NCBI GenBank assembly: GCA_944474755.1
Contig: OX104113.1
Location: forward strand, 23,316,432 to 23,380,431
From: Limnoperna fortunei
Taxonomy: Eukaryota > Mollusca > Bivalvia > Mytilida > Modiolidae
Length of the DNA stretch: 64,000 nt
Direction: 5' to 3'
Part shown: positions 1 to 64,000 of the stretch, one piece after another
Position numbering within the stretch: the first letter of the stretch is position 1
How the letters are laid out: every line of letters begins with the position of its first letter
Position numbers and translations under genes: made by a program
The notes under the pieces: generated by a model
What the model was told of the DNA's origin: nothing
What the model saw: the letters and a program-made list of their open reading frames with translations, nothing else
Database searches by the model: none

Positions 1-2715
1 GAAAATACATCAACTACAAGAACAGATGATAAAAAAGTTTCTCAGGAGGACTACTTTGAAGCAAATAATTCTCAATTGCATGTACATGAATTTGATAATG
101 AAATAATTGCAAATGTTCAGCAAAGATCCAACTGTTATAAAGATGATATTTCTGAAAACATGTCTTCACAGACTGAAGTTGATCATGACAATAAAATAAC
201 TGCAGATCAGGAAAATGACATTTTTGATGCAGACTCGCGGGTAAATCCTTCTGTTTTAGAAGAGGACATATTAATTGAAAAAACATTCCCTACAAATGTG
301 CCATCAGATAAATGGAATAAAAGTACACTGGTAGCTGATTTATTATCAGAGCTCAAATTCCAAAATGAGGAGTGGTACATAAATGACATTGACTTTGAAA
401 AAGCAGAAGATGATTATGAAATGGATGACAATAGCTTTATTGAAACTGAAGAACCAATACAACCTGGTCATACACTGACAACATCAACAAGCATTCTGTT
501 GATCTGGATGTTTATAATTAGCCATTCTTTGACCGCTACTCAGGTTTCGGACTTGTTATCATTGATTAACATTCATTTGGTAATTTCAAATCGAGCACTG
601 AAGAGCTTACATCATTTTAAGAAATTTTTTAGTCAAATGAAAACGCCAATGATCAAACATTACTTTTGTAACTTCTGTTTAGGTGGTGTGCAGCAGGACA
701 CAAAAATTTGTCCAAACAAGCATTGTGCAAAAGATGTATCTGTGAAGAAAGGAAAAGACTTTTTCATTGAACTGGAAGTAAGCAAGCAGCTTGAAAACTT
801 GTTTACCAATGACAATTTTAGAAGTAACTTGACACACCGCTCAACTAGAATTAAAAAAAACCCTAACAATATTGAAGACATCTATGATGGACTTTTATAC
901 AAGAGGTTCACAGATAATGAAGGAATTTTACACCCTAGAAAAGTAAACAATGTTTCGTTCACTTTAAATACTGATGGTGTTCCAATTTTTAAAAGCAGCA
1001 AGACTTCAATTTGGCCAATATTTCTAATGATAAATGAATTACCTTTTAGGATGCGCAAACAAAGAGAGAACATGCTTCTTTGTGGACTTTGGTTTGGTCA
1101 GGAGAAACCTGTGATGAATATGTTTTTTGAGCCACTTCAAAGGTCTCTTGAAGCACTAAAGGATGGAATTGATATTCAAATAAGTAGTGACAAAGTTGTG
1201 ACTGTTAAAGGTTGTTTATTGTGCTTGTCATGTGATATACCAGCTAGAAGTGCTGTGCTTAACATGAATCAGCACAACGGAGAAAGTTCTTGTCCTAAAT
1301 GTCTGCAGACTGGGGTAAATACAAGAACTATTTCAGGTGGGAACATACGAACATTTCCTTATAGTACTGAAAACCCTACTGGACCAATTAGAACATCTGC
1401 ACTGGTGGTCAAAGATGGAATTATGGCTAATGAAATCCAAAACACTATAAATGGATACAAAGGAATTTCTTTCCTTATGTTCACACCAAACTTTGATATG
1501 GTAGTTGGAACAGGAATAGATTACATGCATATGTTGTGTCTTGGAATTGTTCGATTATTGCTAAAATTGTGGTTTTCAACAGAATTCACTTGTGAAGAGT
1601 TTTCTTTACATAGCTTTGTTGAAGTTGTAGACTCGCGTATTGAACAAATTAAACCCTCTCATTTTATTACTAGAACACCGAGAACAATTAGCGAGCACAT
1701 GAAATTTTGGAAGGCATCAGAAGTACGGTCATGGTTCTTTTATTACTCTGTACCTTGCATAATGGATTTACTCAAGCCAGTGTATTTTTATCACTATTGT
1801 GCCCTACTTGAAGGAATATATCTTCTGTGTCAGTCAAGCATCAGTGAAGAAAATATTCAAAGAAGTGAACAGATGCTGAACTACTTTGTGTTCATGTTCT
1901 CATCATTGTATGGTGAGCGATATGTAACATTAAATATGCATTCATTGCTCCACCTGCCTCAAACAGTCAGGGAGTTGGGTCCATTATGGTGCTACTCTTG
2001 TTTTGCTTTTGAAGGAGCTAATGGAGATCTTATAAAAATGTTTCATGGAACTATGTACATTGATTTACAAATTGTAAATGCAGTACATGTATTTCAGATG
2101 ATTCCATTGCTTTCCAAGAAAGTTGAGGAAAATTCATTGGTCAGTTCTTTAGTGAAATCTCTTACTACACAATGCAAGAGTTATGACCCCAGCATTTATT
2201 CTTTTTGTGGAAAGTCATATTCAAAACAACTTTCGCCTTTAATCAAAACAGAAATTTGTAAATATCTAAAGAGTGCAATTTATTACATTTCACTATACAA
2301 CCGAGCAATAATAAGAGGAATTAAGTATCATTCGTTGGACTATGCCCGAGTGTCTATGCGCAATTCATACACTGTGAAATATTTAGATCACAACAAGAAA
2401 GTGTCATATGGGTTTGTAATGTTTTTTGCAAGTCATACTGCAATAAATGGTGACATTGAAAACTTTGTTTGCATTTCAAAACTGAACCCGCTTCAGTTGA
2501 ATATCTTCCAAGTTCATCATGACTGGGAAAGCTCTGACCATCATACTCAGTCTAACTTTTTAAATATTGTGTTACCTTTCATGCATATTGTAACCAATTC
2601 TGAACTTGTTGATATAATTCCATTGATTAATATCTTGGACCTTTGCATTTGTATAGATGGTGAGAAATTTAAAGTTGTTTGTGAAGAACCAAATCACCAT
2701 GAATTAAACCTCTGA
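1..2715 (+). CDS. Tnp2/CACTA (EnSpm)-like transposase, 5'-partial
   Basis: This reading frame is open from base 1 of the window and ends at a TGA at 2713-2715, giving at least 904 residues, so the true start lies to the left. It looks like the transposase of an animal CACTA/EnSpm (Tnp2-type) DNA transposon. A candidate acidic triad sits in the usual contexts, numbering codons from base 1: Asp325 in NTDGVPIF, Asp412 in SCDIPARSAV followed by a CPKC zinc pair, and Glu671 in FAFEGANGD. A cysteine-rich zinc-binding patch (CNFC...CPNKHCAKD) precedes the core at about codons 222-242. The N-terminal part is acidic and poorly conserved in appearance. There is no internal stop, so the copy may be recent. 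The family assignment rests on motif recognition only. No XDH exon overlaps it. Confidence 0.75.
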   Translation, partial: ENTSTTRTDDKKVSQEDYFEANNSQLHVHEFDNEIIANVQQRSNCYKDDISENMSSQTEVDHDNKITADQENDIFDADSRVNPSVLEEDILIEKTFPTNVPSDKWNKSTLVADLLSELKFQNEEWYINDIDFEKAEDDYEMDDNSFIETEEPIQPGHTLTTSTSILLIWMFIISHSLTATQVSDLLSLINIHLVISNRALKSLHHFKKFFSQMKTPMIKHYFCNFCLGGVQQDTKICPNKHCAKDVSVKKGKDFFIELEVSKQLENLFTNDNFRSNLTHRSTRIKKNPNNIEDIYDGLLYKRFTDNEGILHPRKVNNVSFTLNTDGVPIFKSSKTSIWPIFLMINELPFRMRKQRENMLLCGLWFGQEKPVMNMFFEPLQRSLEALKDGIDIQISSDKVVTVKGCLLCLSCDIPARSAVLNMNQHNGESSCPKCLQTGVNTRTISGGNIRTFPYSTENPTGPIRTSALVVKDGIMANEIQNTINGYKGISFLMFTPNFDMVVGTGIDYMHMLCLGIVRLLLKLWFSTEFTCEEFSLHSFVEVVDSRIEQIKPSHFITRTPRTISEHMKFWKASEVRSWFFYYSVPCIMDLLKPVYFYHYCALLEGIYLLCQSSISEENIQRSEQMLNYFVFMFSSLYGERYVTLNMHSLLHLPQTVRELGPLWCYSCFAFEGANGDLIKMFHGTMYIDLQIVNAVHVFQMIPLLSKKVEENSLVSSLVKSLTTQCKSYDPSIYSFCGKSYSKQLSPLIKTEICKYLKSAIYYISLYNRAIIRGIKYHSLDYARVSMRNSYTVKYLDHNKKVSYGFVMFFASHTAINGDIENFVCISKLNPLQLNIFQVHHDWESSDHHTQSNFLNIVLPFMHIVTNSELVDIIPLINILDLCICIDGEKFKVVCEEPNHHELNL

Positions 2716-3084
2716 ACATGCATATTTGTTCTTTTAATATTATAATAAATTAATCAAATATACAACTGCTTTAAATTTTATTTAATGCTAAGGTTTAAAT
2801 GCCCTGTCACAATAAGACTTGTACTAGTACCTGCATCCTCAGTGTTGACTGCTTTGTAGGTAACTACCTCAACTAATTGGCTATATGGAGTTCAGCTTTG
2901 TTTTTATATGTCTTAACTGGGAACATATTATATTGATAATACGAAGTATATAATATATGTACGTGCATTTTCATAAATTAACTGTCACTTTAAACAAATC
3001 TACATGTATGTTGTGAACACTATGAATCTGATGATGAAATGCAACGTTCAAATCTGCCAACAATAATACCTATACCAGCAGCAA

Positions 3085-3525
3085 GTTACTAAGTTCAAGA
3101 AATCACATTCAAATCACCTTAACTGGGTACATTTTAAACAAAGTTTAACAAATTGCAATGAAATCATTCTAAGACTGAAGCTATGTTGAATAAATCACTA
3201 ACAAATTACTTCATAAAAAGTTCCCAAGAAACAAAGTTTATCAAATCATTAACAAATTACAAACTGTTATGATTCCAACATAAAGAAATGGTAAGCAAAT
3301 CACTCACTGTGGTTTTTACTTTTACAGAATTACTTTCAAATCACCAGAAATCACTAACAAATCGCTTTGTGAAACCAAATCACTAACAAATCACTTTTAT
3401 TAAATTGGGCCAAAAGTGATTTGGTTGTAATTTGTTATTGAATCACTATCAAATCACTTTAAGAAATCACTGAATAATGATTTGAAAGTAATTTGAAGAT
3501 GATTTGTTCATGATTTGTTACTAAA
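3085..3525. repeat. Cluster of AAATCAC-type motifs (possible subterminal repeats of the transposon)
   Basis: The motif AAATCAC or AAATCA(T/C) and its reverse complement occur more than 15 times in about 440 bp. Forward copies dominate at first (for example AAATCACTAACAAATCAC) and reverse copies at the end (GTGATTTG, GATTTGTTA). Plant CACTA elements carry dense short subterminal motifs bound by transposase. The position 0.4-0.8 kb after the transposase stop fits that role. The outer end would be near 3525-3540. I could not confirm a terminal CACTA sequence. Confidence 0.5.
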
Positions 3526-4349
3526 TTTTTTGACTTGGGTATAAGGAACAGTTTACTTGTTGTATAAATATTTAGAGAAACAAAGCATAATTGTTTAGCT
3601 CATTCATGATTTAATTGGAACAACTTAAAATCCAAATAATAATATATAATCACAAATATATTTCTTCATGACTTTGACAACACTTGTTCATAAAACTCCT
3701 ATTGAAAAAATCGGGGCATGTGTCCAGCTAGATATATAAAAAAATAAATGCATTGTCATTTTATATATTTTATTTATTGTGTTCCTTTATCACAGTCCAT
3801 ACAAATTAAAATTGAAGATGTTGGCCTTACTGTAGGTTTAACATGTGTTTGTTAACAGTTTGCTCTGTTCATGATTTCTAATGAAAAATATATATGTAAA
3901 TTCTGTAAAACTTGTAATTGTTGAAGGATAGTCATAGACAAAGAAAAATAGATAAGAACAACTCCCTAGAAAATTGTATTAACTGCAATTAAGATTTTGA
4001 TTTTAACATGTATATCCAACCCCATTTATATACATGTATGCAAGAATTCATTTTCTGTGTGCAATCCAACACAACAGGAACAAGTATTTACACCAGAAAT
4101 TATTTTGTGATTTTGTGATTAACATTATTTAAAGAGAATTCCTTCTAGATCAAAAAATAATTGTTATATTGCATAATTTGAAAATATGTAAATACTATCC
4201 ACCTACTCTGGTTTGCTCATTAGTTAACACTATCAACTTACTCAGGTTTGCTGTATTTGTTAAGATGTTTAATTGATGATAGTGTACATTTCTTGTGTTT
4301 TACTCATGTTGCCTCGTTGATTACTGAATAAATTCAATACAAACAGATA

Positions 4350-4537
4350 TACTTTGTTCTATGGTCATTGCTGGTTATTGCTGCTGTCACTGAACAGAAA
4401 GACATTACTGGTGACTGCTCTACCATATAGTATAATGAAGATTTACTTTGTTCTATGGTCATTGCTGGTTATTGCTGCTGTCACTGAACAGAAAGACATT
4501 ACTGGTGACTGCTCTACCATATAGTATAATGAAGATT
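4350..4537. repeat. 94-bp tandem duplication
   Basis: Two adjacent, almost identical 94-bp copies (4350-4443 and 4444-4537) each begin TACTTTGTTCTATGGTCATT. No coding potential was seen. Confidence 0.85.
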
Positions 4538-7500
4538 CTAAAATAATTGGTAACATTAATATAATGCTGGTAATAGCACTTGTTGTTGAAAAAACTTAAG
4601 TCAGGTTTTCTTCCCATACAGTTCTTCTTGACTGAATCAAGAGAGCCATTAAGAAACTGATTAAGTTTACAGCTGCCATCCAGAAGTCTGTAAACAGAAG
4701 AACAGACACATTCTGCTATTTTAAACTTAATGACTTTTATTATAGAAACATGAAATAAAATCAAATGAGAGAAGCTTTTGTTTTCAATAAATGATGGATT
4801 TACAAATAAGTTGAGAGGAATGAATTTAATTAGAATCAGAGAGCCAGATAAAGAGTGAAAGTGGCAGTTAACATTTGCTGGCAAGTAGTTCATTCTATGT
4901 CCCCATTAGATTTATTGCTGAACTTGTTTTTCATCCTGAATATTTGGAATACTGCCTGCTGGATTTTAAGCAACATTTCAATCAACTAAGGTTGGAATAT
5001 AACACACATTGCCTTAAGTAAACCCCAGTGTTGTTGACATGCAGGTGATTGATAAGTGATTTGATTACTTACCTGGAACTCCTGAGGCCCTCCTTTGATA
5101 CAAACACTGCCAACTTTCTAATATACCTCTGATTGAATTGCAATCACAGACATGGTCCTTGAACAAATACAATAGATGCAAATTAAAATTGGATTTTTTT
5201 TTGTTCTATTAAGGTATGCATCATTCTTGTACTTATTTCTTTAATACAAGAAGTCTATAAAAATTTAAAATTACTGATATGAAAATAAATTTTTTATATA
5301 AATATTTTTTTTCAATAAGTACTTTTCTGATAAATTGGAATAAATAGTTAAACTGCCTTACAGAGGTTGATTGTTTGCTTTACGTCCAACCAGCAGTGTT
5401 TCCACTACGTTCAGGATGAAAACTAAAACAATAAATCCATTCTGGAAATGTGTACCAAAGAGCAAACAAATTTTGAATGCACTAAAAAAGGATGGAGTAT
5501 GGGTATGGTTGAAAATTTAGCTTTTATTAGGGGCTACTCTTATTGATATCTACAAAAGGGGTCTTTATTATGCAAGAAGTGTGGTACTTTCCAAACACAT
5601 AACCCACTATTATCCTGATAGAGATTGAACAGACGTGCATCATCAAATTTGCTTATACCAACCATTTAAAAAATATATTGCTCTGCAGCTACTCAAATCC
5701 ACATGTAGGCTATCATGACATTTTTATCATGACAATTTTTATTGGGGACATACTGGAATACACAGAAAAAAACCCCAACCATCAGTAGAAGGTTGACCCA
5801 TGTGACATCTTGCAATAGTAACATGCTTTGCTGTATATCTACATAATTTTAAAAAAGGATTCAATTAAGGACCAACTTCACAGTTTTCTTTAATTGACTA
5901 AACTGACTAATGGTGTCCAAGAAACATTCTACTTTTTGCATAAGGTTGACACCAAGGTATGGCAAATGCTGATCACTGAAAAGCCATTTTCTTCTCAAAT
6001 GATTTATTCTGAAAGCATAATTAACCCAACCTGGTAATGTTACCGCTAAAGAATACATTATAATTAGTAAATACACTTCTAGTGGAAAGCACATTGACTA
6101 CTTCATTAACATGTAGATAATAGATCTATTATAATTTAAAATACACGTTTCTTCCACAAAGAATTGACACAATACAGATATACAGTAAATATCAGCATCA
6201 ACTCAACTACATAATCTTCATGTTCATGACGTTTATCATGTAATGAATAGTCTTCTGTATTTCCTTTCCAGAAACATGCATAGTAAATAATTAAGAAGTT
6301 AGGAAGGTACAATACAAGATCCCTATTGTACAAGTTTCAAGGTCCTTTAATAGTCTTGATTGTCAATTGTGTTGACTGCTAATGTTTTTCCTATATCATA
6401 ACACCTAGTTTTTATTATTAGAGGAACCTGGAGTAAATGGTGAAAACCCACAACCTTTCACTTCTTTCAATGGTCCCTAAGTACCGGTACTTACATTAGT
6501 TTTCATAATAATAAAGTATTCAATATTTTCAATAAAACATAGAATATCAGCAATATCAGCTTGTTAAAAGTTAATTTCATCACAGTACATGTAATATACA
6601 TAAAATATGAACTAGACAATAATCATGGTCCCAACAATGATTAAAGACACAGAAAAACCATTCTAATATAAAATATCCTAGATAATGCAATAAGAATGAA
6701 TATAAATATAATGCTCTTACTAATAATTAATGGTGTATAACAAGAGGCTCACATGACATAAAATATTTAAATTTTCACCTGAGTAAATTTAAAGTTTTTA
6801 ATGCATACATTTTATTTTGGTTTAATGTATAAACTTAACTTGCACTAATTTTACAAAATCATACTTAAACTTCTGATTTAAATAAAATGATATATCTAAG
6901 CTAAAAATTCATACGGAATATAAGCTTCGTTGTAAGAAAATAAATCTCTTGTACAACAAGATAAATGCAATTCAATAACTTGTACAATTAATATATACAT
7001 CATTTGGCACCATTTTACACACATATTATATATTGAAATATCTACTATAAATGTGGCACCCAATAAATTTAATTCTACACCTTAAACTTGACCTTTGTAC
7101 CTCTAATTACATTCTTTTTATAAAAAATTTATTTATTTACTTAACCAAAATTGTATTTATTTCTTAATGATCCAAAATAATGAGTTTTCCAGAAACATGT
7201 TCTACTTTTTAAAAACAATATCTACATCAAAAAGATATATATGTATAAAATCAAAGACATAATGAATTACATAAATAACATACATATATAACAAATGGTT
7301 AATTATATTCATACCTTGATACCTAGCTAGATAAAAGTAACATGCATAAATTAATCACTTGATCAAAGATTTCATATATCATAAAGACTATAGATCAAAT
7401 TCAGAAATTTATGCAACAGCTATATTTTTGAAAAAAAGGTAACAGAATGTGTTACAATAACACAAGCTGGGAATTAAAACCTTCATAATTGTTTTTAATA

Positions 7501-7587
7501 TTTCAAGAGATCTTATTGTTGTTTGTTTGTCCAAGATTCAAAAAATACAAAATTAAATGTCAAAATTTCCAGATTTATAATATACAG
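4538..7587. other. Intergenic stretch with no gene seen
   Basis: About 3 kb of AT-rich sequence between the transposon and the 3' end of XDH. Only short reading frames without recognisable motifs occur. I see no exon of a known family, no tRNA-like fold and no clear repeat. Confidence 0.6.
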
Positions 7588-7995
7588 TATAACAGTATAA
7601 ATTCCTTGTTCCTACAGTAGAATGCCTACAGAATAATGGTATAAATTCCTTGTTCCTACAGTAGAATGCCTACAGTATAATGGTATAAATTCCTTGTTCC
7701 TACAGTAGAATGCCTACAGTATAATGGTATAAATTCCTTGTTCCTACAGTAGAATGCCTACAGTATAATAGTATAAATTCCTTGTTCCTACAGTAGAATG
7801 GCTACAGTATACTAGTATAAATTCCTTGTTCCTACAGTAGAATGCCTACAGTATAATAGTATAAATTCTTTTTTCCTACAGTAGAATGCATACAGAATAA
7901 TAGTATAAATTCCTTTTTCCTACAGTAGAATGCCTACAGTATAATGGTATAAATTCCTTGTTCCTACAGTAGAATGCCTCTAGTATATTAGTATG
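7588..7995. repeat. 44-bp minisatellite, about 9 units
   Basis: The unit is about 44 bp and contains TAAATTCCTTGTTCCTACAG followed by TAGAATGCCTACAGTATAAT. Units differ by single substitutions. It lies 0.4-0.8 kb past the XDH stop codon, so it may be just beyond or inside the 3' UTR. Confidence 0.9.
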
Positions 7996-8204
7996 AATTC
8001 ATAAAGTTTCTTGTTTTCTTAGTCGTTTTGCTAAACTGTTATAAATGGTTAGTAATGAAAAAATCATCAAATCAGCAACAATTATATACAACTTTGACAA
8101 CACACCTATGTAGAAATTTATTGTTAAGCTCTTGTTTTTGTTACAAAATAAGGTGTATTCTGAAATATAACTAATAAATGAATTAAAGTAATACCAAACT
8201 TATG

Positions 8205-8210
8205 TTTATT
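8205..8210 (-). promoter_or_regulatory. Candidate polyadenylation signal of XDH
   Basis: The minus strand reads AATAAA here, about 210 bases past the XDH stop codon. A second AATAAA lies at 8117-8122. In such AT-rich DNA the hexamer is common by chance, so this is only a candidate. Confidence 0.3.
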
Positions 8211-8419
8211 AGTTATTTAGTTTAGTGCATTCCATGGTAAGTTAACAACAATAGTTCAGATCTCCTTAGATTTCCATATCCCATAAAATAAACAAATCAA
8301 GACAAATTGAGGACATTATACAACCTTCATTGAAAGGTTGGTTCTGACTACAATCTAATTATATAAAATAACAAAGCAAACTTTGTTCATAAGTGATGTC
8401 TCATTGTCTGTACACATGA

Positions 8420-8470
8420 TTACAAGTTGACGAACCAAGGCTTATATGTTCCTTCCTCTGGCTCTGGGAA
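8420..8470 (-). CDS. XDH: XDH last exon w29 with stop codon
   Basis: This 51-base exon encodes [16 protein letters not shown] and a TAA stop at 8420-8422. The KPW motif matches the conserved C terminus of the family (KPWSVRV in human). The acceptor is CTTTTCAG. Confidence 0.93.
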   Translation of the reverse strand, partial: FPEPEEGTYKPWFVNL

Positions 8471-11400
8471 CTGAAAAGACAAATATTACCATGAACAACC
8501 ATATTTGTGCTCCAATGGCAAAACAATAAAAAATGGGATTGTGTCTAAATCATTGGTTTTTCCCCTTAAATGTGAAACACTCGTACTATTTTAAGGGTCA
8601 ATTTAAAATAAAGTTTTGATGTGATGAAATCAAACAATTTACATAGATTAATTCTGATATTTTGCTAGTTTACCACCAAATCCTCCTGATTACAAAAAGA
8701 ATATGAAACCTATATGTCAATGGTTGTTTAAGGGTTACAGTGTGATCCTGTGATTGATCTGAAAACCAATAAAATAATTAAAAAAAACTAAAAGTTTTCA
8801 CAGTATATAACAACATTATTACATATTTCATTGGGTAACATATGTGGATAATATTGCATGTCCAACCAGAAAAAACTTTCAAACACAATCTGTAACTTCT
8901 TATGATATAATCATTTACATAACATCTAATCAAATGATTAAGGAATTACAGTACAAAGTTGCATAAAACAGATATTTTCAAGTGATTTTCTAATTCTAAG
9001 GACAACACAACTTCTGTAAAAGTCACTCAACCAGAATAAACCTAAAATTATACCTGACACTTCTCATGATATAACTATTTACTATATAGGTAATCACCTG
9101 ATTCAGGCACCAAACCAACTGTGCAAAACAGATATTTATATTTGATTTTCTATGTCCAAGGACCACAACATTAGCAAAAACAACTCAACAGTATCAAAAC
9201 ACAAACTCTACCTGTTCATAAGGTATGACTACTTACTAAATAACAAATCAATAGACTGAACCATTACATTTCAGTGATCAGACAAAGTAAACTTCAGCTT
9301 TGCCAATAGGGACTAATAGGCATAGTGTAGTTTTTATATCAATGGTGACAAGTTGTTAATGTAACACATATTTTATATCTTAACATCAAATAAGTTGCAT
9401 CGAGATTTTTATGCCCCCGCGATGACATGTCGGGGGGCATTAAGTTTTACTCATGTCCGTCCGTCTGTACGTCCGTACGAATTTCCGTCAAGCTTTTCTC
9501 AGAAACCGTACATCAGAACAATTTGAAATTTGGCAGGGTGGTTCAGTATCACAAGTTGTACGTCCTAAGCGACTTTCAGACCTGTCGGACAACTACTTCC
9601 TGTTTGGGACTGGGCCGATATGAAAATGTGTTAACATGAGTATGAAAATTTCCTTCAAGCTTTTCTCAGAAACCGTACATCAGAACAATTTGAAATTTGG
9701 CAGGGTGGTTCAGTATCACAAGTTGTACGTCCTAAGCCACTTTCAGACCTGTCGGACAACTACTTCCTGTTTGTGACTGGGCCGATATGAATATGTGTTA
9801 ACATGAGTATGAAAATTTCCGTCAAGCTTTTCTCAGAAACCGTACATGAGAACAATTTGAAATTTGGCAGGGTGGTTCAGTATCACAAGTTGTACGTCCT
9901 AAGCAACTTTCAGACCTGTCGGACAACTACTTCCTGTTTGCGATTGGGCCGATATGAAAATGTGTTAACGTGAGTATGAAAATTTCTGTCAAGCTTTTCT
10001 CAGAAACCGTACATCAGAACAATTTGAAATTTGGCATTGTGGTTCAGTATCACAAGTTGTACGTCCTAAGCGACTTTCAGACCTGTCGGACAACTACTTC
10101 CTGTTGCGACTGGGCCGATATGAAAATGTGTTAACACGAGTATGAAAATTTCCGTCAAGCTTTTCTCAGAAACCGTACAAAAGAACAATTTGAAATTTGG
10201 CAGGGTGGTTCAGTATCACTTGTTGTACGTCCTAAGCGACTTTCAGACCTGTCGGACAACTACTTCCTGTTTGCGACTGGGCCGATATGTAAATGTGTTA
10301 AAATGAGTATGAAAATTTCCGTCAAGCTTTTCTCAGAAACCGTACACAAGAACAATTTGAAATTTGGCAGGGTAGTTCAGTATCACAAGTTGTACGTCCT
10401 AAGCGACTTTCAGACCTGTCGGACAACTACTTCCTGTTTTCGACTGGGCCGATTTGAAAATGTGTCAACACGAGTATGAAAATTTCCATCAAGCTTTACT
10501 CAGAAACCGTACATTAGAACAATTTGAAATTTGGCAGGGTGGTTAAGTATCACAAGTTGTACGTCCTAAGCGACTTTCAGACCTGTCGGACAACTACTTC
10601 CTGTTTGGGACTTCCTTTAGCGGGGGCATCCGTGTCCCATGGACACATTCTTCAATTTTTTTAAAATGGGTTAATAATCTGTTATGATTTCTGATCCCTC
10701 TGTTTTGTTTTTTAAGGTTTTAGGTGGAATTTATAAAAAATATACAGAATTATATTCTACTAGTAATACTATCAACCTGTTCGGTAAACTGGTCTTTACA
10801 AGCCATGCGGATCCTCTCCGGAGTGGCTGGACTGTTAAGTGTAAAATTGATATCTTGTTTGTTGTCGATTCTAGCAGATTTGATAGCATCTTTTACAGCA
10901 AAAAATACTGCAGCTGATAAAAACAATGGAGGTTCACCAATAGCCTAAATAAAAAAATTAAAAAATAATGTCTTGGGTACTCTAAATTGTATCACTTTTA
11001 AGTACAGGTAAATGACAGTGATGAATCAAGGCATGTGAGCTCCATACTAGATTTTTAATGTTTTTCAGTTTTGTACGACAAGTATATCATGTTTTGTTTT
11101 GTCACCCTGACTATCTAATGATGAGCTTTGGTCTACAGCTTGCCCTATTTATTTCTCCTGAAACAGCTACTAGTTTCCTATAGAAAGAGAATATTCATAT
11201 AGAAGAAATGAAATCTAAGGTCATTATTTATTCTCCTATTTGATGTCAAAATCGCTATTTACACTGAATACATACAAATATATACATATATCTAGATTCT
11301 ATGATGGATGATAAATTATAATACAGTACAGATCTGTTTTTTGTTTGTTTGTTTGAATGATGTTTAACACCATTTTCAGCAATTTTTCCGCTTTATCATG

Positions 11401-14400
11401 GCGTCCAATTTTTATTGGGGGAGGAAGCCGGAGTACCCGGAGAAAACCCCCGACATGTGGTATGAAAACTGGCAATCTTTGTCAATTAAGATTGGAGTGG
11501 AATACACCCTGTCTGCAGTGAGAATCGAACCAGCAATCTCAGTGTTGACAGACCACGTGATCAATAGTAGACGAACTACCTTAACCACTCTGCCACAGAG
11601 GCCCCCAGTCTAGATCTGAAAATGAACTATTTTTTTGCACCATACATTCATTTATCAACAAATGAATGATAACTGTCAACAAATCAAAAATAACATAACA
11701 ATTTATACTGGAAAATGTTGGTGTATAGGATACACAACAAACCTAAAAATAAATACTAACCAAAACCTTAGTCCTACAATTATTATAAATATGTAAAAAA
11801 AATATACAAATAAACAAATTTAGCTAATGTCAGGCTTATCTGAATGTTAAAGTCTGCAGTTCAAGGACAAAGCCTTCGAACAGGATAAGACAATTCTTAC
11901 CTTAGAAGAATACACAGCTCTCTGATTGATGCTGCCTTTCAGTAAGGATACATTGAATTCCACTGGTATATCTCCGAAGCCTGGTATTTTATAATTCCCT
12001 GGTCCCCTGGTGAACAGAAATCCATCTGGTGAAATCTTCTGTTGTTCCAACAGCATCATACCATAACCCTGTAGTACAGGTGAAGTACATTTATAACCAT
12101 ATAGGCAATGTGTACATCATATTACAAGTTTGTTCTTCAATGAGCTTATTAAAAATCACAAATGAATATACAGTTATAGGACAAAAAGTGCAGTTTTGGA
12201 AAAAAATTACTGATTTTATGATGCCTTGATTATTTTTTCTATAATATTTTGAGGTTATCTTTATTTTGCATTACTGGTAGTTACTAAGTACAAATCTAGG
12301 TAAATGTAGTGTGTCATCAATTGACAGTTATACCAAATTTTTTTTCCAAAAATGTGTGCATTCTTTCTGTGGAGTTTTAGTGATCTGGGTTGAAAATTGT
12401 AAGAGGATTGATTAGACTTAACAGGTACCCTATATCCCCCACCACACATGTAAGAGGATTGATTAGACTTAACAGGTACCCTATATCCCCCACCACACAT
12501 GTAAGAGGATTGATTAGACTTAACAGGTACCCTATATCCCCCACCACACATGTAAGAGGATTGATTAGACTTAACAGGTACCCTATATCCCCCACCACAC
12601 ATGTAAGAGGATTGATTAGACTTAACAGGTACCCTATATCCCCCACCACACATGTAAGAGGATTGATTAGACTTAACAGGTACCCTATATCCCCCACCAC
12701 ACATGTAAGAGGATTGATTAGACTTAACAGGTACCCTATATCCCCCACCACACATGTAAGAGGATTGATTAGACTTAACAGGTACCCTGTATCCCCCACC
12801 ACACATGTAAGAGGATTGATTAGACTTAACAGGTACCCTGTATCCCCCACCACACATGTAAGAGGATTGATTAGACTTAACAGGTACCCTGTATCCCCCA
12901 CCACACATGTAAGAGGATTGATTAGACTTAACAGGTACCCTGTATCCCCCACCACACATGTAAGAGGATTGATTAGATTTAACAGGTACCCTATATCCCC
13001 CACCACACATGTAGGAGGATTGATTAGACTTAACAGGTACCCTATATCCCCCACCACACATGTAAGAGGATTGATTAGACTTAACAGGTACCCTATATCC
13101 CCCACCACACATGTAAGAGGATTGATTAGACTTAACAGGTACCCTATATCCCCCACCACACATGTAAGAGGATTGATTAGACTTAACAGGTACCCTATAT
13201 CCCCCACCACACATGTAAGAGGATTGATTAGACTTAACAGGTACCCTATATCCCCCACCACACATGTAAGAGGATTGATTAGACTTAACAGGTACCCTAT
13301 ATCCCCCACAACACATGTAAGATGATTGATTAGACTTAACAGGTACCCTATATCCCCCACCACACATGTAAGAGGATTGATTAGACTTAACAGGTACCCT
13401 ATATCCCCCACCACACATGTAAGAGGATTGATTAGACTTAACAGGTACCCTATATCCCCCACCACACATGTAAGAGGATTGATTAGACTTAACAGGTACC
13501 CTATATCCCCCACCACACATGTCCTTCCTAACTATGCTATTTGGGTTTGCAACCTGGCCAAAAATGTGTTATAGTCAAAATACAATGACCTGTCAGGTAC
13601 TTTCTACCTATTGCTCAATCAATTCCAAAAATAGATAACAGCTGTTTAGAAAACTGCTTCAATCTGTTTTCTTTAAAGCTCTTAACCAGAAAGAGCTGGA
13701 CATTTAAATTGCAGCTATTCATGGAAGACTCAGTTAACTTCAAATTTCTAATCTGGGAGACAGCCATAGAGTACAATGTAGATGGAACACCTTAGAAGTT
13801 TAAGTTACCCGAGTCATGCAATAGTAGCTGCAATTTAAATGTCCAGCTCTTTTGTATTAAGAGCTTTAAAGAAAACAGATTGAAGCAGTTTTCTAAACAG
13901 CTGTTATCTGTATTAAGAATTGGTTGACCAATAGGTAAAAAATACCTGACAGGTCATTGTATTTTGACTATAAAATAGTTAACAATAACTACTTTTACCT
14001 GCATAAATCCACCTTCAATTTGTCCAATGTCAATGGTTGGATTCAGACTACATCCAACATCCATTACTATATCTGTTCTTAACACCTATTAATAAATGTT
14101 GTAGAAAGATTTCAATAAAACTAATATTTAAAAAATAGCACATCAAAATGTAGTTGAAAACCATTGAAAACTCCCAAAACAAACACAGAAAAATTTATTG
14201 GTATGAAAAACTATTTAGATATATCTATAGGCTATTTCTTCATAAACTATTTAGATATATCTATAGGCTATTTCTTCATAAACTATTTAGATATATCTAT
14301 AGGACATTTCTTCATAAACTATTTAGATATATCTATAGGCTATTTCTTCATAAACTATTTAGATATATCTATAGGCTATTTCTTTATAAACTTTCCATGT

Positions 14401-17400
14401 TAGTTTATAAAAGGAAACAATTATAAAAAAGAATGAATATCTTACAGTGTGGTCTCCAGTTAAACAGTCTATTTCCACTTCAGAACAACAGGCACCAAAT
14501 GTAAAGTAATTGAATGGTCTTCCAGTCTGAGTGGTAAAGTCAAACTGTTTAATGTCTGGTGTTCTAGAAATAAATAACATACAAGTAAACAGACAATCAG
14601 TCTTTGTTTTATTTGTTTAAATAGTAAACACAGAAGGGCAACTTCATTAAAAGATTTTAAAATATGTTTGGCACAATCTGCCATTTTTTCTTAACATTAA
14701 GGAATATCACATCAATGGGCATGTAAATATGTAAAATGTGTTTTAATATTTATTCTTAAATTACACAAAGTGTCATATTTACCCCAGACTATACACATAA
14801 AACCATACATTATTAATGGTTTCAACACAAATTTACTTACAAAACCTACAAGTAATTGATAGACAAAGTGATGACAATTTAAATTTTTTCAAATGACAAA
14901 AAACAAACTAGAGATCCCCACTTGTCTCTTTCTCTCTCAAATGTATTATTTGCTTAGCATTATACTGAAAATTCACAAAATGAATTAAAAATTTCAGGTA
15001 CTTACTTATAAAATCCTGTAGCTGATAGACTTATTCTGGCAAAGTATGCTGCATTAACCTATATAGAGAAAATGGTAAAATTAAATACCAAGTAGTTTTT
15101 ATTTACCTGAAAATTGGAAAAAGGTGCCCACAGTTATCATCATATAATTTTCCAACATTCATTTAAGAAATAACTTACATATGGGGGTTTTTAACGTCCT
15201 TGACTACCGTAAAACGGTCTCGCACGGACTTTAAAAAAATAACATTTTTGAAATAGCTATTTATATGTACTTACACAACATCTGAGTGTAATGAAATGAA
15301 TGTATTGGCAATTCTGAAAGGACAATGTGAACTACTTCATGGCACCAATTACATGATTGATAATTTCTAATCTGAGTGAGTTAGGTCTGTTGTTGTATTG
15401 TTGCATTAGAATAAAGATAACCAAATGTATTTGAATATTTGCTAGCATCAACTAGTAATTTGATAGTCGCTGTAAAAGATTGCCAGTTAACTCAATTTGC
15501 AAACGTCACATCATTAATTGATGCCATCCCATTTTCAAATACAATCAGTTATCTGATTTGAATTCGAGTCCAAATGCCCCATTGACAAAATGCCCCCCAA
15601 TTTCCAAAACGCCCTTGTTTTACGTTAAGAAAATTTTGAATATACATTTCAATGATAAATTTGTGAACATACATTATAATGATAAATATGTGATTCCGAG
15701 ATGATTAAAACATCTTCTGAACGTAATTTAATCAAATTGTTTTTTAAAGCTTGTATTATGTAACCTCAATGTGGCATTGTTTATATTACTCTTCCGTGTT
15801 TCCTTATGAAGAACACTAGCTGATTGCTCATCAACAAAATAAAAGGTTATTTAATCAGGTAGGTCATTGCTTTGATGATGATTAACACAAAGGTATGCAT
15901 CTTTAAAACTAGAGTAAAAACACCTGTGAGCAATGCTCACCATTGATACCCCCCGCTTCACAATTACTTTGAAAATTCAGGTGTTCTTAATTATGAAATT
16001 GAAACTTTATCTAGTTAAAAATGAAGGCGAAATTGCAGATAATACATGTAACCCTCCCCAATCCCCCAAAGAATGGCATCCCCTATGTCAATGACAAATT
16101 CCATGTTTTTCTATGGCAAACCTCCAATAATATTCTGATAAAAATGTTTAATATCCAATGCACAATGGCAATATGTGACCAAGATTCTGTATAAGTTTCA
16201 ACAAATTCCATTCACTGGTGTAGGAGGAATTGCAAATAAAAGATGGGTATCTCATTATGTCCATTACAAACTCCATGTTTTTCTATGGGAAACCCCAAAT
16301 ATCATTCCGATCAAAATGTTAAATATCTCCTGCACAATGACACTATGTGACATGGATTCTGTGTAAGTTTCAACAATTCCATTCAGTGGTGTAGGAGGAG
16401 TCGCACATAAGAAATGGGTATCCCCTTAGGTCTATGACAATGTCCATGTTTTTCTATGGGAAACCCCAAATATTGATCTGATCAAAATGTTTAATATCTC
16501 CTGCACAATGGCACTATGTGACAAGGATTCTGTGCAAGTTTCAACAAATTCCATTCAGTGGTGTAGGAGGAGTTGCACATAAGACATGAGGACTCCCTTA
16601 GGTCAATGACAATGTCCATGTTTTTCTATGGGAAACCCCAAATATCGATCCGATCAAAATGTTAAATATCTCCTGCACAATGGCACTATGTGACAAGGAT
16701 TCTGTGTAAGTTTCATTAAATTCCATTAAGTGGTGTAAGAGGAGTTGCACATAAGATATGAGGGCCCCCTTAGGTCTATGACAATGTCCATGTTTTTCTA
16801 TGGGAAACCCCAAATATTGATCCAATCAAAATGTTTAATATCTCCTGCACAATGGCACTATGTGACAAGGATTCTGTGAAAGTTTCATTAAATTCCATTC
16901 AGTGGTGTAGGAGGAGTTGCACATAAGAGATAGGGACCCCCTTAGGTCAATGACAAAGTCCATGTTTTTCTATGGGAAACCCCAAATATCATTCCGATCA
17001 AAATGTGAAATATCTCCTGCACAATGGCACTATGAGACAAAGATTCTGTGTAAGTTTCATCAAATTCCTTTCAGTGGTGTAGGAGGAGTTGCAAATAATA
17101 GAAAGTGTAACGGACGGACGGACGGACGGACGGACGGACGGAAGGACGGACGGACACCATGAACACTATATACCCCCCGCTTTTCAAGCGGGGGGTATAA
17201 TAATGTATGCATAACAGATTGTGTTTTATCACGTGGTCTGTCAACACTGAGATTGAGAGTTCGAGGCTCACTGTGGACAGGGTGAGTTTGACCCCAATCT
17301 TAATTGACAAGGATTGCCAGTTTTGTTGGGGGTTTTCTCCGGGTACTCCGGCTTCCTCCCCGAGTAAAAACTGAATGCCGTGATATAGCTGAAAAATTGC

Positions 17401-20400
17401 TGAAAGTGGCATTAAACAATATTCAACAGATTGTGTTTTACTCAAGCCATTCTTGTATACAAATAAAGACAATAACAGAGTAGAATCTTAAAACAATAGA
17501 AATTTTATTAAAGCTTGGGAGGTTGGGAATATCTGTAAGACATTTTTTGATAGGTTAAATCAAAGTATTCCAATTAAAATCCATAATTATGATCAAAAAC
17601 TTATATAAGACACTCCGTTGTCACTTTTATATCTTAAATCATGGATTCTTCATGTGCTATATATGACCGCTCTGTTCGGACTTGAACACATTTTTTAATA
17701 GTTGATGTGTTGTATATTTTTTACAAGTGTATATTGTTATCAGCAATAGAAGTATTAAATTTAACTTAGTTTTTTCTTTTTAATTTCTTTACTGTTGTTT
17801 TTCCTTGGGGACGTTTATGTTGGATTGGGGGCGTTTTGACCTGCACCCATCTCATATACTCTTTCTTTTCCCACCAATGATGTTGATGCTTACCCAGTCT
17901 TCCCATGATCCTTTTGGATTGGCACTTATGATTGGTTCCAGTCTTTCTAGTATTATTTGACAAGCGTTCTAAAATAAAACAAGTGTAAAAAAATCTGAGG
18001 AAGAAGTTGTCTGACAATTTTGATACAAATGAATGGAAGGTAGAAAAAGACATTCTAAGTATTTTGCCCTTCCAGACTTTCTATATTTATAGGGGTTTCC
18101 CATCATTACTTGTATTTTTACTCAGTGTTTTATTTTTAGACATGGTGACCATGTTGGTTGGTGACGAAAATCAAACAGTTAATTAAAGAGAACCTAAGTA
18201 TAATTCAGGCTAATTGTGGTTTCAGGGAACAAATTTTTTTTCAATAGTAAATTTCATTTGCAGGACTACGATGGTGATCACATGCTTTAGTTAAATATGA
18301 ATATTCAATTTGTAATACTCATCTGTAGCTCAAACTATCCACCAATATATACATTCTGATGTTAATGATTTATACTCGACTAATTCTGAAATGGCTATAC
18401 TTCCCTTAAATTCCAAGACTTGTAATTCTAGGACTATATTCTACCCAAACCAGATTCTTATTATCATTGGCATGTCAACAGTGGGCTTGTGAATTTGAGA
18501 CTTCTGACAAGTTGTGCTGGACTAAAATTTTAATTGACAAGGATTACAAGTTTGTCTAATGATGGCAAGGAATCTAACCAACTTCCTCCCCGATTGCCAA
18601 TAAAAAATACTAAATGGCATGCTTGGCTAAAAAATTACTGAATGTGGCAGGAGAACAAACTTTCAAACTAACATTCCTACCTGTACAGCCATTCCATTTA
18701 GATCTGAGCTAGCACTAGCTGCCGTGGCTGATGTGTTCGGTACTGTGTTTGTGCTTGTTTCACTGATGTGTATTTTCGACGCAGGAATTCTTAAGGCACG
18801 ACTTGCTACCTAACATTAAAAAAACTTAAAGCTAACACTGCAGAATATTTATATATTGGTACACAAATAAAATAAATCAAATGGAGTAGCAATATGAAGT
18901 AAGATAAATGTCACATGACATGGTTTCTTTCTTTATAAATATTTGTTTTTATAACCAAAACTATTTTTACTTATATCCTGCATGTATACACAATGAGTTT
19001 AAAATAGATTAAGATTAGATAGAAAGCTTTAGAATAATTAAACCATTATTTTTAAAATAAATAGGTTTTTGTCAGGACAATTGTAAATTACGGAAGCTTA
19101 TTTGGGGGACTTTTTTGGAAATTTTTTTTTTTAAATTGTGTTTAACAATTAAAACGCAATAATTATTGGAATAAAACCCAATACTTTGCAATTAAAGACA
19201 AATTTTATTGCGAATAAATGCAGCAAATTGCTACATGCTTCAATTATTCACGTTCTTTGTACTAGAAGATAACTGTTCCACACCAAGGCCAGTTATTGTA
19301 GTGAATTTCATGAATTTTTCACTATAGAAACCCTAATTCCAGTTTGAGTTTTCAAGAAATTTGAATTGGAGAAACCAGGGTTTATTTTACAAAGACACAT
19401 ATGGTACTTTAAGAGCAGTTGAAGAAATCAATGGTGTTTGAACAATCCAGGTTCAAGCTCCTGAAGTTGGACTGTAGTTTAAAAAAATGACTAAGAATAC
19501 AAGACTTAGTATAATCATTAAATGAAGGAAATCAGTTTTGTTTTCTAAGTCTGGTTAGACAAAAATTCACAAGCTAATATAATTACCTGTATCATCTTTG
19601 TGTGAAGTCCCTGTCCCATTTCTACACCACCGTGTGTCAACAGAACTGTTCCATCTCTGTAGACCAACAGCAGAGCACCTGCCTAATATATAAACAAAAG
19701 CCATATACTACCGTCCTTATAGCGAGCATCGCAGATGTGAGCTATACGGTTACATGCGTGTGTGTAAAAAAAGTCACGTGATCCATATGAACAAATCCAT
19801 TTCAGATGGTAGCTGAGCTATCCGAAGAAAATATTGTAGAAGAACGAAAAAATATATAATATAAAAGTAGACAAAAATAATTTTGACAGCGATAAAATTA
19901 AAGTGTTTATTTTTTAAATTACTACAAAAATGTCAGACAAATTTTTTTCAATCTGAAACGCTGTATTTGAAATTGAGTTTTGTGACGTCACCAACACATT
20001 AGAAGGCCGTCACGTCATCAATGGAATGTAGAGGCACTGTTAGGGGGCTCTGAAGTAACGACATGAACAATGTGCGATGCTCGCATTTAGGTTGCGCCTA
20101 CATTCATATTAAACTTGAACAGAGTATTGCCTGCTTTGTATGTAAATCTGAAAATTCCTAAAAAATTAAGTATAAACCTGAGGAGTAATCAGTGGTAAAG
20201 AATAATAGGTTCTTTCATACGTTTTTGGGAAAGGCACGTTTTTGCGAGTAAAAGATCACACGGACTTTCCCAAAAACGTATGAAAGTACCTATTTCTTCT
20301 GTAAACCAACAACTTTCACTCTCCATTGTTTTAGACTCCATTGTCTCTGACGTCCAATCAGAACGCCGGAAACAAGAACGTCTTACAAGAACGTTGTTAT

Positions 20401-23400
20401 GCTTCCATAACAACGTTCTTGTTTCTGGCGTTTAGATTGGATGACGCAGCATGAACAGATGTGTGCGCGTGAGCTAATCTGTACTGGGTTATCTGTACCA
20501 GAAATCGACCATTTACGGAAGAATAATGTAACAATGCTGCAAATATTGTTTAACAGTTAATTTTTTCTGCATATTTGTTCACTGAATAAAGCTACTTTTG
20601 AAAAGATTAATTAAATTACTCTGTGTACCAACATTCTCTATGTCAAAATAAGTTATAATTTCCCATTGTCTGGTGTTAACTAAGAACTGCTTCAGTGGCC
20701 ATTTTGAATTTTTTGTCAGAAAAAAACTTTGTTAGGGACCTTAAATAACTAAATGAATATTTCTGATAAGTTAAGTTTCAATTAGTTTACTGGTTTCAGA
20801 AAAGAAGTCATTTTTCCGGTAGTTTTCTATGTTAAATTAAGTATTGCACTGGTAGCCATTTTGAATTTTCATTAGAAACAAAAAATATAAACTTTGGAAA
20901 GGACCATTCAATGAGCCCTGTGATCAAGTTTGATTTCAGAAAAGTTCTTATCATTGGATAGGGTTAGGTGAACTAAAAACAAAACAAAAAAAAAAGAATC
21001 AAAAAGAAAATTCATTTACATTTATGTTTTTTTCTTGTTATTAAAAATTAGTAAGAAATAATTTTTCACAACCCACATTACCAAACAGGTCACATGGCCT
21101 CTCAAGTTATTTACACCATACCTGATTAAGGAATGTGGCTGTATAAGATATCCCAAACTTAGTAGGAATCACACAGATACCCCTCTTCTTCCATCTGTTT
21201 TCACTATAATTAAATATTTGTTAGTTATTTTATGAAACACAATATCTACTAATAACTGACAAGCATGAATTGTCTGTTACAAATATGTCATTTATCTTTA
21301 CTATGAATCCAATATGTAAGATGATTTTGTGAAATGCTAGATAAGTTTTGTCTTTTTTTTTTAAAGAAAACCTTTCAGGCCAAATATCAAATGACAGTAT
21401 TCAGTGTCTTGAAAGTAAAATATGACTGCATTATTCAGGGTAAAAAACCCATTTATATAAACCTCTAAAGACTTAGTTTCAGTCTTTCTGATTTATTTGT
21501 TTGTCTGTACACAGTTTTATGCCATGTTCATCAATTTCTAGATGCCTGTCGAAGACAGGTCATATTATGGGTACACCCATGGCAGACGGGCGGCATCCAC
21601 AGTGATGTCCGCTCTAACTCAAACAGTTGTCCGATAACCAGCCAAATCATTTCAGCCACTTATGAGTTATGGTCCTTTATTTATACCAAAAATGCTAAAT
21701 TCATCGTGTCCGTTGTTGTTCGATCTTCATGAAACTTGAGGAAAATGTATAGGCGCATAATATCTGGTCCAAGATTGATTACCAGTCAAATTGGTTCATA
21801 AAGAAAATGCAAATTCGCCTTGTCTGCTTTCTCTCAAACAGTTGTTGTACAATCTTCATGAAAATGTTTATGGGCATAAAATGTCAGCCAAATTTGATAA
21901 CCAGCCAAATTGCATCAACCACTTCAGAGTTATGGCCCTTTATTTATTAAAAAAAGTGGCAAATTTGCCTTGTCAGCTCTCTATCTCAAACATTTGTTGC
22001 CTGATCTTCATGAAACTTGGGGAAGATGTTTATGGGCATATTATCTTGACCAAGTTTAATCATCAGCCAAATTGCTTCAGGCACTTCAGATTTATGGCAC
22101 TTTATAAAAAAATGGCAAATTCGTGCATATCACCTTGTCCACTCTAAATCATACAGTTATTGTCCAATCTTCATGAAACTTGGAAAAATGTTTATGGGCA
22201 TAATATCATGACCAAATTTGATAACCAGCTAAATCACCCTACACACTTCAGAGTTATGGCTCTTAATTTAAAAAAAAATGCCAAATTGGACTCTTCTATT
22301 AGTGAAATAGTTGTTCGTTGATCTTCATGAATGTTTGCAGAAATGTTGGGTGTCTAAGGAATTAAATTGGCTGGTTATCAAGTTTATTATGGTAATAAGG
22401 GTTCCCATGATTTAAACGCCCCGTAACTTAGTATTAAATTTTAATGTGGTTGGTTATCGAATCCATTATAGTATTACATGGTTCCTGTGATATAATTGAC
22501 ACCTCTGCATATACCACATATTTGTTTGGTATTAAATTGGCTGGTTACCAAATTCATTTGGGTTATAAGGATTCCTGCAACTTAATACATGTACACACCT
22601 CTCTGTCAAACTTTTCAAACATTTACCAAAATTTTTGATGGGCATATTTTGTGGCACTTTGGCACTTGTTTAACTTTTTCTTTTTTTCTTTTTTTAGTTT
22701 TTATTTGGTTAGGAAACTGCAGTGCCTGGTGAGAACCTTGATGACTGCAAACTTCTGAGAATTCATTTATTAAATGTATCAGTATTAAATTATTATATCA
22801 GCAGACTGAGTTAAATTGTTAATGTACCAAGATGCTTTATTTTGTTCACAAACATTTACGAATATGGATTTCATGAAAGAGATGTGTTGATTGCAGATAA
22901 TAATACCTCCAAGACAAACAAAGATAGTACTTTAAATGAGATGCAATCAGAAAGTCATTCCTATTTTCAGTTTTAAGACAAATCTGTAAGCAAAATAAAA
23001 AACCAAACTCATTGTTAATAATGGACACCTTTTCAACAGGTATGGAGATGAAGGAGTTGTGGATGTGAGACGATACCTTTACACTTTCCTTTGTTTAAGT
23101 TAAAAATAACTTTTCCAATAACGAATGGAAAAATGAACAGAAAATTGAACAGACTGAATGTCCTCTCACATTCCTTGGCAGGACATAAAAATTACATACT
23201 GAGGAACACTAGTCAAGTTTCAAGAAATTCTGTAGGTCTCAAAAAGAATATGAAAATGAGAAAAATTTAAGGAGAAAAGACTATGGACACCAAGGGATGG
23301 CTATAGCTCATGTGTACTATTAATCCAGGTGAGCTAAAAATAAATAAACACCATTTATGAAAGGAGGCTGACAGGTAAATTATTCTACAAAATATGGAGC

Positions 23401-26400
23401 ATCTACCAAATTATATATTACTTTCTCATACTAATATTACCTGTTAAATATTTCCACCTCTCGTTTTCTCCTGATGAATTCACTCCTGGACATGCATTCC
23501 TCCCAACATTTCCTGATATTACAATTTTCTAATGGCTGGCCAAAATGGGTTAAATCTCCTTCTCTGTACATGTTTAAATTGCGAACCTTTAAGATTTTTA
23601 ATGGAATATTGTAGATTATTCAATAGATTGATAGACTGATAGATTGATTGATTGATTGATTGACTGATTTACATCCACATAGTTTGAAAAACACAATTAA
23701 GAACTATTTGAAAAAGGATAATCCATCAAAAAACAAAGGGCAAAATTTTACAAAACCAAAATAAATAAGATAGGGTTAATTGTTCAAGAACAATTAGAAA
23801 GGTCTTTCCCAGATACCTTTATGAAATTAAGTTTTCTTCATCTCTTGTTGTGAACTTGACTACATAAGTTACTGAACCATTTTTTAGGCGCAATAGACTA
23901 TTTCTGTGGTCCTGAGTAAAAAAATACATGGTTGTCAAGGACTTTCGTGGCCGTTGCTAAGGACAAAATGCCACTTCCGGTTGTAAAATGACATATTTCA
24001 GTAAAGTACATCATCCTGATTTAAAAAATATATGGTTGCTAAGGACTTTTTGTAATGGTGACCTGGTTGCTATGGTATGACCTTGACCTGTGACCTTTTA
24101 ATTTGGGCTCAAATTGAAAGCCTTTACTTGATGATCATGTTCAACCTATATGTTTACTATATTATCTGTAATGGTTTTCAAGTTGTATGCCAAAAACTGA
24201 TTAACCGAAATGAGTCAAGGGCCCGAACTCGAAAATGGTTCATCGCACAGTTTCGGACCAAATGTATCAAATGAAGGCCTTGATGAGAGGAGTATTTTTC
24301 CCATTTATTGTCTTCTTCTATCTTTTATAGTTTTCGAGTTGTAATGATAACAAATTGGAGGCCTAAGGTCGAGGTCACTTCTGAACTTTGACTTTGAGAT
24401 TTTCTTTAAGGACATGTCACAGGACAATAAATGGTGAAGACCTTTTGTGATTTCGACTTACGGTTTGTGAGTTTTTGTGATAAGCGGAGTCCTTGAAACA
24501 TTCAGGTATACCGCTTGCCTTCGCTAGTCAAAAATTTTTAGCCAAAATATGTCATAAAGTTGTCCCAAAAGTTCCTTAACATTTGTCACTTTTTAGTTTT
24601 CTTGTATCTGTTATAGTTCCAGAGATTACGCGATAACAAGGTTTTCGGTGTTTGGGCAGATAACTCCGTAAAGAAAAATGTTTCGATTTCACAGGGTGAA
24701 TTCCGAATAGACTTTCAGTGTCCAAAACTTGTCGCGAAAGACCAAAAAGATATGTCGCTTAGTTTTTAAACTGTTTGGGTTTGAAAGTTGGCGGAAAAAA
24801 AAAAAAAAGAAAAAAGATAGGGCTAATTGTTCAAGAACAATTAGAAAGGTCTTTCCCAGATACCTTTATAAAATTAATTTTTCTTCATCTCTTGTTGTAA
24901 ACTTGACTACCTAAGTTACTGAACCATTTTTTAGGCGGAATAGACTATTTCTGTGGTCCTGAGTAAAAAAATACATGGTTGTCAAGGACTTTCGTGGCCG
25001 TTGCTAAGGACAAAATGCCACTTCCGGTTGTAAAATGACATATTTCAGTAAAGTACATCATCCTGATTTAAAAAATATATGGTTGCTAAGGACTTTTTGT
25101 AATGGTGACCAGGTTGCTATGGTATGACCTTGACCTGTGACCTTTGAATTTGGGCTCAAATTGAAGGCCTTCACTTGATGATCATGTTAAACCTATATGT
25201 TTACTATATTATCTGTAACCGTTTTCAAGTTGTATGCCAAAAACTGATTAACCGAAATGAGCCAAGAGAACGAACTCGAAAACGGTTCATCGCACAGTTT
25301 TGGACCAAATGTATCAAATGAAGGCCTTGATGAGAGGAGTATTTTTCACATTTATTGTCTTTTTCTATCTTTTATAGTTTTTGAGTTGTAATGATAACAA
25401 GATTGGAGGCCTAAGGTCGAGGTCACTTCTGAACTTTGACTTTAAGATTTTCTTTAAGGACATGTCACAGGACGATAAATGGTGAAGACCTTTTGTGATT
25501 TCGACTTACGGTTTGTGAGTTTTTGTGATAAGCGGAGTCCTTAAAACATTCAAGGTATACCGCTCGCCTTCGCTAGTCAGAAATTTTTCGCCAAAATATG
25601 TCATAAAGTTGTCTCAAAAGGTCCTCAACATTTGTCACCTTTCATTTTTCTTGTATCAGTTATGGTTCCAGAGATTACGCGATAACAAGGTTTTCGGTGT
25701 TTGGGCAGATAACTCTGTAAAGAAAAATGTTTCAACTTCACAGGGTGAATTCCGAATAGACTTTCAGTGACCAAAACTTGTCGCGAAAGACCAAAATGAT
25801 ATGTCGCGTAGTTTTTAAACTGTTTGGTTTTGAAAGTTGGCGGAAAAAAAAAAAATAAAAAAAAATAATAATAATCCGAACAAAAACAATAAGGTCTTCC
25901 CACTGGAAGTGGGAAAGACCTTAATAATCCGAACAAAAACAATAAGGTCTTCCCACTGGAAGTGGGAAAGACCTTATTAATGTAAGTACATTGTAATACA
26001 ATATAATTTAATACAGACATATGATCAATGCTTTTGGCAAGTTAACAAGTTTGACTGTGTTCTGTTTCTTAAATGTACCTCTACCTCGGCTCCTACACTG
26101 CAAAAGGGGATAATACACCATTTATTTTAATATCTGATTTATAACAGCTGTTGTACTCATAATGCTGAAGCACCTAAAATCATTTCCACTGTCATTTATA
26201 CATAAAAATCATTCTATGCTGGATCAAGGTTTTATAGGAAGATGAAAGGAAGACACAGATAAAGGAAGCAGGAAACTAGCATCTCTAATATTACCTTACT
26301 AGGACAAACTCCTAGATATGTTGCTATTTCATCAACGAATGTTTCTGCAACAAACATGCCCTGAGGTCCGCCAAATCCACGGAATGCTGTGTTGGAGGAT

Positions 26401-29400
26401 ATATTCGTTTTACATACCCGTCCTGTGACCTTTAAATTTGGTATCTTATAAGCATTCTCAATGTGGTACATTCCTCTATCTAATACCTTATTTACAAAAT
26501 AAAGGTTATGATTGTAACTTTTCTACAACAAATATGCTTTTAGTAACTTTTAAACAACCCTTTAAGACAATTGGGAACCTGAAAACTAATGAAAAAAGAG
26601 CTAAATATAAATCACAGCATACCAGATGTTACATGCTTGCACCGACTTTAAATAAATATTACTTGACTTGACTTGACAGATCTCTGTACCATCTAAACCT
26701 GAAATGCAAGATTTACCAAACTGATTTCTTGCAATTCTTCATGAATAAAACTAAAATTAAATCTTTACTGGCTCCCAATTTTGTAAAATGTCATGACATA
26801 CGAAAAATGAGAGAGCCATTAAAGTTCTTAATTTTAATCAGACTGAACCTCAACCCAATTAGAACATTTAGCATTTGGTTTTATAGAAGATGACAACAAA
26901 GAAGCTTGTTAATGACAGCAAAGTTAAAAGCTACTATGACCAAGAGTTAGTTTTAAAATATATTAATACATGTTTACAAGGAAATAAGCAATGTGAGAAT
27001 AAGCAATAAATATGTGCCAATGTTGTGTCCACGGGGTGATGGTCAGGCAGGGTCTGTTGATTTTGTTAGTAAAAGCATAGTTGGTGAATATAATTATACT
27101 TTAGCAATGCATGGTCAAGCTTGTAAATATTTTACCTGACTTGGCCAAAGATGAAGGGCAGTTGCAATTGCATCAATAAAAGTTTCTGTAACAAGCATGC
27201 CCTGTGGTCCACCAAACCCTCGGAATGCTGTGTTTGATGGGATATTGGTCTTCACTGTCCTTCCACTAACTTTAAAGTTTGGTATTTTGTAGGCATTGTC
27301 ACAGTAGAATAAACCATACTCTAACACCTTCATTTACAAACAAGATTATATACTTCACAGAAGGTACAAGCACTGCATGTCCATGTTACCACCCAAGTTA
27401 GTGTGTGAGGCCTTAAGAATTTTTATTGACAGATTTAGATAGAACTAGATATCAGCAAGATGGTATCCATCTCTGTGGGCCCCACCGACCTTGGGGTCAA
27501 GGTCAAATGTCATCAACCATGGTATGTGACACATTGCCTTGATATTATCTGCCCAAATACCAAACATCAAAAGCCTACCTCAAAAGATAAAAAAGTTTTA
27601 TATCAGACACAGTTAGTTGGATGGACGGATGGACAGACTGATGACACTATACGGCATCCGCCACAAAGTGGGGCCCTTATTTTGACTTTGAATAAATGAA
27701 TTCAAAGGAATCCAGATGGAAAACAATGCTAGTAATTTTTATGGATTAATGAATCAATTTGATATTGATATTATAAAAAAAAAATCATACGATGTATGGC
27801 ACTCAGTAAAAATGTATCCATTCAGGTCATCAAGGGGGCATCAGTGGCTGAGCAGTTAAGGGTTAAGGTAGTTGTCATCTACTACTGATCATCTAGTCTA
27901 TCAACACTGAGGTTGCAGGTTCCAGTCTCACTGTGGGCAGGGTGTGCTCGACTCCAATCTGAGTAGTTTTCCTACCTTAGGTATGGGGTTTTCTCAGGGT
28001 ACTCTGGTTTCCTCCTCCACTAAAAACCATGATATCACTAAAATATTACTTTAAGTGGCTTAAAACATTATTCAAACAAACAGGTAGTCAAAAGGTTACA
28101 ACCTGCATACTGCATATTTCAGTTAATCTCCACAATATTGTTTAATGTAATTAAAGCATTTTACCGTTAAACTATTGAGGTTAAAATGTTAGATATTCCA
28201 TGAAATGAAAGTTGAATTTGGAAGGTTTTTCCTCTGTTCAAACATTAAGTTATAATGTTACATACATCATAAATGACATTAAAACACAGGGATTACAGTA
28301 AATTTTTGCTATTTAGAGTTTTTCTTTTTTCCAAAGCTGTGTGTTTTATTTGGTGTGTTTAATTTTGGTGTTTTGTCCAACTGATGGGTTAAATTTTGGC
28401 ACCTTTGATGACAGTGAAAGACAAAAATCACAAAGTTGCTCTCTATAAATTACAGTTGTAAAGCAAGGTTATTATACCTATTTATATATACAATATATTT
28501 GTATATAACTTGCGGTTGCGCTGTGTATCCATTTTGGGATCCAGCCATGTTACCACATTGTTAATTAGAATATATAATTACCATACATATACAAAACAAA
28601 TTTTCATGATTCTAATATCCCTCATACGCTTTGAGAACACATTAGGGTTCTAATAAGCATAGAGTCAGGTGAGACGTCAAATTAGAATTCCGATGTCATA
28701 TATGCTGAAATAAAAATTTCAAACTGGAACAATTCAATTTTGTTCAGATTTTTCTCAATATTTTTTGCCTTCAAAGGTATGAATATTCAATGAGTGACGA
28801 GCATATATTTTTCTACTAATTTTATTTGCTTAAAGCATACTGTTTTGGTGTATATCTTATTAGTTTGAAAAACCAATATTACCATTGATAAGCATCCTCT
28901 TAGAGTCACTTACAAATTTTAAAACATTGTTAGACATATTAGAATCAAAATAGATTATTGCAAGTGGGCTCTATGCCAATTAGAACATGGTCAGACCTTA
29001 TATTTGTCAATATTTTATACCGAACGATAGCGAGGTATAAAATGAAGACAAATATAAGGTCTATGCTAATTAGAACATGGTCAGACCTTATATTTGTCAA
29101 TATTTTATACCGAGCGATAGCTAGGTATAAAATGAAGACAAATATAAGGTCTGACCATGTTCTAATTGGCATAGAGCCCACTTGCAATAATATATTTCTT
29201 AATTCTCCTTTGGTCAGTAAATATTGATCAAAGATTTAAATTTTAATCCTTTTTGTCTTCCAGCAGTACATCTTGATTGAATTATGATAAGTGTTATTTT
29301 TATGATAAATAACAGCATCTAATCAGTAAATGATAAGCTGGACATAATTATGTGTGAATAGAAATTCATACACTGTGTTTTCTTAACAATTTTACAATAA

Positions 29401-32400
29401 AATAGGAAATATACGTACAAATGTACATATGTAACTAACCTTTACACGCACTTGTGTACTACCTGTATTTTAAGGTCTGCTGACATAAACTTTACGATAT
29501 TGTCTAACCGTTCAGCTATTTTGGCATATAAAATGTTGGTGTATGCTTTATTTTCATGGGTTTAATTTTGGCACTTTCACCGAAAGCCCAAAATAAACCA
29601 AATAAAAATGTCAATAAAATTATTTACAGTCAAACCTCTTTACAATGACCATGTTAGTTTCCTGCCAGCATTGACATTCAACTGAATTTGCTGGTATAAT
29701 GAATTTTTATTAATAATGAATATTAAATAGCTTTTGTTTGTTGATATTAGTTTCACACAAAGAAACAAAGTGAAACAAATAAGTAACAGAGCTGAAAGAA
29801 AAAAAATTATTGCAAACTTTTATTATACAATAAAGCATTTTCATTTTATTGGAAAATTAATAATGGATTAAGAAGTTTTTCAATGGTCATCATGCATGTT
29901 ACTTTGACACTGAAAATAATGTCAAAAGAATTTGTAACATGCATCAGAGAATGTATGAATGAAGTATTAAGCTGACCAGAAAAGAGAAGATAATAGCAAA
30001 CCGCAAAGCAATTATATTTAATGAGAAATTAATGCTATTTTTCAGTGCCTTAAAATAGCCATTGTGTATGTACATTGACATGCTTTTTGTCAATATTACA
30101 TACACATGTAAAGGAAATAATTGGCATTCCTTACAATTCTTCCAATAAATTTTGAAAAACATCTCTATCAAGTATGATGAAGAATCATTGATAAATATGT
30201 TTATAAGTATTTTCTAAATTTAAGTTTAGTAGCAAGATTAAGAATTAAAATGTAACATGGAACAACAATAAATATTATTCTTGAATTGTAATTTGAAATG
30301 TAATTGCATTCAAAATAAATAACTGTTTATATATTAGTATTTTTCTTTAATAATGTGTAGATAAAGACACATTATCTATATTTAATTTGGTATTTTTTAT
30401 TTCTGCTTGAATAAAATATTTTGTCAAGGTTACATACTTCAAAACTTGCAGATCATAGCTATTCTAAGTTTTTCCAGAACCTCAATAAAATATGCTTATG
30501 TATTTTTGAATTCCACCATGGCTCGAATCCTTATTGACACTGTTTATTTTATCTATAGTAAACTTTACCATGTCTTTCCGATGGGTGTTTGCCTGACAAA
30601 ATGGAAAACTGCTACCGTGTTTGGTCAAGTTAATGATCCTTTTGTAGATATCAGATTACACTTTTTGATATAAACAATTATTTTCCACAGTTAATTGTCG
30701 TTCTGTAATGCGGCTGAATTTTCATTTTGATACAGCAATTTTCCATACTAAATTTTGACCTTGTTTTGAACGGAAGTGTACGTTAGGAAAATTCCATTGT
30801 TGTCTATTTGAAATCCTTCGGGTATTGTCGTCTGCAGTTGAGGCGGGAAAAGTCTCGCGGTTTGTCCGAATACCATTGTACGTTACGAAAGCAGACGAAC
30901 ATTTGTAAACAACATTAGACCCCTTTAGAAACAAAAATGGCTGACTTCCTATGGAAATTCGATCTATCAAAATGAAAATTTAGCAGCATTTCAGAACGCT
31001 GTTTAACTGTGGAAAATAATTGTTTATTTCAAAAAGTGTAATATGAGATCTACAAAAGGACCATAAACTCGACCAAACGCGGTAGCAAAAACCTGTCGGA
31101 CTGACACGGTAACGTTTACTCTAAGCATTTAATTAATTTTTTTGTTTCACTTTTCACACTTTTAGTATCATTAGTGAATTTTAGCCCATATACATGTTAA
31201 AATTATAGGTTCTTTGTACATTTTTAGTAAGTATGTTTGGTTGAGATATGCTTGTTTGTAGTAAGCATAAACAAGTTTTTAAAAGAAAATTGAAGAAATC
31301 AGTTTGGTAAAATTACTTAACAATGATGCTGTCAAAAGAGAAAGAAAAATAAAGTTAATCCTAGTAGCTTTCCTATAGTAATGTTAATGCCATCAAAACA
31401 ACTATACTAAAATGCTGGGCTTAATTCTTATATACGGTGAATACACTCTAAAGTAACTGTGTAAGATATGTAAATCACATGTCTCTTACCAATCTGTACC
31501 TGCTCTGACTTAGTAATAATATGTGCTCAGCTCAGAAGCCAATGTATTAACAGTACATTTAACCATACTATTGCTTGACCACACTACCAAATCCCCCTTT
31601 CTTAAACACAACAAACATGCTGCAAATTAGGCCATAATTGCAGTTGATTATATTCAAAAGGAAACAATGATTTCAAATTGTGATTTATTCTGATCCATTA
31701 TGTTCCTTTGGTAACCAGTCATTGTTCCATTGTATTCCTCTTTAATTATAAACAATTGTGGTTTATTTTCATTAAAAAACAAATTAAAAATTGCAAAGTC
31801 AGAACTGGCCAGGTTGCAAAGCACATGCCTTTATAAATTGAGAATAGTCTGGAAAATTAGGAAAAATCCTGAAACAATTCCATAATACCACAACTTCAAT
31901 ATGTGTGTAAACTTTCTGTGAAGTTACAGAGATTGAGGTAGAAAACTGTAGAAGTTGATTACACAAAACAGATACCCTATTTTTCCCACCTACCCAACAA
32001 ACTGACTTCACTATACTACAATCTGGGTTTGTTGTTCGTGCAAATTTAACAAATAATTATTATTTTGTAAATCACACTTCTTTTTGGGTGTTTAACTATA
32101 TTTTTTCTTATTTACACCAATAAAACTGTCTTTCAAGACATGACATTTTAAAATTGAAACTATTGAAAATATACAAGGCGTCAATTGTCTTGTATCACCA
32201 CTGTCAATATTGATTGTTCAATATTTTTGTTCATAAGCCTAACTCTAGAGAAAGCCGCAATGAGACTGGTTGAGCTCATATGTTAAGAGCTTGCAAATAT
32301 AAAATTTAAAATCTCAGCAGCCTCAAAAGAGATTCAAATATTTACGGGAAAAAAATATATTCATAAATTGTGGTCCTATAAATATTTTTTGAACTTGAGT

Positions 32401-35400
32401 CAGACTCATCCCAGACGAGTAAAAAATATGTATTGTAAGAATTGTTGTTTTTTAATCAAAAGCAAATGTAAAAACTTACAGCACCAGACAGATCTAAGGT
32501 ACACCCAGCATTGTTGTATAGCTTTATGTCTGCTGCCATGATCTTTCCTTCCTTTGTAAATCCAACCTACAATAGTGTTACTGTTAATGACTTCACTCAA
32601 TAACATTTATTTTGGTATATAAAGAAAAGTACAAAGAAACATTCCGACTTCTAACCTCATTGGCATATTAAAACAAATAGAGCACATCTGATTATTTATA
32701 TGTTCTATGTCTTATTACTCAATTTTAAATGCCAGGAGTTTAGTTATGATCAGTCAGTAATTATCAAGTATTGGTAAATATGAAGATCAATACGTATGCT
32801 TAAGGGGTATACCTTGTATTGTCCAAGGAATGGATGTCTGGTCCCAGTTATTAACATGTCTTCATCTCTATCTAACATACATCGTACAGGTTTACCTAGT
32901 CTTTTGATAGAAAACACAATTATTATTAATTTATTTGTACATACTGACACAACAGCTATAAAAGTTCACACTGTTATTGAAAACATACGAGAGACCCTGC
33001 ACACCTGTATATGTTGTAGCCCTAAACAGACAAGCCAAGCAAATCAAGATGGACAGATAAGGGTAAATTAATATGCACCCTCCCAACATTACGTCACAGG
33101 GCATTATTAAGCTGCAGCTTTGATACAGATTCTTTCAGAACTTTAACAGATGTGTTTGTCTTACAGTTGTAAATAGAATAGTATTCTGTTTTTGTTGATG
33201 CTTCTGTAAAAATAATCTTTCTATTTATCTAACTGGGAGAAGGGAGAAAATTGGTTAAAATATAAACCTAATAATAGTTTGTTACCATCAAATATGATCT
33301 CTTTAACTTCATACAATATTAAATAAATCTATCTTTATGAAAAATTATTGGAATCTGAGTTTATTTCATTTAGCTAAATTTGTAAACGAAAATCAAGACA
33401 AATGCAAACTGATTTGTGCATCTTTTACAAGCAGGCAAAAGTCTGTATGCTTTTTTCAAGTGAACAATGACAATTACAATTAATAAATAGGTAAGAACTT
33501 GTCCCAAATTTCTTTCCCAACTTACTTGAAAGCTGCTAAAGCTACTGGTGTCGAGACCAAAATAGACCTTGTTTCTTTACCTCCAAATCCACCACCTGAT
33601 GCAAAAGAAATATATTCACTGCCAATATAGCTTTTAAATTTGATACTTATAAAAAAAAATATTGGTGTAGTAATTGTTGACATCTTTTTTATGGCATCAA
33701 TACACTTTGCCTGTATTGTGTACACCTCAAATACATATACAACTTATTTAGTCAATTCAATTTTATTTTAATGGCAGGAATTAAGGATTTTCAATTTGCT
33801 GTAGAGGTGCCCAATACACATAGCACCATATTTTCAAAACGTTTGACGTGACAAGAAAAGATTTTTTAAAAACTTTTCTAAATTGATTTCAAACACTTTA
33901 ATCCTATGTTGGTATGTAACATAATTATGAGCAAAAATGCAATTATAAAAAAATGTGTTATTATTTCTGCTATTGTTACACTTTCTATATAACATAAATA
34001 CAATTACTAAACCTTTTAAGAAAAGATTTTTAAGGCAACAATTGACTGGCAGCATACAAATACTTTATTATTTTCTTACCAAGTCTCTTGACATTGACTG
34101 GCAGCATACAAATACTTTATTATTTTCTTACCAAGTCTCTTGACATTGACTGGCAGCATACAAATACTTTATTATTTTCTTACCAAGTCTCTTGGCATTG
34201 ACTGGCAGCATACAAATACTTTATTATTTTCTTACCAAGTCTCTTGACATTGACTGGCAGCATACAAATACTTTATTATTTTCTTACCAAGTCTCTTGAC
34301 ATTGACTGGCAGCATACAAATACTTTATTATTTTCTTACCAAGTCTCTTGGCATTGACTGGCAGCATACAAATACTTTATTATTTTCTTACCAAGTCTCT
34401 TGACATTGACTGGCAGCATACAAATACTTTATTATTTTCTTACCAAGTCTCTTGACATTGACTGGCAGCATACAAGTACTTTATTATTTTCTTACCAAGT
34501 CTCTTGACATTGACTGGCAGCATACAAATACTTTATTATTTTCTTATCAAGTCTCTTGACATTGACTGGCAGCATACAAATACTTTATTATTTTCTTACC
34601 AAGTCTCTTGACATTGACTGGCAGCATACAAATACTTTATTATTCTCTTACCAAGTCTCTTGACATTGACTGGCAGCATAAAAATACTTTATTATTTTCT
34701 TACCAAGTCTCTTGACATTGACTGGCAGCATACAAATACTTTATTATTATCTTACCAAGTCTCTTGACTCTAACAAGAATTTTGTTGGCTGCAACTCCAA
34801 GTGTTTCTGCTGTTACCAACTGTATAAATAGTAAACATACATGTTCGTGTTTCACATTATTATGAATAATGATATTTCTAAGAATGTACTCTTTATTCTG
34901 CATGCTACCGCAGGTCGGGGGTTCTCTCCGGGTACTCCGGCTTCCTCCCCCAATAAAAACTGGACGCCATGAAATAGCTGAAAAATTGATGAAAGTGGCG
35001 TTAAAACACCATTCAAACAAAAAAAAAATATTCTGCATGCTGTTTATTTTTGTTAATGTTGTTCTGTTTTTTTACATTTAAGAGATGTCTTCAACACTAT
35101 ACTAACATATTCTGGCTTTAGTGTATGTAGCAGTAGTGAATTATTTCATCATGTAACTGACAGAAACCTTTTAAAGTTATGGAGTGGAAACAATGTTTTC
35201 ATGGGTAATAACTGTGGCTAAGTTGAACTAATCTTTAATCGTTTCACTCAAAGGGGTTTAATGTTAGCGAATGGAAGTGATTTTGGTTAGATGGATAAGA
35301 AGGTAACTATAAGGTTTCCACTGATGGTTCGATTAATTTGGTTAAATGAAGAAATTCAAGAGTAATTTGATAACATGTTTTTTTCCCATTATGATGATAC

Positions 35401-38400
35401 ATTAATTTTATCACCTCAAAGCTCTGTGTATTGTGTTAAATGCATGGTACCTGTGTCTCAGTCGGATTTTGTGTTGATACAAACAATTCCATCTCTCCAT
35501 CTTCATTCTTAGGTACAGCTAATGATGCCTGTGTCTCAAGATAAAAGTGCTCCTGACCTCCTATATGGACTTCTCCTTCAATCACATGGTCAGCCTGTTC
35601 AAATCCTTTTTCTATATCACCAGTAAAAATAGTTTTTTCTGGTCCAAAGTACGACTCTTTTGCAATGGCTTCCTGAAATTAAAATGAATACTCTATCATT
35701 GAGCACCAACCATAAATTTATCAACTGCTTATTGTTCATGTTTTAGACATACCGTAAATGCTCGAGAAAAAGTGCATCCACATATAAGTCAGGGGTCTTT
35801 TCAGGACTTAAAATCTGGTATTTTGCCACTGACCCTTATATAAGTTTATCAGAAGACAACTGTGTTGACATCAGGTCAAAATCAAATAAACATTCCAAAT
35901 TTGCGAAGAAAAAGCATTATATCAGTAAGACTTCTTGTTTATTATTTATTTCTTGTGTTGAATGAGTTAAATATCGCTTGTCATTTATCATAAGTTGTTT
36001 GTTTACACTAGTTTACACATTTTTGAAAATGAAAACATCCCGTAATTATCTCCATGAATTTGGCATAACTAACAACCGTAAAAAAATAAATAAACCCAAG
36101 CAGTTTTTAAAATAAATGCATGCTAAATTGAAGATTATAAAGAAATATGGTTTGTAAATTAAAATAATAATTGATGAATAAAAAAATTCGGAACTGTATA
36201 AAATAAACAATACACAAGTAAACAAGTGTGGACACAGAAAAACGTCTCGCCTGCATTCCGCATCAGTAACGACAATAAATTTCGTCATAAGAATTACGTA
36301 AATAGCATTAAATATCAGCAGCGGCCTGTATACCAAATATTGTCACCATACCATGCATAGTTACAGAGCAACTGTCCTAATACAAAAACTTTAACGTAGT
36401 CACTGGACCATGAAATTGAGGTCAAGGTCAGGTGACACCTACCAGACAGTCATGTAATATTCATCAGCAACCTATATACCAAATATTGTCATCCTACCAT
36501 GCGTGGTTACAGAGGAACTGCCGTAACCCAAAAACTTTAACGTAGTCGCTGGACCGTGAAATTGAGGTCAAGGTCAGGTGGCACCTACCAGACAGTCATG
36601 TACTTTTCATCAGCAACCTATATACCAAATATTGTCATCCTACCATGCATAGTTACAGAGAAACTGCCGTAACCCAAAAACTTTTACGTAGTCACTGGAC
36701 CGTGAAATTGAGGTCAAGGTCAGGTGACACCTACCAGACAGTCATGTACTAGTCATCAGCAACCTATATATCAAATATTGTCATCCTACCATGCATGGTA
36801 ACAGAGAAACTGCAGTAACCCAAAAACTTTAACATAGTCACTGGACCGTGAAAATGAGGTCAAGGTCAGGTGGCACCTACCAGACAGTCATGTACTATTC
36901 ATCAGCAACCTATATACCAAATATTGTCATCCTACCATGCATAGTTACAGAGAAACAGCAGTAACCCAAAAACTTTAACGTAGTCTCTGGACCGTGAAAT
37001 TGAGGTCAAGGTCAGGTGACACCTACCAGACAGTCATGTACTAGTCATCAGCAACCTATATACCAAATATTGTTGCGTGGTTACAGAGGAACTGTCGTAA
37101 CCCAAAAACTTTAACGTAGTCACTGGACCGTGAAATTGAGGTCAAGGTCAGGTGACAACTACCAGACAGTCATGTACTAGTCATCAGCAACCTATACACC
37201 AAATATTGTCATCCTACCATGCGTAGTTACAGAGGAACTGTCGTAACCCAAAAACTTTAACGTAGTCGCTGGACCGTGAAATTGAGGTCAAGGTCAGGTG
37301 ACAGGTGACTGACTGGCAAGTACTCATCATAAGCTAACTCTGGACCAAATTTGATGGATCTAGGGCTTGGGCTTACAAATATATGAAGCAAGATGTCAAG
37401 TGTTTACGCCGCCGCCGCCGGATTCCCGTACATATGTCTCGCCTCCAGCGACTTTCATTGCAGGCGAGACAAAAATCTTTATTAATGGCTTAAATATGCT
37501 TTATTTACATGTAGCATTATTAAACATGTATCTGTCTATTTTCGCATTACAATTGTATTAACTTAGAATGTCTTTTAACACACAAATATGGATTTTTAGT
37601 TCTTAATATTAAACTTAAGACACATAATATATGCAACAAAAGGTTGAATGACAGCTAAATAAATTTATTAGTCAGTGTACCAAGAAGAATATTTAAAGTG
37701 ATTGTCTACCTTGATTGTTACAATAGTTTCCATTGGTTCGTATTCTATATGAACGGCTTTAGCTGCTGCCTGTGCGTGTGCCTGGGTATCAGCTACTATG
37801 GCTCCAATAATCTGACCAATACAAAGTACCTAGAATGAAAAAGAAATTATGCAGTTCAAATTTGTTCAAATTACTGAAGTAGTAACAGAGGTTAGGTAAC
37901 ATATAGACAACTTCCTGAAGTTAATACCAAGAAATATAAATGATTTATACAAATTAATTTAAACGTAGATGTACCCTTTAGGTCAATTTTTTTTAATGTA
38001 ATGGAAGGGAAGATGGCTGTTCCAAAACAAACCACAAATCAAGACACAAGTGTGGACACAGAAAAACGTCTCACCTGCATTCCGCATCAGTAACGAAAAT
38101 AAATTTCGTCATAAGCATTACGTAAATAGCATTAAATATCCAGCGGCCTGTATAAAAAATATTGTCACCATACCCTGCATAGTTACAGGGGAACAGCCGT
38201 AACCCAAAAACTTAAAGGTAGTCGCTGGACCGTGAAATTGAGGTCAAGGTCAGGTGACACCTACCAGACAGTCATGTACTATTCATCAGCAACCTATATA
38301 CCAAATATTGTCATCCTACCATGCGTAGTTACAGAGGAACTATCGTAACCCAAAAACTTTAACGTAGTCGCTGGACCGTGAAATTGAGGTCAAGGTCAGG

Positions 38401-41400
38401 TGACACCTACCAGACAGTCATGTACTAGTCATCAGCAACCTATACACCAAATAATGTCATCCTACCATGTGTAGTTGCAGAGGAACTGTCGTAACCCAAA
38501 AACTTTAACGTAGTCGCTGGACCGTGAAAGTGAGGTCAAGGTCAGGTGACACCTACCAGACAGTCATGTACTAGTCATTAGCAACCTATACACCAAATAT
38601 TGTCATCCTACCATGTGTAGTTACAGAGGAACTGTCGTAACCCAAAAACTTTAACGTAGTCGCTGGACCGTGAAATTGAGGTCAAGGTCAGGTGACACCT
38701 ACCAGACAGTCATGTACTAGTCATCAGCAACCTATACACCAAATATTGTCATCCTACCATGCGTAGTTACAGAGGAACTGTCGTAACCCAAAAACTTTAA
38801 CGTAGTCGCTGGACCGTGAAATTGAGGTCAAGGTCAGGTGACACCTACCAGACAGTCATGTACCAGTCATCAGCAACCTATACACCAAATATTGTCATCC
38901 TACCATGCGTAGTTACAGAGGAACTGTCGTAACCCAAAAACTTTAACGTAGTCGCTGGACCGTGAAATTGAGGTCAAGGTCAGGTGACAGGTGACTGACT
39001 GGCAAGTACTCATCATAAGCTACCTCTGGACCAAATTTGATGGACCTAGGGCTTGGGCTTACAAAGATATGAAGCAAGATGTCAAGTGTTAACGCCGCCG
39101 CCGCCGCCGGATTCCCATACATATGTCTCGCCTCCAGCGACTTTCGTCGCAGGCGAGACAAAAACTAATATTTTTGCTGTTATCTAATGTGTTTAAGACA
39201 ACAGGCAAGATTATGTCCCAAAATTATAAATATCTTTTCAGCCTACAAAAGACTTATAATCCTAACAATATAAATCTAAATATAGAAAGTACAAAAGAGA
39301 ACCTCTGTTGAAGCAAAAGATTCTTCTGGTAGCATTCCCCATGTATTATGTCCTGGAACATCTTTATGCGAGATGAAATCTACAACTCCTTTCATCTTTA
39401 ATGCCTCAGTTGGGTCAACCTTCAGAAGTCTAGCATGTGGTTTTGTACTTGTCACTAAAGCCAGATATAATTCCCCTAAAAAAAAGAGACGTGTATTTCA
39501 GAATGAAGAAACAAACACATAGTGGTAGGGTCACACTTCCCATGCTTCAAACCATGAAAAGTTATTGTATATCAAATAGGCTCACACTCCCCATGCTTCA
39601 GACCATGAAAAGTTATTGTATATCATATAGGCTCACACTCCCCATGCTTCAGACCATGAAAAGTTATTGTATATCATATAGGCTCACACTCCCCATGCTT
39701 CAGACCATGAAAAGTTACTGTATATCATATAGGCTCACACTCCCCATGCTTCAGACCATGAAAAGTTATTGTATATCATATAGGCTCACACTCCCCATGC
39801 TTCAGACCATGAAAAGTTACTGTATATCATATAGGCTCACACTCCCCATGCTTCAGACCATGAAAAGTTATTGTATATCATATAGGCTCACACTCCCCAT
39901 GCTTCAAACCATGAAAAGTTATTGTATATCAAATAGGCCCACACTCCCCATGCTTCAGACCATGAAAAGTTATTGTATATCATATAGGCTCACACTCCCC
40001 ATGCTTCAGACCATGAAAAGTTACTGTATATCATATAGGCTCACACTCCCCATGCTTCAGACCATGAAAAGTTAATGTATATCAAATAGGCTCACACTCC
40101 CCATGCTTCAAACCATGAAAAGTTATTGTATATCAAATAGGCTCACACTCCCCATGCTTCAAACCATGAAAAGTTATTGTATATCATATAGGCTCACACT
40201 CCCCATGCTTCAGACCATGAAAAGTTACTGTATATCAAATAGGCTCACACTCCCCATGCTTCAGACCATGAAAAGTTAATGTATATCAAATAGGCTCACA
40301 CTCCCCATGCTTCAAACCATGAAAAGTTATTGTATATCAAATAGGCTCACACTCCCCATGCTTCAAACCATGAAAAGTTATTGTATATCATATAGGCTCA
40401 CACTCCCCATGCTTCAGACCATGAAAAGTTATTGTATATCATATAGGCTCACACTCCCCATGCTTCAGACCATGAAAAGTTAATGTATATCATATAGGCT
40501 CACACTCCCCATGCTTCAGACCATGAAAAGTTATTGTATATCATATATGCTCACACTCCCCATGCTTCAGACCATGAAAAGTTAATGTATATCATATATG
40601 CTCACACTCCCCATGCTTCAGACCATGAAAAGTTAATGTATATCATATAGGCTCACACTTCCCATGCTTCAGACCATGAAAAGTTATTGTATATCATATA
40701 TGCTCACACTCCCCATGCTTCAGACCATGAAAAGTTATTGTATATCATATATGCTCACACTCCCCATGCTTCAGACCATGAAAAGTTAATGTATATCATA
40801 TAGGCTCACACTTCCCATGCTTCAGACCATGAAAAGTTAATGTATATCAAATAGGCTCACACTCCCCATGCTTCAGACCATGAAAAGTTATTGTATATCA
40901 TATATGCTCACACTCCCCATGCTTCAGACCATGAAAAGTTAATGTATATCAAATAGGCTCACACTCCCCATGCTTCAGACCATGAAAAGTTACTGTATAT
41001 CATATAGGCTCACACTCCCCATGCTTCAGACCATGAAAAGTTAATGTATATCAAATAGGCTCACACTCCCCATGCTTCAAACCATGAAAAGTTATTGTAT
41101 ATCAAATAGGCTCACACTCCCCATGCTTCAAACCATGAAAAGTTATTGTATATCATATAGGCTCACACTCCCCATGCTTCAGACCATGAAAAGTTACTGT
41201 ATATCAAATAGGCTCACACTCCCCATGCTTCAGACCATGAAAAGTTAATGTATATCAAATAGGCTCACACTCCCCATGCTTCAGACCATGAAAAGTTATT
41301 GTATATCATATAGGCTCACACTCCCCATGCTTCAAACCATGAAAAGTTATTGTATATCATATAGGCTCACACTCCCCATGCTTCAGACCATGAAAAGTTA

Positions 41401-44400
41401 TTGTATATCATATAGGCTCACACTCCCCATGCTTCAGACCATGAAAAGTTAATGTATATCATATAGGCTCACACTCCCCATGCTTCAGACCATGAAAAGT
41501 TATTGTATATCATATATGCTCACACTCCCCATGCTTCAGACCATGAAAAGTTAATGTATATCATATATGCTCACACTCCCCATGCTTCAGACCATGAAAA
41601 GTTAATGTATATCATATAGGCTCACACTTCCCATGCTTCAGACCATGAAAAGTTATTGTATATCATATATGCTCACACTCCCCATGCTTCAGACCATGAA
41701 AAGTTATTGTATATCATATATGCTCACACTCCCCATGCTTCAGACCATGAAAAGTTAATGTATATCATATAGGCTCACACTCCCCATGCTTCAGACCATG
41801 AAAAGTTAATGTATATCATATAGGCTCACACTCCCCATGCTTCAGACCATGAAAAGTTATTGTATATCATATATGCTCACACTCCCCATGCTTCAGACCA
41901 TGAAAAGTTAATGTATATCATATATGCTCACACTCCCCATGCTTCAGACCATGAAAAGTTAATGTATATCAAATAGGCTCACACTCCCCATGCTTCAGAC
42001 CATGAAAAGTTATTGTATATCATATAGGCTCACACTCCCCATGCTTCAGACCATGAAAAGTTAATGTATATCATATAGGCTCACACTCCCCATGCTTCAG
42101 ACCATGAAAAGTTATTGTATATCATATATGCTCACACTCCCCATGCTTCAGACCATGAAAAGTTAATGTATATCATATAGGCTCACACTCCCCATGCTTC
42201 AGACCATGAAAAGTTATTGTATATCATATAGGCTCACACTCCCCATGCTTCAGACCATGAAAAGTTAATGTATATCATATAGGCTCACACTCCCCATGCT
42301 TCAGACCATGAAAAGTTATTGTATATCATATATGCTCACACTCCCCATGCTTCAGACCATGAAAAGTTAATGTATATCATATATGCTCACACTCCCCATG
42401 CTTCAGACCATGAAAAGTTAATGTATATCATATAGGCTCACACTTCCCATGCTTCAGACCATGAAAAGTTATTGTATATCATATATGCTCACACTCCCCA
42501 TGCTTCAGACCATGAAAAGTTATTGTATATCATATAGGCTCACACTCCCCATGCTTCAGACCATGAAAAGTTAATGTATATCATATAGGCTCACACTCCC
42601 CATGCTTCAGACCATGAAAAGTTAATGTATATCATATAGGCTCACACTCCCCATGCTTCAGACCATGAAAAGTTATTGTATATCATATATGCTCACACTC
42701 CCCATGCTTCAGACCATGAAAAGTTAATGTATATCATATATGCTCACACTCCCCATGCTTCAGACCATGAAAAGTTATTGTATATCATATATGCTCACAC
42801 TCCCCATGCTTCAGACCATGAAAAGTTAATGTATATCAAATAGGCTCACACTCCCCATGCTTCAAACCATGAAAAGTTATTGTATATCAAATAGGCTCAC
42901 ACTCCCCATGCTTCAAACCATGAAAAGTTATTGTATATCATATAGGCTCACACTCCCCATGCTTCAGACCATGAAAAGTTACTGTATATCAAATAGGCTC
43001 ACACTCCCCATGCTTCAGACCATGAAAAGTTAATGTATATCAAATAGGCTCACACTCCCCATGCTTCAAACCATGAAAAGTTATTGTATATCAAATAGGC
43101 TCACACTCCCCATGCTTCAAACCATGAAAAGTTAATGTATATCATATAGGCTCACACTCCCCATGCTTCAGACCATGAAAAGTTATTGTATATCATATAT
43201 GCTCACACTCCCCATGCTTCAGACCATGAAAAGTTATTGTATATCATATATGCTCACACTCCCCATGCTTCAGACCATGAAAAGTTAATGTATATCATAT
43301 AGGCTCACACTCCCCATGCTTCAGACCATGAAAAGTTATTGTATATCATATAGGCTCACACTCCCCATGCTTCAGACCATGAAAAGTTATTGTATATCAT
43401 ATAGGCTCACACTCCCCATGCTTCAGACCATGAAAAGTTAATGTATATCAAATAGGCTCACACTCCCCATGCTTCAAACCATGAAAAGTTATTGTATATC
43501 AAATAGGCTCACACTCCCCATGCTTCAGACCATGAAAAGTTAATGTATATCATATATGCTCACACTCCCCATGCTTCAGACCATGAAAAGTTATTGTATA
43601 TCATATATGCTCACACTCCCCATGCTTCAGACCATGAAAAGTTAATGTATATCATATATGCTCACACTCCCCATGCTTCAGACCATGAAAAGTTAATGTA
43701 TATCATATATGCTCACACTCCCCATGCTTCAGACCATGAAAAGTTATTGTATATCATATATGCTCACACTCCCCATGCTTCAGACCATGAAAAGTTACTG
43801 TATATCATATAGGCTCACACTCCCCATGCTTCAGACCATGAAAAGTTACTGTATATCAAATAGGCTCACACTCCCCATGCTTCAGACCATGAAAAGTTAA
43901 TGTATATCAAATAGGCTCACACTCCCCATGCTTCAAACCATGAAAAGTTATTGTATATCAAATAGGCTCACACTCCCCATGCTTCAAACCATGAAAAGTT
44001 ATTGTATATCATATAGGCTCACACTCCCCATGCTTCAGACCATGAAAAGTTACTGTATATCAAATAGGCTCACACTCCCCATGCTTCAGACCATGAAAAG
44101 TTAATGTATATCAAATAGGCTCACACTCCCCATGCTTCAAACCATGAAAAGTTACTGTATATCAAATAGGCTCACACTCTCCATGCTTCAGACCATGAAA
44201 AGTTATTGTATATCATATAGGCTCACACTCCCCATGCTTCAGACCATGAAAAGTTACTGTATATCAAATAGGCTCACACTCCCCATGCTTCAGACCATGA
44301 AAAGTTAATGTATATCAAATAGGCTCACACTCCCCATGCTTCAAACCATGAAAAGTTATTGTATATCAAATAGGCTCACACTCCCCATGCTTCAGACCAT

Positions 44401-47400
44401 GAAAAGTTATTGTATATCATATATGCTCACACTCCCCATGCTTCAGACCATGAAAAGTTACTGTATATCATATAGGCTCACACTCCCCATGCTTCAGACC
44501 ATGAAAAGTTAATGTATATCATATAGGCTCACACTCCCCATGCTTCAAACCATGAAAAGTTAATGTATATCATATATGCTCACACTCCCCATGCTTCAGA
44601 CCATGAAAAGTTACTGTATATCATATAGGCTCACACTCCCCATGCTTCAGACCATGAAAAGTAAATGTATATCATATAGGCTCACACTCCCCATGCTTCA
44701 GACCATGAAAAGTTATTGTATATCATATAGGCTCACACTCCCCATGCTTCAAACCATGAAAAGTTATTGTATATCAAATAGGCTCACACTCCCCATGCTT
44801 CAGACCATGAAAAGTTATTGTATATCATATATGCTCACACTCCCCATGCTTCAGACCATGAAAAGTTACTGTATATCATATAGGCTCACACTCCCCATGC
44901 TTCAGACCATGAAAAGTTATTGTATATCAAATAGGCTCACACTCCCCATGCTTCAGACCATGAAAAGTTATTGTATATCATATATGCTCACACTCCCCAT
45001 GCTTCAGACCATGAAAAGTTACTGTATATCATATAGGCTCACACTCCCCATGCTTCAGACCATGAAAAGTTAATGTATATCATATAGGCTCACACTCCCC
45101 ATGCTTCAGACCATGAAAAGTTATTGTATATCATATAGGCTCACACTCCCCATGCTTCAGACCATGAAAAGTTATTGTATATCATATAGGCTCACACTCC
45201 CCATGCTTCAGACCATGAAAAGTTAATGTATATCATATAGGCTCACACTCCCCATGCTTCAGACCATGAAAAGTTACTGTATATCAATGAAAGGTCCTTG
45301 ATCATGAGTTACTGTCCTTTTGGCACTTCAGAATAAAACAGCTATCTTTCTCTAAATATATGTGACCATGTAAGGTTCTGAAGTTATATCTGAAAACCCG
45401 CTTTCTACACAAATTTTGTCTGTTTTTAGTAGCTATGACCATGACTATAAAAGCAATGATCACAAAGTCAATATCCTCTCAATATATTTGACAATATATG
45501 CATGTAAGGCAAATATAGAAGGTTCTGGACTTTTTGCATTAGAATGTCCATCACTGTGGTCATTGTGATCTCAAAATGAATAGTGATCTTTCATAACCTG
45601 GTCTCCTGCAATATTTTCTTTTATGCAAGCCTCAATTTCAAATATAACACAAGTTCACCACCAGTCTACTACCCATTGATTGATTGTTTTAAATGCCATG
45701 TTTGTGCTAACTTTTTGCATATTTGGTTTCCATAAATGTCTATCAGAATATAACTTAAACAAAGTAGCTTCCAACTTCTTTGTTAAAGCTTTTGAGTTAA
45801 ACTCACCATATCCCATAGAGTTATTTTCACAAAGGAGACAGAAATCAATAAAAGCATTTTTCTGATAAGCTTTTTTTATTTGAATTTGTACACTTGACAT
45901 TACGTTACAGTTAATACTTATGTAAATTTTGTGGTATTTTGACTGAATTTATTGCTGGTAACCTGACTGTATATTCAAATTTGAAGTCAGTTTACGGTAT
46001 TCAGAATATTTAATCAGGAGCCCAGACTATGATCTCCCACTCATTATAGGTAAGACTGCAATCTGATAAAGTATTAGATTCCTCATCCTAAAACCTGGTC
46101 ATCTACTCTGACTTTGGATATTTTAGATTTAAGTTACTGTGACTTTGACCTTAAACACAGTGACCTCAAATCAAGAAATCTTCCTCTTATTATATGAAAT
46201 CATAAGTTTAAGAAAGATAGCTATCCGATACAAAGTGTTTTATTTATAAATTGGAAACAAAGTTAGCTGCACTAATTTCAATATATTTTTAGTCACTAAG
46301 ATACAGACCTTAGACACATTGAACACTCAAAGTCAATATGGATCTTTTGTGATCATACATTAAAAAAGGTTGCAATTGGACATGAAGTGTTTTATTTATT
46401 GTTCAGAAACCATGATTACTGATGTCCAGTATTTAGAAAGGATAGAAAGCTAGAGTACCTAGTAAAAACCTAACATTCAATCAGGACAACTGTAAAACCT
46501 TGTCAACTAAGTTTGGAGTCAAGCACACCCTGCTCAAAGTAAAGTTTGAACATGCAACTTAAGTTTTGACATGACAGAAATCAATAGCAGACCACTACTT
46601 ACTTAGAAACCAAGGCCCAAACAATATGTAACTAAAATAAAACATTCTTATAAAAAACCAAGGCCCAAACAATATGTAACTAAAATAAAGCATTCTTATA
46701 AAAAACCAAGGCCCAAACAATATGTAACTAAAATAAAGCATTCTTACTTAGAAACCAAGGCCCAAACAATATGTAACTAAAATAAAGCATTCTTATAAAA
46801 AACCAATGCCCAAACAATATGTAACTAAAATAAAGCATTCTTAAAAAAAACCAAGGCCCAAACAATATGTAACTAAAATAAAGCATTCTTAAAAAAAACC
46901 AAGGCCCATACAATATGTAACTAAAATAAAGCATTCTTATAAAAAACCAAGGCCCAAACAATATGTAACTAAAATAAAGCATTCTTAAAAAAAACCAAGG
47001 CCCAAACAATATGTAACTAAAATAAAGCATTCTTAAAAAAAACCAAGGCCCAAACAATATGTAACTAAAATAAAGCATTCTTAAAAAAAACCAAGGCCCA
47101 AACAATATGTAACTAAAATAAAGCATTCTTAAAAAAAAACCAAGGCCCAAACAATATGTAACTAAAATAAAGCATTCTTAAAAAAAACCAAGGCCCAAAC
47201 AATATGTAACTAAAATAAAGCATTCTTAAAAAAAAACCATGGCCCAAACAATATGTAACTAAAATAAAAGCATTCTTAAAAAAAACCAATTCATATCTCC
47301 AACTTGTTTGTATAAAAAATTCTCTCTGAATGTATATTAGCCCATTTATGGGCACTAGACACTAACGCATCAACCTAGAAATAAAGAACTTACCTTCATA

Positions 47401-50400
47401 GTACGGCATATCATCTACATATATAGCTTCTCCTGTCGCTTGCTTCAATGCAGACATATGGGTCATAGGTCGTCCAACAGCATCATGTGGAGGCTGTCCT
47501 GATGCCACTTCCTCATATAGCTGTGTACCTTTACTATGACCTCTTTGGTGAGTGGGTGTGGCACTTTTGAAGGATGAAGGAACTTTCTTGCAAATACCTG
47601 GCATCTACAGTGAATAGAATTTGTGCTTAACAAATATTGAAACCAGAAATCTGTGATGGGAATGAAAATACAATGCCGTACCATTGGTCCACTTATTGTT
47701 AATATAAATGAACAGTAAGAATATTGTTTGATATGGTTTCAATTTAGCCCATGCATAAATGTCTACTTACTATTAGCCAACATTTACTGTTTTAAAAAAA
47801 TGATTATCACAGCTATAGATTAGAAACACCAGAATAAAGATATCTATGTATATTAAAAGTTACACCCCCATGCGTTCAGTGTTTTGCTTGCATTTTGTTA
47901 TTATTTCATACTGTTTTTTGTAGTGTTAAAATCCAACTTAAACCAATTCTACACGATAACACATCCATATTTTATATTATGCCTTTGTTGTTGACATGTC
48001 CCAAATAGTCCATGACATTAGCTACACCAATTTTACATAGGAAGTCAGCTATTTGAGTTTCTAAAGGGACCTAGCGTTGTTTCAAAAAGATCATCTGCTT
48101 TCGTAACTTTCAATGGTATTTGGACAAACCACCTTAACTGCAGATGACATTATCCAAAGGATTTCAAACAGACAACAATCGACTCTTCCAAATATACACT
48201 TTTGTTGTAATTTAGGTCAAACTTTACTATAGAAAATTGCAAAATGAAAAATCTGCCACATTTCAAAATGCTAAGGGGTCGTCCATAATTGTAAACCATT
48301 TTCATAAGTGTGCAAACCGCACACTTGAGGGAGGGGGTTAAAAATTTCGACATTTTTGCGTACACTTTTTTTTATCTTCAGAAATTTTTCGTTTCTGTGG
48401 AGTTTGGATTTTATATTAGTTTAATGGTTGATGTACACTTTTTGATGGGGGGTGGGGGGTCTCAAAAAGTGTGCTTTTTGCACACTTGTGAAAATGGTTG
48501 ACAATTATGGACGACCCCTAAATAAATGTGGAAAATAATTGTTGAATTTATACATTTTTGGATCTACAAATGAGCATAAGACCATATGCGGTAAGCAGTT
48601 TTCATTTGTCAAGCAAAAAATTCCTCACCAAAATACATCAACATTTAGTATTGTTGCATTTGAAACATAGCTAAATCAAATTTGAAACTTGTACTGCTGC
48701 TGACTGACGATTAAAGTAGGAGTCAAGCACATCTTGTTGAAAGATAGTCTCCAACTTACAATTTTACTGTTGAGAAGTCAGTAATCAACTTCAACTGACT
48801 ACCTTAACCACAATTCCATCGTGGTCCCAAAACAAAAGTGAACTATATTTCATTGATGGCTTACCTGTTGTTGAAGATTTCATTGATGGCTTACCTGTTG
48901 TTGAAGGTTTCATTGATGGCTTACCTGTTGTTGAAGGTTTCATTGATGGCTTACCTGTAGTTGACAGTTTCATTGATGGTTAACCTGTTGTTTAAGGTTT
49001 CATTGATGGCTTACCTGTTGTTGAAGTTGTAACTGTACTGTAAGGTAAAACTTAAAGAAGAAACTCGTAGTAAGTGTACGTCTGTACTCGACCATTCCTC
49101 CTGGGGCACCAGGGGCTAACTGTAGGTCATCTGCCATAAATGTACAGATGTCATTTATTAAAGTATCATCCCACTTTCTGAAAGTTAGAAGAAGACTATT
49201 TAACAATGATGTTATAGTCAAAATACAATGACCTGTCAGGTATTTTTGGTCAAACTATTCTAAATACAGATAATAGCTGTTTAGAAAATGGCTCCAATCT
49301 GTTTGCTTTAAAGCTTTTCATCAATGACAGCTTGGACATTTAAATTACAGCTACTCATGTGTGACTCAAGGAACTTTAAACTTCATACTTTGAAGACTGT
49401 CACTTGGCACATGCAAGTGAAACAAGTTAGAAGTTGACTATAAGATATTAAAAGGTGTGTTAACATATTATGATATACATAAAAAAAACTAAAAATAAAT
49501 GCATCAATTACTGCTTAAAATTTGAAAATACTTAGAAGTTTAAGAAAAGAAGATTTGTATCAACATATTAAACAAAATTATTGTATAACCATTAATATCT
49601 CTTTGATTTTGGACCAAATGGAGACATTTTTTTCAGAGTTCAACAAACAGCTTGAATTTTATAACTAAAATGTCTTTATTTAAAAAGTTGACAAAAAAAC
49701 AAATGACAAGGTAGAAATGTATAGGAAAACTTTTGAGTATTTGTTAATTCACAAAAGATATACAACTTGGTAAATGATTCAATTTGAGACCTAATCTATA
49801 ATACCCAAGCTTTACATGAACTTTATATCTTATTTTGCTGAATATTCATTCAAATTTTAGTTTTTGCAGTCAAGAGTAGATGTTAGATTATCACAAGAAT
49901 TAGATTATCAGGGGAATAACCAGTTATAAGGTTTTCAATCTGCTGGGTCCTGGAGACCATTCCAAGGTTTTCACCCACAGAGCAGCCCAGTGCATTTAGA
50001 AGTGGTGTATAGCTTACTCAGTCTATTTAGGTGGTTGCTAGGTTCTTATACAGAAGCCCTGGCTATGAATTAAAATGAGTGCCATGTATGTAAAGTGCAA
50101 AAAATCCTTGCAAATTTTCCTTTTTGTAGATGCTGAAAATGAGACGGCTCATTGTAACACCTACAAAAGACCTAATTCTCAGTCCCTTCCCAACTGTCCG
50201 TACTTTTTCAGTGACAGTCAATATTTCAGGGTCATAGCTCCATCCATTTGTTCACATCATGAATATATCTAAAATACTGTTTGCTGGACATTCAGCAATC
50301 ATTCAATCAATCAGTCAATCTTACCTTCCAACAACCTCTTTCATTGTCTTTACTGCCATGACTGTAACAGGCGCCATTCCACCAAAAGCCATGGCCATCT

Positions 50401-53400
50401 CCTTAATAATGTTACTGTTATCTTCAAACAATACTCTAAATCCTGCGTTAACAATGGCTATGTCATCCTCTCTTCTATGTGCCTGTTTGTATCCACCAAA
50501 ATATTCATTCTGAAACAATACACAATATTAATCAACTTATATTTTAATCAAATATTACAAGCAATTAGACAATTTTAGGATTTAAACATTATAAACAAGA
50601 GGCACTAAATTAAAAAAAAACAAACTTTGTAATGGACAATCCAATGAAAACTGTGGCCCAAATGTTTCAGCAAAGAAACTTGAACATAAAAGTTTATAGT
50701 ACATTTTTCTTTTTTAAACAAAAAACATACACATTGTACAACTGAATGGAAACATTCCTTAGAGTTGAAATTATTTTGCAAAAGGACAGATAATAATAGC
50801 CAAAACACAACATGCCCTATACAAATGGCTTGTTCCTTGACTGAGCTATCTCGACATATCTGCCCAAGTCCGAGTTCTTTCACATAATCTGAATGAGTTG
50901 AACACAAACATATGAGATGTTTATTGTTAAGAATCACAATAACATAAAAAAAATATTTTGTAAAATCTTGGGTGAATATGAATTTTCAATCTGTGTATAG
51001 TTCTGACCTGTTTAGTAAAGGGTATAGTAATATTCAGCAGAACTTCATCAGGCTTCAGTGCTGTCTTTCTGTATCCAAGGAAAAACTTATCATTCATTGT
51101 TATATTACGTCTGGTGCCATCTGAGAAATTAAAGAAGTCATGATATAAAATCTTGAATTGCTAAAAGAAAAGATCAAATAACCTCTTACCTTTTATCAAC
51201 GTCATATATGAATACTATATTATGTGAGCTGATCAGGGGTCCGGAAGTTTTCCCTGCCCATTTCGGTCATTTTTCCCCCTAAGAAATTTACAAATTTGAA
51301 AGCAAGTTCAAATTTTGTGAATAAATTATACTTACCTGACATATATGTCCGTTAGGATTTACTTTCTACTTTTTAGTCTTTAACTCGCTCCCACCCGGAA
51401 GTGAAAAATACGCTCATGCGTATAATGTCACTTCCTGTTCCTGTAAATCTCACCAGTTTTCACATGGCGCTTGAAAACCATGCAAAAAACGTAAGACCTA
51501 CGGGGAGGTAGGGTGGTCGTACATATATGTCAGGTAAGTATAATTTATTCACAAAATTTGAACTTGCTTTCAAATTTGTAAATTTTATTTCATAAATTAG
51601 AAACTTACCTGACATATATGTCCGTTAGGATTTCACTGATTCCTAAGCAGTCCCAATCTGGCTGTGGGTAGGATCTGGAGTTGTTTTGCATGTAGCATTT
51701 TCTCCTCCAGTAGTTCAATATTTTATATTAAAAAAGTTTTTTTTTTTTTTTTTTTTTTTTTTTTCTATTTTTAAGTTTTTTTTTGTTTTTTTTTCACTGC
51801 ATTAGATCTCATCCAATGTCTAAAAAGATTATGTACACCACATATATGTACAACAAAAATATATCTCAAAGCTGTTAAAATCTGTACACAAACTCGTCTG
51901 GAAAGAATTCTGTTATATACAATCCATTTATTCTAATACTTCCACCTGAATATTCTTTAAATAAAACTTGATAAAAGTGTCTGCCTGACTCCAATCAGCA
52001 CTTTCTAAAATTGTCTTTAAATTAGCACCTTTGAATAATGCCCAAGAAGGTCCTAAGGCTCTTGTAGAGTGTCCTTTCACAGTTCCACAAACTTTATTTG
52101 CTTCTTTATGTGCTCTCTTGATAACTTTCACTAACCACTGTGAAATTGTTTGTGAAGATACCGGTTTATTAGGTTTGTTAATAGTTAAAAACAATTTATC
52201 ACCTTCAGTACCAACTTTTCTCAAACTGTCTGTCTTCTTCAAATAATACATCAATGCCCTTTTGGGATCTAACAACTTGTTCTTCTCAAAACCTGGAACA
52301 AAAATTGTAGGACTTTGATGTGATATTCTATCTTGCTTTGAAAGACCATGTCTAATAAAAGTTACACCTTTCTTTTGAACATTAACAGAACCTTCCCCTA
52401 ATCGTAAAGCCTGCAAATCTCCACACCTTCTAAAAGTAGTTATTGCAAACAAAAATATTGTTTTATAAGTCACATATTTCAAAGAAGCTTTTGACATTGG
52501 CTCAAAAGGCTCTTTCTGTAACATTTGTAAAACACAAGGAAGATCCCATTCAGGTACAAGTTTACGAGAAGGAGGTCTTGAGTTAAACACCCCTTTTAGC
52601 AACCGAATGATGTAAGGATGTTGACCAATAGGTGTTTTCCCAATTGGAGGTAAAATAGTGGACAACATTGACCTATAACCCCCAATAGTCCTGTATTTCA
52701 AACCAGATTCAAACAAATCAGTCAAGAAATTTGCACATTGTTCTAAAGTTGCTTCATAGGGACTGATATGCCTTTCAGTACACCAGCCAAAGAATCTCTT
52801 AAATTTGCATTTATAATCATTTTTTGTCCCTGTCCGCCAAGAGGCTGACAACAATTTTCTAGCTTTCTCTGAAAAGCCCTTTGTTTCAAGTTGTTTGTCG
52901 ATAATTTCCATGCAGTTAACTGAAACATGCATGGATTGGGATGTGCAACTCTCTTCCTCCCTTGACCCTGAACCAAGAGATTGTCTAACATTGGTAGTCT
53001 CAACGGCAGTGCAACTAACATCTGAAGCAATTGAGGAAACCACATTTGTCTTGTCCAATGAGGAGCAATCAAAATGATTTCGCACTGATACTGCTGCATA
53101 TGTTCCAATACTCTGGGTATCAAGGACAGTGGAGGAAATGCATACCCGAACAGATTGTCCCAACTCATTGCTAGAGCATCCACTGCAAGTGCTTGTGGAT
53201 GATCTATCCACGAACAGAACACTGGGGTTTTCTTGTTTTGAAAAGTTGCAAACAAGTCTATCGTTGGTTGACCCAATCTCTGAAAAACTTTTTGAACTAC
53301 TACACTGTTCAATTCCCATTCTGTTGCGTGAATCTTCAAACGACTCAACTGATCTGCAAGAATGTTCTTCTTTCCTGCTATGTGAGCCGCTTGAAGATTC

Positions 53401-56400
53401 ATCTGCTTGTCTATTGCAAACATCCAAAGATCCCACACCTGTTGACATAATGGAAGAGAATGTGTCCCCCCTTGCTTGTTGATGTATTGCACTACAGATG
53501 TATTGTCCGACCTGATTAAAACCTTCTTGCCCATCAACTGATTCTGAAAATGTTTTAGTGTCAAAAACACAGCTTTCATCTCCAAATTGTTGATGTGCTG
53601 TGATTTCATTTCCCTGGACCAAAGACCCTGAACAGTTAAGTTCTTTGACAAAAATCCGCCCCACCCCGACATTGAAGCATCGGTTGTGATTGTAACTGTC
53701 GTTTGTACTGGTTTTAAAGATCTGCCCTGAGAAATGTTCTCCACAGATAACCACCATTCCAAAGGTGGTTTGAGGTCGAGTGTACAAGGGACATGAAAAT
53801 CTAAACTCATTTTGGATGGGCTCCATGTTTGCAAGAGATGTAATTGGATAGGCCTCATAAATAGTCTCACATTTGGAATTAATTCCAGACACGAGGCTAT
53901 TTTCCCCAGAACACAAAGGTATTGTTTTGCTTGTACCTTCCCCTTCAAAATCTCTTGTATTGACTGCATTATACCTTCTATTCGTTCTTGTGTGGGAAAA
54001 ACTAACCCCTTGTCCAATCTGAACAGGGCCCCCAAGTAAGTCACTATCTGAGTTGGTTCCAAACATGACTTTTCTATATTTATTATGAAACCCAACTGAA
54101 CAAGAAGATTTAGCAATAGCTCTCGATCCTTTAGCAGACCTATTCGAAGCTGGTTTACACACATCCAATCGTCTAAGTACACCGCCAACCTTACATTGTG
54201 TTTTCTTAGATAAGCTGCCACCACTGACACAACTTTGGTGAATACACGAGGGGATGATGTCGGTCCGAAGCAAAGAGATCTGAACTGATAAATCTGACCC
54301 CGTACACAAAATCTTAGATATTTTCTGTGTTTTTTGAAAACTTTGATGTGAAAATAAGCGTCTTTTAGGTCGAGAGTCATTGCCCAATCTTCTTGTTTTA
54401 CTAACTTCAGGACTTTTGCAATTGTGTCCATCTTGAAATGCTGCTTTTTCAAATACCGATTCAGAGGTTTCAAATTTATCACTGGCCTTAACTGGCCGTT
54501 TTTCTTTGATACTAGGAACAATGTACTGTAAAAACCTGTCATGCTGTTCTGAGATGGTACTTTTTCTATTGCTCTTTTTTCTAACAAGGAATCGACTTCC
54601 GTCATTATAATATCTAAATCTTTTGAATTTCCCCTTGTTTCTTTTATACCCTGAAATTTTGGTTTTTCCAGAAATTCTAATTTGTACCCCTCCTTGATAA
54701 CTGACAGTACCCATTGATCGTCTGTTATTTGTTCCCATTTTTTTAGAAAATTTGACAGACGTCCCCCTACCGGTATCTGAGGAAACAGCATTCTTACCTT
54801 CCTGTCATCTGGAACTGTTTCCTTTGCGACTGAAGCCCCCTCTGGTGTTACCAGTCTTCTTCTTTGGGATCCGAAAATGAGAAGCAGTGTTTTCCTTCTC
54901 TGATGTGATATATTTCTTGTCCTGTTTATCATAACTAGTAGAGGGTTTATTATAATTAAAGTTATTAACAGTTTGTTCTTCCCTATATCTTTTCTTTGGC
55001 ACTGAAGACTCTGAGGATTGAGTCCTGGCTTTGCGCTTATTATTGTTAATGTTGTTTGTCTTAGTTTTAGCCATACAAGGAATGTCTGGAAGCAAATCAT
55101 CTAGCGCTTTATTTTTTTCTTTGCGCTCTTTCAAAAATTTGTTCAAGTCAGCACCAAATACTCCCTCTGCCCCTAGAGGCAAATCAGAAAGATCACGGGC
55201 ATCTTCAATTTCATAAAGCCCTGTATCTGTCATAGCTAATTGACGTCTAATTATGTGATGAAGTGCACCTGTACGCCCCAATTGGTCAAGGCATTTAGTA
55301 GAAATAGCAAAAATGTCCCGTACCTGTTGTTTTGCTTTATAACCATCATTGTCAGACAACAAATTTTGCAAAAGATCTGCCAATCCCCGTTGAGCATACA
55401 TAATAGCAACTATACCCATTTAAGCAGCTTGTTGTCCTCTGTAGGCTATCTTTTCAACCATCTTAGCAGGTGGGCTATATAAACTATTGCCCGCTTTAGT
55501 TATCAAAGCTGCCCTTTTGCCATGCTTTTTCACTAAACATCTACCAATTAGCTCGTCAATAGACGGAACTTTCAAAAAATTATCAGTGTCCTCATGCACC
55601 GGAAATTCCTCTTTCATTTCTTCTGCAAAAGCAGTAAGTAAATTGGGATTGTCAGTACGCCAACTACCAAGAAGCACCTGTTTTTGAGCATCGTCAATTT
55701 CAATTCCTAATTTCTTTTCAACTTTCTTGGCATAAGCATCTTGCCCAAACAAGTTATATAAACCTTTCTTTGAAGAATGTTCTTTATTACTTTCAACATC
55801 ATTAAAAGGTTCAGTTTCTGACTCCGTTTCAGATTCAATACCCAAACGTTCATCATCTCTGGGCAAAATTGAAACTTCATCATCGTCAAAAATTTCATTG
55901 TCTGACTCAACTAATCTTTGTGATTGTCTTTCCTGAACTACCACCGGCCGTCTTTGTGACTGACCAGACGTGGTGCTGCACGTGGCCCGAGAATCATTTA
56001 TGTCCCCATTTACGGTACTATGATTCTCAGCACTTTTACCACTTTGTCTTTGGGAAGTTTTGTCGCCGTTTGTGGCACAATTCCCAGCTCTAAGTAACTC
56101 AAAAAGTTTGTCAAATTTATCACTGACCTCATCATGAAATTCATTCAATTTCGTATCCATTTTATCCTCCAAAATCTCATATTTACTTTTCCGTTTGGAT
56201 TTTGTTTTGGATTTTGACCTAGAAATGACTTTCAAAACCGTGTCATTATCCACGTTATTCTCAACGCCAGTCATTACTGACTGTTCTGTTTCACTATCAG
56301 ACAAAGTATTAATACCGTTGTCCATGATATCATACGAGCGAGAAAATTTGCGACCTGTTTTCAAGCGTCTAGAAAGAAAACTGGTGAGATTTACAGGAAC

Positions 56401-59400
56401 AGGAAGTGACATTATACGCATGAGCGTATTTTTCACTTCCGGGTGGGAGCGAGTTAAAGACCAAAAAGTAGAAAGTAAATCCTAACGGACATATATGTCA
56501 GGTAAGTTTCTAATTTATGAAATAAAATTACCATATTCCATGGTAGTGAATATTGGGGTCTGGGGTCGTTTCGTACCGAAACTTGTTTGTACGTCGGGTC
56601 GTTTCGCCACGATAGTGTGAGTATATATGTAGAGATACAATCTCCTGCCTAAAAAATCTTTATTGTATTATGACATATTGTTTATGCAACAAATAATGGC
56701 AAACAACGTTGTTTTGATGAATATCCCGGCGAGTTTTTCATTTACCGGAAATAGGAAGTTGTCACCTAAAATTGCAACAAGTTCGGACCAGAATTGAATT
56801 TATGCGTTATTCTGCGATGAATTCTTTTAACAAGTTTTTATTATTAAATGAATAATCATTTTTGTTCTCATTATTTTCAAGGAATTTTTCTTCAAATTGA
56901 TTTTCTTTTGATTTATGTAACGTTTAGTTACATTGGCGCTTGCGTAGTGTACAATTTTGACCGCACGTGTTTTTCATTAAAGTTGCGTGTACTTTAAAGT
57001 TGTCTTATTTTCTTAGGAATGTGAAATAGAAACAATCTATTATATTCAATCTCTGTATATTCAAAATGTTGTTGCAATAGTATGTTTACTATATGGATGA
57101 AACAGATCTGTCACCACCTGTTTACCTATTACGTAATCACCGGTCGGTGGTCAATAAACACATGTCAGTGACAGGAAATAGCCTTAGGGTTGATTTTTAA
57201 TACAAATATTTCTACATAGAAGAAATTAAAGAGATTAAGTCCAACAAGTGATTATTACATGTAAGTGATGTAACATATTACTTTTTAGATGTCCGATTTG
57301 AGCAAATCGTAGTCGGTCATTTTAGTATAAATTTCGGTCATGTCCGGCAAATATGACCGTTTCCTGACCCTTGGAGCTGATTCTTCTAATAAGTTTAATG
57401 AACAAATCTTGTCATGTGAAAAGGATGTACTTTATTCATGTAGCATACACATTTCTCTATTTTTAACTAACGTCTAATAAATTTTATAAGCAACTACAAC
57501 ATTTAGTGAAATCATATAATTTTCTTTATTGTATATCAGTAAGCATGCCGTATTGTTACAGATTGCAAACAGTGCAATACAACTAGCAAATTGTTGTCAT
57601 TAAACTGGTGTTCTGATCATTTTTAAGTCCTAGTGAGTAATGTTTTTTGCAGAATATATCTCATGCAATAATATTATTCTGGGAACAATAATTTCCAATA
57701 ATCATGTAATAACCATATAATATAGTATGAAATGGACTAATTAAATCTACCGAAGCATTTAACCAATGCCAGATAAAGATTTTTCAGAGATCTATTTACA
57801 ATCCTATATTTTACAATGAACTCTTTTTGGTGGCATAGACATCAACTAAACAGATCAAAAGTGATAAGCTAAAATTTCTCAGAAAATGTAGAATTTATTG
57901 AAGAATAAGAGATTTGAATCAATACACAAATATTCAGTATGTTATTACGACAAAGACTTTATTAAATGTAAAATATCTTCCAAGACATAAAATACACAAA
58001 ACAAGACATCTCATGATGATATAAATACCTGCAGATTCTACTTCCAATACAGCTCCTGCTGCTAAAAACAATGGATTCAAATCTGATATTGGACTAGCTG
58101 TTATAATGTTGCCACCTACTCCCTGAAAACATCAAATACAAGACAATGTATAAAAGTGGAAAATAATTACCAAAACTTGGCAATTAAAGCTTCCATGAAC
58201 CATAAATAATACATCTCAAAGTATTACTGACACAATCTGCAATTAAGTGGAAACAAAAGTAAATTTAGGGTCAGTATAGATTTATTAAGACAATTATAGC
58301 CTCATCATACAAGTCATAACTCAGCAATGCCATAATTAATGCCCACATTAAATGTCTCCCATCAGACATGAAATGCACTTGGAAAATCAGATAAATGTAA
58401 TGTCTTTGACAGGGGTTGCTCCTTCCACTTCAAATATTTCCTCATCCATTTCAAGTCTTGGACTATATGAATTGGAATGCTATTTTTAAGCTTTCAAAAA
58501 ATTTCTTGAAACTCTCTTTTAGTAATGTTACTGATATTTGCAGAAAAAAATAATATATTTTGTATAAAAAAACTAAACTTACTGCAACATTTCTGATTTG
58601 GTGACCAGCAAACCATCGTAGTATCTCCACTATTGCTTGAAATACTCTGGTCTGATAATCTATCAAATTAAATTATTAGACCATAATGTTATTATTAGAA
58701 TAGAAGAAAAGTTCCAACCTAACAATGACACATGGTTCTGGAGTCACAGATATATGGTAGGTAAAGAAAGAAGCCATTCTGTTAAGTTTACTCTCTGAAT
58801 GGTTCACAAATAAAAATATCTATAAAGATATCTGATAAAGATAATTAAAACATTTTTGAAATAGTGTAAATTTTCCAATATAAGTCGTACAGCTGAAAAA
58901 AATGTTTAAAGAAACATATTAGTTAATAGATTGACCATATTTGATTGACGTTTCGTCTTAAAATCAAACTTTCTACTGCAATCATACAAAAAAGAACAAA
59001 AACAAACTATCAATATATAGATATTAAACAGGACAATGGAAAATATCATTAAGCTGAAAACATCTTTTAATCTGTCAAAACATATCCATATCAGTGACCT
59101 CTTTTTCTCACTAATGAGACAGCGTGGTACCTATTTTTAGCCGGTTGAGATATCCTTATCTCAACCCGTGGGTGAGATAAGAATTTCACGCTCCGTTTCC
59201 CGTAAAAATGTATTGTGACGTCAACTGTCGGTTCAGCAATAAAAATTATAAAATATTTGCTTTAGCTGTGTTAGTTTACTGTGCCTTTTTAAATATTAAC
59301 ATGAAAACAACATATCTGAGCTTCCATGACCCAATTTATGCCACAATATGACAGCGGTAAACATCAAAACAAACACGGTGACGCAACATGTGTACACTGG

Positions 59401-62400
59401 AGACTACGTTCAGGGTAGATAACTCTATTTGTTGCCATCTTTCAATAGAACAGAACCGGATTTTTTTAACGAATTAGTGAGAAAAAGAATCAAACACCGG
59501 TGGTTGGACAAGACGGGAAAATCTCAGACACCCGCGTGAAAGATTTCTTTTGGTCTCCAACTCGGCAGAGCCTCGTTGGAGACCAGAAATCTTTTCACTT
59601 GGGTGTCTGAGATTTTCCCGTCGTGCCCTCCCACCGGTGTTAGATCCTATATTTCTAATATTTGAGTCCATGTTCAGTGTTGACCGGTACTGTTGTGTCC
59701 TCTGTGTTTAGCAGCAGGGATAAAAACTTAGTTCAATCCAATTTATAAAATGAATGCATACCTGGTAATTCATCTATCAACTTTGTCAGTGTATCATTTA
59801 TATCAGTCAATGTCACGGACGAGCCAAACTTGATTCCACTGTCTGTCCTAGTTATCTCATTCAGTTCTGGTATGTGTGCTACTGAGATTAATACAGGGTA
59901 GCGCATGTTCTTTAGTTTCACTTCTACACCTGTAAAATCAAATTTATATTGACTAATGACAGCAGCCTTTTATGTTTATCAGATAATATGTAAGCAGTTA
60001 AGAATGATATGAGGCAATCAACAATGACAACCCATGAAGTGTGCACAACAGAGATGGAAGAAAGAGAATTTTTTTTTATAATCTGAGTACAAGTTATTTT
60101 TCAGCATACTATAAAAAATATGGCAATAAGCAGAAATTATATAAATATGCACAGTTTGCATTCTTCAGTTTAGACCACAAAATAAAGTCTCCCTACCATC
60201 TAGGTACCACTATTACAATTATTTATTGTCTTTACTACACGAATAAATATTTTACACCAAGAATTTGATTAAAATTTTCAGAAAACATGCTTTATGACCT
60301 TTAAAATAAAAAAAACATACTGTCAAAAATTTTCTTTTGTAAACTAAAACTGCTAAAGATAAATCATTTAACAGCTTTTATTTAACTGAAAACACTATAC
60401 CATTAACATGACTAGCAATTCAGCTTGACATACCAACTTCAGTATTTCCTATGACAAGTCTAGCATTTGGGTATATGGCCTTCAGATCTACTAACTGTTT
60501 AAGTGATGTTGGTCTAAACCATTCAACATTTTCTCCTTTAAAATGAAGATTTTCTTCATCAAACAGGTTTGTCTGAAAAAAAATCATGATCTCTTTAAAT
60601 TTCAATAAGCAGATTATCGTACTTATATGGAACAACTATAAGTGTGTAGCTAAATATCATATACAGTAACAGGAGTCAACAGTTTTTAACTGAACACCTT
60701 TATTCACAGATGTATTGTTACATATAACAGAAGCATCTGAAGTTCCAAATAAGGTGAATGCTTTCATAGTTTCTAGATTGTCAAATTTAAAGAGATATTG
60801 ATAGGATAAAAAAGTATAACTGTGAGCTAATGCTCACTAGTAATACCCCAGCTTTTACAAAAAGTATTGGTAAACAGGAAGTAGATAACCAAGGAGATAA
60901 ACCATAAGGTACTATAGGATAAAGCAATATGCAAAATATCAGGCTTCTGCATCCTATAATTGCTGAGAAAACTATATCTGAAATTTTGCATGTATGTCAA
61001 CTATGTGTAAAAATCTTGGTATTCTGTAAGCAGGAAGTATATGTCTAATGAGCATAAAATTGCTATACACTGTTCTGTACTATAGGAATAAGCAATATGC
61101 AAAATATCAGGCTTCTGCATTCTATAGTTGCTTAGAAAACTGTGACAGAAATTTGGTTATGAGCTGACGAATGAACAGACAAATGAAAAAATGGCAGACA
61201 AGGGTAAAACAGTATACCGGCACTTCCTCAAGCAGGAGTATTATATGTATGATTTCACATTAAAGATGGCATTGTTGAATAAGATATACAATTATATTTA
61301 ATATATCTTTCTTTGATATTATCAAAGAGCAATACATCCATGTAAGACAGTCTATCCTGTTTATGTAAAGTTCTAAAAGAAACATTCTTTATCTAAGACA
61401 TAATAATAACCAATAAATTTCATTACTCCACTTTTGCATTTAATTGAATTTTATATTATACATGTATTACAGTTTTGTAGCCAACTTTTGCTGCCATCTG
61501 AAGCTCATGATAAGAATGTGATATGCTACTGTTAACTGTACAGGTAAGCTACCTATCTAACTCGTTTGTGTTCATTTATATTATCTCTTTTTAAATGTAT
61601 TTATATGCCATTCATTTAAATCCTTGTTTAAATCTTGTTTTATTTATTAAATTGTTCCAGTCTCCTTTACTAGTCTTATATTTTTTTATAAGTATTGACT
61701 CTACAAATTTTAATTTTTTTATGGTTGTAAAATAAATTTTTTGTGTTCATACCTAGTATAATACGTTTCATGAATTATACAGTTGTGAACACCCATAAAA
61801 AAATTAAAATAAGTGCCATTCCTTGCTATATTGTTCATTATGTATACAAGAAACTACAAATCTTGAATTTACCCTTAAATCTGGGGGGAAAATAGGATCT
61901 TGTGTGGAGTCTAATGGCAAAAATTCACTTCTCTCTCCATTCTCAATCTGAAATGTAAAAAAAATAATGTGTTGTTTACATCAATGGATCTGTAAAATAA
62001 TGTCAGATCTATAAAACAATGCACAGGAGAAAACAGATTGTTATTTTCTGGAGTGTAGGGACACACAGAATTTTCTCTCATAATGGAACCCCATTCAATT
62101 TACAAGAAAGAAAATCTTTTTGCCAAACAATTACCTTAAATGGTGCTTTTTTATAATCTGTTTTGAAGGTACTATCTACACCATTCAATATCATAACGTA
62201 GTATTATTCTATACAGTGTTTTGTAATAATAATGAAGCCCACAAGATTCTTGTAAACATACAAAATCCTTAATTATGTACTGTGCCATTATACTGGCCTG
62301 TTTTTTGACAGATTGAGCAAAAGGTTTGATATAAACATACCAGTTCACCATTACTCATGGTACCATTTAATTGGCTGGTCTGTCCCCCACAGTCTACAGC

Positions 62401-62454
62401 ATTGCTACACTGGCCTGTTTTCCTGCAACAGTTCTCTCCCATCTGACAGTATTC
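8420..62454 (-). CDS. XDH: Xanthine dehydrogenase (XDH), 29 sequential exons plus one alternative exon; 5' exons off the window
   Basis: XDH oxidises hypoxanthine to xanthine and uric acid in the cytosol, passing electrons from molybdenum cofactor through 2Fe-2S centres and FAD to NAD+. I assembled the exons by matching minus-strand translations to the known family order and placing every boundary at a GT-AG site with compatible phase. The coding total in the window is 3,528 bases including the stop when one copy of the duplicated exon is used, about 1,175 residues. The first ~165 residues (both 2Fe-2S domains) are missing because they lie beyond 64000. Key residues, in bovine numbering, are present: GGGFGGKE with Glu802, FRGFGGPQ with Arg912 and Phe914, and GEPPLFL with Glu1261. 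Phe1009 is Tyr, and Cys992 is Arg. Every exon is open, so the gene appears functional. Introns are very long and repeat-filled. The promoter is outside the window. Confidence 0.97.
8471..9410. other. Last XDH intron, unique part
   Basis: No exon was recognised. Around 8880-9250 three diverged blocks share AACTTCTTATGATATAA-like and AAACAGATATTT segments, suggesting an old tandem repeat. Confidence 0.45.
9411..10629. mobile_element. Element with ATGCCCCCGC ends and seven ~167-bp internal tandem repeats
   Basis: ATGCCCCCGC (9411-9420) is mirrored by GCGGGGGCAT (10620-10629). Seven units share AAGCTTTTCTCAGAAACCGT, AACAATTTGAAATTTGGCAG and CAGACCTGTCGGACAACTAC. A CGTCCGTCTGTACGTCCGTA run sits near the left end. 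A two-unit relative in reverse order is at 63002-63390. Confidence 0.9.
10777..10944 (-). CDS. XDH: XDH exon w28 (catalytic Glu1261)
   Basis: This 168-base, phase 0-0 exon encodes [20 protein letters not shown], in which GEPPLFL contains the catalytic base Glu1261, and then [18 protein letters not shown]. The donor GTTGAT is weaker than the others. Confidence 0.96.
11337..11611 (-). mobile_element. Full-length tRNA-derived SINE with 7-bp target duplication
   Basis: On the minus strand it starts GGGGGCCTCTGTGGCAGAGT, with A box TGGCAGAGTGG and B box GGTTCGATTCTC. The central segment GGGGGTTTTCTCCGGGTACT follows, then a TGTTT-type tail. AGATCTG flanks both ends (11330-11336 and 11612-11618). 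Confidence 0.88.
11901..12068 (-). CDS. XDH: XDH exon w27
   Basis: This 168-base, phase 0-0 exon encodes [40 protein letters not shown] and [13 protein letters not shown], matching the family's TRGPSTYKIPAFG segment. Confidence 0.97.
12397..13522. repeat. 51-bp minisatellite, 22 units
   Basis: The unit is AAGAGGATTGATTAGACTTA + ACAGGTACCCTATATCCCCC + ACCACACATGT. Units 8-11 share a CCCTGTATCC variant, and single units carry other substitutions. The length of 17 codons without stops leaves three long frames open. I regard these as non-coding because the array lies in the intron between w26 and w27 and the frames match no protein family. Confidence 0.95.
13570..13972. mobile_element. Long palindromic MITE with TATAGTCAAAATACAATGACC ends
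   Basis: TATAGTCAAAATACAATGAC at the left is mirrored by GTCATTGTATTTTGACTATA at the right. The arms of about 170 bp also pair (AACAGCTGTTTAGAAAACTG with CAGTTTTCTAAACAGCTGTT). Ends in TATA suggest a TA target. A half copy is at 49.2 kb. Confidence 0.88.
13999..14085 (-). CDS. XDH: XDH exon w26
   Basis: This 87-base, phase 0-0 exon encodes [20 protein letters not shown] and GQIEGGFMQ, matching the family's [10 protein letters not shown]...IDIGQVEGAF. Confidence 0.97.
14200..14393. repeat. 36-bp minisatellite, 5 units
   Basis: The unit is CTATTTAGATATATCTATAG + GCTATTTCTTCATAAA, about five copies, in the intron between w25 and w26. Confidence 0.93.
14446..14563 (-). CDS. XDH: XDH exon w25 ([14 protein letters not shown] motif)
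   Basis: This 118-base exon completes a split Lys codon and ends in phase 0. It encodes [20 protein letters not shown] and [17 protein letters not shown], nearly invariant in the family. Confidence 0.97.
15006..15058 (-). CDS. XDH: XDH exon w24
   Basis: This 53-base exon enters in phase 0 and leaves two bases. It encodes [17 protein letters not shown], matching the family's [16 protein letters not shown]. It is too short to stand out as an ORF but fits the phases on both sides. Confidence 0.94.
15947..17197. mobile_element. Element with TACCCCCCGCTT ends and ~173-bp internal tandem repeats
   Basis: TACCCCCCGCTT (15947-15958) is mirrored by AAGCGGGGGGTA (17186-17197). Inside, about seven ~173-bp units share CCATGTTTTTCTATGGGAAA, ATCTCCTGCACAATGGCACT and AGTGGTGTAGGAGGAGTTGC. 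An (ACGG)n run lies at 17108-17156 just before the right end. Confidence 0.88.
17205..17430 (+). mobile_element. SINE copy, 5' truncated
   Basis: It retains a B-box-like AGTTCGAGGCTC, the central segment GGGGGTTTTCTCCGGGTACT + CCGGCTTCCTCC, and a tail GGCATTAAACAATATTCAACAG. Confidence 0.75.
17894..17968 (-). CDS. XDH: XDH exon w23
   Basis: This 75-base, phase 0-0 exon encodes [20 protein letters not shown] and SWEDW, matching the family's RLEP...GSWEDW. The donor is TGG|GTAAGC. Reading past it reaches a TGA within 17 codons. Confidence 0.96.
18487..18664 (+). mobile_element. Degenerate SINE copy
   Basis: TTTTAATTGACAAGGATTAC, ACCAACTTCCTCCCCGATTG and CTAAAAAATTACTGAATGTG follow the order of the SINE at 17.2-17.4 kb but are heavily mutated. 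Confidence 0.5.
18681..18809 (-). CDS. XDH: XDH exon w22 ([11 protein letters not shown] motif)
   Basis: This 129-base, phase 0-0 exon encodes [20 protein letters not shown] and SDLNGMAVQ, the conserved segment that includes the cofactor-contacting Ala1079 region. Confidence 0.97.
19587..19682 (-). CDS. XDH: XDH exon w21 (HGG-E-MGQG motif)
   Basis: This 96-base, phase 0-0 exon encodes [20 protein letters not shown] and [12 protein letters not shown]. GGxEMGQG is a hallmark of the molybdenum hydroxylase family. Confidence 0.97.
19722..20084. mobile_element. MITE-like element with GCGAGCATCGCA ends
   Basis: Exact 12-bp inverted ends GCGAGCATCGCA (19722-19733) and TGCGATGCTCGC (20073-20084) enclose 363 bp without a coding frame. 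Confidence 0.75.
20190..20540. repeat. Paired palindromes (MITE-like)
   Basis: GGTTCTTTCATACGTTTTTG is mirrored by CAAAAACGTATGAAAGTACC at 20270-20292. A second palindrome reads CCAATCAGAACGCCGGAAAC...AACGTT and AACGTTCTTGTTTCTGGCGT...ATTGG. It is in the intron between w20 and w21. Confidence 0.75.
21122..21203 (-). CDS. XDH: XDH exon w20 (substrate pocket: Tyr at 1009, Thr1010; Arg at 992)
   Basis: This 82-base exon completes a split Ser codon and ends in phase 0. It encodes [20 protein letters not shown] and TATFLNQ. By alignment, bovine Phe1009 is replaced by Tyr while Thr1010 is kept. Cys992, which mammals use for the disulfide switch to oxidase, is Arg. Confidence 0.96.
21541..22400. 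repeat. Array of diverged ~150-bp repeats
   Basis: Motifs such as ATCTTCATGAAACTTG, TTATGGGCATAATATC, GATAACCAGCCAAATTG and CTTCAGAGTTATGGCCCTTT recur about every 150 bp, five or so times. The block begins with GATGCCTGTCGAAGACAGGTC. It resembles the other elements with internal tandem repeats in this gene. Confidence 0.7.
23441..23586 (-). CDS. XDH: XDH exon w19
   Basis: This 146-base exon enters in phase 0 and leaves two bases. It encodes [20 protein letters not shown] and then [20 protein letters not shown], matching the family's YKEGDLTHFNQ and CWEECL segments. It joins either w18 copy in frame. Confidence 0.96.
23799..25975. mobile_element. Element with AAGGTCTTTCCCA inverted ends and a 1.05-kb internal duplication
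   Basis: The left end AAGGTCTTTCCCA (23799-23811) is mirrored by TGGGAAAGACCTT (25963-25975). Inside, about 1.04 kb (from GATAGGGTTAATTGTTCAAG near 23768 to GTTGGCGG plus an A run near 24800) is repeated almost exactly from 24816 to about 25870. A 55-bp block containing AAGGTCTTCCCACTGGAAGT is then duplicated at the right end. No transposase frame was found. Confidence 0.8.
26295..26486 (-). CDS. XDH: XDH exon w18b, canonical copy with Arg880
   Basis: This 192-base exon is phase 0 at both ends, with acceptor AAATAAG and donor AAG|GTAATA. It encodes 64 residues starting [17 protein letters not shown] and including [13 protein letters not shown]. The fourth residue, Arg (codon 26475-26477), aligns with bovine Arg880, and His884 is kept, so this copy is the classical XDH version. 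Splicing w17 to w18b to w19 gives a protein of normal family length. Including both copies would insert 64 extra residues into the molybdenum domain. Confidence 0.95.
27136..27327 (-). CDS. XDH: XDH exon w18a, alternative copy with Tyr in place of Arg880
   Basis: This 192-base exon is phase 0 at both ends, has acceptor AAATGAAG and donor CAG|GTAAAA, and encodes 64 residues. It starts [17 protein letters not shown] and contains the cofactor motif [13 protein letters not shown] (Arg912, Phe914). By alignment from YKIPN and FRGFGG, the fourth residue, Tyr (codon 27316-27318), sits at bovine Arg880, which contacts purine substrates. His884 is Tyr. Mouse AOX3 also has Tyr at the equivalent position and human AOX1 has Met. 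The exon is 43/64 identical to w18b, 649 bp downstream. It is intact, so it is not an obvious pseudo-exon. Inference: it is used alternatively with w18b. Confidence 0.92.
27475..27676. mobile_element. Small element with GGGCCCCAC inverted ends
   Basis: GTGGGCCCCAC at the left and GTGGGGCCC at the right enclose sequence with GGTCAAGGTCAAATG and a degenerate (GGAC/GGAT)n run near the right end. This is the same architecture as the elements at 9.4, 15.9 and 63.0 kb. Confidence 0.55.
27834..28083 (+). mobile_element. Full-length tRNA-derived SINE
   Basis: The head has a tRNA-like A-box region (GTGGCTGAGCAGTTAAGGGT) and a B-box-like GGTTCCAGTCTC. It is followed by the conserved central segment GGGGTTTTCTCAGGGTACTC and a tail TTCAAACAAACA. 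An imperfect direct repeat CAGGT..TCAA flanks it. The central domain resembles the conserved SINE domain shared by many invertebrates (possibly Nin-DC). The name is from memory and tentative. Confidence 0.8.
28084..28953. other. XDH intron w17-w18, part without features
   Basis: No exon, repeat or RNA gene was recognised. Confidence 0.45.
28954..29191. repeat. Inverted-repeat element with duplicated core
   Basis: Ends ATTATTGCAAGTGGGCTCTA and TAGAGCCCACTTGCAATAAT are exact mirrors. The inner arms AACATGGTCAGACCTTATAT... and ...ATATAAGGTCTGACCATGTT pair as well, and a shorter ATTTTATACCGAGCGATAGC palindrome occurs twice inside. The whole 238 bp can fold on itself. Confidence 0.85.
29192..30539. 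other. XDH intron w17-w18, middle part
   Basis: AT-rich intron with no recognised exon, including no further copy of the duplicated exon. Confidence 0.5.
30540..31130. mobile_element. Large palindromic inverted-repeat element
   Basis: Left-arm segments (GCTACCGTGTTTGGTCAAGT, AGATATCAGATTACACTTTT, CAATTATTTTCCACAGTTAA) are mirrored, imperfectly, at 30975-31130 (TTAACTGTGGAAAATAATTG, AAAAGTGTAATATGAGATCT, CGACCAAACGCGGTAGC). A relative is at 48.0-48.6 kb. Confidence 0.75.
31131..32479. other. XDH intron w17-w18, upstream part
   Basis: No exon or repeat was recognised in these 1.3 kb. Confidence 0.5.
32480..32566 (-). CDS. XDH: XDH exon w17 (precedes the duplicated exon)
   Basis: This 87-base, phase 0-0 exon encodes [20 protein letters not shown] and GCTLDLSGA. 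The Leu of DLSGA aligns with bovine Leu873. It can join either copy of exon w18 without a frame change. Confidence 0.96.
32813..32900 (-). CDS. XDH: XDH exon w16
   Basis: This 88-base exon completes a split Lys codon and ends in phase 0. It encodes [20 protein letters not shown] and RHPFLGQYK, one of the best conserved parts of XDH. Confidence 0.97.
33526..33595 (-). CDS. XDH: XDH exon w15 (GGGFGGKE cofactor motif, Glu802)
   Basis: This 70-base exon completes the Gly codon and leaves two bases. It encodes [20 protein letters not shown]. Phe798, Gly799 and Glu802 (bovine numbering) are kept. Glu802 is a purine-binding residue lost in aldehyde oxidases. Confidence 0.97.
34028..34776. repeat. 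52-bp array copying the exon w14 splice donor, 14 units
   Basis: Each unit carries plus-strand TTCTTACCAAGTCTCTTGAC, which on the minus strand is the last 13 exon bases of w14 plus the GTAAGA donor. Thirteen copies lie downstream of the real donor, and twelve keep an intact GTAAG. One (near 34547) has changed to GATAAG. Confidence 0.95.
34756..34819 (-). CDS. XDH: XDH exon w14
   Basis: This 64-base exon enters in phase 0 and leaves one base. It encodes [22 protein letters not shown], matching the family's LGVPANRIVVRVKRMG. Its donor (CTTG|GTAAGA) is the seed of the neighbouring 52-bp array. Confidence 0.96.
34907..35028 (+). mobile_element. 5'-truncated SINE with 13-bp target duplication
   Basis: It holds the conserved central segment CTCCGGGTACTCCGGCTTCC and the 3' tail ending ATTCAAACAAAAAAAAA. 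The flanks carry the same 13 bases, TATTCTGCATGCT (34894-34906 and 35029-35041), which is direct evidence of retrotransposition. The tRNA-like head is missing. Confidence 0.88.
35451..35672 (-). CDS. XDH: XDH exon w13 (molybdenum domain, [10 protein letters not shown] motif)
   Basis: This 222-base, phase 0-0 exon encodes [20 protein letters not shown], in which the Gln of GGQEHFY is the cofactor-contacting Gln767 of bovine XDH, and then [14 protein letters not shown]. Confidence 0.97.
36244..37470. mobile_element. Short element with GTCTCGCCTGCA inverted ends and ~147-bp internal tandem repeats (copy 1)
   Basis: Exact 12-bp inverted ends GTCTCGCCTGCA (36244-36255) and TGCAGGCGAGAC (37459-37470) enclose about seven ~147-bp units. 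Each unit contains the block TGAGGTCAAGGTCAGGTG. A GCCGCCGCCGCC run lies near the right end. No ORF for a transposase is present. Confidence 0.87.
37710..37829 (-). CDS. XDH: XDH exon w12 (molybdenum domain)
   Basis: This 120-base, phase 0-0 exon encodes [20 protein letters not shown] and [20 protein letters not shown]. The Gln of [11 protein letters not shown] corresponds to the conserved G-H/Q-IIGAVVA segment near the cofactor. Confidence 0.96.
38068..39159. mobile_element. Short element with GTCTCGCCTGCA inverted ends and ~147-bp internal tandem repeats (copy 2)
   Basis: It starts GTCTCACCTGCA and ends CGCAGGCGAGAC. The interior holds about six ~147-bp units, each with GAGGTCAAGGTCAGGTG. 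A GCCGCCGCC run precedes the right end. It is the sister of the copy at 36244-37470 and lies on the other side of exon w12 in the same orientation. Confidence 0.85.
39303..39475 (-). CDS. XDH: XDH exon w11 (molybdenum domain start)
   Basis: This 173-base exon completes a split codon and ends in phase 0. It encodes [20 protein letters not shown] and [20 protein letters not shown], matching the family's LVTSTRAHAKI and SADDVPG segments. Confidence 0.96.
39527..45288. repeat. 51-bp minisatellite, about 113 units (5.8 kb), with higher-order structure
   Basis: The unit is GGCTCACACTCCCCATGCTT + CAGACCATGAAAAGTTATTG + TATATCATATA. Recurrent variants are CAAACC/CAGACC, TTATTG/TTACTG/TTAATG, and AAATAGG/CATATAGG/CATATATG. 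The order of variants repeats with an offset of 969 bp (19 units), for example 40006-40771 against 40975-41740. It lies in the intron before exon w11. The multiple-of-three unit leaves frames open without implying a protein. Confidence 0.97.
45289..46604. other. XDH intron w10-w11, unique part
   Basis: About 1.3 kb between two minisatellites with no recognised exon. Bases 46440-46600 weakly resemble a decayed SINE on the minus strand (GGAGTCAAGCACACCCTGC). Confidence 0.45.
46605..47290. repeat. About 48-bp minisatellite, about 14 units
   Basis: Units read AAACCAAGGCCCAAACAATA + TGTAACTAAAATAAAGCATTC plus an A-rich spacer of variable length (TTATAAAA to TTAAAAAAAA). It is in the intron after exon w10. 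The long open frames it creates are artefacts of the periodicity. Confidence 0.93.
47394..47604 (-). CDS. XDH: XDH exon w10 (hinge into the molybdenum domain)
   Basis: This 211-base exon enters in phase 0 and leaves one base. It encodes the hinge beginning [12 protein letters not shown] and then [20 protein letters not shown] and VDDMPYYEG. The Cys of GICKK aligns with mammalian Cys535. Confidence 0.96.
48000..48610. mobile_element. Inverted-repeat element related to the one at 30.5-31.1 kb, interrupted by a nested element
   Basis: Segments such as GGAAGTCAGCTATTTGAGTT...CTAAAGGG, GATTTCAAACAGACAACAA and GTGGAAAATAATTGTTGAA...GATCTACAAA match the copy at 30.5-31.1 kb. A smaller element (48275-48518) is inserted in it. 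Confidence 0.6.
48275..48518. mobile_element. PIF/Harbinger-like MITE with TAA target duplication
   Basis: Terminal inverted repeats GGGGTCGTCCATAATTGTAA and its mirror TTGACAATTATGGACGACCCC extend about 40 bp. It is flanked by TAA on both sides (48272-48274 and 48519-48521), a 3-bp duplication typical of PIF/Harbinger elements. The related element at 31.0 kb gives the empty site. Confidence 0.7.
48700..48830 (-). mobile_element. Degenerate SINE fragment
   Basis: On the minus strand it resembles the tRNA-related 5' part of the SINEs at 11.3 kb and 27.8 kb (GGTTAAGGTAGT-like segment and AAGATGTGCTTGACTCC). It is strongly decayed. Confidence 0.4.
48851..49020. repeat. 30-bp array copying the exon w9 splice donor, 6 units
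   Basis: Five extra copies of a 30-bp unit (plus-strand CATTGATGGCTTACCTGTTG + TTGAAGGTTT) precede the true donor. On the minus strand each contains TTCAACAACAG followed by a GT donor, the same as the end of exon w9. One copy has gttaac, and one has minor changes. Confidence 0.93.
49015..49177 (-). CDS. XDH: XDH exon w9 (end of FAD domain)
   Basis: This 163-base exon completes a split codon and ends in phase 0. It encodes [20 protein letters not shown] and [10 protein letters not shown], matching the family's [24 protein letters not shown]. Its 3' end and donor site are tandemly copied in the adjacent intron. Confidence 0.97.
49211..49435. mobile_element. Half copy of the TATAGTCAAAATACAATGACC element
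   Basis: The left arm (TATAGTCAAAATACAATGAC..., CTGTTTAGAAAATGGCTCCA..., GGACATTTAAATTACAGCTA) matches the complete palindromic element at 13570-13972. The right arm is reduced to a short TTGACTATAAGAT remnant. Confidence 0.7.
49436..50324. other. XDH intron w8-w9, no recognised feature
   Basis: AT-rich intron sequence with no exon or repeat I could identify. It runs between exon w8 and the partial inverted-repeat element near exon w9. Confidence 0.5.
50325..50509 (-). CDS. XDH: XDH exon w8 (FAD domain, KQA-RREDDIA motif)
   Basis: This 185-base exon enters in phase 0 and leaves two bases. It encodes [20 protein letters not shown] and [16 protein letters not shown], both strongly conserved in XDH. 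Confidence 0.97.
51008..51120 (-). CDS. XDH: XDH exon w7 (FAD domain)
   Basis: This 113-base exon completes a split codon and ends in phase 0. It encodes [20 protein letters not shown] followed by [17 protein letters not shown], matching the family's FFPGYRKTLL segment. The DIRS insertion lies in the intron just before it. Confidence 0.96.
51291..51583. repeat. 290-bp palindromic unit abutting the DIRS 3' end
   Basis: Bases 51291-51349 (CAAATTTGAAAGCAAGTTCA...ACATATATGT) are the reverse complement of 51524-51583. The interior at about 51350-51460 is an inverted copy of the element's 5' end (56375-56510), including the gag leader and first gag codons. It may be an internally deleted relative or part of the element's own terminal structure. 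Confidence 0.8.
51928..52932 (-). CDS. DIRS element tyrosine recombinase
   Basis: The frame is open much further upstream, but only the final part is recombinase. I take ATG at 52932 as the start, giving 334 residues. The N-terminal part is an SAM-like core-binding region ([16 protein letters not shown]...). The catalytic domain has [14 protein letters not shown] with the first Arg near 52430, [16 protein letters not shown] (the H-x-x-R pair near 52055-52075), and [16 protein letters not shown] with the nucleophilic Tyr near 51960. It would integrate a circular DNA intermediate without target-site duplication. It overlaps the RT-RNase H ORF by about 190 bases in another frame. Confidence 0.88.
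   Translation of the reverse strand: MHVSVNCMEIIDKQLETKGFSEKARKLLSASWRTGTKNDYKCKFKRFFGWCTERHISPYEATLEQCANFLTDLFESGLKYRTIGGYRSMLSTILPPIGKTPIGQHPYIIRLLKGVFNSRPPSRKLVPEWDLPCVLQMLQKEPFEPMSKASLKYVTYKTIFLFAITTFRRCGDLQALRLGEGSVNVQKKGVTFIRHGLSKQDRISHQSPTIFVPGFEKNKLLDPKRALMYYLKKTDSLRKVGTEGDKLFLTINKPNKPVSSQTISQWLVKVIKRAHKEANKVCGTVKGHSTRALGPSWALFKGANLKTILESADWSQADTFIKFYLKNIQVEVLE
52743..54791 (-). CDS. DIRS element reverse transcriptase-RNase H
   Basis: The ORF is open from 55100, but its first 103 codons overlap the end of gag and look like a shadow. ATG at 54791, 14 bases past the gag stop, is the preferred start, giving 682 residues. The RT core is clear: [26 protein letters not shown] (first catalytic Asp), [15 protein letters not shown], and the active-site box YLDD at 54168-54179. 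An RNase H domain follows, with [12 protein letters not shown] near 53656-53690, [15 protein letters not shown] and [15 protein letters not shown]. The last part overlaps the recombinase ORF by about 190 bases, as is usual in DIRS elements. No methyltransferase-like domain was noticed. No internal stop was seen. Confidence 0.9.
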   Translation of the reverse strand: MLFPQIPVGGRLSNFLKKWEQITDDQWVLSVIKEGYKLEFLEKPKFQGIKETRGNSKDLDIIMTEVDSLLEKRAIEKVPSQNSMTGFYSTLFLVSKKNGQLRPVINLKPLNRYLKKQHFKMDTIAKVLKLVKQEDWAMTLDLKDAYFHIKVFKKHRKYLRFCVRGQIYQFRSLCFGPTSSPRVFTKVVSVVAAYLRKHNVRLAVYLDDWMCVNQLRIGLLKDRELLLNLLVQLGFIINIEKSCLEPTQIVTYLGALFRLDKGLVFPTQERIEGIMQSIQEILKGKVQAKQYLCVLGKIASCLELIPNVRLFMRPIQLHLLQTWSPSKMSLDFHVPCTLDLKPPLEWWLSVENISQGRSLKPVQTTVTITTDASMSGWGGFLSKNLTVQGLWSREMKSQHINNLEMKAVFLTLKHFQNQLMGKKVLIRSDNTSVVQYINKQGGTHSLPLCQQVWDLWMFAIDKQMNLQAAHIAGKKNILADQLSRLKIHATEWELNSVVVQKVFQRLGQPTIDLFATFQNKKTPVFCSWIDHPQALAVDALAMSWDNLFGYAFPPLSLIPRVLEHMQQYQCEIILIAPHWTRQMWFPQLLQMLVALPLRLPMLDNLLVQGQGRKRVAHPNPCMFQLTAWKLSTNNLKQRAFQRKLENCCQPLGGQGQKMIINANLRDSLAGVLKGISVPMKQL
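54805..55419 (-). CDS. DIRS element gag-like ORF, C-terminal part (same frame after a stop)
   Basis: This 204-codon frame begins with ATG immediately after the TAA of the upstream gag ORF and shares its frame. The first half is predicted helical and includes an [18 protein letters not shown] segment. The second half is basic and Asn/Lys/Arg-rich ([19 protein letters not shown]), typical of a nucleic-acid-binding tail. It is probably the C-terminal part of one broken gag rather than an independent protein. Confidence 0.6.
   Translation of the reverse strand: MGIVAIMYAQRGLADLLQNLLSDNDGYKAKQQVRDIFAISTKCLDQLGRTGALHHIIRRQLAMTDTGLYEIEDARDLSDLPLGAEGVFGADLNKFLKERKEKNKALDDLLPDIPCMAKTKTNNINNNKRKARTQSSESSVPKKRYREEQTVNNFNYNKPSTSYDKQDKKYITSEKENTASHFRIPKKKTGNTRGGFSRKGNSSR
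55420..56421 (-). CDS. DIRS element gag-like ORF, N-terminal part
   Basis: The frame is open upstream to a GTG at 56436, but the first ATG is at 56421, which I take as the start (334 codons including the stop). The product is charged, with a basic stretch of alternating Lys and Ser ([13 protein letters not shown]), an acidic Glu/Asp-rich middle, and a C-terminal block ending YRGQQAA. It stops with TAA at 55420-55422. The next codon in the same frame is ATG of the following ORF, so the two ORFs probably form one gag of about 537 residues broken by a single nonsense codon. Function as a structural nucleic-acid-binding protein is inferred from position. Confidence 0.7.
   Translation of the reverse strand: MRIMSLPVPVNLTSFLSRRLKTGRKFSRSYDIMDNGINTLSDSETEQSVMTGVENNVDNDTVLKVISRSKSKTKSKRKSKYEILEDKMDTKLNEFHDEVSDKFDKLFELLRAGNCATNGDKTSQRQSGKSAENHSTVNGDINDSRATCSTTSGQSQRRPVVVQERQSQRLVESDNEIFDDDEVSILPRDDERLGIESETESETEPFNDVESNKEHSSKKGLYNLFGQDAYAKKVEKKLGIEIDDAQKQVLLGSWRTDNPNLLTAFAEEMKEEFPVHEDTDNFLKVPSIDELIGRCLVKKHGKRAALITKAGNSLYSPPAKMVEKIAYRGQQAA
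56531..58028. other. XDH intron w6-w7, part upstream of the DIRS element
   Basis: No exon was recognised. The segment around 57290-57372 (CGGTCATGTCCGGC...TTTCCTGACCC) loosely mirrors 51236-51282 (AGGGGTCCGGAAGTTTTCC...TTTCGGTCA) on the far side of the DIRS element. This raises the possibility that the retrotransposon inserted into an older small element. Confidence 0.35.
58029..58122 (-). CDS. XDH: XDH exon w6 (FAD-binding GGNI motif)
   Basis: This 94-base exon enters in phase 0 and leaves one base. It encodes [19 protein letters not shown], the highly conserved FAD-binding segment. The residue before VGGN is Gly rather than the Ser of the human protein. Confidence 0.96.
58583..58659 (-). 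CDS. XDH: XDH exon w5 (FAD domain)
   Basis: This 77-base exon completes a split codon and ends in phase 0. It encodes [20 protein letters not shown] and then IRNVA, matching the family's LRWFAGKQVKSVA segment. I chose the acceptor ...TTGATAG over the nearer ATCAG because only it restores the reading frame. Confidence 0.93.
59099..59489. mobile_element. Possible small inverted-repeat element
   Basis: TTTTTCTCACTAAT near 59102 is mirrored by ATTAGTGAGAAAAA ending near 59486. A further internal palindrome, GAGATATCCTTATCTC, follows the left end. The span is consistent with a non-autonomous DNA element. No target duplication was verified. Confidence 0.45.
59496..59640. repeat. Long hairpin, stem about 60 bp
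   Basis: An inverted repeat reads CGGGAAAATCTCAGACACCC...GGTCTCCAAC, then a loop of about 13 bases, then GTTGGAGACC...GGGTGTCTGAGATTTTCCCG. The outer ends are ACCGGTGG and CCACCGGTGT. It lies in the XDH intron between w4 and w5. Confidence 0.85.
59762..59929 (-). CDS. XDH: XDH exon w4 (FAD domain)
   Basis: This 168-base exon has one split codon at each end. It encodes 55 full codons including [20 protein letters not shown], matching the family segment that ends in IPELN, and then [15 protein letters not shown]. Confidence 0.95.
60434..60572 (-). CDS. XDH: XDH exon w3 (FAD domain start)
   Basis: This 139-base exon enters in phase 0 and leaves one base of a split codon. It encodes the start of the FAD-binding domain, with [20 protein letters not shown] and then LVIGNTEVG, the conserved VVGNTE flavin-binding loop of the family. 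Confidence 0.95.
60843..61241. mobile_element. Short element related to the TACCCCCCGCTT family, two internal repeats
   Basis: ATACCCCAGCTT at the left and AAGCAGGAGTAT at the right are degenerate inverted ends. Two internal copies share AAGCAATATGCAAAATATCA and GGCTTCTGCAT. The preceding GTGAGCTAATGCTCAC also matches the flank of the 15.9-kb element. Confidence 0.6.
61873..61947 (-). CDS. XDH: XDH exon w2 (linker)
   Basis: This 75-base, phase 0-0 exon encodes 25 residues containing [15 protein letters not shown], matching the conserved linker motif just before the FAD domain. Confidence 0.93.
62341..62454 (-). CDS. XDH: XDH exon w1 (linker after the 2Fe-2S domains)
   Basis: This 114-base, phase 0-0 exon encodes 38 residues beginning [16 protein letters not shown]. 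It corresponds to the Cys-rich linker that follows the second 2Fe-2S domain in animal XDH. The acceptor is ...TCTTAG and the donor is GTATGT on the minus strand. It is the first exon of the gene visible in the window. Confidence 0.9.
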
Positions 62455-63001
62455 CTAAGACATAAAGAATATTGTGGTTATTTAATTACATCAAACGTAT
62501 TAATGTACCAGACTAGTCACAGGTAAATATCTCAGGCCCACCGCGTGTCCTATTAATCCGCCACATTTGTCGTTTTTTATCATACCAAAAAAAAATTAGG
62601 CAGTTCCACGTCCTGCCGAGAAATTTTTCGCGTCTGTTTCCGTTACCAGTAAAATTTATGATTGTGATCTTTATAATCAGCGAAACGTTTGCATAAATAC
62701 GCTTTATCACATGGTGTGGAGATTTAAATATACATCGTTTGTTTAACTTCCGTCAGCATAGCATCTTCTTTGGTGTCATGCCAAGTCCTATTGGGAGGAA
62801 AAACTAAAATAATGTGTACAATTCATTGCTTTTATATGATAGAGAGTAGTCAGTACACTTGGGTACTTTCCACAAGTACATGCCACAAAAAAAAAGAGCC
62901 GCCCTGCCTCATTATAAAAATTGAAAAATGGCCTAAGAAGCAACAATTTTTTTAAGAAAAAACAAGGAAAAAAAATCGAAGAAAGTGTCCATGGGACACA
63001 G

Positions 63002-63390
63002 ATGCCCCCGCTAAATGAAGTCCCAAACAGGAAGTAGTTGTTCGACGGGTCTGAAAGTTGCTTAGGACATACAACTTGTGATACTGAACCACCCTGCCAA
63101 ATTGCAAATTGTTCTCATGTATAATTTCTGAGAAAAGCTTGACGGAAATTCATACATACGGACGGACGTATTTATGTACAAATGATGTCCCAAACAGGAA
63201 GTAGTTGCTCTGAAAAGTCTGAAAGTCGCTTAGGACATACAATTGTGATACTGAACCACCCTGTCAAATTTCAAATTGTTCTCGTGTACGCTTTCTGAGA
63301 TAAGCTTGACGGAAATTCATTCGGACGTACGTACGGACGGAAGGACATGAGTAAAACTTACTGCCCCCTGACATGTCGTCGCGGGGGCAT
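63002..63390. mobile_element. Two-unit relative of the ATGCCCCCGC element
   Basis: ATGCCCCCGC (63002-63011) and GCGGGGGCAT (63381-63390) bound two ~170-bp units with AAACAGGAAGTAGTTG, GCTTAGGACATACAA and TGAGAAAAGCTTGACGGAAA. It is the reverse orientation of the 9.4-kb copy. It is flanked by imperfect ~65-bp direct repeats (62893-62960 and 63402-63470). Confidence 0.85.
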
Positions 63391-63470
63391 AAAAAAGACT
63401 CCTCCCTGCCTCATAAAAAAATTTGAAAAGTGGCCTGAGAAGCTAATGATTTTTTTTACATGGCCTTAGG

Positions 63471-64000
63471 TAGCAGCAATGCTAAATTGTTATCAGGTGA
63501 TCGGTTAGCTGAATGTGTCTCAACTGTAATACATATAATAATAAATTAATCCTAAAACATTGAGGCATACAGTAGAACCTGAGATGAACAATGTACATTT
63601 AATATGGGGATGTCTACTGAAACTGGTATAAGACAGACAGAAGTGGATAGACTTTGTTGCTGCCCCACACAAAAGAGGTGTAATGGGCAGTAAGTATGTA
63701 AGTAATCCAAAAACAAACTTAACAATTTGAACAAGCATTTTATGACTTTAATCACAAACTAAACATAATGGGTTTTATATATTGTTCCAAAGCATAAACA
63801 ATAGGTATTTAATCAGTATAGCTAGGAAGATATATATTAACATTACATTAAATTAAGAACTTCAAAATTTTCAGTATTATTATTTGTAATACATGTACTA
63901 GTATTTGTAATATTACACAAATCAGACCAATTGTTTTTATCTGGCTACACAAGGCTGGAACTTCTAGTTTTAAAAGAATATTTTTTCATCTTGGGAATAA
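63471..64000. other. XDH intron upstream of w1, no exon seen
   Basis: I searched both strands for the 2Fe-2S motifs (CGxGGCGAC and CGFCTPG types) between 62455 and 64000 and found none, so the preceding exons are outside the window. Confidence 0.6.

Follow-up and report, generated by a model that had tools for sequence, protein, structure and literature searches.

In the mussel Limnoperna fortunei, a single xanthine dehydrogenase (XDH) gene probably encodes two enzymes, one exon copy being used per transcript. With copy b the product would be a xanthine dehydrogenase. With copy a it would be a non-xanthine, aldehyde-oxidase-like enzyme. We give this reading a probability of about two in three. 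From the sequence we infer both the use of one copy per transcript in this species and the changed activity. The gene lies on the minus strand of the window, a stretch of 64,000 nucleotides of contig OX104113.1, and all positions below are window positions.

The duplicated exon and its gene

27136..27327, minus strand: exon copy a, the alternative one; 64 residues that cover XDH positions 877-940, with Tyr880, Tyr884 and Phe914 kept
26295..26486, minus strand: exon copy b, of the canonical XDH type, with Arg880, His884 and Phe914
26487..27135, minus strand: a-b intron, 649 nt
32480..32566, minus strand: exon w17, phase-0 join to either copy
23441..23586, minus strand: exon w19, phase-0 join to either copy
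33526..33595, minus strand: shared exon with GGGFGGKE; Glu802 (XDH type) present in both isoforms
21122..21203, minus strand: shared exon containing position 1009, which is Tyr in this gene and Phe in the aligned solved rat and bovine chains
10777..10944, minus strand: shared exon with GEPPLF, which holds the catalytic Glu1261
8423..8473, minus strand: last coding exon, matching Mytilus XDH residues 1311-1327

Exon extraction confirmed the original observation of two adjacent minus-strand exons of 192 bp, placed correctly at 26295..27327. Both copies are in phase 0-0, are bounded by AG and GT and have an open frame (ATGAAG|GTG...CAG|GTAAAA for copy a, AATAAG|GTA...AAG|GTAATA for copy b). They are identical at 43 of 64 amino acids, as had been noted, and at 135 of 192 nucleotides. 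The cofactor motif is present in each, with FRGFGGPQG intact in copy a. In both copies the match to solved XDH chains starts at residue 877, with best E values of 3.3e-19 (a) and 2.9e-22 (b). The single-block protein aligns to a solved XDH with no gap over 258 residues. Joining the exons showed, as had been noted, that w17 and w19 connect in frame through either copy. The frame from w17 (ending at 32480) to w19 (starting at 23586) is kept via a, b, a+b or neither, and reading frame alone would also allow the last two. For mutually exclusive exon pairs we took criteria from an excerpt of PMC5740500. The copies are adjacent internal homologous exons of similar length (192 and 192 bp, 649 nt apart). 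They share the same frame and have usable splice sites (phase 0-0, GT-AG, no stronger or weaker than the range spanned by the remaining exons of the gene).

The rest of the gene encodes the domain set of a single-chain XDH, with exons containing CGEGGCGAC, QCGFCTPG and GNLCRCTGYRP as well as FAD and molybdenum-domain exons. In a tblastn search of the window gene with a whole Mytilus XDH, the active-site block was matched twice and every other detected exon once; exon 33526..33595 fell below the threshold of that search and was placed separately.

Substrate pocket and selection on copy a

What is new here is that the duplicated exon carries the substrate-specificity residue Arg880, which is replaced in copy a. 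Residues 880 and 884 are Arg and His in copy b, Tyr and Tyr in copy a, and Gln and Met in the alternative block of Mytilus. Among the homologues sampled, 227 of 233 Glu802-type proteins retain Arg880, and none of 37 Val802-type ones has it. The mussel gene shares with xanthine dehydrogenase / xanthine oxidoreductase (XOR) the full domain set, Glu802 and Phe914, plus Arg880 and His884 with copy b, whereas copy a differs by Tyr880 and Tyr884. The XDH pocket pair Glu802 and Arg880 is complete with copy b and lacks Arg880 with copy a. XOR R880 corresponds to Y885 in mouse AOX3 (PMC3864932), that is, to Tyr880 of copy a, and neither protein has the arginine. Replacement of Arg880 is one mark of an aldehyde oxidase (AOX) and is seen in the copy-a isoform. 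Replacement of Glu802, another mark, is not seen, as GGGFGGKE lies in a shared exon. The isoform also differs from AOX by the absence of the lysine at 884 (Lys889 in AOX3). Because Glu802 is retained, the copy-a isoform is not classed as an AOX but only as possibly AOX-like in action.

Changing the block alone flips the better-scoring NCBIfam model from XDH (320.1 versus 314.5) to aldehyde oxidase (312.5 versus 309.3). Copy a scores slightly lower than copy b on the AOX model itself, so XDH marks were lost rather than AOX marks gained. The block log-odds of AOX over XDH are -63.9 for copy b, -23.9 for copy a, and -22.6 and -15.7 for the Mytilus alternatives. For reference, 230 XDH-type homologues reach at most -28.7 and the lowest of 45 AOX-type homologues is at +10.1. 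Copy a, which lacks the Lys884 found in many AOXs, is below all 45.

In other XDHs, replacing Arg880 cuts purine oxidation and raises aldehyde oxidation. Xanthine is not accepted by nidulans mutants at this position (PMC5746545). Mouse R883M oxidizes less hypoxanthine and more phthalazine (PMC5593953). In R. capsulatus, R310M raises the kcat (per min) from 33 to 211 for benzaldehyde and from 0.39 to 10.9 for retinaldehyde, with retinaldehyde kcat/Km almost flat (0.063 to 0.071) and phthalazine oxidation undetectable (PMC2671166).

In the scheme we propose, a 192-bp exon was tandem-duplicated within one XDH gene and its copies would be used singly. The product of copy b would be an ordinary xanthine dehydrogenase. 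The product of copy a would combine unchanged Fe-S, FAD and molybdenum domains with a pocket lacking Arg880 and His884; an enzyme with such a pocket should bind xanthine poorly and have aldehyde-oxidase-like activity on aldehydes or N-heterocycles. As copy a is without the xanthine-holding residue, two enzymes with different substrates would probably arise from one gene.

Copy a is under purifying selection. Its branch has an omega of 0.14-0.15, and fixing this value at 1 carries a penalty of 7.3-9.1 log units across the three topologies. In the codon-level comparison it is the most diverged of four copies, and synonymous change is saturated. Its splice sites are mid-range to good (counted from the weakest, the acceptor ranks 14th among 32 and the donor 24th among 28). 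The 300-nt upstream flanks of a and b show no likeness (115 of 200 mononucleotide shuffles were equally good). Their downstream flanks share one alike stretch of 27 columns (2 of 200 shuffles; one of ten comparisons).

The exons could also be mutually exclusive with the copy-a isoform being a poor or inactive subunit, tuning the XDH homodimer in a dominant-negative manner. We consider this unlikely, though it is the most serious rival. An AOX-type pocket with Glu at the 802 position is weaker in mouse AOX1 (V806E), and a structural role would likewise be conserved. However, the low omega of copy a, its intact FRGFGGPQG and Phe914 suggest a maintained catalytic pocket, and block log-odds have moved towards AOX in both mussel lineages. 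Much less probable is a decaying or rarely used, functionless duplicate. The change of two pocket residues and the divergence of copy a would fit such a decay, but the frame is open and the splice sites have stayed serviceable despite saturated synonymous change. In addition, the exons are still 70% alike while the upstream flanks are essentially unalignable. A neutral pseudo-exon was rejected, omega=1 being ruled out on three topologies.

Mytilus, motif spacing and gene copies

Two Mytilus XDH records, isoform X1 of M. californianus and isoform X2 of M. galloprovincialis (P0001 and P0121), are both 1327 aa long and contain a single block each. Within exactly this block they differ at 27 of 64 residues, compared with 47 of 1263 outside it and at most 7 in any 64-residue window outside; the two records are from different species, and paralogy is possible in principle. 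When 1618 pairs of homologues with 75% or more likeness outside the block are compared, theirs shows the largest block deficit (0.385 versus a mean of -0.015, sd 0.058). In the M. edulis prediction P0227, an X2-type (alternative) block directly follows w17, at the place of copy a; this prediction is poor and has unrelated sequence after the block.

The motifs flanking the block are 244 residues apart in 198 of the 238 homologues that have both, and in both single-block isoforms of the window; a spacing longer by 64 is found in 0 of the 238. Across 317 homologues, the block motif occurs once in 290, twice in 3 (1767-2321 aa long) and, by the pattern used, not at all in 24. Together, the X1/X2 block difference, the 244-residue spacing and the selection on copy a support the originally predicted either-or use of the exons, which would yield two isoforms. 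Inclusion of both exons as a tandem cassette, lengthening the protein by 64 residues, would stay in frame. We regard it as very improbable, given the absence of the longer spacing, the single block motif in most homologues and the length of both single-block Mytilus records; as the main form it was rejected on motif spacing.

The ends of the a-b intron may pair through two inverted-repeat arms (pair I8):

27065..27093, strand not assigned: arm just 3' of exon a, with 79% complementarity to the arm at 26519-26547
26519..26547, strand not assigned: arm just 5' of exon b

Of the 22 introns tested (23 listed), this one has the most extreme pairing of its ends, with z -3.4 and 0 of 200 shuffles. 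Since another intron reaches z -2.7, the pairing is kept as a lead only.

Searching the genome (1.34 Gb) with copy a gave seven matches: the two copies themselves, four in other genes (one per gene) and a marginal one (E 4.8). These four genes are of the XDH/AOX type with a single block each, and two AOX-type genes of the genome carry Gly802. In the flanking introns, no third exon copy was seen at E up to 100. The region gave no match to phage records and none to Rfam at gathering score. Three XDH genes do lie within about 0.2 Mb on the contig, but an assembly artefact or the collapse of two XDH genes is highly improbable and was rejected, as this exon alone is doubled among those detected, neither copy is identical to the block of g1 or g2 (other XDH/AOX-type genes), and the X1- and X2-type Mytilus records indicate the same block.

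A tree built from the block (22 sequences, 64 columns) rejects none of five constrained trees (AU p 0.27-0.63; IQ-TREE warned of too few replicates) and speaks neither for nor against orthology between copy a and the alternative block of Mytilus. A broader version of the two-enzyme reading is put forward tentatively, at slightly less than even odds. The two pocket-exon copies would be ancient and selected, splicing would make both an XDH and an aldehyde/heterocycle enzyme, and the arrangement would be common to Mytilus, having diverged there to Gln880 and Met884.

Related systems and biological meaning

Aldehyde oxidases are normally encoded by separate genes, and the XDH/AOX split is regarded as a product of gene duplication. 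Among the matches listed in the open-licence PMC literature, we found no paper that describes XDH exons as mutually exclusive. Among the closest parallels is COQ-2 of C. elegans and parasitic helminths, where exons 6a and 6e are likewise mutually exclusive internal exons that alter the enzyme core and substrate choice. An excerpt of PMC7434440 terms exon 6e helminth-, annelid- and mollusc-specific and calls core- or substrate-swapping splice events in enzymes rare. COQ-2 is another enzyme with another fold, and its switch was demonstrated by exon deletion and RNA, whereas that of the mussel XDH is read from sequence alone. The same excerpt names CYP4F3A/B, in which alternative exons also change the substrate specificity of an oxidizing enzyme; this is a cytochrome P450, tissue-specific in mammals and unrelated to the molybdenum hydroxylases. 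One-for-one exchange of homologous exons is also seen in human tandem duplicated exon substitutions such as KHK, described in part of PMC9741552. In KHK the catalytic arginine is present in both isoforms, whereas the mussel XDH pair would exchange a substrate-binding arginine.

If the two-enzyme reading is true, the division between XDH and AOX, achieved elsewhere by gene duplication, would be made here by splicing. Splice choice would then toggle between purine breakdown, with its urate and superoxide output, and the oxidation of aldehydes or xenobiotics. The Tyr/Tyr and Gln/Met pockets are natural variants in an otherwise fixed XDH frame, and thus would make the basis of XDH versus AOX specificity directly testable. 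The finding would also be relevant to the annotation and assay of mussel XDH.

The duplicated exon of the XDH gene

The window spans G000:C3:23316432-23380431 in a genome of 1.34 Gb (285 contigs), and its XDH gene lies on the minus strand. Its first exons extend up to about 11 kb past the right window end and its last exon is found at about 8.4 kb. From 47604 to 10944, the exons share one continuous frame and have GT-AG sites. As the original prediction stated, two homologous 192-bp exons of phase 0-0 are present between exons w17 and w19, with 43/64 residues identical. At the base level, 135/192 positions match.

Exon w17: 32566..32480, minus strand
Exon copy a: 27327..27136, minus strand, 192 bp, phase 0-0
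Exon copy b: 26486..26295, minus strand, 192 bp, phase 0-0
Exon w19: 23586..23441, minus strand

Exons w17 and w19 indeed join either copy in frame. The frame also stays open with both copies or with neither, and therefore exclusion is not enforced by frame alone. Both copies have splice-site scores no more extreme than those of the gene's remaining exons; counted from the weakest, the acceptors of a and b rank 14th and 10th among 32, and their donors 24th and 18th among 28. Complementarity between the two intron ends is higher in the 649-nt a-b intron (z -3.4; inverted repeat I8) than in 21 other introns of this gene. As a lead only, this pairing could affect the donor of a and the acceptor of b jointly.

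The idea that each protein carries a single block, the 64 residues encoded by either copy, is supported. Among 238 listed homologues with both motifs, the spacing from GGxFGGK[E/V] to GQGxHTK is 244 in 198; the remaining spacings are 164-249, plus one at 1509, and none is 308, the value for both blocks. A 258-residue stretch of isoform A, the product with copy a, aligns without gaps to residues 791-1048 of solved XDH.

Tandem exons of the mutually exclusive type are already known. Cases switching the substrate of an enzyme, COQ-2 (6a/6e) and CYP4F3, are described in PMC7434440. Searches of the open-licence PMC literature found no described case of XDH with mutually exclusive exons.

At 51878-56481 (minus), within an XDH intron, overlapping long ORFs match reverse transcriptase and RNase H, with a weak phage-integrase-family (tyrosine recombinase) match under the Pfam cut-off; we take this element to be a DIRS-like retroelement. 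Tandem arrays have units of 51 bp (39526-45286, within an XDH intron, about 113 copies, 96% matching), 146 bp (36325-37303 and 38157-38989) and 48 bp (46607-47289). The intron after exon b carries a segment of about 1 kb twice (23752-25852, 94-98% alike among the pieces listed). At 12261-13568, also within an XDH intron, ORFs overlap on both strands: the 435-aa minus ORF matches no Pfam family, and the 313-aa plus ORF has a nuclease-like domain match just below the cut-off.

Origin of copy a and related genes

An assembly artefact was rejected, as a whole Mytilus XDH matches the block twice and each other detected exon of the gene once (tblastn). Synonymous sites of the two copies are almost saturated with changes (NG86 dS 1.34). 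A codon model was fitted with a custom script to four sequences (a, b and the blocks of two other genes, g1 and g2). Omega was 0.14-0.15 on the a branch and 0.09-0.10 on the others; forcing omega=1 on the a branch cost 8.95, 9.08 and 7.26 log units on three topologies, which rejects a neutral pseudo-exon, on modest data (64 codons).

Across the whole genome, copy a has seven matches: itself, b, a single block in each of four further XDH/AOX-type genes, and a marginal hit. Two of these genes, g1 and g2, are of XDH type (Glu802, Arg880) and share the window contig, within a distance of about 0.2 Mb. The other two, g4 and g5, are of AOX type (Gly at 802) and lie on another contig. The g2 block shares 54/64 residues with b and 47/64 with a, and the g1 block 47/64 and 39/64. 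Because both are nearer to b, sequence comparison indicates that copy b is the ordinary copy and copy a the diverged one.

The three XDH-type genes are clustered (G000:C3:23185001-23305000 and the window), with g1 and g2 on the plus strand, the window gene on the minus strand, tail-to-tail with g2, and a single Arg880 block in each of g1 and g2. Position 23 of the g1 block is Trp, and FGSPQ replaces FGGPQ in g2. At G000:C10:51049676-51055668 (plus), matches to PF20256, the second molybdenum-binding domain family, point to another, more distant molybdenum hydroxylase gene; tblastn found no FRGFG block there, only a 33-residue piece (E 0.008).

Pocket residues and the Mytilus records

From alignments, block residue 1 is bovine XDH 877, and residues 4, 8 and 38 are Arg880, His884 and Phe914. 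Copy b carries R, H, F at 880/884/914, against Y, Y, F in copy a and Q, M, F in the Mytilus alternative. We surveyed 317 listed homologues picked by query likeness (24 without the block pattern, 7 without a readable 802). Arg880 is found in 227/233 Glu802 proteins and in 0/37 Val802 proteins, which have K, F, M, W or Y. The six Glu802 exceptions are Mytilus P0121, two amphioxus proteins and one each from Priapulus, Lingula and Patella.

Residue 880 in animal XDH-like proteins with Glu802 but lacking Arg880, besides P0121
P0158 (Branchiostoma): Q
P0178 (Branchiostoma): Q
P0245 (Priapulus): K
P0284 (Lingula): A
P0293 (Patella): K

In the shared exon 21122-21203, position 1009 is Tyr versus Phe in aligned solved XDHs; it is Tyr in P0121 and Phe in P0001, another Mytilus XDH.

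Blocks were scored by per-position AOX/XDH log-odds. Those of b, g1, g2 and P0001 (-64 to -49) fall within the range of 230 XDH-type proteins (mean -61.7, maximum -28.7). Copy a, at -23.9, and the Mytilus alternatives, at -22.6 and -15.7, are outside it, and under every one of 45 AOX-type proteins (at least +10.1). Swapping the block alone within a 258-residue piece changed the better-scoring model from XDH (b) to aldehyde oxidase (a), through a drop in XDH score; the Mytilus alternative in the window flanks also gave aldehyde oxidase.

The closest whole-protein matches listed are XDHs of Mytilus californianus (84%) and M. galloprovincialis (82%). Outside the block, the Mytilus protein shares 588 of 705 columns with the window gene, 548 with g2 and 534 with g1. 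P0001 (isoform X1) and P0121 (isoform X2), each of 1327 aa, differ at 27/64 positions in exactly this block and at 47/1263 elsewhere, where the most divergent 64-residue window has 7 differences. The P0001 block is b-like (VLDRG.YH) and P0121 has VLEQALLMFENCYK. A scan of 271 sequences, both window isoforms among them, gave 1618 pairs with 75% or more likeness outside the block. The block deficit is largest for the P0001/P0121 pair (0.385; mean -0.015, sd 0.058) and second largest for the window a/b pair. The names X1 and X2 have the form assigned by NCBI automatic annotation. The two records come from different species, M. californianus and M. galloprovincialis respectively, and their block difference could in principle reflect a paralogue in M. 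galloprovincialis. In P0227, an M. edulis prediction and a poor model with unrelated sequence after the block, a P0121-type block directly follows w17, the place of copy a. From position, copy a and the Mytilus alternative likely derive from one ancestral exon, which the block tree did not resolve.

Residue 880 and predicted activity

The nidulans mutants at the Arg880-equivalent residue cannot accept xanthine (PMC5746545), and R880 and the XOR histidine correspond to Y885 and K889 in mouse AOX3 (PMC3864932). Arg-to-Met in R. capsulatus XDH lowers purine activity and raises kcat from 33 to 211 per min on benzaldehyde and from 0.39 to 10.9 per min on retinaldehyde; kcat/Km for retinaldehyde is nearly unchanged and phthalazine activity undetectable (PMC2671166). 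In mouse, R883M lowers hypoxanthine oxidation, increases that of phthalazine, and acts in vitro as a dominant negative (PMC5593953). From such mutants, the copy-a isoform is expected to use xanthine poorly. The main rival to a catalytic role is that it serves as an inactive regulatory subunit. Our best guess is that the copy-a isoform would have an aldehyde- or heterocycle-oxidising role.
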